Below, piece after piece: positions 1 to 53,550 of a DNA stretch of 53,550 nucleotides. The notes under the pieces were generated by a model, which searched no databases, was not told where the DNA came from, and saw nothing but the letters and a program-made list of their open reading frames with translations. The stretch's first letter is position 1. Each line of letters starts with the position of its first letter. The DNA is from Neotamlana sedimentorum. GTDB lineage: Bacteria; Bacteroidota; Bacteroidia; Flavobacteriales; Flavobacteriaceae. Location of the stretch: positions 1 through 53,550 of the forward strand of contig NZ_JTDW01000019.1 of the NCBI RefSeq assembly GCF_000943565.1, read 5' to 3'. The translations under genes and the position numbers were made by a program.

Positions 1-228
1 ATGAGTATATCCATCCAATAATATGATAACTGGATATTTTTTATCAACTTCAGATGAATTATTGTATGAATCAGGAAGACTTATTAAACAGGTTCTTTCT
101 TCATCTAAAATATTAGATTTAATAACGAACTTACTTCCTACTATAATATCATCTGTTTCATTCTGTCCAAATGTGGTTTGTACTCCTGAAAGAAGAATAT
201 ATAAAATTACAAATGTCAAATTTTTCAT
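1..228 (-). CDS. Alpha/beta hydrolase esterase, N-terminal part only (cut by window edge)
   Basis: An open frame runs from an ATG at 228 to the window edge, giving 76 residues. The first ~20 residues form a signal peptide (MKNLTFVILYILLSG...), so the product is probably secreted or periplasmic. Near the edge the sequence KKYPVIILLDGYTH closely resembles KYPVVYLLDGF in the esterase gene at 1219-2472, so this is very likely a paralogue of the putative esterase (BesA/IroE-like, COG2819) family. The nucleophile elbow and catalytic His would lie beyond the edge, so activity cannot be judged. The gene lies on the same strand as its neighbours and is separated from the next one by a repeated intergenic element. 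Confidence 0.72.
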   Translation of the reverse strand, partial: MKNLTFVILYILLSGVQTTFGQNETDDIIVGSKFVIKSNILDEERTCLISLPDSYNNSSEVDKKYPVIILLDGYTH

Positions 229-248
229 AGTTTGCTTTATATGTTTGG

Positions 249-378
249 TAACGGTTATGTATAAGATCATTTGCGTGGTTTAAGCAACTAATTTAGCAGA
301 TAAATTACGGGTAGAAAGTCCGCGAGAACTTTCATAAATTGGCTAAAACAAGCAATTAATTTTATACAGTGTCAGCCG
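249..378. repeat. Repeated intergenic element, copy 1
   Basis: This stretch starts with GGTAACGGTTATGTATAAG and ends with TTATACAGTGTCAGCC, the end running into the 3' end of the gene at 362-937. A second element at 955-1214 also starts with TAACG and ends with TTATACAAAATGTTAGCC. Each sits directly downstream of a minus-strand gene, as recombination sites do in cassette arrays. The termini match each other; the middles do not clearly align. No integrase is visible. Confidence 0.4.
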
Positions 379-937
379 TTTTTTTTCTGTTTAATATTTT
401 AATTCCAAGTGTTACTAAGATGACTATTAATGCAATAAAAAATATACTTGTTGAAATGCTTTTTATAACTGAAAATATATTAGTTGTATAAACTGCAGTC
501 TCATTCAATTCGGGATAGTTTTTAAGCATTGTGATAATTCCGATATTTTCCAAATAATCTGCAATTCCAGCAATTATCGGTATTACGCAGAGATAAATAT
601 ATGGGGAATTTAATTTGTTCAATTTTTTTAAGAAATAACCCAAAAGCAGACAGTAAGAAAGTCCGAATAGCAGTGGGTAAAACATATCAACAGGTATTTG
701 ATTGGTTAGATACGTCAAACGTCCATTTTCTCCAAGCGAATTGAATAATTCACTAACATAATTCAAGTCATATCCTGTGGGCATCATATCCAATAATTTA
801 ATTCCGTTAGAGAATTCCATTGTTTTGGGAATGGTGACTGTCAGCATAAAAGTGTAAACAAGATTGGTCAAAATAAAAAGACTTAAAACCTTTTTGCCCG
901 AAATATTCTTATCTATGAATTTTAATAATCGTTTCAT
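362..937 (-). CDS. Integral membrane protein of unknown function (191 aa)
   Basis: I do not recognise a named family. The protein has about four to five hydrophobic helices (around residues 17-35, 87-103, 113-130 and 160-182), a basic N-terminus (MKRLLKFIDKNISGKK) and a basic C-terminus, so it is an inner-membrane protein. The ATG at 937 is the natural start. Repeated intergenic elements lie on both sides of the gene, so it looks like a single, independently acquired cassette rather than part of an operon. Its stop codon region overlaps the end of the 249-378 element. No catalytic motif is visible. Confidence 0.7.
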   Translation of the reverse strand: MKRLLKFIDKNISGKKVLSLFILTNLVYTFMLTVTIPKTMEFSNGIKLLDMMPTGYDLNYVSELFNSLGENGRLTYLTNQIPVDMFYPLLFGLSYCLLLGYFLKKLNKLNSPYIYLCVIPIIAGIADYLENIGIITMLKNYPELNETAVYTTNIFSVIKSISTSIFFIALIVILVTLGIKILNRKKTADTV

Positions 938-954
938 TTTTTTCTCAAATAAGT

Positions 955-1214
955 GCTAACGATAAATTGGATAGTTAGTGTCAGATTGCTTAGTAGTTTC
1001 TTATAAGACTTCTACTTTAGCATTACTTAAATCCGCATTATGAATTAGAAAATCTATTACGAACCAAAAACACTGCAAATCAGCTACTTCGTTTCGTTAT
1101 CTTCTCTAACCATAGCGATGCTATGCTTTTCAAATTTAACATCCTGATTTATTGTGTTTTTGATTCTCATAACAAAGTTCTAATGCATATTGCGGGTTAT
1201 ACAAAATGTTAGCC
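955..1214. repeat. Repeated intergenic element, copy 2
   Basis: The 281-base gap between two minus-strand genes is bounded by complementary hexamers, GCTAAC at 955-960 and GTTAGC at 1208-1213. It carries TTATACAAAATGTTAGCC at its right end, like the end of the 249-378 element. No open frame of note is present. It could be a large attC-like site or simply a common Bacteroidota intergenic repeat. Confidence 0.4.
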
Positions 1215-1218
1215 TTTG

Positions 1219-2472
1219 TTATTTGTTTTTTAGTTCTTGAATTCTGTTTTTATAGTATTCGTCATTACTTAATTCAGCAGCTTTTTGCACAAACCTTAGT
1301 GCATTAGTAATATCATTTTGAGCTTCATAATAGTCTGCCATTGAATTATAGGCACTTGCGCTGTTGGGGTAATAATCAATATTCGATTTGAAAAACATAA
1401 ATGCTTTTTCAGGTTGCCCCATTTCTAAATTCATATAGCCATAGCCACTAAACATTTCCTCAATCATTGGAGGGAAGGGATAACCAAAATGCGTTGAATA
1501 GATTTCTTCTTGTTTTTCCAATAGCTTAACCAATTCTTCTACTGTCGTTTCAGGATTATTATATTTTTGCGGAGATTTAAACTGGTACCATTTAAAAAGA
1601 AAAATCAATCCATCTCTCATCGTTGGGAGCGGAACAGTACCATGTAAATCTTCATTGTACACCTTCCATGAGAAATTTAATCCACTCTGTTTTTGAGAGG
1701 TCGCAAAAGTTGAAAAGTCAACGATTGAACGTGCAAACAAAGTGAATTCTGAAGCGTCGTCCATAATATTCTCCATGGTTATTTCTTCATCCCACATGTG
1801 TAGCTGTTCTGCTGCTAAAGACACATAAAGAGATTTACCTTTATAACTTTCTGAACTCAGCTTTTCTTTTGCCTCCTTCAATAATTTTTGGTCGTCCCAA
1901 TCCAAACTTGGATCTATGGCTATATAGTTTTGAAAGAGATGTTTATGATTAACCAACATATTTACCGTAAACAAACCGGCATAAGAATGCCCAATTAAGG
2001 TACGATAGGCCGTGGTTGGATATTTATTGTCAATGTATGGGATTAGTTCTTTTTCAATACTTTGGGTGAAGTTTTCCGCACCACCAGTTTCTTTATTCAT
2101 TGCTTGCCCACGCCTCATTTTAATCTGAGAAGTAGTTAAGTCCCGTATCCTGTTAGTTTTGTTAGAAATTCCAATTAGAATCATATGAGGCAAATAATGT
2201 CCCCAATAATTATCATAAATTTCTTCTAAATTTTCTCTCAGAGAAAATCCATCTAACAAATAAACAACAGGATATTTTACACTACTATTTGGGTTATAAT
2301 TATCAGGGAGTTTAACCCAAAACTTTCGATATTCTTTGAATACCTCTGAATAAACAGAATCAATAATTTCTGTTTGAAATTCACTCGATTGATTCAACTT
2401 CGATTGTGCCGATATACCTTGAAAGACAATAATGAGTCCTATTGTCAATACTATTTTTAATCCTTTGCTCAT
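1219..2472 (-). CDS. Secreted alpha/beta hydrolase-fold esterase with C-terminal TPR
   Basis: A 417-residue protein with a signal peptide (residues 1-22, cleavage near ISAQ). The esterase domain has YLLDG at 71-75, the nucleophile elbow GHSYAG at 161-166 (Ser163) and a likely catalytic His277 in NEDLHGTVP, the pattern of the BesA/IroE-type esterase family (COG2819) that hydrolyses ester bonds in siderophores or other esters. Residues ~340-417 form TPR-like helices (SAYNSMADYYEAQND). Location should be periplasmic. The family is often annotated ferri-bacillibactin esterase, but nothing here shows a siderophore substrate. It is a paralogue of the gene cut by the left edge. The ATG at 2472 gives a proper signal peptide. 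Confidence 0.85.
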   Translation of the reverse strand: MSKGLKIVLTIGLIIVFQGISAQSKLNQSSEFQTEIIDSVYSEVFKEYRKFWVKLPDNYNPNSSVKYPVVYLLDGFSLRENLEEIYDNYWGHYLPHMILIGISNKTNRIRDLTTSQIKMRRGQAMNKETGGAENFTQSIEKELIPYIDNKYPTTAYRTLIGHSYAGLFTVNMLVNHKHLFQNYIAIDPSLDWDDQKLLKEAKEKLSSESYKGKSLYVSLAAEQLHMWDEEITMENIMDDASEFTLFARSIVDFSTFATSQKQSGLNFSWKVYNEDLHGTVPLPTMRDGLIFLFKWYQFKSPQKYNNPETTVEELVKLLEKQEEIYSTHFGYPFPPMIEEMFSGYGYMNLEMGQPEKAFMFFKSNIDYYPNSASAYNSMADYYEAQNDITNALRFVQKAAELSNDEYYKNRIQELKNK

Positions 2473-2604
2473 TTTGTTGTTTTTATTAATTGTTGTTTTT
2501 TTGTTGGTGGATAAAGTTCTACAGCTATCTATTTTAAAATAGCATGCTTCAGACCTAATATTATTTTAATCCTAAATTGAAATTCTGATGGCACTAGTGT
2601 TTCA

Positions 2605-2961
2605 TTATTTTTGATTATTGATTGATTTTGTAATCTCAGAAATCACATTTCCTGTATGCAAAGCTGATTTATTTTCAATAAGCATTAAATGGCATTCCTT
2701 TTTAGAACTGACTTTATGATTAATTCCTTTTTTTACAATGAACAAATCCCCCTTTTTCATTGTAAATGGTTCTTGGTTTTCTATTTCAAAAACAAGACTT
2801 CCTTTAAGCACATAAAATAATTCATCTTCATTTTTATGGTGATGCCAAGGCACTTTGTTTCCCTGTATTTTTACAAGTTTTATAAAAACATCATTTACTT
2901 CACCAATTATTTTAGGAGAATAGTAGTCTTTTATGGTTTTAAGTTGCTCGTTTATATTCAT
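2605..2961 (-). CDS. Small single-domain cupin protein
   Basis: A 118-residue cupin. Motif 1 metal ligands are in VPWHHHKNEDELFYVLKG (two or three His plus Glu), and motif 2 is represented by KKGINHKV, so a metal-binding beta-barrel is likely. I chose the ATG at 2961 (MNINEQLKTIKDYY), because the longer frame to 3030 adds 23 residues unlike any cupin N-terminus. It is cytoplasmic with no signal peptide. Such stand-alone cupins bind small ligands or isomerise sugars and keto acids; no substrate can be inferred. It lies downstream of two alpha/beta hydrolase genes on the same strand, with a 148-base gap containing a 28-codon frame that may be a gene remnant. Confidence 0.8.
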   Translation of the reverse strand: MNINEQLKTIKDYYSPKIIGEVNDVFIKLVKIQGNKVPWHHHKNEDELFYVLKGSLVFEIENQEPFTMKKGDLFIVKKGINHKVSSKKECHLMLIENKSALHTGNVISEITKSINNQK

Positions 2962-3109
2962 AATATAAAATAATGAAGTTATGTGAAAAGGATATTTATT
3001 AATGAGTTTACGCTTATAAAATAGATTCAAAAATTAATGCTTGTTTATAGTCTCTAACAAATTCTGCTTCCTCTCTATAAATTACCATTCTTGTTTCCAT
3101 TTCTCTTTT

Positions 3110-4060
3110 TTAGCCATTAAATTCTGCCAACCATTTTAAAATTGATTGATTAGTTTCTTGTGGTAATTCCTGTTGAATGTGATGGCCACAATCTAAACTA
3201 ATAACATCTAAATTCGGAACGAAATCCTGTAGCCTTTCAAATTTTGGTATCATATCTAGATTGCCATAGATCATAAGAGTAGGCTGTTTGATGATTGGGT
3301 TAATATCTGCTAATAAGTGCCAGTTCCGGTCGAGGTTTCTATACCAATTAATAGCGCCATTAAATCCGGAATTGTTAAAGGCCTTTACAAAAACAGACAA
3401 ATCATCGTCGTTCATAATAGACTCACCAAAAGGCTTTTCTGCTTTTGCAAGGTTCATCATTAACATTCCTGGTTCTGGTGGTGCAAGAGGTACATTCTTA
3501 CGAAATAAATTACGAAGAAAATTTTCTGTATGGTTCTCTAATACAGCATCTGCAACTCCTGGGTGTTTATTAAAATGAACAAAATAGAAATCGTCTCCAA
3601 AAAACGCTTCCATCAACTCAATCCATGGTTTTTTGCCGCGTTCTTGATAAGGTAGTGCAAGATTTATGACTTTATTTACCCGCTCTGGATGTAAGAGTGC
3701 AAGGTTCCAAACTACATTTGCACCCCAATCATGACCCACAAAAACAGCATCTTTGTAGTTGTAATAATCAAGTAAAGCTACCATATCACCTGTTAAATGG
3801 GTGATATCATATGCTGTTACGTCTTTAGGGCAAGATGAATAACCATATCCTCTTTGATTTGGAACAATGACATGATAACCAGCTTTAGCAAGTGCTGAGA
3901 TTTGATAACGCCATGAAAAAGCATGTTCGGGAAAACCATGACAAAGTACAATTGGATTGCCAATATTTTCTTTACCTGCTTCAAATACTTCTAACTCAAT
4001 TCCATTTATTGAAATTATATTTGGACTAGGGAATTCTAAAGATTTTATTTCTGCTATCAT
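3110..4060 (-). CDS. Epoxide hydrolase-like alpha/beta hydrolase
   Basis: A 316-residue alpha/beta hydrolase of the epoxide hydrolase / haloalkane dehalogenase group. The oxyanion-hole motif is HGFPE at 41-45, the nucleophile elbow is GHDWGA with Asp111 as nucleophile, and the catalytic His is in CGHH near 293. A WYRN segment in the cap may provide one of the cap tyrosines that activate the epoxide. The expected reaction is hydrolysis of an epoxide to a diol in the cytoplasm. I chose the ATG at 4060, one base after the stop of the upstream hydrolase gene; the longer frame begins at a TTG inside that gene. The two hydrolases therefore form a tight operon. Confidence 0.88.
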   Translation of the reverse strand: MIAEIKSLEFPSPNIISINGIELEVFEAGKENIGNPIVLCHGFPEHAFSWRYQISALAKAGYHVIVPNQRGYGYSSCPKDVTAYDITHLTGDMVALLDYYNYKDAVFVGHDWGANVVWNLALLHPERVNKVINLALPYQERGKKPWIELMEAFFGDDFYFVHFNKHPGVADAVLENHTENFLRNLFRKNVPLAPPEPGMLMMNLAKAEKPFGESIMNDDDLSVFVKAFNNSGFNGAINWYRNLDRNWHLLADINPIIKQPTLMIYGNLDMIPKFERLQDFVPNLDVISLDCGHHIQQELPQETNQSILKWLAEFNG

Positions 4061-4061
4061 T

Positions 4062-4922
4062 TTAGTATCTGTTTTTATCAATAATTAAATCCTCTATTTT
4101 TTTAAAACCTTTTGAATTTGGTACGTGTTTAGTATCTTCAATCAAAACAACGTCTTCTATAGAAGAAAATATTCGTTTGGCTCTTTTAATCAATTTTCTA
4201 CCAGGAAACATAATATCGTTTTCACAGGCGAAAATGGTAATAGGTGTTTCAATTTGTTGAGCAGATTTTTTAGCTATTACAGGTAATGGTGAAAAGTCCA
4301 TATTACAATTTTGAAAAGTGGTTCCCATAAACTGGATGGCAAAATTATCAGCATCACTAAAAAGAGCTTTAATGACTTTTTTTAGATAGTTATCATTACC
4401 CGTTTTTATAAATTTCTTTAAAGGAATAAACATCTTAAATAATCCTATAAAAGGATTTCCATTTACGATGTAAACTGGCGCTATTAAAAAAACGTTTTTT
4501 ATGAGTCGTTCGTTAAATTCTAAAGTCTTTAGTGAAATAAGGCCTCCAAAAGAAAATCCTACTAAAGTAACGGCTTTCAATCCTAGTAAAATAATAACTT
4601 CCGTTAACCATTCTCCATAATCTAAAGTCTTCATGTCTAACCTGTTTTCAGCACTTTTATTAGGTTGGGCAAGTACGTCTATTGCATAGACACAATATGT
4701 TGAAGATAAATTAGGAAATGATTCTAATATTAATGGTGCACAACCGCCTGTGCCATGAATAAGGAGTAATGGAGGGTTTTTTACGTTTCCAGTAATAATA
4801 ACATTTGTAACGCCAAACTTTGTTTCTACCGATTCTTCGGAATATTCAATATTTAGCTCATTTAACTTCTGGCTATACAGGGATAAGATTTTGTCTTTTC
4901 CTTCTTTTGATTTGAAAAACAT
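4062..4922 (-). CDS. Alpha/beta hydrolase (serine type)
   Basis: A 286-residue alpha/beta hydrolase with oxyanion-hole HGTGG (56-60), nucleophile elbow GFSFGG (Ser124), a likely acid in CENDIMFPG and catalytic His in DTKHVP near 266. No signal peptide is visible. Substrate unknown. It is the first gene of a two-gene unit with the epoxide hydrolase-like gene, one base apart. The ATG at 4922 is preceded by a leader (reading AATCATCAATCAAAAAACG then AACAGT on the coding strand) that recurs before several other genes in the window, which argues that this start is correct and that the unit is co-regulated with them. Confidence 0.85.
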   Translation of the reverse strand: MFFKSKEGKDKILSLYSQKLNELNIEYSEESVETKFGVTNVIITGNVKNPPLLLIHGTGGCAPLILESFPNLSSTYCVYAIDVLAQPNKSAENRLDMKTLDYGEWLTEVIILLGLKAVTLVGFSFGGLISLKTLEFNERLIKNVFLIAPVYIVNGNPFIGLFKMFIPLKKFIKTGNDNYLKKVIKALFSDADNFAIQFMGTTFQNCNMDFSPLPVIAKKSAQQIETPITIFACENDIMFPGRKLIKRAKRIFSSIEDVVLIEDTKHVPNSKGFKKIEDLIIDKNRY

Positions 4923-4925
4923 ATA

Positions 4926-4950
4926 CTGTTCGTTTTTTGATTGATGATTG
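4926..4950 (-). promoter_or_regulatory. Shared 5' leader before hydrolase operon
   Basis: On the coding strand it reads approximately ATCATCAATCAAAAAACG followed by AACAG just before the ATG. The same leader occurs before 6331, 6531, 8398 and 13429, inside the gap near 10640, and on the plus strand before 42214. It may be a translation-initiation or mRNA-level signal. Confidence 0.55.
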
Positions 4951-4968
4951 TGATTGGTTTTATCTATG

Positions 4969-5535
4969 CTAAAATTTATACCCTATTCGCAAGTGCATAT
5001 TTAATTCCATTTCACTTTTGTTCTTTACATAACCAGCGCGTTTAGCAAATGTGTAACTAAATCCTGCACCAAGACCTGCTTCAAAATCAAAGTGTTTACC
5101 TAAATTTCGCCTAATTCCCCAAGTGGGTATAATGGAAAAGTCACTTACTATAGGCGCATCGTCAGTATTGAACAGTGCCAATTCTGGATGATAACCCATC
5201 TTTAAAGCAATAAAATTGCCACTATTTCCATCAATTGGTTTTGAGTGCTCTGAGCGTTTTTTGAGGTTGTAATAGAATCTTGGCTCCACAACTATCACAG
5301 GTGTGAGTAGAAATGGAGAGTCATAATCATCGTAAAACGTAGATTCCCAAATACCAAAATCAAAACCGAGCTCTGTTCTCAGTGCTATGGTATTTGATAG
5401 TTTTGCTTCATTATATGCCCAGATTCCTAGAACTCCAGTTTGTAATCCGAATATTGATTTTTCTACACTTGTGCTTTGAGCTTTGGCGATTAATGTTAGT
5501 CCGCACAAAGTCAAGGTAATTAAAGTTTTTTTCAT
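4969..5535 (-). CDS. Secreted beta-barrel-like protein, duplicated unit copy 1
   Basis: A 188-residue protein with a signal peptide (MKKTLITLTLCGLTLIAKA) and alternating-hydrophobic strands ending in an aromatic-final motif (MHLRIGYKF), the usual C-terminal signal of small outer-membrane beta-barrels. No enzymatic motif. It is about 95% identical (nine differences, mostly in the signal peptide) to the protein at 7174-7740, and both lie downstream of a second paired gene, so a two-gene unit has been duplicated. Function unknown; probably an outer-membrane or periplasmic structural protein. Confidence 0.8.
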   Translation of the reverse strand: MKKTLITLTLCGLTLIAKAQSTSVEKSIFGLQTGVLGIWAYNEAKLSNTIALRTELGFDFGIWESTFYDDYDSPFLLTPVIVVEPRFYYNLKKRSEHSKPIDGNSGNFIALKMGYHPELALFNTDDAPIVSDFSIIPTWGIRRNLGKHFDFEAGLGAGFSYTFAKRAGYVKNKSEMELNMHLRIGYKF

Positions 5536-5713
5536 GATAATATTTATTTTAGATACAATTGAACTTGTAAATATGATTTATGTTCAATTTTTTCTCATTA
5601 CTCAGAACTTACTGTTTATGAAACGTAGCGTATAAATACACACTATATTTCACTTTAGTTCAGAGCTAAATTTTTATATTTTGTCAATAGATAAATTCAC
5701 TATATATTAAAGT

Positions 5714-6331
5714 TTATAACCAGCTAAACCCTAATCCTACATTAAAGATTACTGCATCTCTGTGTGCATCTCCATCTAAAGACGCACGACCAAGCACTAA
5801 TTTAGACTGAACATTAAGCGCAAAGTTTTTCTTTTTGTAAATTTCATAACCTGTACTTGCCATAACGGCGCAACCAAAGTTCCAATCATCATTTACATCA
5901 TCTTTAATATCATATAGTGCGGGCGAATCTATGGCTAAACCAATTCCGCCATGAATCCACCAGTTGTCTTTTACCCAATATTGTACAGATGGTATAAAAC
6001 CTCCAAAATTCCTGTCATTACCTTGAAATTCGTATATGTTTCCTGGCATAGCGGCAGTAATGGCAAGATTTTCATTCAACATATAGCCCAACTTTAGATC
6101 TGGAAAAACAAACGTTCCTTGAGCTTTATCAAAGGTTTGAATACCTTCACTATCTTCTAAACTGATTAGACCTCCACCTACTGAAAATTCAATAATAAAG
6201 CCATCTCGCTGTGTTGAGGTTTCTGGATTTGTGTTTTGAGCGTATGTTATACTTGATACTAATGCAAAGGCTACGCAAGCCATTCTTGATAAGATTTGTT
6301 TTTTGATTGTTTTCATTTTAATTAATTTCAT
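5714..6331 (-). CDS. Outer-membrane beta-barrel-like protein, duplicated unit copy 1
   Basis: A 205-residue protein with a signal peptide (cleavage near SITYAQ at ~32) and strand patterns of an outer-membrane protein, ending in VGLGFSWL with a typical aromatic end. It resembles small OmpW/OprF-like barrels in layout but I see no family-defining motif. The ATG at 6331 follows the shared leader; a second ATG five codons in (MKTIKKQ) is also possible. It is the intact counterpart of the broken copy at 7781-8398. It is followed by 4969-5535 and preceded by a tiny membrane protein gene, all on one strand. Confidence 0.8.
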   Translation of the reverse strand: MKLIKMKTIKKQILSRMACVAFALVSSITYAQNTNPETSTQRDGFIIEFSVGGGLISLEDSEGIQTFDKAQGTFVFPDLKLGYMLNENLAITAAMPGNIYEFQGNDRNFGGFIPSVQYWVKDNWWIHGGIGLAIDSPALYDIKDDVNDDWNFGCAVMASTGYEIYKKKNFALNVQSKLVLGRASLDGDAHRDAVIFNVGLGFSWL

Positions 6332-6332
6332 A

Positions 6333-6358
6333 ATTGTTCGTTTTTTGATTGATGATTT
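6333..6358 (-). promoter_or_regulatory. Shared 5' leader before 5714-6331
   Basis: Coding-strand reading AAATCATCAATCAAAAAACG then AACAAT and ATG. Same leader as at 4926-4950 and other sites; it lies between the small membrane gene and the barrel gene. Confidence 0.55.
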
Positions 6359-6381
6359 ATTTTGTAATTTGAGTTGTTACA

Positions 6382-6531
6382 TTAAGATTTTTTTGAGTAT
6401 TCTAACGCGGCACCAATGGCAATTCCAATTGGAAGCCATAAAGCTATGTTTGAGGTTAATAAGCCTACTAATACTCCTGAAAATATGCCTATTGCAAGTC
6501 TAATTCCTTTTTTACTTTTAATTGAATTCAT
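6382..6531 (-). CDS. Small hydrophobic protein (49 aa)
   Basis: A 49-codon frame from ATG at 6531 to TAA at 6382-6384. The product begins MNSIKSKKGIRLAIGIFSGV and ends ALEYSKKS, with a basic N-terminus and one long or two short hydrophobic helices containing spaced glycines (glycine-zipper-like). The start is preceded by a variant of the shared leader (CAAAAAGTG then AACAATTATG), which is the strongest sign that this short frame is real. It is likely an inner-membrane peptide, co-transcribed with the two barrel genes downstream. Function unknown. Confidence 0.6.
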   Translation of the reverse strand: MNSIKSKKGIRLAIGIFSGVLVGLLTSNIALWLPIGIAIGAALEYSKKS

Positions 6532-6761
6532 AATTGTTCACTTTTTGATTGTTTTTTTTTGATTAGGATAAACTTAAAAAAGGTCTTTAATCAATTAAAC
6601 TTTATATGATATTCGAATGTTTGTTAATGATAAACTACCTCTTACTAGTTACAAACAGAATTTGTACCTTATAATCATTTGTTAGTACTTATTTTTCCTT
6701 AGTTCATCTAATACATAAGTGATTAAATCCATAATAATTAAAAACTTGATTTTCGTTTCTA

Positions 6762-6868
6762 CAAAGATCGATCCAGAAGCAATATGCTTCCTACCCCTTA
6801 TGAAGCCTTATGTATAAAGTTTGAGGATAGATTGAAAACTATGACGCAGTTATATAAATTATGATGCA
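6762..6868 (-). promoter_or_regulatory. Promoter with paired 20-bp-spaced operator repeats (copy)
   Basis: CAAAGATC at 6762-6769 is a near-consensus -7 element read on the minus strand (GATCTTTG). ATGACGCA at 6841-6848 and ATGATGCA at 6861-6868 are direct repeats 20 bp apart. The same elements with almost the same spacing (72 versus 71 bases from the -7 box) occur at 15276-15381. The likely target is the minus-strand unit starting at 6531. Confidence 0.5.
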
Positions 6869-6931
6869 TATAAGGCTTTCTATCGCATCTTTTATTAATT
6901 TTTCTGACTTATATCCATTTTTGGCAGTAAT

Positions 6932-7105
6932 TTATTTTTCAATGACTAAGTTTTCCAAATACCTTAGCGCAGTAGCTACCAAATTCTTTCGATTTATTGC
7001 ATTTTCATTAAAAGAATCCAAGGTCTCTCTGTCTAGTTTTCGTCCTTTTAATCGCACTGCCGTCAACCTAATTGCTATCAACTTTATTAAATCCGTAGCT
7101 CCCAT
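6932..7105 (-). pseudogene. Possible C-terminal gene remnant (57 codons)
   Basis: A minus-strand frame from ATG at 7105 encodes about 57 residues beginning MGATDLIKLIAIRLTAVRLK and ending ALRYLENLVIEK. The amino-acid composition is that of a genuine protein (charged and helical), and the frame stays open for nine codons upstream of the ATG, which suggests the tail of a larger lost gene rather than a complete small protein. I do not recognise the family. No leader or promoter is seen before it. Confidence 0.35.
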
Positions 7106-7173
7106 GAAAAAAGAAATATTTACTATTTGGAGTTAAGCTTGGATAGGTTTCGTCAAATTGAGTGTTGTTTTTG

Positions 7174-7740
7174 CTAAAACCTATATCCTATTCGCAAGTG
7201 CATATTTAATTCCATTTCACTTTTGTTCTTTAAGTAGCCAGCGCGTTTAGCAAATGTGTAACTAAATCCTGCGCCAAGACCTGCTTCAAAATCAAAGTGT
7301 TTACCTAAATTTCGCCTAATTCCCCAAGTGGGTATAATGGAAAAGTCACTAACTACAGGCGCATCGTCAGTATTGAACAGCGCCAATTCTGGATGATAAC
7401 CCATCTTTAAAGCAATAAAATTGCCACTATTTCCATCAATTGGTTTTGAGTGCTCTGAGCGTTTTTTGAGGTTGTAATAGAATCTTGGCTCCACAACTAT
7501 TACAGGTGTAAGTAGAAATGGGGAGTCATAATCATCGTAAAACGTAGATTCCCAAATACCAAAATCAAAACCGAGCTCTGTTCTCAGTGCTATGGTATTT
7601 GATAGTTTTGCTTCATTATAAGCCCAGATTCCTAGAACTCCAGTTTGTAATCCGAATGTTGATTTTTCTACACTTGTGTTTTGAGATTTAGAGATTAATG
7701 TTAGTCCGCAAAAAATCAAGGTTATTAAAGTTTTTTTCAT
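7174..7740 (-). CDS. Secreted beta-barrel-like protein, duplicated unit copy 2
   Basis: A 188-residue paralogue of 4969-5535 with the same length, signal peptide (MKKTLITLIFCGLTLISKS) and C-terminal GYRF end. Only nine residues differ, five or six of them in the signal-peptide region. The mature proteins are nearly identical, so function should be the same. It lies 40 bases downstream of the broken barrel gene 7781-8398, compared with a 178-base gap in copy 1. Confidence 0.8.
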   Translation of the reverse strand: MKKTLITLIFCGLTLISKSQNTSVEKSTFGLQTGVLGIWAYNEAKLSNTIALRTELGFDFGIWESTFYDDYDSPFLLTPVIVVEPRFYYNLKKRSEHSKPIDGNSGNFIALKMGYHPELALFNTDDAPVVSDFSIIPTWGIRRNLGKHFDFEAGLGAGFSYTFAKRAGYLKNKSEMELNMHLRIGYRF

Positions 7741-7780
7741 GATAATATTTTTAGAATTATTTGAATTTGTAAATTCAACC

Positions 7781-8398
7781 TTATAACCAGCTAAATCCTA
7801 AGCCTACATTAAAGATTACTGCATCTCTATCTGCATTTCCATCTAAAGACACACTGCCAAGAACTAGTTTTGACTGCACATTAAGCGCAAAGTTTTTCTT
7901 TTTGTAAATCTAATAACCTGTACTTGCCATAACAGCGAAACCAAAGTTCCAATCGTCATTTACATCGTCTTTAATATCATATAGTGCTGGCGAATCTATT
8001 GCTAAACCAATTCCACCATGAATCCACCAACGATTTTTTACCCAATATTGTAGCGATGGAATAAAACCTCCAAAATTCCTGTCGTTATCTTGAAATTCAT
8101 ATATATTTCCTGGCATAGCGGCAGTAATGGCAAGATTTTCATTCAACATATAGCCCAACTTTAGATCTGGAAAAACAAACGTTCCTTGAGATTTGTCGAA
8201 CGTTTGAATACCTTCACTATCTTCTAAACTGATTAGACCTCCACCTACTGAAAATTCAATAATAAAGCCATCTCGCTGTGTTGAGGTTTCTGGATTTGTG
8301 TTTTGAGCGTATGTTATACTTGATACTAATGCAAAGGCTACGCAAGCCATTCTTAATAAGATTTGTTTTTTGATAGTTTTCATTATAATTGATTTCAT
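7781..8398 (-). pseudogene. Second copy of outer-membrane barrel gene, interrupted by a stop codon
   Basis: Read from ATG at 8398 (MKSIIMKTIKKQ), this gene parallels 5714-6331 for its whole length, with the same signal peptide. At 7907-7912 the sequence GGT TAT is followed by TAG where copy 1 has GAA (Tyr-Glu-Ile-Tyr). The remaining ~45 codons up to TAA at 7781-7783 are still open and still match copy 1 (ending NVGLGFSWL). The change GAA to TAG needs two substitutions. The truncated product would lose its last strands and the C-terminal aromatic signal, so it is probably non-functional unless the stop is read through. Confidence 0.8.
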
Positions 8399-8399
8399 T

Positions 8400-8416
8400 A
8401 TTGTTCGTTTTTTGAT
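8400..8416 (-). promoter_or_regulatory. Shared 5' leader before 7781-8398
   Basis: Coding-strand reading ATCAAAAAACG then AACAAT immediately before the ATG at 8398. It is the same leader as in copy 1 of the duplicated unit. Confidence 0.5.
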
Positions 8417-8448
8417 GGTGCAAATTTGAGGTATAAGAAAACTGTAAA

Positions 8449-8472
8449 CGTCCGAGATTATAATTTCGGACG
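8449..8472. promoter_or_regulatory. 24-bp palindromic operator candidate
   Basis: CGTCCGAGATTA followed by TAATTTCGGACG forms a 24-bp inverted repeat with one mismatch per arm. It lies 20-44 bp upstream of a weak -7-like CAAATTTG at 8421-8428 for the minus-strand barrel unit, so it overlaps the -33 region. It sits between that unit and the AraC-type regulator gene 8639-10414, which makes the regulator a natural candidate binder. Confidence 0.5.
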
Positions 8473-8638
8473 AATTCAAGTATTAAAATGAAAACTGTTT
8501 GAATTTTAAATTTGTTCGGTTAACTCTAGTGGTGTACAAGAGTAAAATAATTTTAAAATCTAAATATTAAGAAAGGATAAGGCATCTAAAAATTAATTTA
8601 AATTCTATTAACTGAGATAAAGGACTTGTAACTTTACG

Positions 8639-10414
8639 TTATTTAGTATTAGATTTTACCCATTTACTAGGTGTAGTGCCCTCTGTTTTTTTGAAGTACG
8701 TGTTAAATACGCTTTTAGAATTAAAACCACTGTCATAAGCTAAGCCAAGAATAGTTAAATGTGAGTTTTTTGGATCTATGGCTATTGATTTAAAATGATT
8801 TAAGCGATACGAATTCACAAAGTCATTAAAATTAAGATGAAAAGCTTTATTGATTACGTAGGATATTTTATTGGTATTTAATTCAAACACATCAGCCACG
8901 AATTTTAAACTTAATTGTGGATTTAAGAAAGGTTCATCCTCTTTAAAATAAGAACCTAATTCCTCTTTTAGCGTTTCTACTTGTTGAGCATCTAAAATGA
9001 TTGGTGATGATTTTTCTTCGTCTGTTTGATGGCAATCAACGTCTTCAATGGACAAATTAGACTTGTGTAGCTCTGAAAATTCTTTGATATTATGTAACGG
9101 TTGTAAAAAAGGTTCTAGCCTATAGTTTATAACCTGCCCACGTCTTTGCTCAATCATTTCTTTTAAGCGTGTAAACCCTTGGTCTGTATAACTTGAATTG
9201 CTTAAAATAAACACATCATAGGGAACTGGCATCGTTTCTTCGTTTTGAGATTGTGACCATTTTGTCATCATTTGTTCCGGAACTTCAATATCCTTATTGT
9301 TGATAAGTTGAAATAATAGATTTTTCTCCTCTTTCAAGGTAGTATCCTGAATACAATATTGAAACTGTTGGCTTCTGTTTAGCCATATTAAACAGAAACA
9401 TTTCAAATGATGCGCTAATGCTAAATCAGTATTAAGTGTTAGAGCGTAGTTTACATTTTCTAATGCTTTTTTAAACTTACGTTGGTAGTAGTAAATGCTA
9501 GCTAATGTGTAATGGTTATTTGCGGATAGCGGATCTACCTCTAATAATCTATTTGCATACGTTAAAGCCTTATCAAAAAAGCCAAGTGCTATAAAAAGCT
9601 CTGTCATAGCTTCTAATCCATCAATATAATTAGGATTCATATCTAAAGCTTTTTCTATATGTATAAATGCATTTTTAAAATCCCATTCACCCCAAAGAAA
9701 CTTTCCTACAAAAGAGAGTGGATATTCGGGTAATGCTGTTTCTATTTCTTTGGCTATTAATAGATTGCCAACAGCTAAATCCATAGCTTCTTGGTAAGGC
9801 ATATAACCCCAAACGGCCAATAACCCATAGCATTGTAAATTGGCATAATATGCTTTAGCGTAATTTTTATCTAAGTTAATAGCTTGATTATAGTATGATA
9901 TGGCTTGATTTAGACTTTCTGGTGTCCATTTTAATTGCAATGAACGCCCTTGTAAAAATAATTGATAAGCCTCGACATTATTTGTAGGTTGTTTAATTAA
10001 ATGGTCCTGCACTTCAAAATGCCCAAAATTGTTTCGGACTTCATCAGCTATGGCAAGACTCACTACATCTTCCAATTCGAAGATATCTATTAATTCTCTA
10101 TCGAATTTTTTAGACCAATATTGCGTACCGTATTTTGTATCTATCAATTGCCCTGTTATGCGAATGCTATTGTTTGATTTTCTAACGCTTCCTTCTAAAA
10201 CAGTAGCCACACCTAATTGATTACCAATATGTCGAACATCAATGTTTTTATTTTTAAATGCAAACGAAGACCGTCTTGCAATCACCTTTAAGCCTTTTAT
10301 TTTTGATAAGGCATTAATTATTTCTTCTGCAATACCATCACAGAAAGATTCGTTATCAATATCATTACTCATATTGACAAAAGGTAAGACAGCAATAGAT
10401 TTCTCGTTGATCAA
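8639..10414 (-). CDS. TolB/FlgO-like N-domain, TPR, C-terminal AraC-type regulator
   Basis: A 591-residue protein. Residues ~3-125 are the SIAVLPFxNMS domain found in FlgO/CadC-type and adenylate-cyclase-like signalling proteins. Residues ~140-350 are TPR helices. The last ~90 residues form an AraC helix-turn-helix pair (second helix region TILGLAYDSGFNSKSVF NTYFKK). There is no membrane segment, so it is cytoplasmic. The frame starts at TTG 10414 because no in-frame ATG precedes the conserved SIAVLPF motif; a -7 element (TACATTTG) lies at 10433-10440. It sits upstream of duplicated barrel unit 2 with a palindrome between them. Its domain order is the reverse of the regulator at 15471-17585. 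Confidence 0.83.
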   Translation of the reverse strand: MINEKSIAVLPFVNMSNDIDNESFCDGIAEEIINALSKIKGLKVIARRSSFAFKNKNIDVRHIGNQLGVATVLEGSVRKSNNSIRITGQLIDTKYGTQYWSKKFDRELIDIFELEDVVSLAIADEVRNNFGHFEVQDHLIKQPTNNVEAYQLFLQGRSLQLKWTPESLNQAISYYNQAINLDKNYAKAYYANLQCYGLLAVWGYMPYQEAMDLAVGNLLIAKEIETALPEYPLSFVGKFLWGEWDFKNAFIHIEKALDMNPNYIDGLEAMTELFIALGFFDKALTYANRLLEVDPLSANNHYTLASIYYYQRKFKKALENVNYALTLNTDLALAHHLKCFCLIWLNRSQQFQYCIQDTTLKEEKNLLFQLINNKDIEVPEQMMTKWSQSQNEETMPVPYDVFILSNSSYTDQGFTRLKEMIEQRRGQVINYRLEPFLQPLHNIKEFSELHKSNLSIEDVDCHQTDEEKSSPIILDAQQVETLKEELGSYFKEDEPFLNPQLSLKFVADVFELNTNKISYVINKAFHLNFNDFVNSYRLNHFKSIAIDPKNSHLTILGLAYDSGFNSKSVFNTYFKKTEGTTPSKWVKSNTK

Positions 10415-10432
10415 AGTGATGAATTAATCACA

Positions 10433-10440
10433 CAAATGTA
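10433..10440 (-). promoter_or_regulatory. -7 promoter element for the 8639-10414 regulator
   Basis: CAAATGTA on the plus strand reads TACATTTG on the minus strand, matching the Bacteroidota TAnnTTTG consensus, 18 bases before the TTG start. Confidence 0.45.
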
Positions 10441-10631
10441 TAAAATTAAAACTTTAAATTTATGAGAGCCAACGATTGTTGCGCAGTATATTAACTAAGT
10501 TTAGAAATAAAAGAAAATAAGACTAAAAACAAATCGATAATTAGGACATTTACTCGTTCTTCTTGATAGGGGATGTTGAGGTATTGTAGTTTTAAAACTT
10601 TAGGACTTGTGTTTTTCCATTAAATTGCATG

Positions 10632-10661
10632 AATTGTTCGTTTTTGTGATTGATTGATGAT
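10632..10661 (-). promoter_or_regulatory. Orphan copy of the shared 5' leader
   Basis: The leader (ATCATCAATCAATCACAAAAACG then AACAATT) is followed by ATG at 10629 but only a 12-codon frame (MQFNGKTQVLKF, stop). The gene it once served appears to have been lost or truncated. It lies in the 246-base gap between the thioredoxin and regulator genes. Confidence 0.45.
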
Positions 10662-10673
10662 TTCTGTTTTTAA

Positions 10674-11150
10674 TTAAATGTTAAGAAGCATTTCAAGGAA
10701 TTTTGATTTCTCCACTTTTCCAACAGCGTAATCAATTACCTCTCCCTTAGGATCAATGAAAATTGTTGTTGGTGTAGCACCAATATTATATTGTTTTACT
10801 AGTGCTTTAGAATTTGGGTCATCAATATTAATTTCTAGTGAGACAACTTTAGCATCCATAGCTTTTGTAACCTCATTATCAGCAAAGACTTCACGCTTCA
10901 TAATGCGACAAGGTGAGCACCATTCCGTGGTAAAGAATACCATAATATTTTTATCAGAATTAAAAGCTAGCTTTTGAGCAGATTCCAAGTTATCTTTCCA
11001 TGTAATATTATTTGAAGGTGCATAAAATGAGTACCAAGCATACCAAAGCGATACGACAAGAAATGTTAGCCAAAAAAATCGCCAAAAAGGATGGGATTTT
11101 CTTTTTATATGCTTTGGAGAATTGTTTGATGTGTTTTCTGAGTTATTCAT
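10674..11150 (-). CDS. Membrane-anchored thioredoxin-like protein
   Basis: A 158-residue protein with a basic cytoplasmic N-terminus, one transmembrane helix (residues ~23-43) and a periplasmic thioredoxin fold. The active site is WCSPC (Cys78, Cys81) and the cis-Pro loop is GATPTT. The C-S-P-C core differs from CGPC of classic thioredoxin, suggesting a reductase or isomerase for exported proteins or c-type cytochromes, but the partner is unknown. It is followed by the CPBP protease locus upstream on the same strand. Confidence 0.87.
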   Translation of the reverse strand: MNNSENTSNNSPKHIKRKSHPFWRFFWLTFLVVSLWYAWYSFYAPSNNITWKDNLESAQKLAFNSDKNIMVFFTTEWCSPCRIMKREVFADNEVTKAMDAKVVSLEINIDDPNSKALVKQYNIGATPTTIFIDPKGEVIDYAVGKVEKSKFLEMLLNI

Positions 11151-11217
11151 TTGTATTTGATTTATTTACAGATTGAAAAATTATAATTACTCTGCAAAAT
11201 CTAAGAGATAAGTTAAT

Positions 11218-12083
11218 TTATATATGTTCCTTCAATCCTTTGTGCCAAAAGTAAATTCCAAAAACACAGGTCACAATTGCAAACATAATTCCGTTTTCAC
11301 CAAGCCAATGTTCTGTTCCTTCATCTTTTATGGTTAGAGGCGGCATTATTTTTTGAATATACACATTACTGACTGCATGAAAAATGACTGCTGGCCATAG
11401 ACTTTTAGATTTAAACGTGTAGTAAGTCATAATAAATGACATGGAGACAATTACGATAGTGAAGGTTGCAAATTCTAATAGGACATTGTTACTATAGTAA
11501 ACTAGCAATGGCCAATGCCAAAAAGACCAAATCAATCCACTAAAAATTGCTACTCCAGTAAAAGACAGTACTTTTCTCAATTCGTAAATAAAAAATCCTC
11601 GCCATCCAATTTCTTCTCCCAAGGTGGTTGCAGAAGCTCTTATCACTTCAACAGTGCCTAATAAAAAAACAGCTATGATTGTTATCGCTGTTGGGTTTAA
11701 AGTGCCTATGCCAAATAAGCCAAGTTCTTTTCCCCATTCTGTAATGGCTTCGCTTTGGCTAAATTTCCAAAACCTAAAATCCAAATAAGCACATAAGTGA
11801 TAATACCATATAAGGCAGGAACAACATAAGACCATCGGATATATTTCCAATTTCCCCAATTCCAGTTTAGGGATGATATTTTACGTCCTTTGATTTTTAA
11901 GGTTAAAAATGCAGCTATTGCAGGACACCACATGATAGCTCCAACACAGATTCTGGATGGGTATAAATTAACTATTGCATAATGAAATGGTGACGTAAGA
12001 GCAATTACCAAACCGAGAAATATAAAGATTGTATTCCAAGTGCTTTTTCCTTCTGTAAATCTTTCTGGCATTTGAGTTTTCAT
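11218..12083 (-). pseudogene. CPBP-family intramembrane protease, broken by a frameshift
   Basis: Two overlapping frames together encode one CPBP (CAAX protease and bacteriocin-processing, Abi) protein. The first frame runs from ATG 12083 through four hydrophobic helices to IWILGFGN; the second resumes as FSQSEAITEW and carries EEIGWRGFF (EExxxR), FWHWPL and FHAVSN, the metal-binding motifs. Insertion of one T in the TTT run at 11761-11763 would restore a single ~285-residue protein. Either the gene is freshly inactivated or the base is a sequencing error. The family consists of membrane glutamic/metallo-type proteases, often of unknown substrate. Confidence 0.8.
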
Positions 12084-12135
12084 GTTATTATTTTTTGGTA
12101 AATGATTATTAAGTCTGCTTGATTTCTATTAAGGT

Positions 12136-12897
12136 CTAGTTTTTCTTACTTACCTCTATATTTTTTTCAATCAGTGATGATTTATTATAAATTACAGGCA
12201 TTTGTCCTTTCCAAGTAATCCATAAACTGGCATTACTAATGAGCTTCATCATAAAATGCCCAACATTTATTCTACTTGTTTTTCCTGCATTAAAAATTGC
12301 GCTTCTTATTGGAGAAGGATAAATTTCGTAGTCTGAAACTTTATCATCATTAATTAAGCCATCTGGTCTCACTATTACCCATTCAATTTGTTTATTATTT
12401 TGCCCTATTTGGGTTCGTAAATAATCGGCTGCTTTTTCATTGTCTACATGAGGTGGTAATACTATGCGAAGTAAACCCACGACACATTTTTCAGCAAATG
12501 AAATGGTTTCGTTTAAGTCACGATTACGATTTCCTGTAGTGTTCATTAAAACAAACTTTGTTGGACTTTGAGCATTGTTTGATTTTATGGCATCACATAA
12601 GCGTTTCGTAGCATCTGTTACTAATCTTCTTGGTTCCCCATATACACCTTTCCATGTTAAATTGTGACCAAGACAAGATGCCACAGCATTGCAACCACTT
12701 GTAATAACACTCATTTCCGTATCGCTTAATTCTAATATACTTGCAGAGATAATTTGTAAGTTTTCATTAGCTTTCCACGATTCTGGTAATTTTTCTGGCG
12801 ATCTTACAATCACTTTAACTTCGTATTCTTTAATTAAAAGTTGTTCTACTAACTTGCTACCTGTGGCTCCACTGGCACCGACGACTAATACTGTCAT
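12136..12897 (-). CDS. NAD(P)-binding NmrA/SDR-like oxidoreductase
   Basis: A 253-residue Rossmann protein beginning MTVLVVGASGATGSKLV, with GxxGxxG at 7-13. It looks like an atypical short-chain dehydrogenase (NAD(P)H-binding, NmrA-like group): there is no YxxxK pair at the standard position, so it could be a redox sensor or reductase of unknown substrate. I chose ATG at 12897; the longer frame to 12924 begins with TTG and adds a poly-Lys/Asn stretch. It lies between the CPBP locus and a lipoprotein gene on the same strand. Confidence 0.82.
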   Translation of the reverse strand: MTVLVVGASGATGSKLVEQLLIKEYEVKVIVRSPEKLPESWKANENLQIISASILELSDTEMSVITSGCNAVASCLGHNLTWKGVYGEPRRLVTDATKRLCDAIKSNNAQSPTKFVLMNTTGNRNRDLNETISFAEKCVVGLLRIVLPPHVDNEKAADYLRTQIGQNNKQIEWVIVRPDGLINDDKVSDYEIYPSPIRSAIFNAGKTSRINVGHFMMKLISNASLWITWKGQMPVIYNKSSLIEKNIEVSKKN

Positions 12898-12997
12898 TTT
12901 GTTTTTATTTTTTATAATTTGCAATACTCAGTTTTCAATAATTTTTAAAAAAGAAATCAAAAGTTAAAGAATGGGTTAACTTATAGTCAAGCATTTT

Positions 12998-13321
12998 TTA
13001 ATTTGTATTTCGTAATTCAGCATAAGTATATTTTAGGTTTTTTAATGATTCAATAACCTTACTGTAAGCCTCACGATTTTGCGCAAGCGTTGTCATTCTC
13101 GTTAAAACCATATTCTCAAAATAAATGTCTTTTCCGTAAGTGTCTGAAGACGTATCCATTTCCCTAAATTTAACGTTTGGCATCAAAGAATTCTCGTGAT
13201 AATCTGCAAGGGTTGGTTGATCTGCTAATGAAACGGAGTTTTCATTACAAGATATTAACAATAAGATTAGCACTGGATATAGGCTTTTTATTAATTGAAA
13301 TACTACTTTTAAATAACTCAT
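12998..13321 (-). CDS. Small putative lipoprotein (107 aa)
   Basis: From ATG 13321 the product starts MSYLKVVFQLIKSLYPVLI and has a lipobox LISC at about residue 26, so it should be a lipoprotein. The mature part has no recognisable domain. The frame stays open to another ATG at 13429, which directly follows a copy of the shared leader, but the extra 36 residues do not resemble a signal peptide. Either the mRNA leader lies far upstream of the real start or the leader once belonged to another gene. Function unknown. Confidence 0.6.
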   Translation of the reverse strand: MSYLKVVFQLIKSLYPVLILLLISCNENSVSLADQPTLADYHENSLMPNVKFREMDTSSDTYGKDIYFENMVLTRMTTLAQNREAYSKVIESLKNLKYTYAELRNTN

Positions 13322-13429
13322 AATAAGACTTTTAAAATAATTATAGCACAATGTAAAGCTTATGTCTCTATCACAAAAGGAAAAGTACATGAGCGTAAAT
13401 AAATCTAATTGTACGTTAGAAAATTTCAT

Positions 13430-13475
13430 AATTGTTCGTTTTTTGATTGATGATTGATTGATGATTGATTGATGA
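13430..13475 (-). promoter_or_regulatory. Shared 5' leader with expanded ATCA repeats
   Basis: On the minus strand it reads repeated ATCAATC units, then AAAAAACG then AACAATTATG. The repeats resemble the (ATCA)11 tract at 39885. It is followed by ATG 13429. Confidence 0.5.
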
Positions 13476-13542
13476 ATTATATTTTATTGTTTTGATGTAC
13501 TGATAACTATTATAAAGTGAAAAGATAAGTTTGAGTTAGATT

Positions 13543-14628
13543 CTAAATCCTTTTTAATTCTTTCTGTACGACCCTTTTAAATTTCCATTTCAAACCAAAT
13601 AAAGGTCTCAAGATTGTAATTCTTTTTAAGGTGAATTCATAAATGAGAAAACAGACTATAAACGTAAATACTGTAATTCCTACAAACTCTAGCATAGGAT
13701 GAAGATCTAATGGCAGAATGAGTAATGCACCTGCATATAAGACAAACATGTGAATAATATAAACTGGATAAACAGCTGCACTCAAATAGCTTAGTAAGGC
13801 ACTTGGTTTATTAAGGTAACTATAGCCTATTCCAAATAAACCCAATATCCAAGAATTTGATTCTATGGTGGTGATATACATATTTGATAATGACTCAAAC
13901 CCTGTGAAACGAATCACGAAGAGGATGGCTGCCAAACCGATATATAACCATTTCCACTTTGAAACGGTTTGCCAGAATACTTTACCGCTATATACAAACA
14001 GAAATCCAAAAAAGAACCCAAGCAACCCGATAAAAAATCCATGCCAGGTTTTAGCGTATAGTTCAAATAGCTGTGGTTTAACAATACCTATTTCTATCAT
14101 AAAAAATACGGATATAGATAATGGTCCTAAAGCATAGGTCATCACTTTTGAAATGGCTTTTTTAAATTTTCCATTTCCATTTTTTTTCAAATAGTAAAAA
14201 ACAGGTGACAACACTACGACATAGACAAAAATGTTTCCTAAAAACCATAGATGTCCCATATGCGGAAAATAACTCAATGGCATATTATAGTAGTTTTGAA
14301 AGACTAAAAAGTGTAACGGAGTGATAGCTAAAATACCGAAAACAAAGGGTAAAAGAATTCGTTTACTGCGCTCTATGAATAATTGCTTCCAATTTCTTTT
14401 TTTCATTGCAAAATATAAGCCCATTCCCGATACAAAAAACAGTAAGGGTATCCTCCAAACATTGAGCATGGTCATTGGTTTCCAAAGTCCTTCTAAAGCG
14501 TCTTCACTTCTTATAAACCCTATAAACATGGCCCAAGGTTGAAATATAATCGCTATATGGTAAATCAGTAATAAACCTATAGCAATGACTCTAAGCCAAT
14601 CAATATCGTATCTTCTTTCTGTTGTCAT
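13543..14628 (-). CDS. Acyltransferase family 3 membrane protein
   Basis: A 361-residue polytopic protein of the acyltransferase-3 (OatA/OpgC-like) family. The N-terminal signature RYDIDWLRVIAIGLLLIYHI (residues 6-25) contains the conserved His, and about ten hydrophobic helices follow, with a second motif HLWFLGNIFVY. Such enzymes move acetyl or succinyl groups across the inner membrane onto sugars, glucans or lipids; the acceptor here is unknown. It begins 12 bases after the ankyrin lipoprotein gene, so the two are probably co-transcribed from the promoter at ~15276. Confidence 0.88.
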   Translation of the reverse strand: MTTERRYDIDWLRVIAIGLLLIYHIAIIFQPWAMFIGFIRSEDALEGLWKPMTMLNVWRIPLLFFVSGMGLYFAMKKRNWKQLFIERSKRILLPFVFGILAITPLHFLVFQNYYNMPLSYFPHMGHLWFLGNIFVYVVVLSPVFYYLKKNGNGKFKKAISKVMTYALGPLSISVFFMIEIGIVKPQLFELYAKTWHGFFIGLLGFFFGFLFVYSGKVFWQTVSKWKWLYIGLAAILFVIRFTGFESLSNMYITTIESNSWILGLFGIGYSYLNKPSALLSYLSAAVYPVYIIHMFVLYAGALLILPLDLHPMLEFVGITVFTFIVCFLIYEFTLKRITILRPLFGLKWKFKRVVQKELKRI

Positions 14629-14640
14629 CTTGTTTTATGT

Positions 14641-15234
14641 TTATTGTAGCATCATTGCAACAACAGGACGTGCCTTTTGTAATTCATCAAGATCTAATGT
14701 AAATCCCATTGGTTTTAATTGCTGAATTAACATTTCATAGATAGGTTTCATTTGAGCAAAATCTACCATTACTGTTTCCCTTGGTGTAGCTCCATAATTA
14801 TTACGAACCGTTTTATCAGCTTTTGCATCCATAAGTAATTGTACAATTTCGATTCGCCCGAAGAATGCTGCAGTGTGTAAAGCTGTTCCACCATCATTAT
14901 TTTTTATAGACAAATCTGCATTTCCATTGATCAATGCTTTCGCTATTTCAGGTTTATTAAAAGTGGCTGCTGACATTAAAGGTGTAGATCCAGACATGGC
15001 CTCTTTTTGATTAATATCAGTCCCAGCTTCAATATGTTGCTTAACTGCATCCAAATTTCCCGTTAATACAGCTCCGTGAATATCTATATCAGGTGCGTTT
15101 ACTGTTTTTGTTGCTTTAGCGGAATCATTTGAACTTGTTTCTTTGTTAGATTGTGCGCATGAACTTGTTAATAAAAGTGCAAAGATTAACATCTGAATTG
15201 TCATTCTAATTGAAGTAATTTTAAATGTTTTCAT
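14641..15234 (-). CDS. Ankyrin-repeat lipoprotein
   Basis: A 197-residue protein with a lipoprotein signal (lipobox TSSC at ~26) and ankyrin repeats at ~51-150 (DIHGAVLTGNLDAVKQHI, GSTPLMSAATFNKPEIAKAL, GGTALHTAAFFGRIEIVQLL, GATPRETV). It should sit on the periplasmic side and bind a protein partner. It leads a two-gene unit with the acyltransferase gene. Its promoter region carries the paired operator repeats that also occur near 6850. Confidence 0.87.
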   Translation of the reverse strand: MKTFKITSIRMTIQMLIFALLLTSSCAQSNKETSSNDSAKATKTVNAPDIDIHGAVLTGNLDAVKQHIEAGTDINQKEAMSGSTPLMSAATFNKPEIAKALINGNADLSIKNNDGGTALHTAAFFGRIEIVQLLMDAKADKTVRNNYGATPRETVMVDFAQMKPIYEMLIQQLKPMGFTLDLDELQKARPVVAMMLQ

Positions 15235-15275
15235 AATTTAATTTATATTGATTAAGAACTTGATTTTTGTTTCTA

Positions 15276-15381
15276 CAAAGATGCGATACTAACTTAGTTG
15301 GTTGATAATCCGCATGAAGCCTATTGTGTCAAGTTTGGTGAGAGATTGAAAATTATGACGCAGGAGTATAAATTATGACGC
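15276..15381 (-). promoter_or_regulatory. Promoter with paired 20-bp-spaced operator repeats
   Basis: CAAAGATG at 15276-15283 reads CATCTTTG on the minus strand, a near-match to TAnnTTTG, for the ankyrin/acyltransferase unit. TTATGACGC followed by A occurs twice, with ATGACGCA at 15354-15361 and 15374-15381, exactly 20 bp apart. The arrangement and flanks are repeated at 6762-6868. The adjacent AraC-type regulator gene starts at 15471, so it may bind here. Confidence 0.55.
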
Positions 15382-15445
15382 AAAAACTCATTTTTTGATA
15401 AAGAACTTTCAACTATAAGCGACATAGTGTTTAAATAAAAATTTC

Positions 15446-15453
15446 TACTTTTG
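15446..15453 (+). promoter_or_regulatory. -7 promoter element for 15471-17585
   Basis: TACTTTTG matches TAnnTTTG and lies 17 bases before the ATG of the regulator gene. Confidence 0.5.
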
Positions 15454-15470
15454 GAACAGTACAAAGCAAC

Positions 15471-17585
15471 ATGTCTAACATCTCACATCAAGAAAAATTT
15501 ATTGAGCAAGCTCAGTCGCTTATTTTAGAGAATATCTCTAATGAGCAATTTGGAGTTTCAGAATTGGCAGACCTCATGAATATGAGCCGATCAAATTTGT
15601 TGCGGAAGATTAAGAAACAAACACAAGGTAGTGCAAGTCAATTTATTCGTGAAGTCCGACTTCAAAAAGGGATGACGATGTTAAAAGAAACGGAGCTTAC
15701 TATTTCTGAAATTTCTTATGAGGTTGGCTTTAGTAATAATTCTTATTTTATTAAATGCTTTAGAGACTATTATGGGTATTCCCCAGGCGAGGCCAGAAAA
15801 AAAATAGGTAAACAAACAGAATTTGAAGATGAATTTAAAGTCGAAGGAGATCACCAAAACACAGAGATTATTGAAGTTGCTGAAAAAACTTTTTTTAAGC
15901 CAAACCGTATTCAGATAATAGTAGGAACGGTCTTGGTTATAGTACTAGCACTATTTTTGTTTCTCCCAAAAGAAACAATCAATTCTGAAAAAAATGTCGT
16001 CAACCTTAAGAAATCGATTGCAGTATTGCCGTTTATAAATATGAGTAATGACTCTGATAACCTTTATTTTGTAAACGGACTTATGGAGTCAACGTTAAAC
16101 AATTTACAGAAAATTGAAGATATTCGAGTAATTAGTAGGACCTCTGTAGAAAAATATAGAGATACAGATAAGACAATAACAGAAATCGGTGAAGAACTAG
16201 GTGTCAATTACTTGATTGAGGGTAGTGGACAACGCATTGATGGTCAGGTTTTGTTGAATATTCAATTGATTGATGCGTCAAAGGATTCACCTATATGGGC
16301 AGAACAGTACAACCATAAAACGGAGGACATTTTTTCTGTACAAAATGAAGTTGCAAAAAAAATTGCAGAAGCCATTGAAGCAAAAGTAACACCAGCGGAG
16401 CTACAACAAATAGATAAAAAACCAACGGAAAACGTATTAGCTTATGATTATTATTTAAAAGGACTTGAAGCCTTACAAACAAAGACAAAAGAGGGGTTGC
16501 AAGCTGCTATTAATTTATTTGAAAAAGCGATAGAACAAGACTCGGAATTTGCACTCGCCTATGCTCAGATTGCAATTTGTTACTATTACTTAGATGTAAA
16601 TAAAATTGAAAAGAAATATTTAGCCGAATTAAATGAATATGCAGATAATTCCCTGTTGTTTGATTCTACTTCTGAATTGTCTCTGATTGCAAAAGCACTG
16701 TATTATATAAACGCAAACGAATTTAGGTTAGCGATACCTTACTTGGAAAAAGCACTAGATTATAACCCAAATGCTTCTTCTGTAGTACTAATTTTATCTG
16801 ATATATATGCTAGAGTTGTTCCAGATACAAATAAGTATCTCACTTATGCATTAAAAGGAATAAAATTAAATATTGAAGCTAACGATAGTATTTCTAAAAG
16901 CTTTATCTATCTAAACTTGAGTAATGCATTAGTCCAAAACGGGTTTGCTAAAGAGGCTTCAAAATACATTGAAGAATCTCTGAAGTATAATCCTAAAAAT
17001 CAATATAGTACCTACTTAAAAAATTTTATAGATTATGCGAATAATAAAGATTTAGAATCCTTAAGAAAAAAAATGCTCATAGAGTGGCGTAAAGATACTA
17101 CTCGCGCTGATATCACTCAAGAATTAGCCAAAACATATTATTTTCAGGAAGATTACGAAAAATCATTGGTTTATTACGAGAAATATATTAGTATACTTAC
17201 TACTGATAAAATTGACTTGTATCCAGCAGAGAACATAAAAATAGCCTACACCTATAAAAAATTGGGTCTTCCTAATAAAGCAGAAAAATATATTCAGAAA
17301 TATAAAGATTATTTGGAAGAAGATGAGTCAATTTACAGAGAGGCAAGTTTAGCTATGCTGTATCTTTATGAAAATATGCCAGATAAAGCTATAGAAGCCT
17401 ACGATAAATTTAGTTCACAAGATGGTTTCCAATATTGGGTGCTTTTATTTATGAAGGAAGACCCTCTATTGAACCAGTTGCAGAATCATCCAAGATACGA
17501 CGAAACTATTGAGAAAATAGAAGTGCAATTTTGGGAAAAACATAAAATACTTAAAGAAACTTTAAAAAAGGAAAAACTATTATAG
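15471..17585 (+). CDS. AraC HTH, single TM, TolB/FlgO-like domain and TPR regulator
   Basis: A 704-residue protein. Residues ~10-110 are an AraC-type DNA-binding domain (ISEISYEVGFSNNSYFIKCF, then YYGYSPGEARKK). A transmembrane helix lies at ~148-163 (IIVGTVLVIVLALFLFL). Residues ~184-305 are the SIAVLPFINMSND domain, and the remainder is TPR helices. The DNA-binding part is therefore cytoplasmic and the sensor part periplasmic, as in CadC-like one-component regulators, although with an AraC rather than winged-helix reader. It is divergent from the ankyrin/acyltransferase unit, with paired operator repeats between them. Confidence 0.87.
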   Translation: MSNISHQEKFIEQAQSLILENISNEQFGVSELADLMNMSRSNLLRKIKKQTQGSASQFIREVRLQKGMTMLKETELTISEISYEVGFSNNSYFIKCFRDYYGYSPGEARKKIGKQTEFEDEFKVEGDHQNTEIIEVAEKTFFKPNRIQIIVGTVLVIVLALFLFLPKETINSEKNVVNLKKSIAVLPFINMSNDSDNLYFVNGLMESTLNNLQKIEDIRVISRTSVEKYRDTDKTITEIGEELGVNYLIEGSGQRIDGQVLLNIQLIDASKDSPIWAEQYNHKTEDIFSVQNEVAKKIAEAIEAKVTPAELQQIDKKPTENVLAYDYYLKGLEALQTKTKEGLQAAINLFEKAIEQDSEFALAYAQIAICYYYLDVNKIEKKYLAELNEYADNSLLFDSTSELSLIAKALYYINANEFRLAIPYLEKALDYNPNASSVVLILSDIYARVVPDTNKYLTYALKGIKLNIEANDSISKSFIYLNLSNALVQNGFAKEASKYIEESLKYNPKNQYSTYLKNFIDYANNKDLESLRKKMLIEWRKDTTRADITQELAKTYYFQEDYEKSLVYYEKYISILTTDKIDLYPAENIKIAYTYKKLGLPNKAEKYIQKYKDYLEEDESIYREASLAMLYLYENMPDKAIEAYDKFSSQDGFQYWVLLFMKEDPLLNQLQNHPRYDETIEKIEVQFWEKHKILKETLKKEKLL

Positions 17586-17685
17586 ATCGTTGGAATTTAA
17601 TTATCCATACTATTCAAAATATTGGTTGAGGTTGAGTAATAGTTAAATTTTAGCGCAATCAACTCAATTTCATATAACTTAAGAG

Positions 17686-17759
17686 TGACCGCGAAGGGAT
17701 TCGAACCCCCAACCCTCAGAGCCGAAATCTGATATTCTATCCAGTTGAACTACGCAGCC
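17686..17759 (-). tRNA. tRNA-Arg (anticodon UCG)
   Basis: On the minus strand the 74-base sequence folds as a tRNA: acceptor GGCTGCG with CGCGGTC (two G-U type pairs), D-arm with GTTCAACTGGATAGA, anticodon stem TCAGA/TCTGA around the loop TTTCGGC (anticodon TCG), and T-arm with GGTTCGAATCC. Discriminator base is A and no CCA is encoded. Confidence 0.9.
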
Positions 17760-17770
17760 ATTATTTTAAT

Positions 17771-18220
17771 TTAAGCTAATTTTGCTTTAACTATGCTAGA
17801 TATAGTTTTACCATCGGCTTGTCCTGCAAGTTCTTTGCTAACAATACCCATAACTTTACCCATATCTTTCATTCCTAATGCTCCAACTTGCTCTATAGTT
17901 GCAACAACAACTTTTTCAATTTCTTCTTCACTTAACGCTTCTGGTAAAAATTGCTCTATTACTTTAGCTTCTGCTAATTCTGGTTCTGCTAAATCCTCAC
18001 GACCTTGCTCTGTAAAAACTGCTGCACTATCGCGACGTTGTTTTACCTGCTTTTGTAATATTTTTAGTTCTTGCTCTTCCGTTAACTCTTCTTTAGCTCC
18101 ACTCTCAGTTTGTGCCAACAAAATTGCAGACTTTACAGCTCTTAATGCTGTTAAAGCTGTTTGATCTTTAGATTTCATAGCGTTCTTTAAAGCTGCCATC
18201 ACTTGTTGCTGTAAACTCAT
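17771..18220 (-). CDS. GatB/YqeY domain-containing protein
   Basis: A 149-residue YqeY-like protein (MSLQQQVMAALKNAMKSKD at the start). It has the typical helical N-part with AKEELTEEQELKILQKQVKQ and C-terminal tail domain (LGMKDMGKVMGIVSKELAG) shared with the tail of GatB. The family is thought to bind tRNA-related ligands, but stand-alone members have no firmly known reaction. It follows ftsZ on the same strand after an intrinsic terminator, a common arrangement in flavobacteria. Confidence 0.92.
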   Translation of the reverse strand: MSLQQQVMAALKNAMKSKDQTALTALRAVKSAILLAQTESGAKEELTEEQELKILQKQVKQRRDSAAVFTEQGREDLAEPELAEAKVIEQFLPEALSEEEIEKVVVATIEQVGALGMKDMGKVMGIVSKELAGQADGKTISSIVKAKLA

Positions 18221-18285
18221 TATAATTAATTTTTAGGAATGCGAATATACTAAGATTCTGAGCTTTTAAGAAATAATAGTGTAAA

Positions 18286-18323
18286 GAAAAAAACCCGAAA
18301 TGGTGAGAGAAACATTTCGGGTT
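18286..18323 (-). terminator. Intrinsic terminator after ftsZ
   Basis: AACCCGAAATG (18292-18302) and CATTTCGGGTT (18313-18323) are perfectly complementary around a 10-base loop. Read on the minus strand the stem is followed by a T-rich run, as expected for termination of the dcw transcript. Confidence 0.85.
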
Positions 18324-18350
18324 AACAATTAACATAATCAGCTTCAAAAA

Positions 18351-20333
18351 TTAATCCACATTATCATGTAAAAAAGAATTATTTTTTCGTATTTGAATAT
18401 CGTCATTATCATTTAAACCAACGCTTGTTCGAGACATATTGCTTTCGGATGAATGCTTAGTAGCATCTAAATCAATACCTTGACGCTTGTAAGCAGGAAC
18501 TTTTTCTATATCATCAATTTTTCCATTGTGGAACTTATGATTAAAATCTTTCATTTTACGTCGTCTCTCCGCTGCTCTATCTTTTAAAACTTCAGAAATT
18601 GGTGTATTCATTGGATCAACCTCTTCGGTTTTTGGAGCATCAATAGGTTCGTTAACTACCTTTTTCTCAAAAATCATATCTTTATCAACAACCTCAACAG
18701 CTTCAGTTTTTGGGCTTACCTTAGACATTGAAACTTGCTCGTCTTCTTTATAATCTTCAAGGGTGTATCGAATATTTCCTTTTGCATCTTCATTTACAAC
18801 TGGAACTATTTCTTCATACTCTTCAACTTCAATATTGTTAACTTCTTCTTCATTTAATTGATGAGCTATAATTGAATTTTCAAATGCAGGTTCTTCTTCT
18901 TTTTTATCGAATAAAGGTAAATCGAAAGTAAGTGTAAATTGCTTTTCTTCTTCGTCTTCAACAACAGGCTGTACGCTTTCTTCCTGCATCGTAGTTACAG
19001 GTTTAATAATAAAATCTTCGTCCTCGAAATTAGCTTGAACTTCATCATAAACTACATCGATATTTTTAATTAAACTTGAAGTTGGAATTATGTCGAAATC
19101 TTCCTCTATCTCTTCAACAGGCTCTACAAGCTGTTGTTTGCTAATCATTCGTTTTTCAAATTCACTTAAATCATCCGGCTCTTCGTCCAAGTTTAAAGTG
19201 TGACGTACAACGGGTGGTTCTTTTTTCTTCTCAAGCTCGATAACTGGAGCTATAATTACAGGTTCTGCTTCTTTAGTTTCTATGTCGGCACTTGCTCCTA
19301 AATTGTGTATAACGCGCTTGGTTTCTGTATTAGAAATTTCGTCTTGTTGCTCTACATCAAAACCTGTTGCAATAATAGTCACTGCAATAGATTCTTCTAA
19401 AGTTTCATCTTCGCCAACCCCCATAATAATGTTAGCACCATGACCTGCTTCGTTTTGAATATGATCATTAATTTCACCTATTTCATCAATTGTAATTTCG
19501 TGTGAACCAGAAACTATAAGTAACAATACGTTTTTAGCACCTCGGATTTTATTATCGTTTAATAATGGGGAATCTAATGCTTTTCGAATGGCATCTTGAG
19601 CACGGTTTTGACCAGAAGCCAAAGACGACCCCATAATCGCTGTTCCACTGTTACTTAATACAGTTTTAGCATCGCGTAAATCAATATTTTGTGTGTAGTG
19701 GTGTGTAATTACTTCGGCAATACCACGAGCAGCTGTGGCTAATACTTCGTCGGCTTTAGAGAATCCGGCTTTAAAACCTAAGTTTCCATAAACTTCACGT
19801 AATTTATTATTATTTATTACAATTAAAGAATCTACTACATCTCGTAATTTCTCGATACCTTTTTGCGATTGTTCTATACGCATTCTTCCTTCAAATTGAA
19901 AGGGCATAGTTACAATACCAACCGTTAAAATATCTAAATCTTTAGCCATTTTAGCTATAATTGGTGCTGCACCTGTACCCGTACCACCGCCCATACCTGC
20001 TGTAATAAATACCATTTTTGTATTAGTATCTAGCATGGTTGTAATATCATCAAAACTTTCAATAGCCGCTTGCTCACCAATTTCTGGATTTGCACCAGCA
20101 CCTAAACCTTCGGTAAGATTTACACCTAATTGAATTTTGTTAGGAACACCACTGTTTTGAAGGGCTTGCGAATCAGTATTACAAATGTAAAAATCAACAC
20201 CTTTAATACCTTGCTGGAACATGTGGTTAATAGCGTTGCTACCTCCACCACCAACTCCAATCACCTTAATAACGTTGGATTGGTTTTTTGGCAAATCGAA
20301 TGAAATGCTTTCGAATTCTTTGTTACTGCTCAT
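18351..20333 (-). CDS. ftsZ: Cell division protein FtsZ
   Basis: Tubulin-like GTPase that forms the division ring. The 660-residue protein has the N-terminal VIGVGGGGSNAIN, the tubulin signature GGGTGTG at 115-121 and the T7-loop region ahead of residue ~330. After the globular part comes an exceptionally long acidic Glu/Val-rich linker of ~300 residues, usual in flavobacteria but about twice the size of Proteobacterial FtsZ, ending with a short conserved tail (IRKNNSFLHDNVD) that should bind FtsA. It is the last gene of the dcw cluster, 57 bases after ftsA. Confidence 0.98.
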   Translation of the reverse strand: MSSNKEFESISFDLPKNQSNVIKVIGVGGGGSNAINHMFQQGIKGVDFYICNTDSQALQNSGVPNKIQLGVNLTEGLGAGANPEIGEQAAIESFDDITTMLDTNTKMVFITAGMGGGTGTGAAPIIAKMAKDLDILTVGIVTMPFQFEGRMRIEQSQKGIEKLRDVVDSLIVINNNKLREVYGNLGFKAGFSKADEVLATAARGIAEVITHHYTQNIDLRDAKTVLSNSGTAIMGSSLASGQNRAQDAIRKALDSPLLNDNKIRGAKNVLLLIVSGSHEITIDEIGEINDHIQNEAGHGANIIMGVGEDETLEESIAVTIIATGFDVEQQDEISNTETKRVIHNLGASADIETKEAEPVIIAPVIELEKKKEPPVVRHTLNLDEEPDDLSEFEKRMISKQQLVEPVEEIEEDFDIIPTSSLIKNIDVVYDEVQANFEDEDFIIKPVTTMQEESVQPVVEDEEEKQFTLTFDLPLFDKKEEEPAFENSIIAHQLNEEEVNNIEVEEYEEIVPVVNEDAKGNIRYTLEDYKEDEQVSMSKVSPKTEAVEVVDKDMIFEKKVVNEPIDAPKTEEVDPMNTPISEVLKDRAAERRRKMKDFNHKFHNGKIDDIEKVPAYKRQGIDLDATKHSSESNMSRTSVGLNDNDDIQIRKNNSFLHDNVD

Positions 20334-20390
20334 AAAATTCTATTTTCTGGGGTTTTGTACTTTATATTATAATTCTTTGGATTAATTTTA

Positions 20391-21770
20391 TTACTCGGCA
20401 TTATCTAGAAAATCTTTAACACGTTGCGTTAACTTATCCAGAAAGGAAAGCCGCTCCTTTGCTTGTTGAGCCTGTTCTTCCTCTTCTTGATTTTCTTCAA
20501 GTTCCTCAATATTTTCTTCCTTTACTATTTCGTTTTGGCGAAACTCATTCTTTTTTCTTTCTTGTCGTTTTAAACCATCTAAAACCAAACCTACAGCTGT
20601 AGCGTAAAGCGGGCTTGTTAAATCGTCTTCACTATCACCTGCCAAATGCTCATTAGGATACCCTATTCTGGTATCCATTCCTGTAATATATTCTACTAAT
20701 TGTTTTAAATGTTTAAGTTGGCTACCGCCACCTGTTAACACAATACCTGCAATTAACTTTTTCTTTTGTACCTCGTGACCGTAATTTTTAATTTCGGCAA
20801 AAACTTGTTCTACAATTTCTACCATTCTGGCATTAATAATTTTAGACAAATTTTTTAATGTAATTTCTTTTGGTTCTCTTCCACTTAATCCTGGAATAGA
20901 TACAATTTCGTTATCCTTATTCTCACCAGGCCATGCAGAACCAAACTTAATTTTTAATAATTCGGCTTGTTTTTCAATAATTGAACAACCTTCTTTTATA
21001 TCTTCTGTAATAACATTTCCTCCAAATGGAATTACAGCTGTATGACGAATAATACCGTCTCTAAAAATGGCTAAATCGGTAGTACCTCCACCTATATCTA
21101 TTAAAGCCACACCAGCTTCTTTTTCTTCTTGACTCAACACTGCATTTGCTGATGCTAAAGGTTCTAAAGTGATACCTTCAAGGTTTAAACCAGCACTTTG
21201 CACACAACGACCAATATTTCTAATAGACGAAACCTGCCCTACAACTACATGAAAATTAGCTTCTAACCTACCACCATACATACCAATTGGCTCACGAATT
21301 TCTCCTTGACCATCCACTTTATATTCCTGCGGAAGCACGTGTATAATTTCTTCACCAGGCAGCATCACTAATTTGTGCACTTGGTTAATTAGCCTATCAA
21401 TATCATCATCATCGATAACCGTATCGCTAGTAGTACGCGTAATATAATCGCTATGTTGCAGGCTTCTAATATGCTGTCCTGCAATACCAACAGTTACATC
21501 ATCAATTTTAACTTCGGCCGCAGCCTCAGCTTGTTGTACCGCTTGTTGAATAGACTGTATAGTTTGTGTAATATTGTTTACCACACCACGATGTACTCCT
21601 AAACTTTTAGACTTACCAATGCCTAAAATTTCAAGTTTACCATATTCGTTTTTACGACCAATCATGGCTACAATTTTTGTGGTTCCTATATCTAATCCAA
21701 CGGCAACATTTTGCTCCATTTCAATATGAGTTTCTCCTTTATTTAATCCAGCTGTTTGATAATTTTCCAT
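20391..21770 (-). CDS. ftsA: Cell division protein FtsA
   Basis: Actin-like ATPase that anchors FtsZ to the membrane. The 459-residue protein carries the phosphate-1 motif VGLDIGTTKIVAMIG (residues ~24-38), phosphate-2 ALIDIGGGTTDLAIF and the adenosine motif IVLTGGGSQLKHL. A Glu/Gln-rich linker precedes a C-terminal amphipathic helix (LDKLTQRVKDFLDNAE) that should be the membrane anchor. The ATG at 21770 lies three bases after the ftsQ stop; a second in-frame ATG at 21719 (MEQNVAVGLD) is also plausible. Confidence 0.97.
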   Translation of the reverse strand: MENYQTAGLNKGETHIEMEQNVAVGLDIGTTKIVAMIGRKNEYGKLEILGIGKSKSLGVHRGVVNNITQTIQSIQQAVQQAEAAAEVKIDDVTVGIAGQHIRSLQHSDYITRTTSDTVIDDDDIDRLINQVHKLVMLPGEEIIHVLPQEYKVDGQGEIREPIGMYGGRLEANFHVVVGQVSSIRNIGRCVQSAGLNLEGITLEPLASANAVLSQEEKEAGVALIDIGGGTTDLAIFRDGIIRHTAVIPFGGNVITEDIKEGCSIIEKQAELLKIKFGSAWPGENKDNEIVSIPGLSGREPKEITLKNLSKIINARMVEIVEQVFAEIKNYGHEVQKKKLIAGIVLTGGGSQLKHLKQLVEYITGMDTRIGYPNEHLAGDSEDDLTSPLYATAVGLVLDGLKRQERKKNEFRQNEIVKEENIEELEENQEEEEQAQQAKERLSFLDKLTQRVKDFLDNAE

Positions 21771-21773
21771 GGC

Positions 21774-22466
21774 TTAAATTTTGGTACAAATTACTTGATT
21801 TTCAAACTGCAAATTCACAACACTATACTGGTTAAGTGTTTTTTCCTTTGAGCTTTTTTTATAAAATGCTTTTAGGTTATTTATTTTTCTTTCTATAAAA
21901 TTTATATCTCCCAATTTTACCATAAAATCACATTGGCGTAGTTTTAGATAAAGTTTATGGTTTTGATCTTGATGAATTTCGAAAACATGTGTTTTTAAAA
22001 AATCATCGTTCATTACTTTTTGGGCAACCGTATGGACGCCTTTTAAATTATTTTTTTCTACATAACCAGTAACAAATGGAACTCTTGCCGAAAAATTACT
22101 TGATAATGGCATGTATTCACCATCCGTATCGATGTAATATGATACATTTGTATTTACCCTCGCAATTGGCGTTTTTTGCTCAACATTAGCTTTAAGCGTA
22201 CCATTTACAGCCAAATACACTTCGGCACTTTTTATCATGGCATTAGATTTGAGGGTGTTTTCTAACACATTCAAATCTAAAGTTTCTTTAGGTACATTTT
22301 CAAGCCCTACGTAATTTTGTATTAACAATTTACTAACATTTTCACTCGTTATAAAGAGGTTATTTTCTCCTAAAAATTTTATTTTTGGTTTCACAATATT
22401 GCGCTTTGCATTACGCCCCGAGGCAAAGGCACACAAAAAGGTAACTAAACCTAATAACAAAATCAT
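21774..22466 (-). CDS. ftsQ: Cell division protein FtsQ
   Basis: Bitopic divisome protein linking cytoplasmic and periplasmic division factors. It has an N-terminal transmembrane helix (MILLLGLVTFLCAFASG), then a POTRA-like region (KIKFLGENNLFITSENVSKLL) and a beta domain. The start is uncertain: the frame stays open back to 22547 but those codons overlap murC and begin with TTG; the only ATG is at 22466, while a TTG at 22493 would add the basic residues usually found before the helix. Identification rests on position between murC and ftsA and on topology. Confidence 0.88.
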   Translation of the reverse strand: MILLLGLVTFLCAFASGRNAKRNIVKPKIKFLGENNLFITSENVSKLLIQNYVGLENVPKETLDLNVLENTLKSNAMIKSAEVYLAVNGTLKANVEQKTPIARVNTNVSYYIDTDGEYMPLSSNFSARVPFVTGYVEKNNLKGVHTVAQKVMNDDFLKTHVFEIHQDQNHKLYLKLRQCDFMVKLGDINFIERKINNLKAFYKKSSKEKTLNQYSVVNLQFENQVICTKI

Positions 22467-22482
22467 TTTTATTTGATACCAC

Positions 22483-23829
22483 TTAATTTGCAATCTGTAA
22501 CGCGTTTTTAATATGTTCAACTTCTGCTCCAATATCTCCAGCTCCAATAGTTAACACTACATCTGCTTGAATTGATTTGATTTCGTTTATTAACTTTTCT
22601 TTACTAACTAGTTTTTTATTGTTGTTATCTATTTTACTTAATAACCAACTTGAGTTTACACCTTTAATAGACAACTCTCTTGCCGGATAAATATCCAACA
22701 ATAACAAAGCATCAAATTTTGCTAAACTAATTGCAAATTCATTTGCAAAATCCTGGGTTCTACTAAACAAATGTGGCTGAAAAATTGCCAAAACCTTTTT
22801 GTTAGGATACATTTCTCTTACCGCTTGATGTACCGCATTTATTTCTTCTGGGTGATGTGCATAATCGTCTATAAAAACCAAATGGTCCGTTTTTATATGA
22901 TATGAAAATCTACGCTTAACCCCTTTGTAAGATGCTAATGCTTTGGCGAGCTGCTGGTGAGGGCAACCATACTCTACAGACATCGCCAAGGCTATTAATG
23001 CATTCGACAAATTATGTCTCCCAGGCAGGTTAAAGTGTAAGTTTTCAAGTACTGTTTCAGGTGTTTTAACATCAAAAACATAAGTACCATTTTCTATTTT
23101 TATATTTTTTACAGAATAGTCAGCATCATCTTCAATTCCGTATGTTATTCCCTTTAAAGGCAAACCATTCTTTACAAATAATTTACCATTAGGTTTTAAT
23201 TGTTTTGTAAAATCTTCAAACGATTTTGTTAACTCATCTTTACTTCCATAAATATCTAAATGATCTGCATCCATAGAAGTTATACAAGCCAAATTTGGAG
23301 AAAGGGTTAAAAAGGATCTGTCGAACTCATCGGCTTCAACTACCGAAACTTCATTGCCTTTTAAAATTAAATTTGAGTTGTAATTCTCTGTAATTCCACC
23401 TAAAAACGCTGTTAAAGGCACATTACATTCGTTCATTAAATGTCCTAAAATACTGGTTGTTGTTGTTTTACCATGTGTTCCTGCTACAGCTAAACAAAAC
23501 GTATTTTTGGTGATTATACCTAACACTTCAGAACGTTTTAAAACCTGAAATTCATTATCAAAAAAATAATTTAATTCTCCATGAGTTTTAGGAATAGCAG
23601 GCGTGTAGACTACTAAGGTGTCTTCATTTTTAAATGATGATGCATAAAATACATCGTCGTTATAGTGAACTTTTACACCTAAAGCTTCTAAACTTTTAGT
23701 TATTTCGGTTTCAGTTTTATCGTAACCTACAACTTGTTTATTATTAGCTTGAAAATAGCGCGCTAAAGCACTCATGCCTATACCGCCAATGCCAACAAAA
23801 TAAATAGTATGTATATTACTTAAATTCAT
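22483..23829 (-). CDS. murC: UDP-N-acetylmuramate--L-alanine ligase MurC
   Basis: ATP-dependent ligase that adds L-Ala to UDP-MurNAc. The 448-residue protein shows the N-terminal VGIGGIGMSALARYF, ATP-binding AGTHGKTTTTSILGHL and the conserved DDYAHHPEEI in the Mur ligase C-terminal region. Its ATG overlaps the murG stop by one base (TAATG), indicating translational coupling. Confidence 0.98.
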   Translation of the reverse strand: MNLSNIHTIYFVGIGGIGMSALARYFQANNKQVVGYDKTETEITKSLEALGVKVHYNDDVFYASSFKNEDTLVVYTPAIPKTHGELNYFFDNEFQVLKRSEVLGIITKNTFCLAVAGTHGKTTTTSILGHLMNECNVPLTAFLGGITENYNSNLILKGNEVSVVEADEFDRSFLTLSPNLACITSMDADHLDIYGSKDELTKSFEDFTKQLKPNGKLFVKNGLPLKGITYGIEDDADYSVKNIKIENGTYVFDVKTPETVLENLHFNLPGRHNLSNALIALAMSVEYGCPHQQLAKALASYKGVKRRFSYHIKTDHLVFIDDYAHHPEEINAVHQAVREMYPNKKVLAIFQPHLFSRTQDFANEFAISLAKFDALLLLDIYPARELSIKGVNSSWLLSKIDNNNKKLVSKEKLINEIKSIQADVVLTIGAGDIGAEVEHIKNALQIAN

Positions 23830-24932
23830 TATTTTTTTAATAGGTTTTCAACCTCTTTTACAATATCGTTAGTTGCATTTACCAATGCTAATTTTTTAAT
23901 ATTTGCCCCCAAAGCTTTTTGTTTTTCTGAAGATGACACCAATTGTGAAAATTTATTTTGAAAATCGGCATCTAAATCTTCTTCTTTAATTAATAACGCG
24001 GCATCCTTCTCTACAATCGCCATAGCATTTTTAGTTTGATGGTCTTCCGCCACATTTGGAGACGGTATAAATATCACCGGCTTACCAACAATACACAATT
24101 CGGAAACAGAACTTGCTCCTGCACGAGACACTATAATATCTGCAGCAGCGTAAGCAAAATCCATATTATTTAAAAACTCGTAAACTTGCACGTTTTTTGT
24201 ATTGTTATAAATTTTATACTGCTGATAGTATAACTTACCACATTGCCAAATAATTTGGACATTTTGCATGTCTAGAAAATCTAATTCCTTTTCAATTAAT
24301 TGATTAATACGTCTTGACCCAAGACTTCCGCCTATAACTAAAAGTGTATTTTTACCATGTTTTAAATTGAAGAAGTTTTTAGCTTCAACAGTTTTATCCT
24401 CTATATTTAAAAGCCCCTTACGAACCGGGTTTCCTGTTTTTACAATTTTATCTTTTGGAAAAAAACGTTCTAAACCATCATAGGCTACACATATTTTATT
24501 AACTTTTTTAGCTAACAATTTATTAGTGATTCCTGGAAATGAATTTTGTTCTTGTATTAAAGTTGGAATACCCTTTGAAGCTGCCACGTGAAGTAGCGGA
24601 CCACTCGCAAAACCACCTGTACCAATGGCAAAGTCAGGTTTAAAGGCACTTACAATTTTACGAGCTTTCCACAAACTACTAATCAATTTTATTGGGAACA
24701 TGGCATTCTTCAATGTCAACTTACGCTGAATTCCAGAAATCCACAAGCCTTCTATATTATATCCCGCTTGTGGCACTTTTTCCATTTCCATTCTATCCTT
24801 GGCGCCTACAAACAAAAATTCAGCATTTGGGTAACGTGATTTTAACTCGTTAGCAATGGCTACAGCAGGATAAATATGCCCCCCTGTACCACCTCCGGAT
24901 AAAATAATTTTATATGTTTCTTTTTTTGCCAC
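23829..24932 (-). CDS. murG: UDP-GlcNAc transferase MurG
   Basis: GT28 enzyme that adds GlcNAc to lipid I to make lipid II on the inner face of the membrane. The 367-residue protein has the N-terminal [11 protein letters not shown], the second glycine-rich motif [14 protein letters not shown] and a donor-site [12 protein letters not shown]. The only reasonable start is GTG at 24932 (residues [14 protein letters not shown] follow). Confidence 0.98.
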
Positions 24933-24963
24933 TAATTCGTGATTATTTACGCTTTTAAAAACT

Positions 24964-26160
24964 TTAATCGAGCGCTTCGCTCAAAACCTCCAAAGGGTTA
25001 TCTTCTATATTTTCTTGTTCTTTAATTTCTTCTCTTTTAGCACTAACGCTTAAAATAATACCAAGCGCTAAACAAGTCATCCAAATTGACGTACCGCCAC
25101 TACTTATTAACGGCAAGGTTTGCCCCGTAACCGGAAATAACTCTACTGCAACAGCCATATTTATTAAGGCTTGAAATACAATGGGCAGCCCTACGCCGAG
25201 GGCTAGCAACTTACCAAAAATGGTATCTGATTTCTGTGCCACTATAACCACTCTAAACAATAACCACAAATACAAAATCATGATTGTAAAGCCACCTATT
25301 AAACCATATTCTTCAATAATAATGGCAAAAATGAAATCGGACGACGACTGTGGTAAAAAGTTTTTTTGCATGCTCTTTCCAGGACCAACACCTTGTATAC
25401 CTCCTGTTGCTATAGCTATTTTAGCTTTCTCTATTTGGTAATCTGACTCTGTATCTTCTGGATTTGCAAAACTTTCAATCCGCCCCATCCAAGTATCAAC
25501 ACGATTAGGCATGGCATCGGGAAATGCTTTTGCAGCTAACACAAACAACATTAATACCAAAACACCCGAACCAACGATAACAACTAAATATTTTATTGGA
25601 TACCCGCCTAAAAACACTAACATTAAAACCATTAAAAACATGATTGCTGCTGTTGAAAAGTTAGCCGGTAAAATTAAAATAAGCACCATAAACACAACTG
25701 TCCAAAGCGGTAAAATAGACTCTTTAAAAGTTACTTTTTTATCTTTAATTTTAGACATATACCTTGAAACATATACCATTAAAACAACCGATGCCAGTGT
25801 TGACGTTTGAAACGACATACCTACAAATGGTATTTGAATCCATCGACTGGCATTTGCGCCATCAATAGTCGTTCCCTGAAGCATAGTAATAGCTAAAAGC
25901 ACTAAGACTACTGGAATCATTATCAAAGATAACCCTCTAAAATATCGATATGGTATTTTATGCACACCAAACATTATAACAAAACCAAAAATTAAATGCA
26001 TAAAATGTTTTACAAAAAAAGTAAACGTATTCCCGCCACCACTTTTGTAAGCCAAATTACTAGCCGCACTATACACCGGTAAAAACGATAAAATAGCCAA
26101 CAGAGCAACAATTGCCCATATTAGTCTATCTCCCTTTATGTTTTTAAATAGTGCTTGCAT
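24964..26160 (-). CDS. ftsW: SEDS-family peptidoglycan polymerase FtsW
   Basis: Polytopic SEDS glycosyltransferase that polymerises septal lipid II with FtsI. The 398-residue protein has about ten hydrophobic helices, the conserved loop with [23 protein letters not shown] and the final [13 protein letters not shown]-like segment ([15 protein letters not shown]). A short charged C-terminal tail follows. Located between murD and murG as expected. Confidence 0.97.
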
Positions 26161-26233
26161 TCTTTATTTTTTAACTTCTTAAAAAGAACTTTTATTTAAT
26201 GTATCCTTATTTGTATTTTCCAATCTAAGTATA

Positions 26234-26255
26234 CTTCGACCACGCTCAACATCAC
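26234..26255. repeat. Bacteroidota intergenic repeat in the ftsW-murD gap
   Basis: CTTCGACCACGCTCAACATCAC is a degenerate copy of the repeat best preserved at 28927-28948. It sits in the 102-base gap between ftsW and murD. Confidence 0.6.
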
Positions 26256-26262
26256 TGATTTT

Positions 26263-27600
26263 TTATAAATTTCGAACAGCGTTTTTAAATTGACGCCCTC
26301 TATCTTCATAATTTTCAAACAAATCAAAACTTGCACATGCTGGCGACAACAATACATTATCTCCAGATTCTGCCACTTTATAAGCAATCTTTACTGCTTC
26401 GCTCATAAATTCTGTTTCAACAATAATATCAACCATATTACCAAAAGCCTCAAACAACTTTTTATTATCTACACCTAAACAAATAATAGCCTTTACCTTT
26501 TCATTCACAAATCGAAATAACTCTTCGTAATTATTTCCTTTATCTACACCTCCAACAATCCAAACGGTTGGTGCATCCATACTTTCTAAAGCAAAATATG
26601 TTGCATTTACATTGGTTGCCTTAGAGTCGTTAATGTATTTTACTTTGTTAATTTTTAGTACTTCCTCTAAGCGATGCTCGACTCCTTGAAAATTCTCTAA
26701 ACTCTCACGAATAGTTTGTTTTCTAATTTTTAATAAATGAGCAACTGTTGAAGACGCCATAGCGTTCTTTACGTTGTGCTTCCCTTCTAATGTCAAGTTT
26801 GATGTCGGCATAATTATCTGGCTTTTTTCTATTGTTATTATTATGTTATCGTTCTTTAAATACGCGCCGTTCTCTATAGTTTTAGTTAATGAAAATGGCA
26901 ATAATGTTGATTGAACTGGATTGTTTTTTAAATGATTAGTAATAACTTCATCATCGGCATCATAAACCAAATAATCATCTTTTGTTTGATTCATTGCTAT
27001 TTTAAATTTTGAAGCAATGTAATTTTCAAACTTATAATCATATCGATCTAAATGATCGGGTGTTATATTGGTTATCACAGCAATTTTCGGCTTAAAATCT
27101 TTGATATCATCTAACTGAAAACTACTTATTTCCAGCACGTAATTATCAAAATCCTTCTCTAAAATTTGTTTAGCAAAACTGTCGCCAATATTTCCAGCAA
27201 GCCCCACATTTAATTCTTGTTTTAAAATATGATGCGTTAAACTTGCCGTGGTAGTTTTACCGTTACTTCCGGTAATTCCAACAATTGTGGCATTTGTACA
27301 TTTTGATGCAAATTCAATTTCTGAAACCACAGGTATTCCCTTTTCACGAATTTGTTTTACCAAAGCCACTTTATCTGGAATTCCTGGGCTTTTCATAACC
27401 ACATCGGCATCTAAAATTTTAGATTCGCTATGCTGCTCATCTTCCCATTCAATCTCATTATGTATAAGAACTTCTTTATAGTTTTCTTTAATTTTTCCTT
27501 TATCTGAAACAAAAACATCGTAACCTTTTGCCTTTCCTAAAAGTGCAGTTCCAACTCCACTTTCTCCACCTCCAAGAATTACAAGCCTTTGTTTTTTCAT
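26263..27600 (-). CDS. murD: UDP-MurNAc-L-alanine--D-glutamate ligase MurD
   Basis: ATP-dependent Mur ligase adding D-Glu. The 445-residue protein has the N-terminal Rossmann motif VILGGGESGVGTAL, ATP loop GITGSNGKTTTASL, the NITPDHLDRYD motif and YINDSKATNVNAT. The C-terminal part ends with LLSPACASFDLFENYEDRG, typical of MurD. Confidence 0.98.
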   Translation of the reverse strand: MKKQRLVILGGGESGVGTALLGKAKGYDVFVSDKGKIKENYKEVLIHNEIEWEDEQHSESKILDADVVMKSPGIPDKVALVKQIREKGIPVVSEIEFASKCTNATIVGITGSNGKTTTASLTHHILKQELNVGLAGNIGDSFAKQILEKDFDNYVLEISSFQLDDIKDFKPKIAVITNITPDHLDRYDYKFENYIASKFKIAMNQTKDDYLVYDADDEVITNHLKNNPVQSTLLPFSLTKTIENGAYLKNDNIIITIEKSQIIMPTSNLTLEGKHNVKNAMASSTVAHLLKIRKQTIRESLENFQGVEHRLEEVLKINKVKYINDSKATNVNATYFALESMDAPTVWIVGGVDKGNNYEELFRFVNEKVKAIICLGVDNKKLFEAFGNMVDIIVETEFMSEAVKIAYKVAESGDNVLLSPACASFDLFENYEDRGRQFKNAVRNL

Positions 27601-27630
27601 TTAATTTTTACATTTTTAATACTTGAAACA

Positions 27631-27650
27631 CTTCGATTGCACTCAGCACT
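27631..27650. repeat. Bacteroidota intergenic repeat in the murD-mraY gap
   Basis: CTTCGATTGCACTCAGCACT is a degenerate copy of the 28927-28948 repeat, in the 57-base gap between mraY and murD. Confidence 0.55.
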
Positions 27651-27657
27651 AACTTCT

Positions 27658-28899
27658 TTATCTAATTTTTAAGGTTACTATTGAAAGAATAGCTAACAAA
27701 ATGCCTACAATCCAAAATCGTGTTACTATTTTACTTTCGTGATATCCTAATTTTTGATAATGATGATGCAAAGGCGACATTTTGAAAATGCGACGACCTT
27801 CTCCATATTTTTTCTTGGTATATTTAAACCAACTTACCTGCATAACCACAGATAAATTTTCAGCTAAAAAGATGCCACACAACACAGGAATTAACCATTC
27901 CTTACGAACTGCAATAGCTATTACAGCAATAATACCACCTATGGTTAAACTACCTGTATCTCCCATAAATACTTGCGCCGGATAAGTATTGTACCATAAA
28001 AATCCGATTAAAGCTCCAACAAAAGCTGTGGTATAAATGGTGATTTCTTCCACCCTTGGTATGTACATTATATTTAAGTACTCTGAAAATATGATGTTAC
28101 TAGAAATCCAAGCAAAAATGCCTAGTACTAGAACTATTATTGCAGAAGTTCCTGCGGCTAAACCATCAATACCATCGGTTAGGTTTGCGCCGTTTGAAAC
28201 AGCCGTAATTATAAAAATGGCAACTATTATAAAAATGACCCAAGCGTATTTTTCAAGATTTGGACTAATCCATGTAATTAAATCGGCATAATCAAACTCA
28301 TTTCCTTTAAAAAATGGAATTGTAGTTTTTGTTGATTTTTCTTCTGGCTTAAATAATTTTGATGGTGCGATTTCAGGGTTTTCTGCCAACAGCACTTGTT
28401 GTTGTTCTACAGGCAACTTTTCTTTCATAGTAACTGCAGGACTAAAGTATAATGTAGCTCCTACAATTACACCGAGACCAACTTGCCCCATTACTTTAAA
28501 CTTACCTTTTAAGCCTTCTTTATCATTTTTAAACTTTTTAATATAATCGTCTACAAAACCAATTACTCCCATCCAGAGCGTAGTAACAATTAATAGAATG
28601 ATGTATACATTCTCAAGTTTTGCAATAAGCAATACCGGTATTAAAGTGGCAATTATAATAATGATTCCACCCATGGTTGGCGTACCTGCCTTTTCTGCTT
28701 GACCCGCTAAACCTAAATCGCGAATGGTTTCTCCCATTTGCTTTTTTTGTAAAAAACCAATGATGCGTTTACCATAGATAGTTGATATTAATAAAGACAA
28801 TATCATAGCTAAAGCCGCTCTGAAGGTTAAAAACCCAAAAAGCGTGGCTCCAGGAAACTGAAACTGTTTTTCTAAATATTCAAATAAGTAGTATAACAT
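27658..28899 (-). CDS. mraY: Phospho-N-acetylmuramoyl-pentapeptide-transferase MraY
   Basis: Integral-membrane enzyme that transfers phospho-MurNAc-pentapeptide to undecaprenyl phosphate to make lipid I. The 413-residue protein has ten hydrophobic helices, the DDYIKK motif ([16 protein letters not shown]), [10 protein letters not shown] and MGDTGSL, plus the C-terminal HHHYQKLG. An insertion of ~60 residues between helices 4 and 5 region (residues ~160-205) is usual in Bacteroidota. Confidence 0.98.
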
Positions 28900-28926
28900 T
28901 CTTTATTTTTTGATTTTTTAATTACG

Positions 28927-28948
28927 CTTCGACTGCGCTCAGCGTGAC
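28927..28948. repeat. Bacteroidota intergenic repeat in the mraY-murE gap
   Basis: CTTCGACTGCGCTCAGCGTG followed by AC; complement reads GTCACGCTGAGCGCAGTCGA then AG. It is the best-preserved of three copies in consecutive gaps of the cluster and has partial inverted symmetry. This sequence is a familiar Bacteroidota intergenic repeat. Confidence 0.7.
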
Positions 28949-28950
28949 CA

Positions 28951-30414
28951 TTATTTTTCTAGTTTTACTAATAACTCTTTTACAATTTTAAAGTCATCGA
29001 AATCGAAACGCTCACCGTTTATCTCTTGATAGTTCTCATGACCTTTACCCGCTATTAAAACAATATCGTTTGGTTGCGCCATTTGGCAAGCTGTTTTTAT
29101 AGCCTGTTTTCTATCTGCAATCGTTAAAACCTTTTTAAAATTTTGAGGTTCTACACCATTTTCAATTTCATTTAAAATATCTTGCGCGTTTTCTGTTCGA
29201 GGGTTATCATTTGTAAAAATCACTTTGGTACTTAATGCAGAGGCAATATGTCCCATTTTCGGCCGCTTTGTTTTATCGCGATCGCCACCACAACCTACAA
29301 CCGTTATTAACTCTTCGTTTTTTGTACGAATGCTATTTATAGTTTCCAACACATTTTTTAAAGCATCTGGTGTATGCGCGTAATCTACAATAGCAGTGAT
29401 TTTTGTATCTGAAATTAAATACTGAAAACGTCCGCTTACACTTTGCAAATCGCTTATCAACCTTAAAACTTCCACTTTTTCAAGTCCTAATAATTCCGCT
29501 GTAGCGAAAATCGCCAACACATTATAGGCGTTGAAATTACCAATAAGTCTTGTCCAAACTTCGCTATCGTTAACCTTTAGCAGCAAACCAGTAAGTTGAT
29601 TTTCTAGAATTTGCGCTTTATAATCAGCATACTCTTTTAATGCGTAAGTGTATTTTTTAGCTTTGGTATTTTGCAGCATTACCATGCCATTTTTATCGTC
29701 GATATTGACTAATGCAAATGATTTTGGCGATAACTCATCAAAAAACTTCTTTTTAACATCTCGGTATTCAGCAAACGTTTTATGATAATCTAAATGATCG
29801 TGAGACAGATTAGTAAATATACCACCTTCAAAATGCAATCCTTCGGTACGATACTGATGAATACCGTGCGAACTTACTTCCATAAAACAAAACTCCACAC
29901 CAGCAGCACTCATTTCAGTTAAATACTTATTTATAGTCAACGAGTCTGGCGTAGTGTGCGTTGCTTTATACTCAACATTATCAACCATTATTTTTACAGT
30001 AGACAACAACCCAACCTTGTAACCAGCATTTTTAAACAGCTGATACAACAAACTTGCAACCGTAGTTTTTCCGTTAGTTCCTGTTACGCCAACTAACTTT
30101 AAGTTTTCAGACGGATTTTCGTAATAATTTGAAGCTATTATTGCCAAAGCTTTGTTCGAGTTATCTACCTCAACATAAGTCACGCCATCTACCAAAACTT
30201 CAGGAATACGCTCACAAACAATACTTTTCGCGCCATTTTTTATAGCCACATCGATAAACTCATGACCATCAACCGTAACGCCATTAATAGCTACAAACAA
30301 ATCGTTTGCAGTAATTTTTCTAGAATCGAAATTTACTGCATGCACCTTTGTAAGCGTACTACCTACAACAGCATTTATAGCTACCTTATATAATATGTCT
30401 TTTAAAACCATCAT
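28951..30414 (-). CDS. murE: UDP-MurNAc-tripeptide ligase MurE
   Basis: ATP-dependent Mur ligase adding the diamino acid (meso-DAP or L-Lys) to UDP-MurNAc-dipeptide. The 487-residue protein has GVTGTNGKTTVASLLYQLF, THTTPDS, SHDHLDYHKT and TNDNPRTENAQDI. The DNPR motif (residues ~402-405) is characteristic of DAP-adding enzymes, so meso-DAP is the likely substrate. Its ATG overlaps the ftsI stop by four bases (ATGA). Confidence 0.98.
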   Translation of the reverse strand: MMVLKDILYKVAINAVVGSTLTKVHAVNFDSRKITANDLFVAINGVTVDGHEFIDVAIKNGAKSIVCERIPEVLVDGVTYVEVDNSNKALAIIASNYYENPSENLKLVGVTGTNGKTTVASLLYQLFKNAGYKVGLLSTVKIMVDNVEYKATHTTPDSLTINKYLTEMSAAGVEFCFMEVSSHGIHQYRTEGLHFEGGIFTNLSHDHLDYHKTFAEYRDVKKKFFDELSPKSFALVNIDDKNGMVMLQNTKAKKYTYALKEYADYKAQILENQLTGLLLKVNDSEVWTRLIGNFNAYNVLAIFATAELLGLEKVEVLRLISDLQSVSGRFQYLISDTKITAIVDYAHTPDALKNVLETINSIRTKNEELITVVGCGGDRDKTKRPKMGHIASALSTKVIFTNDNPRTENAQDILNEIENGVEPQNFKKVLTIADRKQAIKTACQMAQPNDIVLIAGKGHENYQEINGERFDFDDFKIVKELLVKLEK

Positions 30415-32420
30415 GATGCTGTTAATACTACGGTTTGATTATTTTTTAACTTGGTATTCTTATTTACCGACTGTGCTTTTACAACACCATTCCCGTTAAG
30501 TTTAACCTTAACATCAACTTGCATATTTTCCAACAGAACTACCGCATCCATAGCAGGAACGCCAACCAAATCTGGCATAATAGTTTTGTGTTTTTGAGCC
30601 GTATTATAAAATTTTTCGTATTCCTTTTCTACTGAAGCCTTCTGCACATTTAAAGTTTCAACTTCATCAACATTAGGCGTATCGATATATATTTTTTGAG
30701 CTACTTTTTTAAATACAGGCCCCGTAACATCGGCACCATAATACCCCTTTTTCACACTTGGTTTATGAATAACCACAATACATGAATACTTTGGGTTTTC
30801 GGCCGGAAAATAACCTGCGAACGACGAAATGTAACGACGGTTTTTCTTCCAATCTTTCATCCAATATTCAGTCTGTGCTGTTCCAGTTTTACCAGCCATT
30901 GAGAAATAATCGAGATACAAGGAGCGCCCAGTACCGCGAACCACAACATTTTTAAGTATGGTTTGCATTGATTTTAAAGTTTTTTCGGAGCAAATTTTTT
31001 CATTCACCACTTCTTCATCAAAACTTTCAACAACTCTATCCAACTCACGTACCGATTGAATAAATCGCGGCTTTACCATAACACCGTTATTAGCAATAGC
31101 ATTATAAAATGTAAGCGTTTGTAACGGCGTCAACTTTAAATTATACCCATAAGCCATAGAAGGCAATGCGTTTTTACTCCAAATTTTATCTCCTGGCTCT
31201 GGAATCACTGGAGTTCCCTCTCCAATAAGAGACAAACCAATTGGCTTATTTAGCCCCCAAGATTTTAATCGATTAATAAATTTTTTAGGATTTGAAGCAT
31301 ACCCCTCATCTATTATTGACGCAAGTCCAATATTAGAGGACACCTCTAATACTCTTGCCGCAGAAATTTTACCATGACCATGCGTGTCGTAAATAGCTCG
31401 CCCATAAAACTGCTTATAACCCGCCTTTGTATCTATAACCGCAGACGTATCAACAACCTTATCTTCTAAAGCAGCCATTAAAGCCATTACCTTAAATGTA
31501 GAACCTGGCTCATGACTTTCACCAACCGCATAATTTAAGCGCTCAATATATTTTCCGTTTTTATTTCTTCCCAAATTTGAAATAGCACGAATTTCACCAG
31601 TTTTTGTTTCCATTACAACAACACAACCATGATCCGCCTCATAATACTCTAATTGCTCCAACAAAGCATGATGTGCAATATCCTGAATATTAACATCTAT
31701 AGTAGTATAAACATCATACCCATCTTGTGGCTCAATTTCGTTTGCATCATGCAATGGCTTCCATTGCTTATTCCCAATTAATTGTTTTTTACGCTTCCCA
31801 TCAACACCGCGCAAATATTTAATTCCGAAAGCTCCATCAATTCCAGGCCGTGTCACATTTCCCTCCTCATCAAAACGCTCATAACCAATAGTCCTATGCG
31901 CAATATCCCCCATGGGATGTTCTCGCATTGTAGTTTGCTCAACTATTAACCCACCTTTATAAGCCCCTTTCTCTAATAGTGGAAAATTACGCATGCGCAC
32001 ATAATCGGAATACCCAATATTTTTTGCTAGTAGATAATATCTATTTTTATTAGCTCTAGCCTTTCTTAACTGCTTTTCAAAATAATTTGACGACCTATTT
32101 TTAAAAAAACGAGACAATGAATCACTCAACGGCTTCACATTCTCTTCGAATGTTGAATTTCTAGATGTTACCGCATCAATACGAATAGTATATTTAGGGA
32201 CTGAAGTAGCCAACAAATTTCCATTAACAGAATACACATTACCTCTATTAGCAGGAATAACAACATCTTTAACCACCTCTTTAGTAGCCAAAGACCTGTA
32301 TTTATCCCCTTGAAAAAACTGAATACTTACCAATTTAAACACCACAGCCAAACCAAAGACAAACATACAGCCTGCCACAAAATACAATCGATTTAATATG
32401 TTTTTTTCGCTAACCGCCAC
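30411..32420 (-). CDS. ftsI: Penicillin-binding protein FtsI (PBP3) with PASTA domain
   Basis: Septal transpeptidase. The 669-residue class B PBP has an N-terminal transmembrane helix (residues ~12-32), a dimerisation region with ANRGNVYS, and the transpeptidase motifs GSTFKVM (SxxK, about residue 300), SSN (about 357) and KTGTAQ (about 507). A PASTA domain (PDLVGVPAMDAVVLLENM) ends the protein, common in Bacteroidota. The start is a GTG at 32420, four bases after the ftsL stop; the next ATG lies inside the membrane helix. Confidence 0.97.
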   Translation of the reverse strand: MAVSEKNILNRLYFVAGCMFVFGLAVVFKLVSIQFFQGDKYRSLATKEVVKDVVIPANRGNVYSVNGNLLATSVPKYTIRIDAVTSRNSTFEENVKPLSDSLSRFFKNRSSNYFEKQLRKARANKNRYYLLAKNIGYSDYVRMRNFPLLEKGAYKGGLIVEQTTMREHPMGDIAHRTIGYERFDEEGNVTRPGIDGAFGIKYLRGVDGKRKKQLIGNKQWKPLHDANEIEPQDGYDVYTTIDVNIQDIAHHALLEQLEYYEADHGCVVVMETKTGEIRAISNLGRNKNGKYIERLNYAVGESHEPGSTFKVMALMAALEDKVVDTSAVIDTKAGYKQFYGRAIYDTHGHGKISAARVLEVSSNIGLASIIDEGYASNPKKFINRLKSWGLNKPIGLSLIGEGTPVIPEPGDKIWSKNALPSMAYGYNLKLTPLQTLTFYNAIANNGVMVKPRFIQSVRELDRVVESFDEEVVNEKICSEKTLKSMQTILKNVVVRGTGRSLYLDYFSMAGKTGTAQTEYWMKDWKKNRRYISSFAGYFPAENPKYSCIVVIHKPSVKKGYYGADVTGPVFKKVAQKIYIDTPNVDEVETLNVQKASVEKEYEKFYNTAQKHKTIMPDLVGVPAMDAVVLLENMQVDVKVKLNGNGVVKAQSVNKNTKLKNNQTVVLTAS

Positions 32421-32423
32421 GTT

Positions 32424-32741
32424 TTATTCTTTCGATTTTACTTTTATTTTTTTAGGGGGTATAACAGATATTTTTAAACCCTTTTTATTCATTTCCTTTA
32501 CAACAGCAGATTCCATTTTAAGCTTCATTAAACGAGAGCGCCCATCAACAAATTCTGACCTCAACTCCTTTACTTGCTCTTTCATTTTTGCAATCTCATA
32601 CACTTTTTTATCAGCACTATGCGAACTAGCAATCATTACAATTGCCAAAAAAGACACAAACAAAATGAAGCGCCAGTTTTTAAACGCATCATCACTTACT
32701 AAAAACGTTCCTTTTAATATGTTATAAATATTTTTCTTCAC
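32424..32741 (-). CDS. ftsL: FtsL-like divisome protein
   Basis: A 105-residue bitopic protein with one transmembrane helix (residues ~24-41, WRFILFVSFLAIVMIASS) and a C-terminal coiled coil (VYEIAKMKEQVKELRSEF). Position between rsmH and ftsI and the topology identify it as FtsL-like, though sequence conservation in this family is low. The start is GTG at 32741, directly abutting the rsmH stop (TAAGTG), so it is translationally coupled. Confidence 0.9.
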   Translation of the reverse strand: MKKNIYNILKGTFLVSDDAFKNWRFILFVSFLAIVMIASSHSADKKVYEIAKMKEQVKELRSEFVDGRSRLMKLKMESAVVKEMNKKGLKISVIPPKKIKVKSKE

Positions 32742-33647
32742 TTAAACCTTTTCAGCAATTCGAAGCTTTGCACTTCTTGCTCTATTATTTATTTTAACCT
32801 CTTCTTTTGTTGGCACAATTAAACCACCTACTTTTTTTAGCGGAACTTCAAAATTTCCGAATACATCACGCTCCGGCTCACCTTCAAACATGCCGTTTCT
32901 AATAAAACGCTTTACCAACCTATCTTCAAGCGAATGGTATGAAATAAAACTCAACCTTCCTCTTTCATTTAAAATCTCTGGCGTTTGCAACAAAAACTCT
33001 TTAAGCACTTCTATTTCCTGATTCACCTCTATACGGATAGCCTGATAGATTTGAGCCAATACTTTATTCTCATGTTTTGGAGGCAAAAACTTTTTTAGAA
33101 CAGATTTTAATTGCTCGCTTGTTACGATAGACTCTGTTTGTCGACACTCAACAATTAATCGAGCCATTGCCGGAGCCGATCTCAACTCACCATACTGCAA
33201 CAACACTTGCCTTATTTGCTCTTCACTATATTCGTTAACTACATGAAATGCCGATAAGCTATCATCTTGATTCATGCGCATATCTAACTTCGCCTCAAAT
33301 CGAGTTGAAAAACCACGCTCAGCAACATCAAATTGATGTGACGACACTCCAAAATCTGCCAAAATACCATCCACTTCTTTCACCCCATAAAACCTTAAAA
33401 ATCGTTTTACAAACCTGAAATTCTCATGAATTAAAGTAAATCGAGGATCGTCAATAGTATTTTCAAGTGCATCTTTATCCTGATCAAAAGCAAAGAGCCT
33501 ACCACCTTCACCAAGTCGTTTTAAAATCTCTTTACTATGCCCACCACCGCCAAATGTAACATCAACATAAACACCATCTGGTTTCACATTTAAACCATCA
33601 ACAGTTTCTTTCAATAATACTGGATTATGATATTCCATGATCATCAT
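32742..33647 (-). CDS. rsmH: 16S rRNA (cytosine1402-N4)-methyltransferase RsmH
   Basis: SAM-dependent methylation of C1402 in 16S rRNA. The 301-residue protein has HNPVLLKETVDGL near the start, the SAM loop VTFGGGGHSKEIL, DFGVSSHQFD, and the late motif LSFISYHSLEDRLVK. Translation starts inside the end of mraZ (ATG 33647, or the third following ATG at 33638 giving MEYHNPVLL, which fits the family best). Confidence 0.98.
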   Translation of the reverse strand: MMIMEYHNPVLLKETVDGLNVKPDGVYVDVTFGGGGHSKEILKRLGEGGRLFAFDQDKDALENTIDDPRFTLIHENFRFVKRFLRFYGVKEVDGILADFGVSSHQFDVAERGFSTRFEAKLDMRMNQDDSLSAFHVVNEYSEEQIRQVLLQYGELRSAPAMARLIVECRQTESIVTSEQLKSVLKKFLPPKHENKVLAQIYQAIRIEVNQEIEVLKEFLLQTPEILNERGRLSFISYHSLEDRLVKRFIRNGMFEGEPERDVFGNFEVPLKKVGGLIVPTKEEVKINNRARSAKLRIAEKV

Positions 33648-34095
33648 CGTCTTGTCCCATAACCTCTTCAGCTAAATCTGCAAAATCTAAAGCTGCATCA
33701 TCTATGGCTTGTTCATACAAATCCTTATCCCAAATTTCAATAATATTTATAGCCGAAGCCACCACAATATCTTTAGAAATGTCAGCAAAAACAGTTAAAT
33801 CTTTTGGTATCAGCAACCTTCCGCTCGCATCCACTTCAACTATTTTTGCCCCCGCCGTAAAACGTCTTATAAAATCATTATTTTTTTTCTTGAACTTATT
33901 TAGCTTATTCATTTTCTGCATTAAAGCCTGCCACTCGCTCATTGGATACAGTTCCAAACATTTTTGAAACACAGAACGACGCAACACAAAACCATTTTGC
34001 AACACAGCAGACAACTGTTTTTTGATTGCAACTGGCATCATTAACCTGCCTTTTGCATCAACCTTACAATCGTATGTCCCTGTGATTAAATCCAA
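33625..34095 (-). CDS. mraZ: Transcriptional regulator MraZ
   Basis: AbrB-fold regulator of the dcw cluster. The 156-residue protein has two SpoVT-like half domains with DAKGRLMMP (residues ~13-21) and DASGRLLIP (~89-97). It forms rings that bind short repeats at its own promoter. The start must be TTG at 34095 (residues DLITGTYDCKVDAKGR); no ATG is available in frame. First gene of the cluster. Confidence 0.97.
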   Translation of the reverse strand: MDLITGTYDCKVDAKGRLMMPVAIKKQLSAVLQNGFVLRRSVFQKCLELYPMSEWQALMQKMNKLNKFKKKNNDFIRRFTAGAKIVEVDASGRLLIPKDLTVFADISKDIVVASAINIIEIWDKDLYEQAIDDAALDFADLAEEVMGQDDDDHGIS

Positions 34096-34127
34096 TATGA
34101 AATTTTATAGCTATAACGTTTACATCT

Positions 34128-34171
34128 CAAAGATATTGAAAATTTTACCACATTTTACCACTTTATACCAC
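34128..34171 (-). promoter_or_regulatory. dcw promoter with MraZ-type operator repeats
   Basis: On the minus strand three GTGGT blocks lie exactly 10 bp apart (complements ACCAC at 34147-34151, 34157-34161, 34167-34171), followed by TATCTTTG (34128-34135), a perfect TAnnTTTG -7 element, 33 bases before the mraZ start. MraZ is known to bind tandem ~10-bp repeats at its own promoter; here they overlap the -33 region, fitting autorepression. Confidence 0.8.
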
Positions 34172-34355
34172 TTTGTTGATAAATTTTACTATTTTCAAGT
34201 ATATCAAGACGCTAAAAAACCTGAAAACCCTTTATTATCCAAGCCTCATAAACCACATCAATATCTCATTTTCTCAATTAGAGTTATCAACATTTACATT
34301 TTCTATTTTTTTTTGTGATAAAATTGATATTAATAGGAAATAAGAATGAAATACC

Positions 34356-34363
34356 TATATTTG
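34356..34363 (+). promoter_or_regulatory. -7 promoter element for 34390-35154
   Basis: TATATTTG matches TAnnTTTG, 27 bases before the ATG of the hydrolase gene. Confidence 0.55.
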
Positions 34364-34389
34364 TTTTTAAAGCAATGACGAACTAATTA

Positions 34390-35154
34390 ATGGCGCACAG
34401 ATTAAAAAAAGAAGGCATTTACAGTTACTTTGAAGAAGGAGAAGGCACACCAATTATTGTTTTACACGGTTTAATGGGTGGATTGAGTAATTTTAGTGCT
34501 GTATCGGATTTTTTTAGTAAAAAAGACTACAAAATAATTATTCCCGAGCTCCCTATTTACACAATGTCTTTAATAAAAACTAACGTAAAAAGTTTTGCGA
34601 AATATTTACATGATTTTATTGATTTTAAAGGACTTAAAGAGGTTATATTACTAGGAAATTCACTTGGCGGACACATTGGATTATACCACACAAAACTTTT
34701 TCCGGAAAGCGTAAAAGCTTTAATTATTACCGGTAGCTCTGGACTTTATGAAAGCGCTATGGGAAGCGGTTACACCAAACGAAGTGATTATGAGGTTATC
34801 AAAAAGAAAGCTCAAGATGTATTTTACAATCCTGAAGTTGCTACAAAAGAAATTGTAGATGAAGTTTATGCTACGGTCAACGACCGCAACAAACTGGTAA
34901 AAACACTTGCCATTGCAAAAAGTGCCATTCGCCACAATATGGCAAAAGATTTACCACATATGAATGTACCTACTTGTATAATTTGGGGAAAAAACGACAG
35001 TGTTACACCACCCGAAGTCGCCGAAGAATTCAACGATTTACTTCCAGATTCTGAGCTATTTTGGATTGACAAATGTGGACATGCAGCCATGATGGAACAT
35101 CCTAATGAGTTTAATAATATTTTAGATTCTTGGCTTCAAAAACGAGGATTTTAA
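34390..35154 (+). CDS. Alpha/beta hydrolase next to engB
   Basis: A 254-residue serine alpha/beta hydrolase with HGLMGG (oxyanion hole, ~25-30), nucleophile elbow GNSLGG (Ser ~91), acid in WGKNDSVTP and His in CGHAAMMEHP. Cytoplasmic, substrate unknown. Divergent from mraZ and 44 bases upstream of engB, so probably co-transcribed with it. Confidence 0.9.
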   Translation: MAHRLKKEGIYSYFEEGEGTPIIVLHGLMGGLSNFSAVSDFFSKKDYKIIIPELPIYTMSLIKTNVKSFAKYLHDFIDFKGLKEVILLGNSLGGHIGLYHTKLFPESVKALIITGSSGLYESAMGSGYTKRSDYEVIKKKAQDVFYNPEVATKEIVDEVYATVNDRNKLVKTLAIAKSAIRHNMAKDLPHMNVPTCIIWGKNDSVTPPEVAEEFNDLLPDSELFWIDKCGHAAMMEHPNEFNNILDSWLQKRGF

Positions 35155-35198
35155 TATAATTGTATTGAAATTAATTTAGCTAACGCCGAAAAAAGAAC

Positions 35199-35813
35199 AT
35201 GGTTATAAAACACGCCGAATTTGTTGTTAGTAATTCCGATGTTAGTAAATGTCCAAAAAGCAGACTACCTGAATATGCATTCATAGGAAGAAGTAACGTT
35301 GGCAAATCTTCACTTATAAACATGCTAACCAACCGTAAAAGTTTGGCAAAAACATCTGGAAAGCCGGGAAAAACACAACTTATAAACCATTTTTTAATTA
35401 ATAAAAACTGGCATCTTGTAGATTTACCGGGTTATGGTTATGCACGAGTTTCGAAGAGTGCAAAAAAGGTTTTTCAAAAATTTATTACTCAATATTTTAG
35501 CCTTCGCGAACAGCTAGTTACTGCCTTTATTTTAGTTGATATTAGACACAAACCCCAGCCAATTGACTTAGAATTTATGCAATGGTTAGGAGATAATGGT
35601 ATACCGTTTTCAATAATTTTCACAAAAGCCGACAAGCTTAAGCCAAAAGCCATAGAGAACCACATTGAAGATTACAAAAATATTATGCTAGAAACTTGGG
35701 AAGCTATGCCGAATTATTTTGTTACCTCATCGACAAAAAATATTGGACAAACCGAGCTTTTAAATTACATTGAAGGGTTAAACGAAAATATGAATCTTGA
35801 CAGCAGTGAATAA
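35199..35813 (+). CDS. engB: Ribosome biogenesis GTPase EngB (YihA/YsxC)
   Basis: Essential GTPase acting in assembly of the large ribosomal subunit. The 204-residue protein has G1 GRSNVGKSS, G2 region TSGKPGKTQ, G3 DLPGYG and G4 TKAD (residues ~143-146), with a typical EngB length. Confidence 0.97.
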   Translation: MVIKHAEFVVSNSDVSKCPKSRLPEYAFIGRSNVGKSSLINMLTNRKSLAKTSGKPGKTQLINHFLINKNWHLVDLPGYGYARVSKSAKKVFQKFITQYFSLREQLVTAFILVDIRHKPQPIDLEFMQWLGDNGIPFSIIFTKADKLKPKAIENHIEDYKNIMLETWEAMPNYFVTSSTKNIGQTELLNYIEGLNENMNLDSSE

Positions 35814-35854
35814 CTATTATTGCATTGCAGTTGCGCACTATACTTTTTAATCCT

Positions 35855-36541
35855 TTATAAACCAAATAACAACTTAGGATCTGGGCAATTGGATTTATAG
35901 AACTCAACATCTGCTTTACTTGAAACCCCAGGATAATCGCCCACACAACCTTGAATATCTTTTATAATTTGAAAGTGAAGATGTGGCGGATAATCACCAT
36001 TCACAGACGCATCGCCCAAAACAGCCATAAGCTCACCTTTTACAACAGGCATTCCTACTTTTAAATTAGCAATAGATTGTAAGCTTAAATGTCCATAAAG
36101 CGTGTAAAACACTTCGCTTTTATAGCAATGTTTTAAAATTATTGTTGGGCCGTAATCGCCAAAATTCGTATTATTTTTAAAACTATGCACTTCTCCATTT
36201 AAAGGTGAGAATATGCTAGTCTCTGCATCGCACCACAAATCTAAACCTATATGAATATTTCGTTCGGTTAAAGCTTGGCTATTAAAATGCTTACTTCGTT
36301 TGTAAATATTTCTAACTTCTAAATAACCTCCATAAGCTACTTTCCCATTCTGGTTTTGAATATGGTTAGATACAAATTCGGACAGTTTTGCCGAAGAAGA
36401 AACATCTACACTATTTAAAAAAGTATTTGTTTCAGATAAATTAATTGTTACAAAATCATCTTTAGAAAAAGAATCTCCTAAAACTGGAAAAGCATCATTT
36501 GCAAGTGACTTAATAAACTTTGAAAACGAATTAAAATCCAT
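35855..36541 (-). CDS. M23-family (LytM-like) metallopeptidase
   Basis: A 228-residue protein with a complete M23 active site: HIGLD (HxGxD), YGHLS and HLHFQ, which together bind zinc in glycyl-glycine and DAP-type peptidoglycan endopeptidases. There is no obvious signal peptide from the ATG at 36541, so export is uncertain and the substrate may not be peptidoglycan. It lies tail to tail with engB and 60 bases downstream of rimO on the same strand. Confidence 0.9.
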   Translation of the reverse strand: MDFNSFSKFIKSLANDAFPVLGDSFSKDDFVTINLSETNTFLNSVDVSSSAKLSEFVSNHIQNQNGKVAYGGYLEVRNIYKRSKHFNSQALTERNIHIGLDLWCDAETSIFSPLNGEVHSFKNNTNFGDYGPTIILKHCYKSEVFYTLYGHLSLQSIANLKVGMPVVKGELMAVLGDASVNGDYPPHLHFQIIKDIQGCVGDYPGVSSKADVEFYKSNCPDPKLLFGL

Positions 36542-36601
36542 AACCTACTCTTTTTCAACCAAAATAAGTTCTTTTTGAAAACTTTAAAACGTGATTTTAA
36601 A

Positions 36602-37906
36602 CTAATTTACCACGTCGGCATATAAATCGAAATCTTCAGCTTCAGTAATTTTAACAGTGGTGTATTCTCCAGTTTTTAAATAGGTTTTAGTTGCATCTAT
36701 TAAAACTTCGTTATCCACATCGGGAGAATCGAACTCGGTTCTACCAATAAAATAATTCCCCTCTTTTCTGTCGATAATCACTTTAAATTCTTGTCCAATT
36801 TTAGCTTGGTTAAGTTCCCAAGATATTTGCGATTGCAATTCCATAATTTGGTTTGCTCGATCTATTTTAACATCTTCTGGCACATCATCTTCTAAATTAT
36901 AAGCATGTGTGTTTTCTTCATGAGAATATGTAAAACAACCTAAACGCTCGAAACGCATATCTTTAACCCATTGCTTAAGTGTTTGAAAATCTTCTTCTGT
37001 TTCACCCGGATATCCAACAATTAAAGTGGTTCGAATAGTCATTTCTGGCACTTTTGCTCTAAATTCGTGTAAAAGCTTAGTTGTTTTAGCTTGCGTTGTA
37101 CCACGACGCATACTCTTTAAAATAGCATCGGAAATATGTTGTAAAGGAATATCAAGATAATTACAAATTTTAGGTTCGCGATTCATAACATCTAACACAT
37201 CCATTGGAAAACCAGTTGGAAATGCATAATGCAAACGAATCCACTCGATACCTTCAACCTTCACCAAAGCTTCTAAAAGTTCGGCTAAGTTTCGTTTTTT
37301 GTATAAATCGAGTCCGTAATAAGTTAAATCTTGAGCTATTAAAATTAATTCCTTAACGCCATTTGTAGCAAGTTTTTCTGCTTCAGTTACTAAATCTTCA
37401 ATTGGTGTACTGCGGTGTTTACCGCGCATTATTGGTATAGCACAGAAACTACACGGCCGATCGCAACCTTCAGCAATTTTTAAATAAGCGTAATTTTTAG
37501 GTGTTGTTGTTAAACGCTCTCCAATAAGTTCATGTTTATAATCGGCACCTAAAGCTTTTAGCAATCCTGGTAATTCGGTTGTACCAAAATATTGATCTAC
37601 GTCCGGAATTTCTTTTTCTAAATCTGGCTTGTAACGCTCCGAAAGACATCCTGTTACAAAAACCTTATCAACATCTCCGGCTTCCTTTTTTTGCATATAC
37701 TCTAAAATGGTATTTACACTTTCTTCTTTGGCATTATTAATAAAACCACAAGTGTTAATTACCACAATATTGCCCTCTTGTTCGTGCACTACGTCTTTAC
37801 CACTAGCTTTAAGCTGACCCATAAGCACTTCGCTATCGTAAACATTTTTACTACAACCTAAGGTTACAACGTTAATTCTGTTCTTTTTAAGAGTTTTAGT
37901 ACGCAT
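36602..37906 (-). CDS. rimO: Ribosomal protein S12 methylthiotransferase RimO
   Basis: Radical-SAM enzyme that methylthiolates Asp88 of ribosomal protein S12. The 434-residue protein has the N-terminal UPF0004 domain with three Cys (TLGCSKN, NTCGF, TGCLSERY), the radical-SAM CDRPCSFCAIP motif (CxxxCxxC) and a C-terminal TRAM domain. Two auxiliary and radical clusters are therefore expected. Confidence 0.97.
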   Translation of the reverse strand: MRTKTLKKNRINVVTLGCSKNVYDSEVLMGQLKASGKDVVHEQEGNIVVINTCGFINNAKEESVNTILEYMQKKEAGDVDKVFVTGCLSERYKPDLEKEIPDVDQYFGTTELPGLLKALGADYKHELIGERLTTTPKNYAYLKIAEGCDRPCSFCAIPIMRGKHRSTPIEDLVTEAEKLATNGVKELILIAQDLTYYGLDLYKKRNLAELLEALVKVEGIEWIRLHYAFPTGFPMDVLDVMNREPKICNYLDIPLQHISDAILKSMRRGTTQAKTTKLLHEFRAKVPEMTIRTTLIVGYPGETEEDFQTLKQWVKDMRFERLGCFTYSHEENTHAYNLEDDVPEDVKIDRANQIMELQSQISWELNQAKIGQEFKVIIDRKEGNYFIGRTEFDSPDVDNEVLIDATKTYLKTGEYTTVKITEAEDFDLYADVVN

Positions 37907-37927
37907 ACTTTTCTATAAATCAGGGCG

Positions 37928-37963
37928 CAAAGATACAACTAAATTAAACCTTTTATATATTTG
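37928..37963. promoter_or_regulatory. Divergent promoters of rimO and the serine hydrolase
   Basis: CAAAGATA at 37928-37935 reads TATCTTTG on the minus strand for rimO, and TATATTTG at 37956-37963 is the plus-strand -7 element for 37990-39072. Both match TAnnTTTG. Confidence 0.65.
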
Positions 37964-37989
37964 AGGGTCTTAAAATTAAAATCTACCTC

Positions 37990-39072
37990 ATGAAAACTGC
38001 TATTAACCTAATTATTTGTCCTTTATTCGTCTTACTTTTTTTCGGTTGCTCAGGTAACGACACAGATACCGAGCCAGAAAATGAAGATATAGAAACAACT
38101 ATTTATTTCCCACTGATTGATAACGATACTTGGGAAAGCACGTCTGTTACAGATTTAGATTGGAATGAAGCCGAGCTTCAAAATTTATATGATTTTTTAG
38201 AAGAGAACAACAGCAAAAGTTTCATGATACTTTATAATGGGAAAATTGTAGTTGAAAAATATTTTAACGATCATGATGAAGACACAAACTGGTATTGGGC
38301 AAGTGCAGGAAAAACATTAACCACCGCTATTACAGGAATTGCACAAGAAGAAGGTTATTTAAATATAAACGATAAAGTTTCCGATTATATAGGAACAGGT
38401 TGGACAAGCGCTACAACAGAACAAGAAGCATTAATTACCAACAAACATTTACTTACCATGACTTCTGGTTTAGATGATAGTGATGACGATATTGCTCCTG
38501 AAGACCTAACCTACCTCGCCGATGCAGGAACACGTTGGGCATACCATGGTGTTTTTTTAAAACTACAAGACGTTGTGGCAACAGCTACAGGCAGCACTTG
38601 GAATTCCTATTTTAATAGCAAACTAAAAGACGAAATAGGAATGAATGGGTTTTGGTTTCCTTTTGAGAGCACCAATGTGTATTGGAGCAATACCCGAAGT
38701 ATGGCACGTTTTGGTTTGCTAATGTATGCCAATGGCAAATGGGAAGATTCCCAAATTATTCCTGAAGGTTTTTTAAATGAAGCTATTAATACTTCGCAAA
38801 CCATTAATGAAGCTTACGGTTACATGTGGTGGCTAAACGGAAAAGAAAGTTACCATTTACCACAAACACAATTTGAATTTAACGGCGAACTTATTCCTAA
38901 CGCACCAAACGATATGTATGCTGGTTTAGGTAAAAACGACCAAAAACTTTACGTTATACCTAGCAAAAAATTAGTAATTATTAGAATGGGAGATGCCGCC
39001 AGTGAAGAGAATTTTGCCCTCTCTACTTTTGATAATGATTTATGGGAAAAAATTAACAATCTTATCGACTAA
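37990..39072 (+). CDS. Serine hydrolase lipoprotein (beta-lactamase fold)
   Basis: A 360-residue lipoprotein (lipobox FFGC at ~20) of the beta-lactamase/DD-peptidase (class C-like) family. The SxxK motif is SAGKTLT (residues ~108-114), the second motif is AYHG in place of YxN, and the third region is GLGKNDQKLYVIPSKKLVII. Probably an esterase or peptidase of the envelope; lactamase activity should not be assumed. Confidence 0.88.
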   Translation: MKTAINLIICPLFVLLFFGCSGNDTDTEPENEDIETTIYFPLIDNDTWESTSVTDLDWNEAELQNLYDFLEENNSKSFMILYNGKIVVEKYFNDHDEDTNWYWASAGKTLTTAITGIAQEEGYLNINDKVSDYIGTGWTSATTEQEALITNKHLLTMTSGLDDSDDDIAPEDLTYLADAGTRWAYHGVFLKLQDVVATATGSTWNSYFNSKLKDEIGMNGFWFPFESTNVYWSNTRSMARFGLLMYANGKWEDSQIIPEGFLNEAINTSQTINEAYGYMWWLNGKESYHLPQTQFEFNGELIPNAPNDMYAGLGKNDQKLYVIPSKKLVIIRMGDAASEENFALSTFDNDLWEKINNLID

Positions 39073-39182
39073 CCAATAAAACACTACAAAACAACCCGTT
39101 ACAAATAAACAAACACGACTCTATTTGTTAATGTTTTGTTAATTTTTAGTACTATGCGTAACAAAGTACCTTCTTTTAGACA

Positions 39183-39190
39183 TATATTTG
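39183..39190 (+). promoter_or_regulatory. -7 promoter element for 39231-39677
   Basis: TATATTTG, a perfect TAnnTTTG match, 41 bases before the ATG. Confidence 0.55.
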
Positions 39191-39230
39191 TATAAGAAAC
39201 TATTATATGTTTTAATCAATCGAAAAAATC

Positions 39231-39677
39231 ATGGTAACAACGCATCAAAAAAACATCGCTACATTTATTCACTTATCTACATTTAGCCGGTTCTTTATTC
39301 CGTTTGGAAATTTTGTAGGCCCACTAGTATTATGGTCCATAAACAAAGAGAAAAGTAATTTTATAGATACGCATGGTAAACAGGCTATTAATTTTCAAAT
39401 AAGTATTTTATTGTATGCCGTTATTCTGGGTACACTTTCTATTCCGTTTTTTATTTTCAAATTATTTAATGGTTTAGATGTTATAGATTTTCATGGCTTT
39501 AGTAATTTTCATATTAACGTTGGTAAGCCTTCTCCTCTACTTTATTTAGGTGGTTTTTTAGGTGCAGTTGCTGTTATTGCCTTTATTATTGAACTGATAT
39601 TAATTGTAGTTGCAAGTTTAAAAGCTAGAGATGGCGAGTTGTATGAATATCCTTTAACTATTAATTTTATAAAATAA
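39231..39677 (+). CDS. DUF4870 family membrane protein
   Basis: A 148-residue membrane protein with the DUF4870 pattern: N-terminal HLSTFSRFFIPFGNFVGPL, the conserved FIDTHGKQAINFQIS, and three hydrophobic helices. Function unknown. In flavobacteria it commonly precedes the padR/PspC/GIN set found just downstream here. Confidence 0.9.
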   Translation: MVTTHQKNIATFIHLSTFSRFFIPFGNFVGPLVLWSINKEKSNFIDTHGKQAINFQISILLYAVILGTLSIPFFIFKLFNGLDVIDFHGFSNFHINVGKPSPLLYLGGFLGAVAVIAFIIELILIVVASLKARDGELYEYPLTINFIK

Positions 39678-39772
39678 GAAATAACACACCCCTTACTCCT
39701 TTCTTTTTAAAGGGGACACTCAAACCGAATACTAAAACTTATAATTAACTAAAAGTTTATAAAAACTATGAA

Positions 39773-39862
39773 GCGCGTTAGGGATTGTAGCGGCATCCTT
39801 TTTTGAGGGACGAGAAAAAGATATAGCGGAAAGCCCGACCCCGAAGTTTCGAGGGTAACGCC
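39773..39862. repeat. Structured intergenic repeat before padR
   Basis: About 90 bases, from GCGCGTTAGGGATTGTAGCG to GAGGGTAACGCC, closed by complementary ends GCGTTA (39775-39780) and TAACGC (39856-39861) and containing AGCGGCATCC and AGCGGAAAGCCCGACCC. I recognise its core as a common Bacteroidota intergenic repeat. It is followed by a run of A and the ATCA tract. Confidence 0.65.
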
Positions 39863-39883
39863 AAAAAAAATAAATTTCATCAA

Positions 39884-39931
<48 letters not shown>

Positions 39932-39967
39932 AATGAACAGTTTTAAAAACATTAAACGCATGACCTT

Positions 39968-40312
39968 ATGAAGATAGAGAACACCAAAGCACAGATGCGA
40001 AAAGGCGTTTTAGAATTCTGCATACTTTCGGTTTTAAAAGACGAAGATGCTTATGTTGCAGAAATTTTAGACACCCTAAAAAATGCTAAGTTGCTGGTAG
40101 TTGAAGGCACTATTTACCCTTTACTTACACGACTTAAAAATGCGGGATTATTAAGCTACCGCTGGGAAGAATCGACCTCGGGACCGCCTAGAAAGTATTA
40201 CGGATTAACCGAAACGGGAAAACTATTTTTAAAAGAATTAAACACAACGTGGAGCGAATTGCACAACGCTGTAACTATTGTAACTAGCCAAAAAACAACC
40301 AAAAATGAATAA
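39968..40312 (+). CDS. PadR-family transcriptional regulator
   Basis: A 114-residue winged-helix repressor (KAQMRKGVLEFCILSVLKD, then VEGTIYPLLTRLKNAGLL). Its ATG is 39968. It overlaps the following PspC gene by eight bases, so it likely controls its own operon. Confidence 0.95.
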   Translation: MKIENTKAQMRKGVLEFCILSVLKDEDAYVAEILDTLKNAKLLVVEGTIYPLLTRLKNAGLLSYRWEESTSGPPRKYYGLTETGKLFLKELNTTWSELHNAVTIVTSQKTTKNE

Positions 40313-42101
40313 AACAGTCAACATAAATTTAGCAGGTATATTTTTTCATATAGATGAGGATGCTTACCTAAAATTACAACGCTATTTGGAGGCTATTAAA
40401 CGTTCGTTTACAGACTCGCAAGGGCGATCTGAAATTATAGCCGATATTGAAGCGCGTATTGCCGAACTTTTTAACGAGCGTGTACAAAACGACAAGCAAG
40501 TTATTGGTATTAAACAGGTAGATGATGTTATTGCCATTATGGGGCAACCGGAAGATTATATTGTAGACGACGAGATTTTTGAAGACGAGCCACAACCCGT
40601 TCGTCCTAAAAAAACAGGAAAGAAACAAAAGCTTTTTAGAGATCCAGACAATGCCTATGTTGGTGGTGTTTCGTCTGGTTTAGCACACTATTTTGGCATT
40701 GATGCTATTTGGATTCGTTTAGCTTGGATATTATTAATTTTTGGACTAGGAACTGGGGTTTTATTATACATTTTACTTTGGATTTTAGTACCTGAAGCCA
40801 AAACGACTGCCGAAAAAATTATGATGACCGGCGAACCGGTGAACATAAGTAACATTGAAAAAAAAATTAAAGATGGTTTTGAAAACGTAACAGAAACAGT
40901 TGGTAAAGCAGCGAAAAATGTTACCGATTCTGTTACTAATGCGGCTAAAAACGTAGATTTAAAAAAGCAATCGAATAACATAAAATCGTCTTCGCAAACT
41001 TTTTTTGATGCGGTTAGTAACTTTATCATGTTTTTTGTAAAGCTTTTTGCCAAATTTATAGGTATACTCTTAATTTTTGTTGGTGCTGCTACTTTAATTA
41101 CACTAATTATCGGACTTTTATCGGTTGGGGTAGTAGATATTATTCATATCCCGGGTTTAGATATGGTTGAAATTGCAAACACAGGAAACACGCCTATTTG
41201 GTTGGTATCTATTTTTACCTTTTTTGCAGTTGGTATTCCGTTTTTCTTCCTGTTTTATTTAGGTTTGAAAATTTTAATAACCAACTTAAAATCTATTGGT
41301 AATTTTGCAAAATTCACGCTACTAGGCTTATGGTTAATTTCTGTAATTGCTCTTGTTGTAATTGGGGTTAGACAAGCAAGCGAACATGCTTACGACGAAA
41401 GTTTTAATCAAAAAGTTGAGCTTCCTGTTACCGCAAACGATACACTTACCGTAAAAATGGTTAGTTCAGATAGTTTTCACTCTAGTTTTAACCGCAATAA
41501 CGGTTTTAAAATTAAGCATAACGAGGCCGGAGAAAAAGTAATTTACTCTACAGATATTAATATTAGAGTAAAATCTACCACCGAAAATACTGCAAAACTA
41601 ATTATTGAAAAACATGCCGATGGCAGCGATTACGATATTGCTTTACAACGTGCAAAAAACATTGTTTATACTTACGAGTTTAGAAATAACACTTTATACC
41701 TTAACGACCATTTAACCACTCATGTTAAAAACAAATTTAGCGACCAAGAGGTTTATGTTTACTTGTATTTACCAGAAAATGCCGTGGTTTATTTTAGCCA
41801 AAGCACAAAATCGTTTTTATCGTATTACCGTAATAGCAATAACTTGGTGTCTCGCGAACTTACAAACCATTATATAAAAATTAATGCTGAAGAATCTGAA
41901 TGTTTAGATTGCCCTGAAGAAGATGATTTTGAAATTGAAGTACACACGCCAAAATTAAAAATAAATGATGATGGTATTGAAATTACAACCGATGGCAACG
42001 AAATTAAAATTGATGATGAAGGTGTTAAAGCAACCTCTGAAACCGTTAGAGTTAACATTAATTCTGATGGCATTGAAATAGATTCTGATGAGAATAATTA
42101 A
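40305..42101 (+). CDS. PspC-domain envelope stress membrane protein
   Basis: A 598-residue protein. Residues ~1-85 are an N-terminal ARI-rich segment (IADIEARIAELFNERV), ~106-165 are a PspC domain (DAYVGGVSSGLAHYFGID with hydrophobic helices), further helices follow (~245-365), and the C-terminal part has a beta-rich region and an acidic tail. In flavobacteria this architecture follows padR. PspC domains serve envelope stress responses; a role as a membrane-stress effector is inference. Confidence 0.92.
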   Translation: MNKTVNINLAGIFFHIDEDAYLKLQRYLEAIKRSFTDSQGRSEIIADIEARIAELFNERVQNDKQVIGIKQVDDVIAIMGQPEDYIVDDEIFEDEPQPVRPKKTGKKQKLFRDPDNAYVGGVSSGLAHYFGIDAIWIRLAWILLIFGLGTGVLLYILLWILVPEAKTTAEKIMMTGEPVNISNIEKKIKDGFENVTETVGKAAKNVTDSVTNAAKNVDLKKQSNNIKSSSQTFFDAVSNFIMFFVKLFAKFIGILLIFVGAATLITLIIGLLSVGVVDIIHIPGLDMVEIANTGNTPIWLVSIFTFFAVGIPFFFLFYLGLKILITNLKSIGNFAKFTLLGLWLISVIALVVIGVRQASEHAYDESFNQKVELPVTANDTLTVKMVSSDSFHSSFNRNNGFKIKHNEAGEKVIYSTDINIRVKSTTENTAKLIIEKHADGSDYDIALQRAKNIVYTYEFRNNTLYLNDHLTTHVKNKFSDQEVYVYLYLPENAVVYFSQSTKSFLSYYRNSNNLVSRELTNHYIKINAEESECLDCPEEDDFEIEVHTPKLKINDDGIEITTDGNEIKIDDEGVKATSETVRVNINSDGIEIDSDENN

Positions 42102-42191
42102 AAACAATACAATTCATCCTGAATAATTTACAATTCGGAAATCAAAATTATAAAACACATCAATCAATCAATATTTTTGACTCACAAATAA

Positions 42192-42213
42192 ATCAATTAA
42201 AAAACGAACAATC
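42192..42213 (+). promoter_or_regulatory. Shared 5' leader before the GIN-domain gene
   Basis: ATCAATTAAAAAACG then AACAATC and ATG at 42214, the plus-strand version of the leader found before accessory genes at 4-14 kb. Confidence 0.6.
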
Positions 42214-42930
42214 ATGACCACTCTAATCAAAATCATTGTTGCTGCTGTACTAAGCTTAAGCCTATTTTCCTGTAAATTTGATATGGGCGAGCGCGGTAAC
42301 GGCAATGTTGTAACCAGTAATAGACCCATAACCGAAAGTTTTAATACCATTAAAGCTACCGAAGGTTTAGATGTGCATTTAACACAAAGCAATACCGAAA
42401 GTATTATTGTAGAAGCCGACGAAAATTTACAAAACCTAATTTTAACCGATATTGAAGATGGTGTTTTAAAAATACATTGTAAAGAAAGTATTGGTTACTC
42501 TACCACTTTAAAAGTTAATATTAATTTTAAAGACGTTCATAGCATTATATCTACAAGTGGTAGCGATGTTTTTTCAAAAACACCAATTGTTGCAGAACAT
42601 TTAAACTTAAAATCTAGTAGCGGAAGTGATATAAAACTAGAAGTAAACACCAACAGCCTAAATTGCAAAGCAAGCAGTGGTAGCGATATACGCTTAAGCG
42701 GAAGCACACAAAAACTAACAGCCCAAGCCTCTAGCGGTAGCGATATTAGAGCTGCAGATTTAATAACAAAAAGCAGCGAAGTAAAGGCTTCTAGCGGTGC
42801 AGAAATAACAGTTAACACAACCGAAACACTAATTGCAAAAGCTTCTAGTGGTGCAGATGTAAATTATTATGGAAACCCAAAAACTGTTGATAAAAGCGAT
42901 AGTTCGTCTGGGAGTGTGCAGCAACGATAG
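42214..42930 (+). CDS. GIN-domain (DUF2807) lipoprotein
   Basis: A 238-residue lipoprotein (lipobox LFSC at ~19) with a DUF2807 'putative auto-transporter adhesin, head GIN' domain. It shows the repeated SSGSD/SSGA motif (SSGSDI repeated about five times), giving a beta-helix. It belongs to the padR/PspC operon and ends in a SSGSVQ-rich tail. Likely surface or periplasmic; the role is unknown. Confidence 0.92.
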   Translation: MTTLIKIIVAAVLSLSLFSCKFDMGERGNGNVVTSNRPITESFNTIKATEGLDVHLTQSNTESIIVEADENLQNLILTDIEDGVLKIHCKESIGYSTTLKVNINFKDVHSIISTSGSDVFSKTPIVAEHLNLKSSSGSDIKLEVNTNSLNCKASSGSDIRLSGSTQKLTAQASSGSDIRAADLITKSSEVKASSGAEITVNTTETLIAKASSGADVNYYGNPKTVDKSDSSSGSVQQR

Positions 42931-42958
42931 GTACTTTAGTAAATAAATAAAAAAACAA

Positions 42959-42992
42959 AACAGGCTTCGATTAATTATTGAAGCCTGTTTTT
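42959..42992 (+). terminator. Intrinsic terminator after the GIN-domain gene
   Basis: AACAGGCTTC (42959-42968) pairs with GAAGCCTGTT (42980-42989) around an 11-base loop and is followed by a T run. It ends the padR/PspC/GIN operon. Confidence 0.85.
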
Positions 42993-43150
42993 GTTATACT
43001 AAAATATTCGCCAAAATTATACTCATAATACTAATTTGTATTTATTAATTGCCTTGTTTAATTACAAATCTCCAAAAAATCGAAACAAAACTTATTCGCC
43101 CTTAAGTTTTCGGAAATTTTATGCTAATTTTAATTATATTTTTACTTAAA

Positions 43151-44218
43151 ATGAAAATGCACCCCAAAACGGAAGTTACTTTAGAAGGACTGGAAAATTC
43201 GATTAATCGGGGTATAGATTATTTACACGATCACCAATTACCTAACGGAGAGTTTATAGTTTATTTATCTGGAGATGATGCTATGCAATCTTGGACGCTC
43301 CCAGAAAGTTGTATTTTTCCTGCTTCATTAATAGGTCATTCTTTACTCACTCTTAAGGAAGACAAAAGGGTAAAAGAAATTCTAGACAAGACTGCAGCTT
43401 TTTTAATTTACCAAATGGATATAGGCGCAACTTGGAACCATTACACTATTCTTCACAGATATAGAAAAGTTTGCCCACAAGACTTAGACGACACAGCATG
43501 TGTATCTCATTTTTTAAGAGCTATGAACGCTGATTTTTCTTCTGAAATTAATAAAAAATTAATTCTGGATAATAAGAGAAAAGATGGTCTATTTTATACT
43601 TGGATTACGTTTCGATTAAAATTAAATTTTAATAAATTATATTGGAAATTATCTTTTAGAGAACTTAAAGTTCCTGTTAAATCATTACTATTTTGGAGAT
43701 CGGCCGATTGCAAACGAAACGACGTTGATGCCGTTGTTAATGCAAACATTTTATATTATTTAGGAAACAGTAATGAAACAAAGCCAATCGTAAATTATTT
43801 AATTAAAATAATAAAAGAAAACAAGGAAAATGATTGCGATGCTTGGTACAGAAACCCCATAACGGTATATTATTTTATTTCAAGAAATTTTACCCATTGC
43901 AATAATCTTAATACCATAAAAAAAGATTTGATAAGTAAAGTATTAAAACATCAAAATAAAGATGGTAGTTTTAGTAAATCCAGTTTAGAAACGGCGCTAG
44001 CAATTAGTACATTATTAAACCTAAATTATATGGAAAGCGAAGTGTTTTTAGCTGCTAAACACCTAATATCTAACCAAAAACAAAGAGGCAATTGGAACCG
44101 CTGGACATTGTACTATTCAGGACGCAGAAAACGCGGGACATTTGGTTCTGAAGAAATAACAACGGGGTATTGTTTAGAAGCATTGGCTAAATTAAAACCG
44201 CTCCTATTACCCACTTAA
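43151..44218 (+). CDS. Class-II-terpene-cyclase-like alpha/alpha-toroid protein
   Basis: A 355-residue protein of the prenyltransferase/squalene-cyclase toroid fold. DLDDTA at 111-116 matches the DxDDTA signature of class II cyclases, whose central Asp protonates an alkene or epoxide. Further toroid hairpins carry NDVDAVVNANILYYL (190-204), a QW-like DGSFSKSSLETALAISTLL (271-289) and GNWNRW (313-318) followed by EEITTGYCLEAL. It is much shorter than squalene-hopene cyclase (~630 aa), so it resembles a single beta-type barrel. I use the ATG at 43151; the frame extends back to an ATG at 43121 but adds a non-conserved hydrophobic stretch. First gene of the cluster; it has its own 111-base gap before the next gene. 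A non-catalytic toroid is a possible alternative. Confidence 0.72.
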   Translation: MKMHPKTEVTLEGLENSINRGIDYLHDHQLPNGEFIVYLSGDDAMQSWTLPESCIFPASLIGHSLLTLKEDKRVKEILDKTAAFLIYQMDIGATWNHYTILHRYRKVCPQDLDDTACVSHFLRAMNADFSSEINKKLILDNKRKDGLFYTWITFRLKLNFNKLYWKLSFRELKVPVKSLLFWRSADCKRNDVDAVVNANILYYLGNSNETKPIVNYLIKIIKENKENDCDAWYRNPITVYYFISRNFTHCNNLNTIKKDLISKVLKHQNKDGSFSKSSLETALAISTLLNLNYMESEVFLAAKHLISNQKQRGNWNRWTLYYSGRRKRGTFGSEEITTGYCLEALAKLKPLLLPT

Positions 44219-44329
44219 TCAGATGTTATAACCAATTTATCTATTTTTTTACAATCTAAACATACACTAAACTATATTTACCCTATAATATCCCAAAACC
44301 TTATAAAACTTCAATTTAACCTAATATTT

Positions 44330-46552
44330 GTGAAAAGCGTCCTTATTAAATTAATTAATTCTAATAGAATTTTTTTTAATATATTCTACAAGTTTCAAAA
44401 AATAAAACAGCGAATTCTTCCCCAAAAGAAGAACTTGCTTTTTATATTTAGTGGGCGTTCTGAATACAATTTAAATATGGGTTTAGAGCTTTTTGAAAAC
44501 GAAAGTGTCTTTAAATCATCTATTTTAGAATCTAATGAAATAATAACTCAACTAGGAGGAACCAGCATTTTACCAAATTTTTCGAAAACTGCACCAAACA
44601 ACTTTTTCGAAACTGAAACTAATATATACAATACAATAGCTGCCATTCAAATAGCAACTTTTGATTTATTAAAAAATAAAAAAACTTCACCTAACGCAAT
44701 TCTTGGTTTAAGCATGGGAGAGGTGTCTGGTTTGTATGCTTCTGGAGCAATACCAAAACTAGAAGTTTTTAAAATTTTGCAAGCCATGGAGGTTACTAGC
44801 TCCCATGAAAGCCAATCGTACGTTTCTATTTTAATAAATGAAAGTATTGAGGTTTTAAACTATACTGCAAATGACGATCTAAATATAATTCATCCCGTTT
44901 ACGAAAATACACCAAAATCAACAATTGCTTTAGTAGATGAAGCTAACATTGCTCTTCTAAAAGAATATTGTAAGAAAAACGAATTAACATATAGAGTTAT
45001 TTCAAAAAACAACCTATTTCCTTATCATACATCAAAAATTGAAGATTTTAAAGCTGAAGTAAAAGAATGTTTTAAAGACTTAAATTTTTCACCCTTAACA
45101 ACCGATTATTACTCAGGGTCTGCAGGAACTGTTATTCCTAAAGGTACAATTTTAAATGAAGACTTTTTTTACCATTGTTTAAGGCATGTAGTTCTAGCCA
45201 ATTCAGTTTTCATTAAAATAAAAGAAACTAACGAACTGTTTGACCTCGTTCAAATTGGCCCAAATATTTTTGGAATTAATCACTTAAAAGGAATATTATC
45301 GAACAATATTGTTCCAACAATTTTTCAAACGTTTTCCAAATCAAACAACTATATTCTATTCAAAAACACATTTAAAGCTATTCATAAAATTGGAAAGCAA
45401 AATTATAGCTTAATATCGAAAGAAGAACCTTTTACTTCGTTTATTGAAAATTTCAACATTAGTGATAAGTATTATAAAAACAAACCAATACCCTATTGGT
45501 CGTATTTAAAAACAAAAGGAAACATCCATTTTTTACCAAGTTGTCAAACTTGGCTAGTTATAGATCACAACACGATTAGTGATATTCTAAAAACTCCAGA
45601 AGTATTCTCAAGTAAACCTTATAAAGATTTCGATCCCTATTTGGTTGGAGCAGATGCTCCTTCTCATGAGAAAATGAGAGGGCTATTACAATCTGTTTTT
45701 TCTAGCAAATCACTAAACCGACTTGAGCATTTTGCTACTAAAAAAGCGGAAAAATTAATACAAAATTTCCCGAAAAATTGTCCAATAAACTTTGTTGATT
45801 ATTTTTCATTACAATTATCTCGATCTGTAACTTTTTGTTTATTAGGTTTAGATGAAATTCAAGCGGATAAAGTTAATAGCATTATAGGTGTTAATAACTT
45901 TGACACAAATGACCTACTAATTGGATTGTTTCGTGATTTATTGGCATCGAATTATAAATTTGATGATGATTCGGCGATGGCGTACTTAAAAGAACAGATA
46001 ACACTTAAAACAATGTCGTTAGAGGCAGCATCAAGTATAGCCAGATTATTGTTTACGGCAGGCGTATTAACAACTACAATGCTTTTAACCAATTCATTTT
46101 TAGAGTTAATGAAATCCCCGAACATCGTCGACACTTTGGAAAAATCTCCTAAATTAAAAAACAGATTTATTGATGAAATTTTAAGACTTCATCCACCCGA
46201 AACAATCCTGTTTAGGCAAATAACCAAAAATATTCATCTAAACGATGTGCATATTCCACAAAATGCTATGATTGCTTTAGATATAAGATCGGCGAACCTT
46301 GACAAAAAAGTTTATGCCGATCCGTTTACTATAAACTTAGAAAGAAGCAATACAAAACACCTTTCGTTTGGCGCCGGCGCTCATGTTTGTATTGGTATAG
46401 GACTTGCCAAACTGGAAGCAAAAATTGCTTTAAATTATTATTTCGATATTATTAAAAAAATGAACCCCATATTAACTGACGACATTACTTATTTTGATTC
46501 TAGCCACTTATACGGACCAAAAATTGTAAACGTACAATTCAAAAAAGCTTAA
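44330..46552 (+). CDS. Acyltransferase (AT)-cytochrome P450 fusion
   Basis: A single 740-residue frame joins two enzymes. Residues ~34-340 are a FabD/PKS-type AT domain: FSGRSEY replaces the usual GQGSQ motif, GLSMGE carries the nucleophile Ser128, FPYH carries His233, and VQIGPN is the late motif. Aligning without gaps to FabD places Met153 where the malonyl-binding Arg117 belongs, so a neutral acyl group is the likely substrate. Residues ~385-740 are a P450: HEKMR (446-450), I-helix TAGVLTTT (576-583) with Leu in place of the usual acid, EILR (616-619), and heme site FGAGAHVCIG with Cys687. The start is GTG at 44330. Three bases separate it from the ABC gene. The fused architecture suggests oxidation of an acyl chain held as a thioester or a substrate handed between domains; the reaction is unknown. 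Confidence 0.88.
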   Translation: MKSVLIKLINSNRIFFNIFYKFQKIKQRILPQKKNLLFIFSGRSEYNLNMGLELFENESVFKSSILESNEIITQLGGTSILPNFSKTAPNNFFETETNIYNTIAAIQIATFDLLKNKKTSPNAILGLSMGEVSGLYASGAIPKLEVFKILQAMEVTSSHESQSYVSILINESIEVLNYTANDDLNIIHPVYENTPKSTIALVDEANIALLKEYCKKNELTYRVISKNNLFPYHTSKIEDFKAEVKECFKDLNFSPLTTDYYSGSAGTVIPKGTILNEDFFYHCLRHVVLANSVFIKIKETNELFDLVQIGPNIFGINHLKGILSNNIVPTIFQTFSKSNNYILFKNTFKAIHKIGKQNYSLISKEEPFTSFIENFNISDKYYKNKPIPYWSYLKTKGNIHFLPSCQTWLVIDHNTISDILKTPEVFSSKPYKDFDPYLVGADAPSHEKMRGLLQSVFSSKSLNRLEHFATKKAEKLIQNFPKNCPINFVDYFSLQLSRSVTFCLLGLDEIQADKVNSIIGVNNFDTNDLLIGLFRDLLASNYKFDDDSAMAYLKEQITLKTMSLEAASSIARLLFTAGVLTTTMLLTNSFLELMKSPNIVDTLEKSPKLKNRFIDEILRLHPPETILFRQITKNIHLNDVHIPQNAMIALDIRSANLDKKVYADPFTINLERSNTKHLSFGAGAHVCIGIGLAKLEAKIALNYYFDIIKKMNPILTDDITYFDSSHLYGPKIVNVQFKKA

Positions 46553-46555
46553 TTT

Positions 46556-48352
46556 ATGCTAAAAGATTTCAAATTAAAGCTTGACAAGTTCAAAAACAGC
46601 TTAAACCTTAAAAGGTCAATAAAACTAATTTGGACAATTACCGAAGGAAAAGTATTGAATACATTAATTATAATGTTTTTCGAGAGTTTATTCTTTATGG
46701 GTAGTTTGTATATATTTAAAAAATTAATAGACATTGTTGCTGCTTCTAATTTAGAAGAAAAAGAAACTCTAGTGATAACATATTTAAGTGTTGCTGGATT
46801 ATCTACTTTATGCTACTTAATCCTAAGATCATTTTCAACTTATTACACCCAAAAACAATCTGCAGTAATAAGTGAATATATTGATGATAAAATACATAGC
46901 AAAGCTATAAAATTAGACTATTCATTTTACGAAAGTCCTGCTTATTTTAACACACTCGAAAGAGCCAAAAATGCCGGTCCAGAACGGCCAGCTGCTATAT
47001 TAACTGATTTAGTTAATCTTTCAAAAAACACCATCATGCTTGGCGTTTTAGGATTTTCGTTAATATATATTAGTTGGTTGTTGTTACCATTATTAGCATT
47101 ATTTGTTTTTCCAACACTTTATGTACGTTTACAATTTGCAAACAAGCTTTTTGAATGGCAAATGCAAAAAACACCTTTAGAACGTAAATCTTATTACTTA
47201 GGTAATTTAATTACAGGAGAAGTAGCCGTAAAAGAAATTAAAACATTTAATCTTGGGGCATACCTAAAATCTAATTACCTAAAAATTCGTCTCAATTTAC
47301 TAAACGAGAACTTCCGAATTACAAAAAAGGCTACTATTAACGAAACAACCACCAATATTCTAGCTGCTCTAGGTATGTATAGTTGCGTTGCTTTTATTTG
47401 TATAAGCACTTTAAATGGCACCACATCAATTGGAGATATTGCTTTATTTTTAGTTGTATTTCCACAACTTTTTAGTGTTATGCAATCGCTTTCAAATGGT
47501 ATATCATCCCTATATCAAAACAATATTTTCTTAAGCTATTTATTCGATTTATTGGATTTAGAACCGGCGATGACAGACAAACCCAACACACTTAAAATCC
47601 CTTACAACAACCCAGATTTAGTTATAAAAAATGTAAACTTTAAATACCCACACGCCGAAAAAACAACTCTTAAAAATATAAGTTTAAAAATACCAGCAGG
47701 AAAAGTAGTTGCATTAGTAGGACTTAATGGTTCTGGTAAAACAACACTTATAAAATTACTTAGTAGACTTTACGATCCTACCTCCGGAACCGTTGAACTT
47801 GGTGGCGAAAACATTAAAAACTTTAAAATAGACGACTTTAGAAATCAAATTAGTGTGGTTTTTCAAGATTTCGTAAAATATAATTTAAGTGCAGCCGAAA
47901 ACATTAAATTTGGTAATATCGATGCCGAATTAGATGAAGCATTAATGGTTGAATCTGCAAAAAAATCTGGAGCACACGATTTTATTAAAACTTTCCCCGA
48001 AAAATATGACACCACCATGGGAAGAATTTTTGAAAATGGTAAAGAAGTAAGTATAGGTCAATGGCAAAAAATTGCAATAGCCAGGGCCTTTTATAGTAAA
48101 TCTCAATTTATAATATTTGATGAAGCCACCAGCGCATTAGATGCAAAGTCCGAGCAAGAATTATTTGATGACTTAAGAGCTAATATTGGCAATCGTGGCA
48201 TTTTAGTTATAAGCCATAGAGTTTCTGCTGTAAAGCATGCCGATTACATATATGTTTTATCTAAAGGTGAAATTGCGCAAGAAGGCACTCACGAAAAACT
48301 TATTTCTTTAGATGGAGATTATGCCAAGTTATTTAAAAGAAAAACAAAATAA
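46556..48352 (+). CDS. ABC exporter, fused membrane and ATPase domains
   Basis: A 598-residue half-transporter with six membrane helices (~35-310) and a nucleotide-binding domain: Walker A GLNGSGKTT (~384-392), signature VSIGQWQKIAIARA, Walker B FIIFDEAT and H-loop SHR. The SIGQW version of the signature resembles exporters of lantibiotics and other secreted metabolites. It should dimerise and export the cluster product or a lipid precursor. No peptidase domain is present. It begins three bases after the AT-P450 gene. Confidence 0.93.
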   Translation: MLKDFKLKLDKFKNSLNLKRSIKLIWTITEGKVLNTLIIMFFESLFFMGSLYIFKKLIDIVAASNLEEKETLVITYLSVAGLSTLCYLILRSFSTYYTQKQSAVISEYIDDKIHSKAIKLDYSFYESPAYFNTLERAKNAGPERPAAILTDLVNLSKNTIMLGVLGFSLIYISWLLLPLLALFVFPTLYVRLQFANKLFEWQMQKTPLERKSYYLGNLITGEVAVKEIKTFNLGAYLKSNYLKIRLNLLNENFRITKKATINETTTNILAALGMYSCVAFICISTLNGTTSIGDIALFLVVFPQLFSVMQSLSNGISSLYQNNIFLSYLFDLLDLEPAMTDKPNTLKIPYNNPDLVIKNVNFKYPHAEKTTLKNISLKIPAGKVVALVGLNGSGKTTLIKLLSRLYDPTSGTVELGGENIKNFKIDDFRNQISVVFQDFVKYNLSAAENIKFGNIDAELDEALMVESAKKSGAHDFIKTFPEKYDTTMGRIFENGKEVSIGQWQKIAIARAFYSKSQFIIFDEATSALDAKSEQELFDDLRANIGNRGILVISHRVSAVKHADYIYVLSKGEIAQEGTHEKLISLDGDYAKLFKRKTK

Positions 48353-48358
48353 AACAAC

Positions 48359-49540
48359 ATGAATCCCAAAAAAAACAACATGTTGACAAATAATCACATC
48401 GCCATACTTTCTACCTGCGAAGACGATTGGGGCGGAAGCGAAGAGCTTTGGGCATTAAGCATTCCTTTTTTACAAGCCAAAAACTGTGCAATTACTTTGG
48501 TAAAGGACACCATTAATCAAAAACACCGTAGAATAGCCGAACTAAAAGCTAGAAATGTGCAGTTTAAAGAATTAACCAATAAACCTCCTCGAGGCCTAGG
48601 CAGATTCTACAACGCATATAACATGCTTACGCAACAGTATCATAAACTAGCATATAATAATTTTGAAGCTTTTTTAAAGAAAGAAAGCCCTACGTTGGTT
48701 GTAATTTCTCAAGGTATAAATTTTGATGCCCTTTATTATGGTTACTTATGCTTAAAACACCATATTGATTATGTTATAATTTCTCAAAAAGCAGTCGAAT
48801 TTTATTGGCCTGCAAAAGATGATAGAGATTATATGATTGAAACATTAAAACATGCAAAAAAATGTTTTTTTGTCTCGAAACACAATCAAAACTTAACTGA
48901 AGAACAATTTGGTTTTCGGTTTAAAAATGCTCATATCATTTATAATCCCAATAAACTAGACAATATTGAACCTATTCCGTACCCGGCTACAGATAATGGA
49001 TTTAAACTCGCTTTAATTGGCAGATTATTAATTATAGACAAAGGTCAAGATATTATTTTAAGAGTATTATCTCAAGAAAAATGGAAGGCCCGAAATTTAA
49101 GTGTTTCGATTATTGGTAGTGGTCCAGATGAAAAAGCCCTTAAAGATTTAGCTAAGTTATTAGATATTAAAAATATAGATTTTTTAGGTTTTAAAAATAA
49201 TATTGAAGATATTTGGCATAACCATCATACATTACTACTCCCCTCAAGAAGTGAAGGTCTGCCCTTAGTTGTTATTGAAGCTATGGCTGCTGGTCGTCCA
49301 GTTATAGCCACTAATGCCGGTGGTACCAACGAAATTATCCAAGATAATAAAACTGGATTTATAGGATATGCTAATGAGGCTAGTTTAGATGAGACCCTAG
49401 AAACAGCATGGAATTCAAGAAACTCTTGGAAAAAAATGGGCATTGAAGCTGCAAAAACGATAAAAAATAAACTCCCAAATAAACCAGAACAAGAATTTGC
49501 TAACATTGTTATAGCACTAATGTATCATGAAAAAAATTGA
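48359..49540 (+). CDS. GT4-type glycosyltransferase (GT-B fold)
   Basis: A 393-residue glycosyltransferase. The N-part carries STCEDDWGGSEELWA (acceptor side) and the C-part carries LIGRLLIIDKGQDI, then SEGLPLVVIEAMA (the EX7E motif) and TNAGGTNEII for the nucleotide-sugar donor. A retaining mechanism is expected for family GT4. It starts six bases after the ABC gene and overlaps the next GT gene by 14 bases. Donor and acceptor are unknown. Confidence 0.93.
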   Translation: MNPKKNNMLTNNHIAILSTCEDDWGGSEELWALSIPFLQAKNCAITLVKDTINQKHRRIAELKARNVQFKELTNKPPRGLGRFYNAYNMLTQQYHKLAYNNFEAFLKKESPTLVVISQGINFDALYYGYLCLKHHIDYVIISQKAVEFYWPAKDDRDYMIETLKHAKKCFFVSKHNQNLTEEQFGFRFKNAHIIYNPNKLDNIEPIPYPATDNGFKLALIGRLLIIDKGQDIILRVLSQEKWKARNLSVSIIGSGPDEKALKDLAKLLDIKNIDFLGFKNNIEDIWHNHHTLLLPSRSEGLPLVVIEAMAAGRPVIATNAGGTNEIIQDNKTGFIGYANEASLDETLETAWNSRNSWKKMGIEAAKTIKNKLPNKPEQEFANIVIALMYHEKN

Positions 49541-50516
49541 AACACCATTAGTATCGGTAATAATCCCTACCTACAATAGGGTGAAAATGTTAGGGAATGC
49601 TATTAATAGCGCCCTAAACCAAACATACAAAAACTATGAGATCATTATTGTTGACGATGGCTCTACCGATGGAACAGAAGAATTTATAAAACAAAACTTC
49701 TCTAATTTAAAATACATAAAAAAAGAAAATGGCGGACAAGCTTCTGCGAGAAATGCCGGTCTTGAACACGTCAATGGAAAATATATTGCTTCGTTAGATT
49801 CTGATGATTGTTGGCACGAAAACTTCTTAGAAAAATTAGTAGAAAAATTAGAAAACGATAATTTCGATTTTGTTTTTGCCAACTGGAGCCAAGAACAGAA
49901 AGATGGTAAATTTATTGATTACTTATTAAAACAATATATACATCTTCCTGAAGATCATCCAAAAGAAACTAATGTTTGGATTGAACTCGACTATGATGAT
50001 TTGAGAAGCATTTACATTGCAGGATGCCCTTCTCCATCAACATCTCTTCTTATTAAAGCAGAATTACTTAAAAAATTAGGTTGGAATGAAGAAATGAGTA
50101 TTGGAGATGATTGGTGCATGTTACTAGACATTATTTTTAATAATAAAATTAAAGGAGCCTATACAACAGAACAACTTTGGAAAAAGCATATAAATGCAAA
50201 TAATATTTACGACGGCCGAAACAGAATGGAAGTTTTAAAACTTTTACATATTAAAGACAAATCTGCCATATTAAATAGATATAAGCATTTAATGACACCT
50301 AGTGAAATTGGCCATATGCAAAATGAATATGTAACTAACTTAATATTAATCTCAAAAGAATCTTTAAAAATACATAAAAACGTTAAAGATTTTACCTTGT
50401 ATTTCTTTAAGGCTTTAGCAAATTATCCTAAGCTTGCTTTAAAATTAATGTTTAAAGGCGGAGTTAGAAAGATAATAGCCCGAAACTCTAATAAAAACGT
50501 TGTTGTTAACAAATGA
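49527..50516 (+). CDS. GT2-type glycosyltransferase (GT-A fold)
   Basis: A 329-residue family 2 transferase with VSVIIPTYNR, VDDGSTDGT, NGGQASARNAGL and the metal-binding SLDSDDCW. A GDDWCM segment near residue 193 is the likely catalytic-base region. It is cytoplasmic or membrane-associated and inverting. It overlaps both neighbours, so all three genes should be translated together. Confidence 0.93.
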   Translation: MKKIETPLVSVIIPTYNRVKMLGNAINSALNQTYKNYEIIIVDDGSTDGTEEFIKQNFSNLKYIKKENGGQASARNAGLEHVNGKYIASLDSDDCWHENFLEKLVEKLENDNFDFVFANWSQEQKDGKFIDYLLKQYIHLPEDHPKETNVWIELDYDDLRSIYIAGCPSPSTSLLIKAELLKKLGWNEEMSIGDDWCMLLDIIFNNKIKGAYTTEQLWKKHINANNIYDGRNRMEVLKLLHIKDKSAILNRYKHLMTPSEIGHMQNEYVTNLILISKESLKIHKNVKDFTLYFFKALANYPKLALKLMFKGGVRKIIARNSNKNVVVNK

Positions 50517-51514
50517 AAGTTCCTTCAATTTTTAGGTCTACCGACTGGTGGGATTACAAAATTGTTCCTCTTTTAACTATAGGCTATTTAACAATTATGT
50601 TAAACAGCTTTAATTTAGTACAACATATTGCTTGGTTACTTTTTTTAATTCTTGCAATTGCAGTAGGCGCTATTTATGTTAGCATTATTAACGATTATAC
50701 CGATGTTAAATTTGATTTAGATAGCGGAAAATCGAACAGATTAGCAAAGTTTACGCCATTTAAAAGAGGTTTAATCTTAGCTTTTTCTATACTAATAAGC
50801 CTTTGTTTTTGTATATATTTTAGCTCCGATTTATTAAGCTTTACCTTTTATTTTTCTGCCTACATAATGTTTAGCTTGTACTCTATTCCTCCTTTTAGAT
50901 TTAAAAACCGAGGTATATTAGGTGTAATTGCAGATGCTAGTGGCGCTCATTTATTCCCTAGCTTATTCGTGTATGCCGCCATGGTTTATAAACTCGAACT
51001 AGAAATTAACTATTACTTATTAATACTTATTACAATTTGGTCTTTAGCCTGCGGACTAAGAGGCAATATGTGGCATCAATTTTGGGATCGTGAAAACGAT
51101 TTATCAATTAACCATAAAACTTTTGCTACATCAATTAGTAACATAAATTCTATAAAACCTTTTGAAATTATTATTTCAATTATAGAAGTTGTAAGTCTAT
51201 TTTTAATTTTAGTGAAACTGGGTTTTATACTACCAATACTAGGCTTATTGTTTTATGCCATTTTACTTTTAGGATATAAAAAAATCAAATACAAAATAAT
51301 AGTTATCCTATCCGGTAATCCGCCGTGGCATATTTTTATGAGTGATTTTTACGAAGTTATATTGCCTTTTACTTTAATATTCACTTGCACCATTTATTAT
51401 CCTTGGAGTGCAACTCTATTACTAGTTCACTTTATTCTGTTTCCTAAAAAACCACTAATACTATTAAAAAATATTAAAATGATGCTAAAATCTGTTTTAA
51501 AGAAAATAGATTAA
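50513..51514 (+). CDS. UbiA-family prenyltransferase
   Basis: A 333-residue integral-membrane protein with about nine helices and both aspartate-rich motifs: NDYTDVKFDLDSG (residues 60-72, NDxxDxxxD) and DREND (192-196). YSIPPFRFKNRG (123-134) is another family mark. UbiA enzymes transfer a polyprenyl chain from its diphosphate to an aromatic, sugar-phosphate or other acceptor with Mg2+. In this cluster, likely acceptors are a small aromatic or a sugar phosphate (as in decaprenyl-phosphoribose synthase). Its ATG overlaps the GT2 stop (ATGA). Last gene of the cluster; convergent with the fucose operon. Confidence 0.9.
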   Translation: MKVPSIFRSTDWWDYKIVPLLTIGYLTIMLNSFNLVQHIAWLLFLILAIAVGAIYVSIINDYTDVKFDLDSGKSNRLAKFTPFKRGLILAFSILISLCFCIYFSSDLLSFTFYFSAYIMFSLYSIPPFRFKNRGILGVIADASGAHLFPSLFVYAAMVYKLELEINYYLLILITIWSLACGLRGNMWHQFWDRENDLSINHKTFATSISNINSIKPFEIIISIIEVVSLFLILVKLGFILPILGLLFYAILLLGYKKIKYKIIVILSGNPPWHIFMSDFYEVILPFTLIFTCTIYYPWSATLLLVHFILFPKKPLILLKNIKMMLKSVLKKID

Positions 51515-51531
51515 AATTACATTTTAGCCTT

Positions 51532-51861
51532 TTATAACTCAAAAATCTTTTCCATTAACATCCATTTTTCACCAGGTTTGGCAGTAGGTAAAGCTTGCTG
51601 ATATTTCCACATTAACGTTTCCCATTCTTGCACCTTAGCATTGTTTAAATCCATTTCATTTTTCTTCTCAAACGAAAACGTATCGTTTACTTCCATAATC
51701 ATAAACAATCTATTTGCTACCAAATAAATATCTAAAACTTCTATTCCCGAATCTTTTATACTGGCAATAATTTCTGGCCAAACGTTTTTATGATAATCTT
51801 TATAAGCCTCTATTAAAGCTGCATCATCCTTTAAATCGAGAGCAAAACAATGTTTTTTCAT
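51532..51861 (-). CDS. L-rhamnose/L-fucose mutarotase
   Basis: A 109-residue RhaM-type mutarotase (L-rhamnose mutarotase family) that interconverts alpha and beta anomers. It contains the conserved YKDYHKNVWPEI and WETLMWKYQ with a likely catalytic His near the start. Since it follows a fucose permease, L-fucose is the likely sugar here. It is the last gene of the operon. Confidence 0.9.
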   Translation of the reverse strand: MKKHCFALDLKDDAALIEAYKDYHKNVWPEIIASIKDSGIEVLDIYLVANRLFMIMEVNDTFSFEKKNEMDLNNAKVQEWETLMWKYQQALPTAKPGEKWMLMEKIFEL

Positions 51862-51872
51862 AATATTTAGTT

Positions 51873-53213
51873 TTAAATAGTTTTACCCTCGTGCTTGTTA
51901 AACACATGAAAACCATACCAAGCAATGTAAACAAAGCAGATTAATGGTAATATAAAGGAGAAATTAACCTCGGCAACACCCATAATTAAAGTATCGGCTA
52001 CACCAGAGCCACCAGCATCAATTATCATACCTTGTAACATTGGTAACAAAGCACCACCAACAATAGCCATAACTAAACCAGCAGAACCTACTTTTGATTC
52101 TTCCTCGTTTAAATCGTTTAATGCAATACCATAAATGGTTGGGAACATTAACGACATACAAAATGAAATACCAACAACACAATACAACCCTATAGTTCCC
52201 GTTACAAAAATGGCTCCCGCAACAAAAGCTCCTGCTAAAACAGCAAAAAACATTAATAATTTACCAGGGCTCATTACACGCAACATGGCTGTACCAACTA
52301 CACGACCAACAGCAAATAAAATGAAAGCCACAAATTGGTAGGCAAAAACGTCTATTTTTTCGTAACCAGCTACATCGGCATTTGCTAAGTCAATAGCTTC
52401 GGCATATTGGTAAATATATGTCCATGTCATTATTTGCGCGCCGACATAAAGAATCTGCGCAAAAACACCTAAAACATATTTAGAATTTTTAAATAATCCT
52501 TTGAACGTTGCGCCTAAACTTGGCATGCTACCTTCGGCTTTACTTTGCGGCATTTTATTAACTAAAAATAACACAAATACACCCAAAATAACCAAACCTA
52601 AAACCACATAAGGATCGCGTATCACTGCTAAATCGGCAACTCTAACCATAGCTCTTTTAGTTTCGCTTAACGCGGAAAAATCGGCAATATCATCAGATTG
52701 CAATTTATCGTAAACAAAATACTTTGCCACTAATAAACCAGCAATTAAACCTACCGGATTAAATGATTGTGCTAAATTTAAACGTTGTGTAGCCGTTTCT
52801 TTTGCGCCCATGGCAAGAATGTAAGGGTTTGCTGCAGTTTCTAAAAAAGCCAAACCAAAGGTTAAAATATATAAACCTAAACAAAAAAACCAAAACATTT
52901 CTGTAGTGGCAGCAGGATAAAACAACAATGCGCCGCTAGCATAAAGCCCCAACCCTATTAATACCCCAACTTTATACGAATATTTTCGCATAAATAAAGC
53001 CGCTGGTAAAGCCATACAAAAATAGCCGCCGTAAAATGCCATTTGCACCCAAGAAGCTTGTGTGTTAGTTAACTCTAAAACCTTTTTAAAAGCATTTACC
53101 ATTGGGTCGGTAACGGCGTTTGCAAACCCCCAAAGGGCAAAAAGTGAAGTTACCAATATAAAGGGTAAAATTATTTTTTTAGATACCACTGGGGTCTTTA
53201 CTATATTATTCAT
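51873..53213 (-). CDS. fucP: L-fucose:H+ symporter (FucP-like MFS)
   Basis: A 446-residue MFS transporter with twelve helices of the FHS/FucP family (FALWGFANAVTDPMVNAFKKV near the start, then FLETAANPYILAMG). It moves L-fucose or a similar sugar with protons across the inner membrane. It lies 11 bases upstream of the mutarotase and 64 bases downstream of the FAH hydrolase gene, giving a fucose catabolic operon. The symbol is used on family and context; sugar specificity could also be galactose or glucose. Confidence 0.9.
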   Translation of the reverse strand: MNNIVKTPVVSKKIILPFILVTSLFALWGFANAVTDPMVNAFKKVLELTNTQASWVQMAFYGGYFCMALPAALFMRKYSYKVGVLIGLGLYASGALLFYPAATTEMFWFFCLGLYILTFGLAFLETAANPYILAMGAKETATQRLNLAQSFNPVGLIAGLLVAKYFVYDKLQSDDIADFSALSETKRAMVRVADLAVIRDPYVVLGLVILGVFVLFLVNKMPQSKAEGSMPSLGATFKGLFKNSKYVLGVFAQILYVGAQIMTWTYIYQYAEAIDLANADVAGYEKIDVFAYQFVAFILFAVGRVVGTAMLRVMSPGKLLMFFAVLAGAFVAGAIFVTGTIGLYCVVGISFCMSLMFPTIYGIALNDLNEEESKVGSAGLVMAIVGGALLPMLQGMIIDAGGSGVADTLIMGVAEVNFSFILPLICFVYIAWYGFHVFNKHEGKTI

Positions 53214-53277
53214 AAAATATCTTTGTTTAAATCTGTATTTTAATTTAGTTGAATTAATAAATTAAGGGAAATTAATA

Positions 53278-53550
53278 CTATTTTTTATAAGCTTTTACGT
53301 TTTGTTTTGAAACCCCTAAACCTTCAATACCTAACTCCATAACATCGCCTTCTTTTAAGTACATTGGTGGATTTAAACCTAAACCAACACCAAATGGTGT
53401 TCCTGTTGAAATGATATCGCCTGGTAAAAGCGTCATAAATTGGCTAATGTGGCTTACTACGTGTTGTACGTTAAAAATAAAATCGGAAGTGGTGCTGTTT
53501 TGCATGACTTCGCCATTTAATTTTAACCATAAGTTTAAGTTATTCGGATC
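53278..53550 (-). CDS. FAH-family hydrolase, C-terminal part (cut by window edge)
   Basis: The frame is open to the right edge (90 residues seen plus stop). It contains GDIISTGTPFGVGLGLNPP (residues ~44-62 of the visible part) and the conserved ending EGDVMELGIEGLGVSKQN of the fumarylacetoacetate hydrolase family. With FucP and the mutarotase, it is likely the 2,4-diketo-3-deoxy-L-fuconate hydrolase of the non-phosphorylating L-fucose route, although FAH enzymes of aromatic degradation look similar. Confidence 0.85.
   Translation of the reverse strand, partial: DPNNLNLWLKLNGEVMQNSTTSDFIFNVQHVVSHISQFMTLLPGDIISTGTPFGVGLGLNPPMYLKEGDVMELGIEGLGVSKQNVKAYKK

Follow-up and report, generated by a model that had tools for sequence, protein, structure and literature searches.

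Few bacteria are known to possess single-domain class II cyclases whose substrates are attached prenyl chains; the example is MstE, the merosterolic acid synthase of Scytonema, a monodomain class II meroterpenoid cyclase (PDB 6SBB-6SBG). The stand-alone cyclase of Neotamlana sedimentorum studied here (TOR) is alike in predicted fold and in its single-domain class II type, but it has no match to MstE at the sequence level (E<=1, single-sequence and profile PDB searches), it is linked to two glycosyltransferases (GTs), an AT-P450 fusion and an ABC exporter, and its acceptor is not evident. The fungal cyclase Pyr4 belongs to a different protein family from TOR. Fungal pathways that pair a UbiA prenyltransferase with Pyr4 share the logic of prenylation followed by cyclization and tailoring, although, in the excerpted part of PMC10882540, they include a PKS and, in most cases, an epoxidase, unlike the block described here. 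Compared with the HAD-type drimenol/drimane synthases AsDMS and AstC, as presented in excerpts of PMC9128629, PMC13244436 and PMC12365925, TOR shares the Asp/Asp/Tyr/Asn network and one basic anchor, but it is without the HAD domain, has Trp for Tyr in the diphosphate pocket and has UbiA as a partner.

Glycan-type clusters in which UbiA is found with an asparagine-synthase-like (AsnB-like) gene (L056, L057, L062 and Methylomagnum L144) are a further point of comparison; the first three also contain TOR, whereas the block has no AsnB, ABC-2 pair or sulfotransferase in the Pfam scan. Against the generally known gene content of the ebo cluster, no gene of the window other than UbiA carries an ebo-like domain (Pfam), and identity with that cluster was rejected. 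The ebo cluster is a bacterial six-gene cluster tied to Bacteroidetes (PMC5133447, PMC6282210). Its known gene content includes the UbiA-family EboC. Searches of openly licensed PMC papers turned up none that connects bacterial UbiA and GTs with a class II cyclase of the stand-alone kind.

A six-gene block acquired as a unit

The window, which is the whole stretch of 53,550 nucleotides that was analysed, contains six intact open reading frames on the forward strand at 43121-51514 (table 1). The original prediction described six same-strand genes with spacings of 111, 3 and 6 bases and overlaps of 14 and 4 bases, and both the reading frames and the spacings are exact; its start at 43151 is an in-frame ATG inside the ORF 43121-44218. 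The G+C content of the block is 30.5% (window, 32.9%), and a scan for the Bacteroidota promoter pattern gave three matches where 6.47 were expected. Matches above the curated Pfam cut-offs are ABC_tran, GT4, GT2, UbiA and, together on a single protein, AT and P450. In the ABC protein, which is 69% identical to that of L018 and 52% to that of L019, ABC_membrane stays under its cut-off (18.1 of 28 bits), and the NCBIfam full-length exporter models match, the best being MsbA with 295 bits, all below equivalog cut-offs. As predicted, PKS, NRPS and standard terpene synthases are absent among the six genes in the Pfam and NCBIfam scans, and the families present there would suit a prenyl-derived, oxidized, glycosylated and exported product.

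Table 1. Genes of the block and its edges
Feature	Position	Strand	Basis
Left edge of gained block, after DUF2807 gene (42214-42930)	42931..43120		congener comparison
TOR, putative class II terpene cyclase of MstE/TC-beta type, stand-alone, 365 aa	43121..44218	+	homologue profile and predicted fold
AT-P450, FabD/PKS-AT-like domain fused to cytochrome P450, 740 aa, GTG start	44330..46552	+	Pfam
ABC exporter, MsbA-like, membrane and ATPase parts in a single chain, 598 aa	46556..48352	+	Pfam, NCBIfam
GT4-family glycosyltransferase, 393 aa	48359..49540	+	Pfam; 9/9 core loci
GT2-family glycosyltransferase, 329 aa	49527..50516	+	Pfam; 6/9 core loci
UbiA-family membrane prenyltransferase, 333 aa	50513..51514	+	PF01040 and Asp motifs; 9/9 core loci
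Right edge of gained block, before rhaM-type L-rhamnose mutarotase gene (51532-51861, -)	51515..51531		Pfam and congener comparison

In the congener G1015 the DUF2807 and rhaM-type genes are adjacent, 66 bases apart, with no block, and in G173 and G1014 a single unrelated gene (313/344 aa) lies between them; therefore, the limits of the cluster coincide with those of an accessory insertion. By eye, the gene of G173 and G1014 is nuclease-like. The TOR profile finds TOR in one of the four genomes of the genus. The six genes were acquired as a single block, which, together with the reclustering of the genes elsewhere, bears out the earlier claim of one unit. Their grouping is beyond chance, since they are regrouped in other families and the block has clean edges on both sides in congeners. 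Bacteria commonly carry GTs and ABC exporters, and unrelated envelope genes could in principle become neighbours by chance, but the reclustering, the gene fusions and the block insertion all contradict this explanation, leaving it extremely improbable.

Our best reading, to which as a whole we assign a probability of roughly 0.6, is that the block came in by horizontal transfer and encodes a pathway to a glycosylated, oxidized and ring-closed prenyl conjugate of meroterpenoid type. UbiA would couple an allylic prenyl diphosphate (C15 or longer) from the host polyprenyl synthases, for which there are two PF00348 genes in the genome, to a small acceptor. D123 of TOR, held by Y243 and N209, would protonate the prenyl chain at its terminal double bond, and TOR would then close two or more rings, like MstE on geranylgeranyl-dihydroxybenzoate. 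The P450 domain would hydroxylate the ring system, the fused AT would perhaps acylate or de-acylate the product, GT4 and GT2 would add sugars, and the MsbA-type protein would export the resulting amphiphile from the inner membrane. The analysis shows the integrity of the genes, the gain of the block and the reclustering, the predicted fold and conserved catalytic residues of TOR and the motifs of UbiA, P450 and AT; all substrates and sugars, the sequence in which the steps run and the export are inferred. No acceptor-forming synthase was found among the six genes (Pfam, NCBIfam), and in this respect the block departs from a meroterpenoid cluster.

Predicted properties of the cyclase, the prenyltransferase and the AT-P450

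Pfam (SQHop_cyclase_C, E 0.011) and NCBIfam (TIGR01787, E 0.0015) barely score TOR, its top Pfam match being an unrelated TPR model under the cut-off (0.003), and its identity was settled by homologue profile and predicted fold. The single-sequence PDB search was weak (best 8.2e-4), and in the profile search the closest solved relative by sequence is the TC-beta domain of AsDMS/AstC-type enzymes (1.8e-13); the closest fold is that of MstE. The protein is predicted to fold into one alpha/alpha toroid of about 340 residues, and it has the catalytic Asp motif of class II cyclases, D121-L-D123-D124-T125, with Y243 and N209 as the positioning Tyr and Asn. D121, D123 and Y243 are invariant across five aligned rows, and N209 is kept in four of them (Ser in L020). 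The toroid cyclase-like type proposed originally is corrected here: by alignment and predicted fold, TOR is a putative MstE-like single-domain class II terpene cyclase. Squalene-hopene cyclase proper was rejected as its identity.

The order of the first two steps might be the reverse of that given above. TOR would then cyclize GGPP or a longer substrate to a still-allylic terpenyl diphosphate for transfer by UbiA, an order that fits either main reading (the conjugate, or the surface glycan considered below). By alignment, the basic residues R199 and R336 lie in the head-group pocket: R199 aligns with the diphosphate anchors AsDMS R378 and AstC K314 and is R/K in all five rows of profile A1, and R336 aligns with AsDMS R513 and is basic in four of the five. 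Furthermore, the 365-aa protein has no HAD domain with DDxxE in the Pfam scan, so no phosphatase is fused to it, unlike AsDMS/AstC. With the basic anchors kept in the core group and no phosphatase, cyclization first may be nearly as likely as prenylation first. On the other hand, MstE, the closest fold, acts after prenylation, and the pair of diphosphate-binding Tyr residues of AsDMS is Trp in TOR. The R199 position is basic in only 11 of 19 rows of the toroid tree (non-RodA, non-HAD, non-IPPS-fused), therefore the basic anchor is not general, and the basic residues could instead hold a carboxylate. Cyclization products of the drimenyl type (C15) are no longer allylic, so that GGPP or a longer chain would be needed. 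We regard cyclization first as a distinct possibility, a little short of an even chance.

UbiA combines a PF01040 match (42.8 bits, cut-off 34.2) with the two Asp-rich motifs of prenyltransferases, NDxxDxxxD (N60-D68) and DxxxD (D192-D196), which are invariant in five aligned rows. It has no close PDB relative (best ChlG, 1.3e-3) and is one of five PF01040 genes in the 3.96 Mb genome. A UbiA of the DPPR-synthase type, as recognized by its generally known signature, was rejected, since the block UbiA retains DxxxD. UbiA-fold terpene cyclases are known, and a class I membrane cyclase working on the TOR product would give a plain terpenoid glycoside with no acceptor, in line with the lack of an acceptor synthase in the block. 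However, both canonical prenyltransferase motifs are kept, although class I cyclases may keep such motifs, and related UbiA genes without TOR adjoin GTs, AsnB and NRPS-PKS; this role of UbiA is quite unlikely.

For the preferred conjugate, P450 tailoring is firmer than AT tailoring. The P450 domain (about residues 380-737; PF00067, 81 bits) has the heme Cys motif FGAGAHVC at 680 (C687) and ExxR as EILR (E616, R619). The acid of the I-helix is missing (AGVLTTT in the block, AGTTTTS in L020) and the Thr is retained; the acid-alcohol pair is typical of P450s, though not required of every P450. In the AT domain (about residues 36-300), alignment to FabD (3im8) places the catalytic Ser in GLSMGE (S128) and the His in PYHT (H233), whereas the Arg-bearing segment of FabD, whose Arg binds carboxylate, corresponds to a gap. 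The domain is about equally close to FabD (9e-12) and to the acyl hydrolase PksD (1.2e-11). The AT may therefore perform non-carboxylated acyl transfer or hydrolysis, and the acylation originally proposed is a candidate activity, with Ser and His retained but the Arg segment missing and PksD about as close as FabD. A further AT-domain match, L011, obtained in a contig scan with AT-P450, was judged irrelevant.

Related cassettes, fusions and distribution

Homologous cassettes are grouped in four other Bacteroidota genomes, and there are more distant loci. L018 (G209) has TOR-ABC-GT4-GT2-UbiA, 53-69% identical, without AT-P450; L019 (G428) has an aminotransferase, acyltransferase-3, ABC, GT4, TOR, UbiA and GT2, with the acyltransferase-3 gene present where AT-P450 is missing. 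L020 (G401) consists of TOR, a sulfotransferase-like gene (under the cut-off, 24.6 of 27 bits), AT-P450, GT4, GT2 and UbiA, and both L021 (G456) and L055 (on a contig listed as viral) have GT4, UbiA and TOR. L105 (Novosphingobium plasmid) has a weak GT2, GT4, an ABC ATPase, TOR, a sulfotransferase-like gene (by eye) and UbiA. Two genomes that share a genus code with G428, G375 and G952, contain ABC-GT4-GT2-UbiA without TOR. In nine core loci (E<=1e-40), GT4 and UbiA were each found nine times, TOR seven, GT2 six, block-type ABC five and AT-P450 twice; thus, GT4 and UbiA form the constant pair, and TOR, GT2, ABC and the tailoring enzymes are frequent or optional. The AT-P450 fusion occurs in two of 395 phylum genomes (own and G401; E<=1e-25, two candidates scored per genome), both times within TOR-UbiA clusters, and in the stretches fetched for the six core-group TOR loci it is present in the block and L020 and missing from L018, L019, L021 and L055. 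AT-P450 is outside the conserved core.

The neighbours of these loci bear on a different kind of product, a terpene-capped surface glycan (oligo- or polysaccharide) and no free small molecule, in which UbiA and TOR would make a polycyclic anchor or cap, the GTs would build the glycan and the ABC protein would flip it. The gene combinations of the distant TOR-UbiA loci vary, and these loci include asparagine-synthase-like amidotransferases (L056, L057, L062), sugar epimerases (L059, L069), sulfotransferases (L069, Nostoc), ABC-2 permease and ATPase (L067, Nostoc) and GTs; glycan conjugates are therefore favoured at several of them. The UbiA-GT4 fusions (L110 to L113) and the FdtA and DegT-type sugar genes ahead of the TOR-free core in G375 point in the same direction. 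The block itself has only two GTs and a single MsbA-type exporter, with no ABC-2 pair and no sugar-nucleotide gene in Pfam and NCBIfam scans, unlike capsule or O-antigen ABC systems. Moreover, in G952 the TOR-free core is located downstream of a PPTase and two NRPS-PKS assembly-line proteins, A-PCP-KS-AT-ACP-aminotransferase and C-A-MT-PCP-TE, which favours small molecules in the core group. For the block we consider the surface glycan rather unlikely and prefer the meroterpenoid-type conjugate.

A UbiA homologue is present in the stretch at 15 of the 18 non-RodA-type TOR loci (35 loci examined), with gaps of 0 to 5.3 kb; the fair count is 14 of 17, because L123 was fetched by UbiA search, and L067 and L068, sharing one genus code, are not independent. 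The remaining loci are L022 (1.8 kb from the contig start, 12 kb read), L058 (a 3-kb contig) and L070 (a 14.8-kb contig, 1 kb from its start), and the genomes of L058 and L070 carry such a UbiA on a different contig. Near RodA-type toroids (464-526 aa), a single clade in the tree, no UbiA homologue was found at any of eight loci (stretches 6.9-20 kb), nor was one found in the stretches of L023, L024 and L071. The count leaves out G921, G780, G832, G806, G797, G965, G848, G823 and two fragments. The tree label 'UbiA near' changes four times against 10.3 in shuffles, though the tree contains weak, long branches and its rows include L123. The converse link is looser, as many loci among the UbiA matches show no TOR.

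Several side observations concern the toroids. DxDDT and NAN are likewise kept in RodA-type toroids and are not specific to cyclase-like TOR. G921, G780, G832 and G806 have RodA-type sizes and a RodA context in 1.5-kb flanks (BLAST to the RodA-like gene of the window), and the toroid proteins of G797, G965, G848 and G823 have 741-764 aa. PBP2/RodA-like neighbours and a signal-like N-terminus were read by eye for L063 only. L024 is the sole locus tentatively labelled HAD-type, by length; the same label by length was rejected for L066, which the tree places among RodA-type toroids.

For each of cyclase, prenyltransferase, oxygenase and GT, some locus has it in one polypeptide with another of the four. 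In L057 and L059 P450 and TOR form a single polypeptide with UbiA directly after it, and on a plasmid of Nostoc sp. C052 PhyH dioxygenase, UbiA, TOR and TPR form one 1218-aa protein, with GTs, a sulfotransferase and an ABC permease/ATPase pair as neighbours. An Oscillatoria plasmid encodes a TOR-free methyltransferase-UbiA-PhyH fusion. No fusion among these groups covers export or acylation. The original prediction held that homologues scattered in other genomes would speak against it; the genes instead recluster, and fusions join P450 to cyclase, UbiA to cyclase and UbiA to GT. Its interpretation as a whole is partly supported; the product may be either a small meroterpenoid or a conjugate of lipid or glycan type.

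With the single sequence, TOR is found in 5 of 299 family genomes (E<=1e-3), full-length only in its own genome and G209, and in 6 of 395 phylum genomes, full-length at 42% identity or more in four (own, G428, G401, G456), with a match in two pieces in G504 (32-34%) and a partial match in G347. Profile A1 finds it in 29 of 395 class genomes but overlooked one or more, among them G884, whose TOR appeared later in L123. By profile, 2 of 39 genomes of the family of G401 have TOR, and the three others with its genus code, g317, lack it. Such scattered presence, in a few genomes from families that are not related, points to horizontal spread. Tentatively, and with the balance somewhat against it, these loci could represent a class of terpenylated glycoconjugates not described so far: UbiA and an MstE-like cyclase would furnish glycan or peptide acceptors with a polycyclic terpenoid, the class would have spread sporadically by horizontal transfer in Bacteroidota, Cyanobacteriota and Pseudomonadota, and the block would be a minimal six-gene version with the rare AT-P450 tailoring enzyme. 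If the pathway reading of the block holds, stand-alone cyclase, UbiA and GT4 would be a searchable signature for glycosylated cyclic terpenoids beyond the usual cluster classes, natural fusions would be at hand for study, and the question of polycyclic terpenes on bacterial surface glycans would be raised. The six-gene version is small enough for whole transfer to a laboratory host. A scan of viral-listed contigs with UbiA matched nothing, and the same scan with TOR matched L055.

Insertion slot and P450 domain of the six-gene block

The gap between the DUF2807 and rhaM genes, which flank the block, is a variable slot across the genus: among four genomes it is empty in one, holds a single nuclease-like gene in two and carries the six-gene cluster only in the window. 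The I-helix of the P450 domain of AT-P450 reads AGVLTTT, in which the acid is absent and the Thr is retained; in the P450 of the relative L020 it is AGTTTTS. Elsewhere in the window, inspection by eye shows two tandem pairs of closely alike proteins, one with both members at 188 aa and the other with members of 205 and 189 aa; a duplication apparently produced them.

Features and their coordinates
Feature	Location	Positions
AT-P450	window	44330-46552
DUF2807-rhaM slot edges	window	42931-43120; 51515-51531
Tandem pairs	window	4969-8479
Polyprenyl synthetase, radical SAM, AsnB, UbiA, GTs, ABC permease/ATPase	L144, Methylomagnum plasmid (NZ_AP019784.1)	7689-18462
PhyH-UbiA-class II cyclase-TPR, one 1218-aa protein	L104, Nostoc plasmid (NZ_CP040276.1)	12054-15710
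Toroid domain C-terminal to polyprenyl-synthase-like domain (by eye)	L023, Bacteroidota	9708-11933
Same arrangement (by eye)	L071, Bacteroidota	1960-3858

RodA-type toroid proteins

The toroid proteins of 464-526 aa from Bacteroidia (L060, L061, L063-L066, L072 and L073) form one clade, which retains the DxDDT and NAN motifs despite having no evident terpene role. By eye, at least L063 combines a signal-like N-terminus with PBP2/RodA-like neighbours.

Fusion proteins and a plasmid cluster at other loci

UbiA-GT4 fusions of 753-767 aa occur in four class genomes (L110-L113), and the stretches fetched around them contain no toroid gene. The Nostoc fusion, annotated only as a TPR protein, lies within a sulfotransferase/GT/ABC cluster. 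The L023 and L071 fusions are possible bifunctional terpene synthases. The Methylomagnum cluster possibly represents a prenylated-glycan pathway with a prenyl donor synthase of its own.
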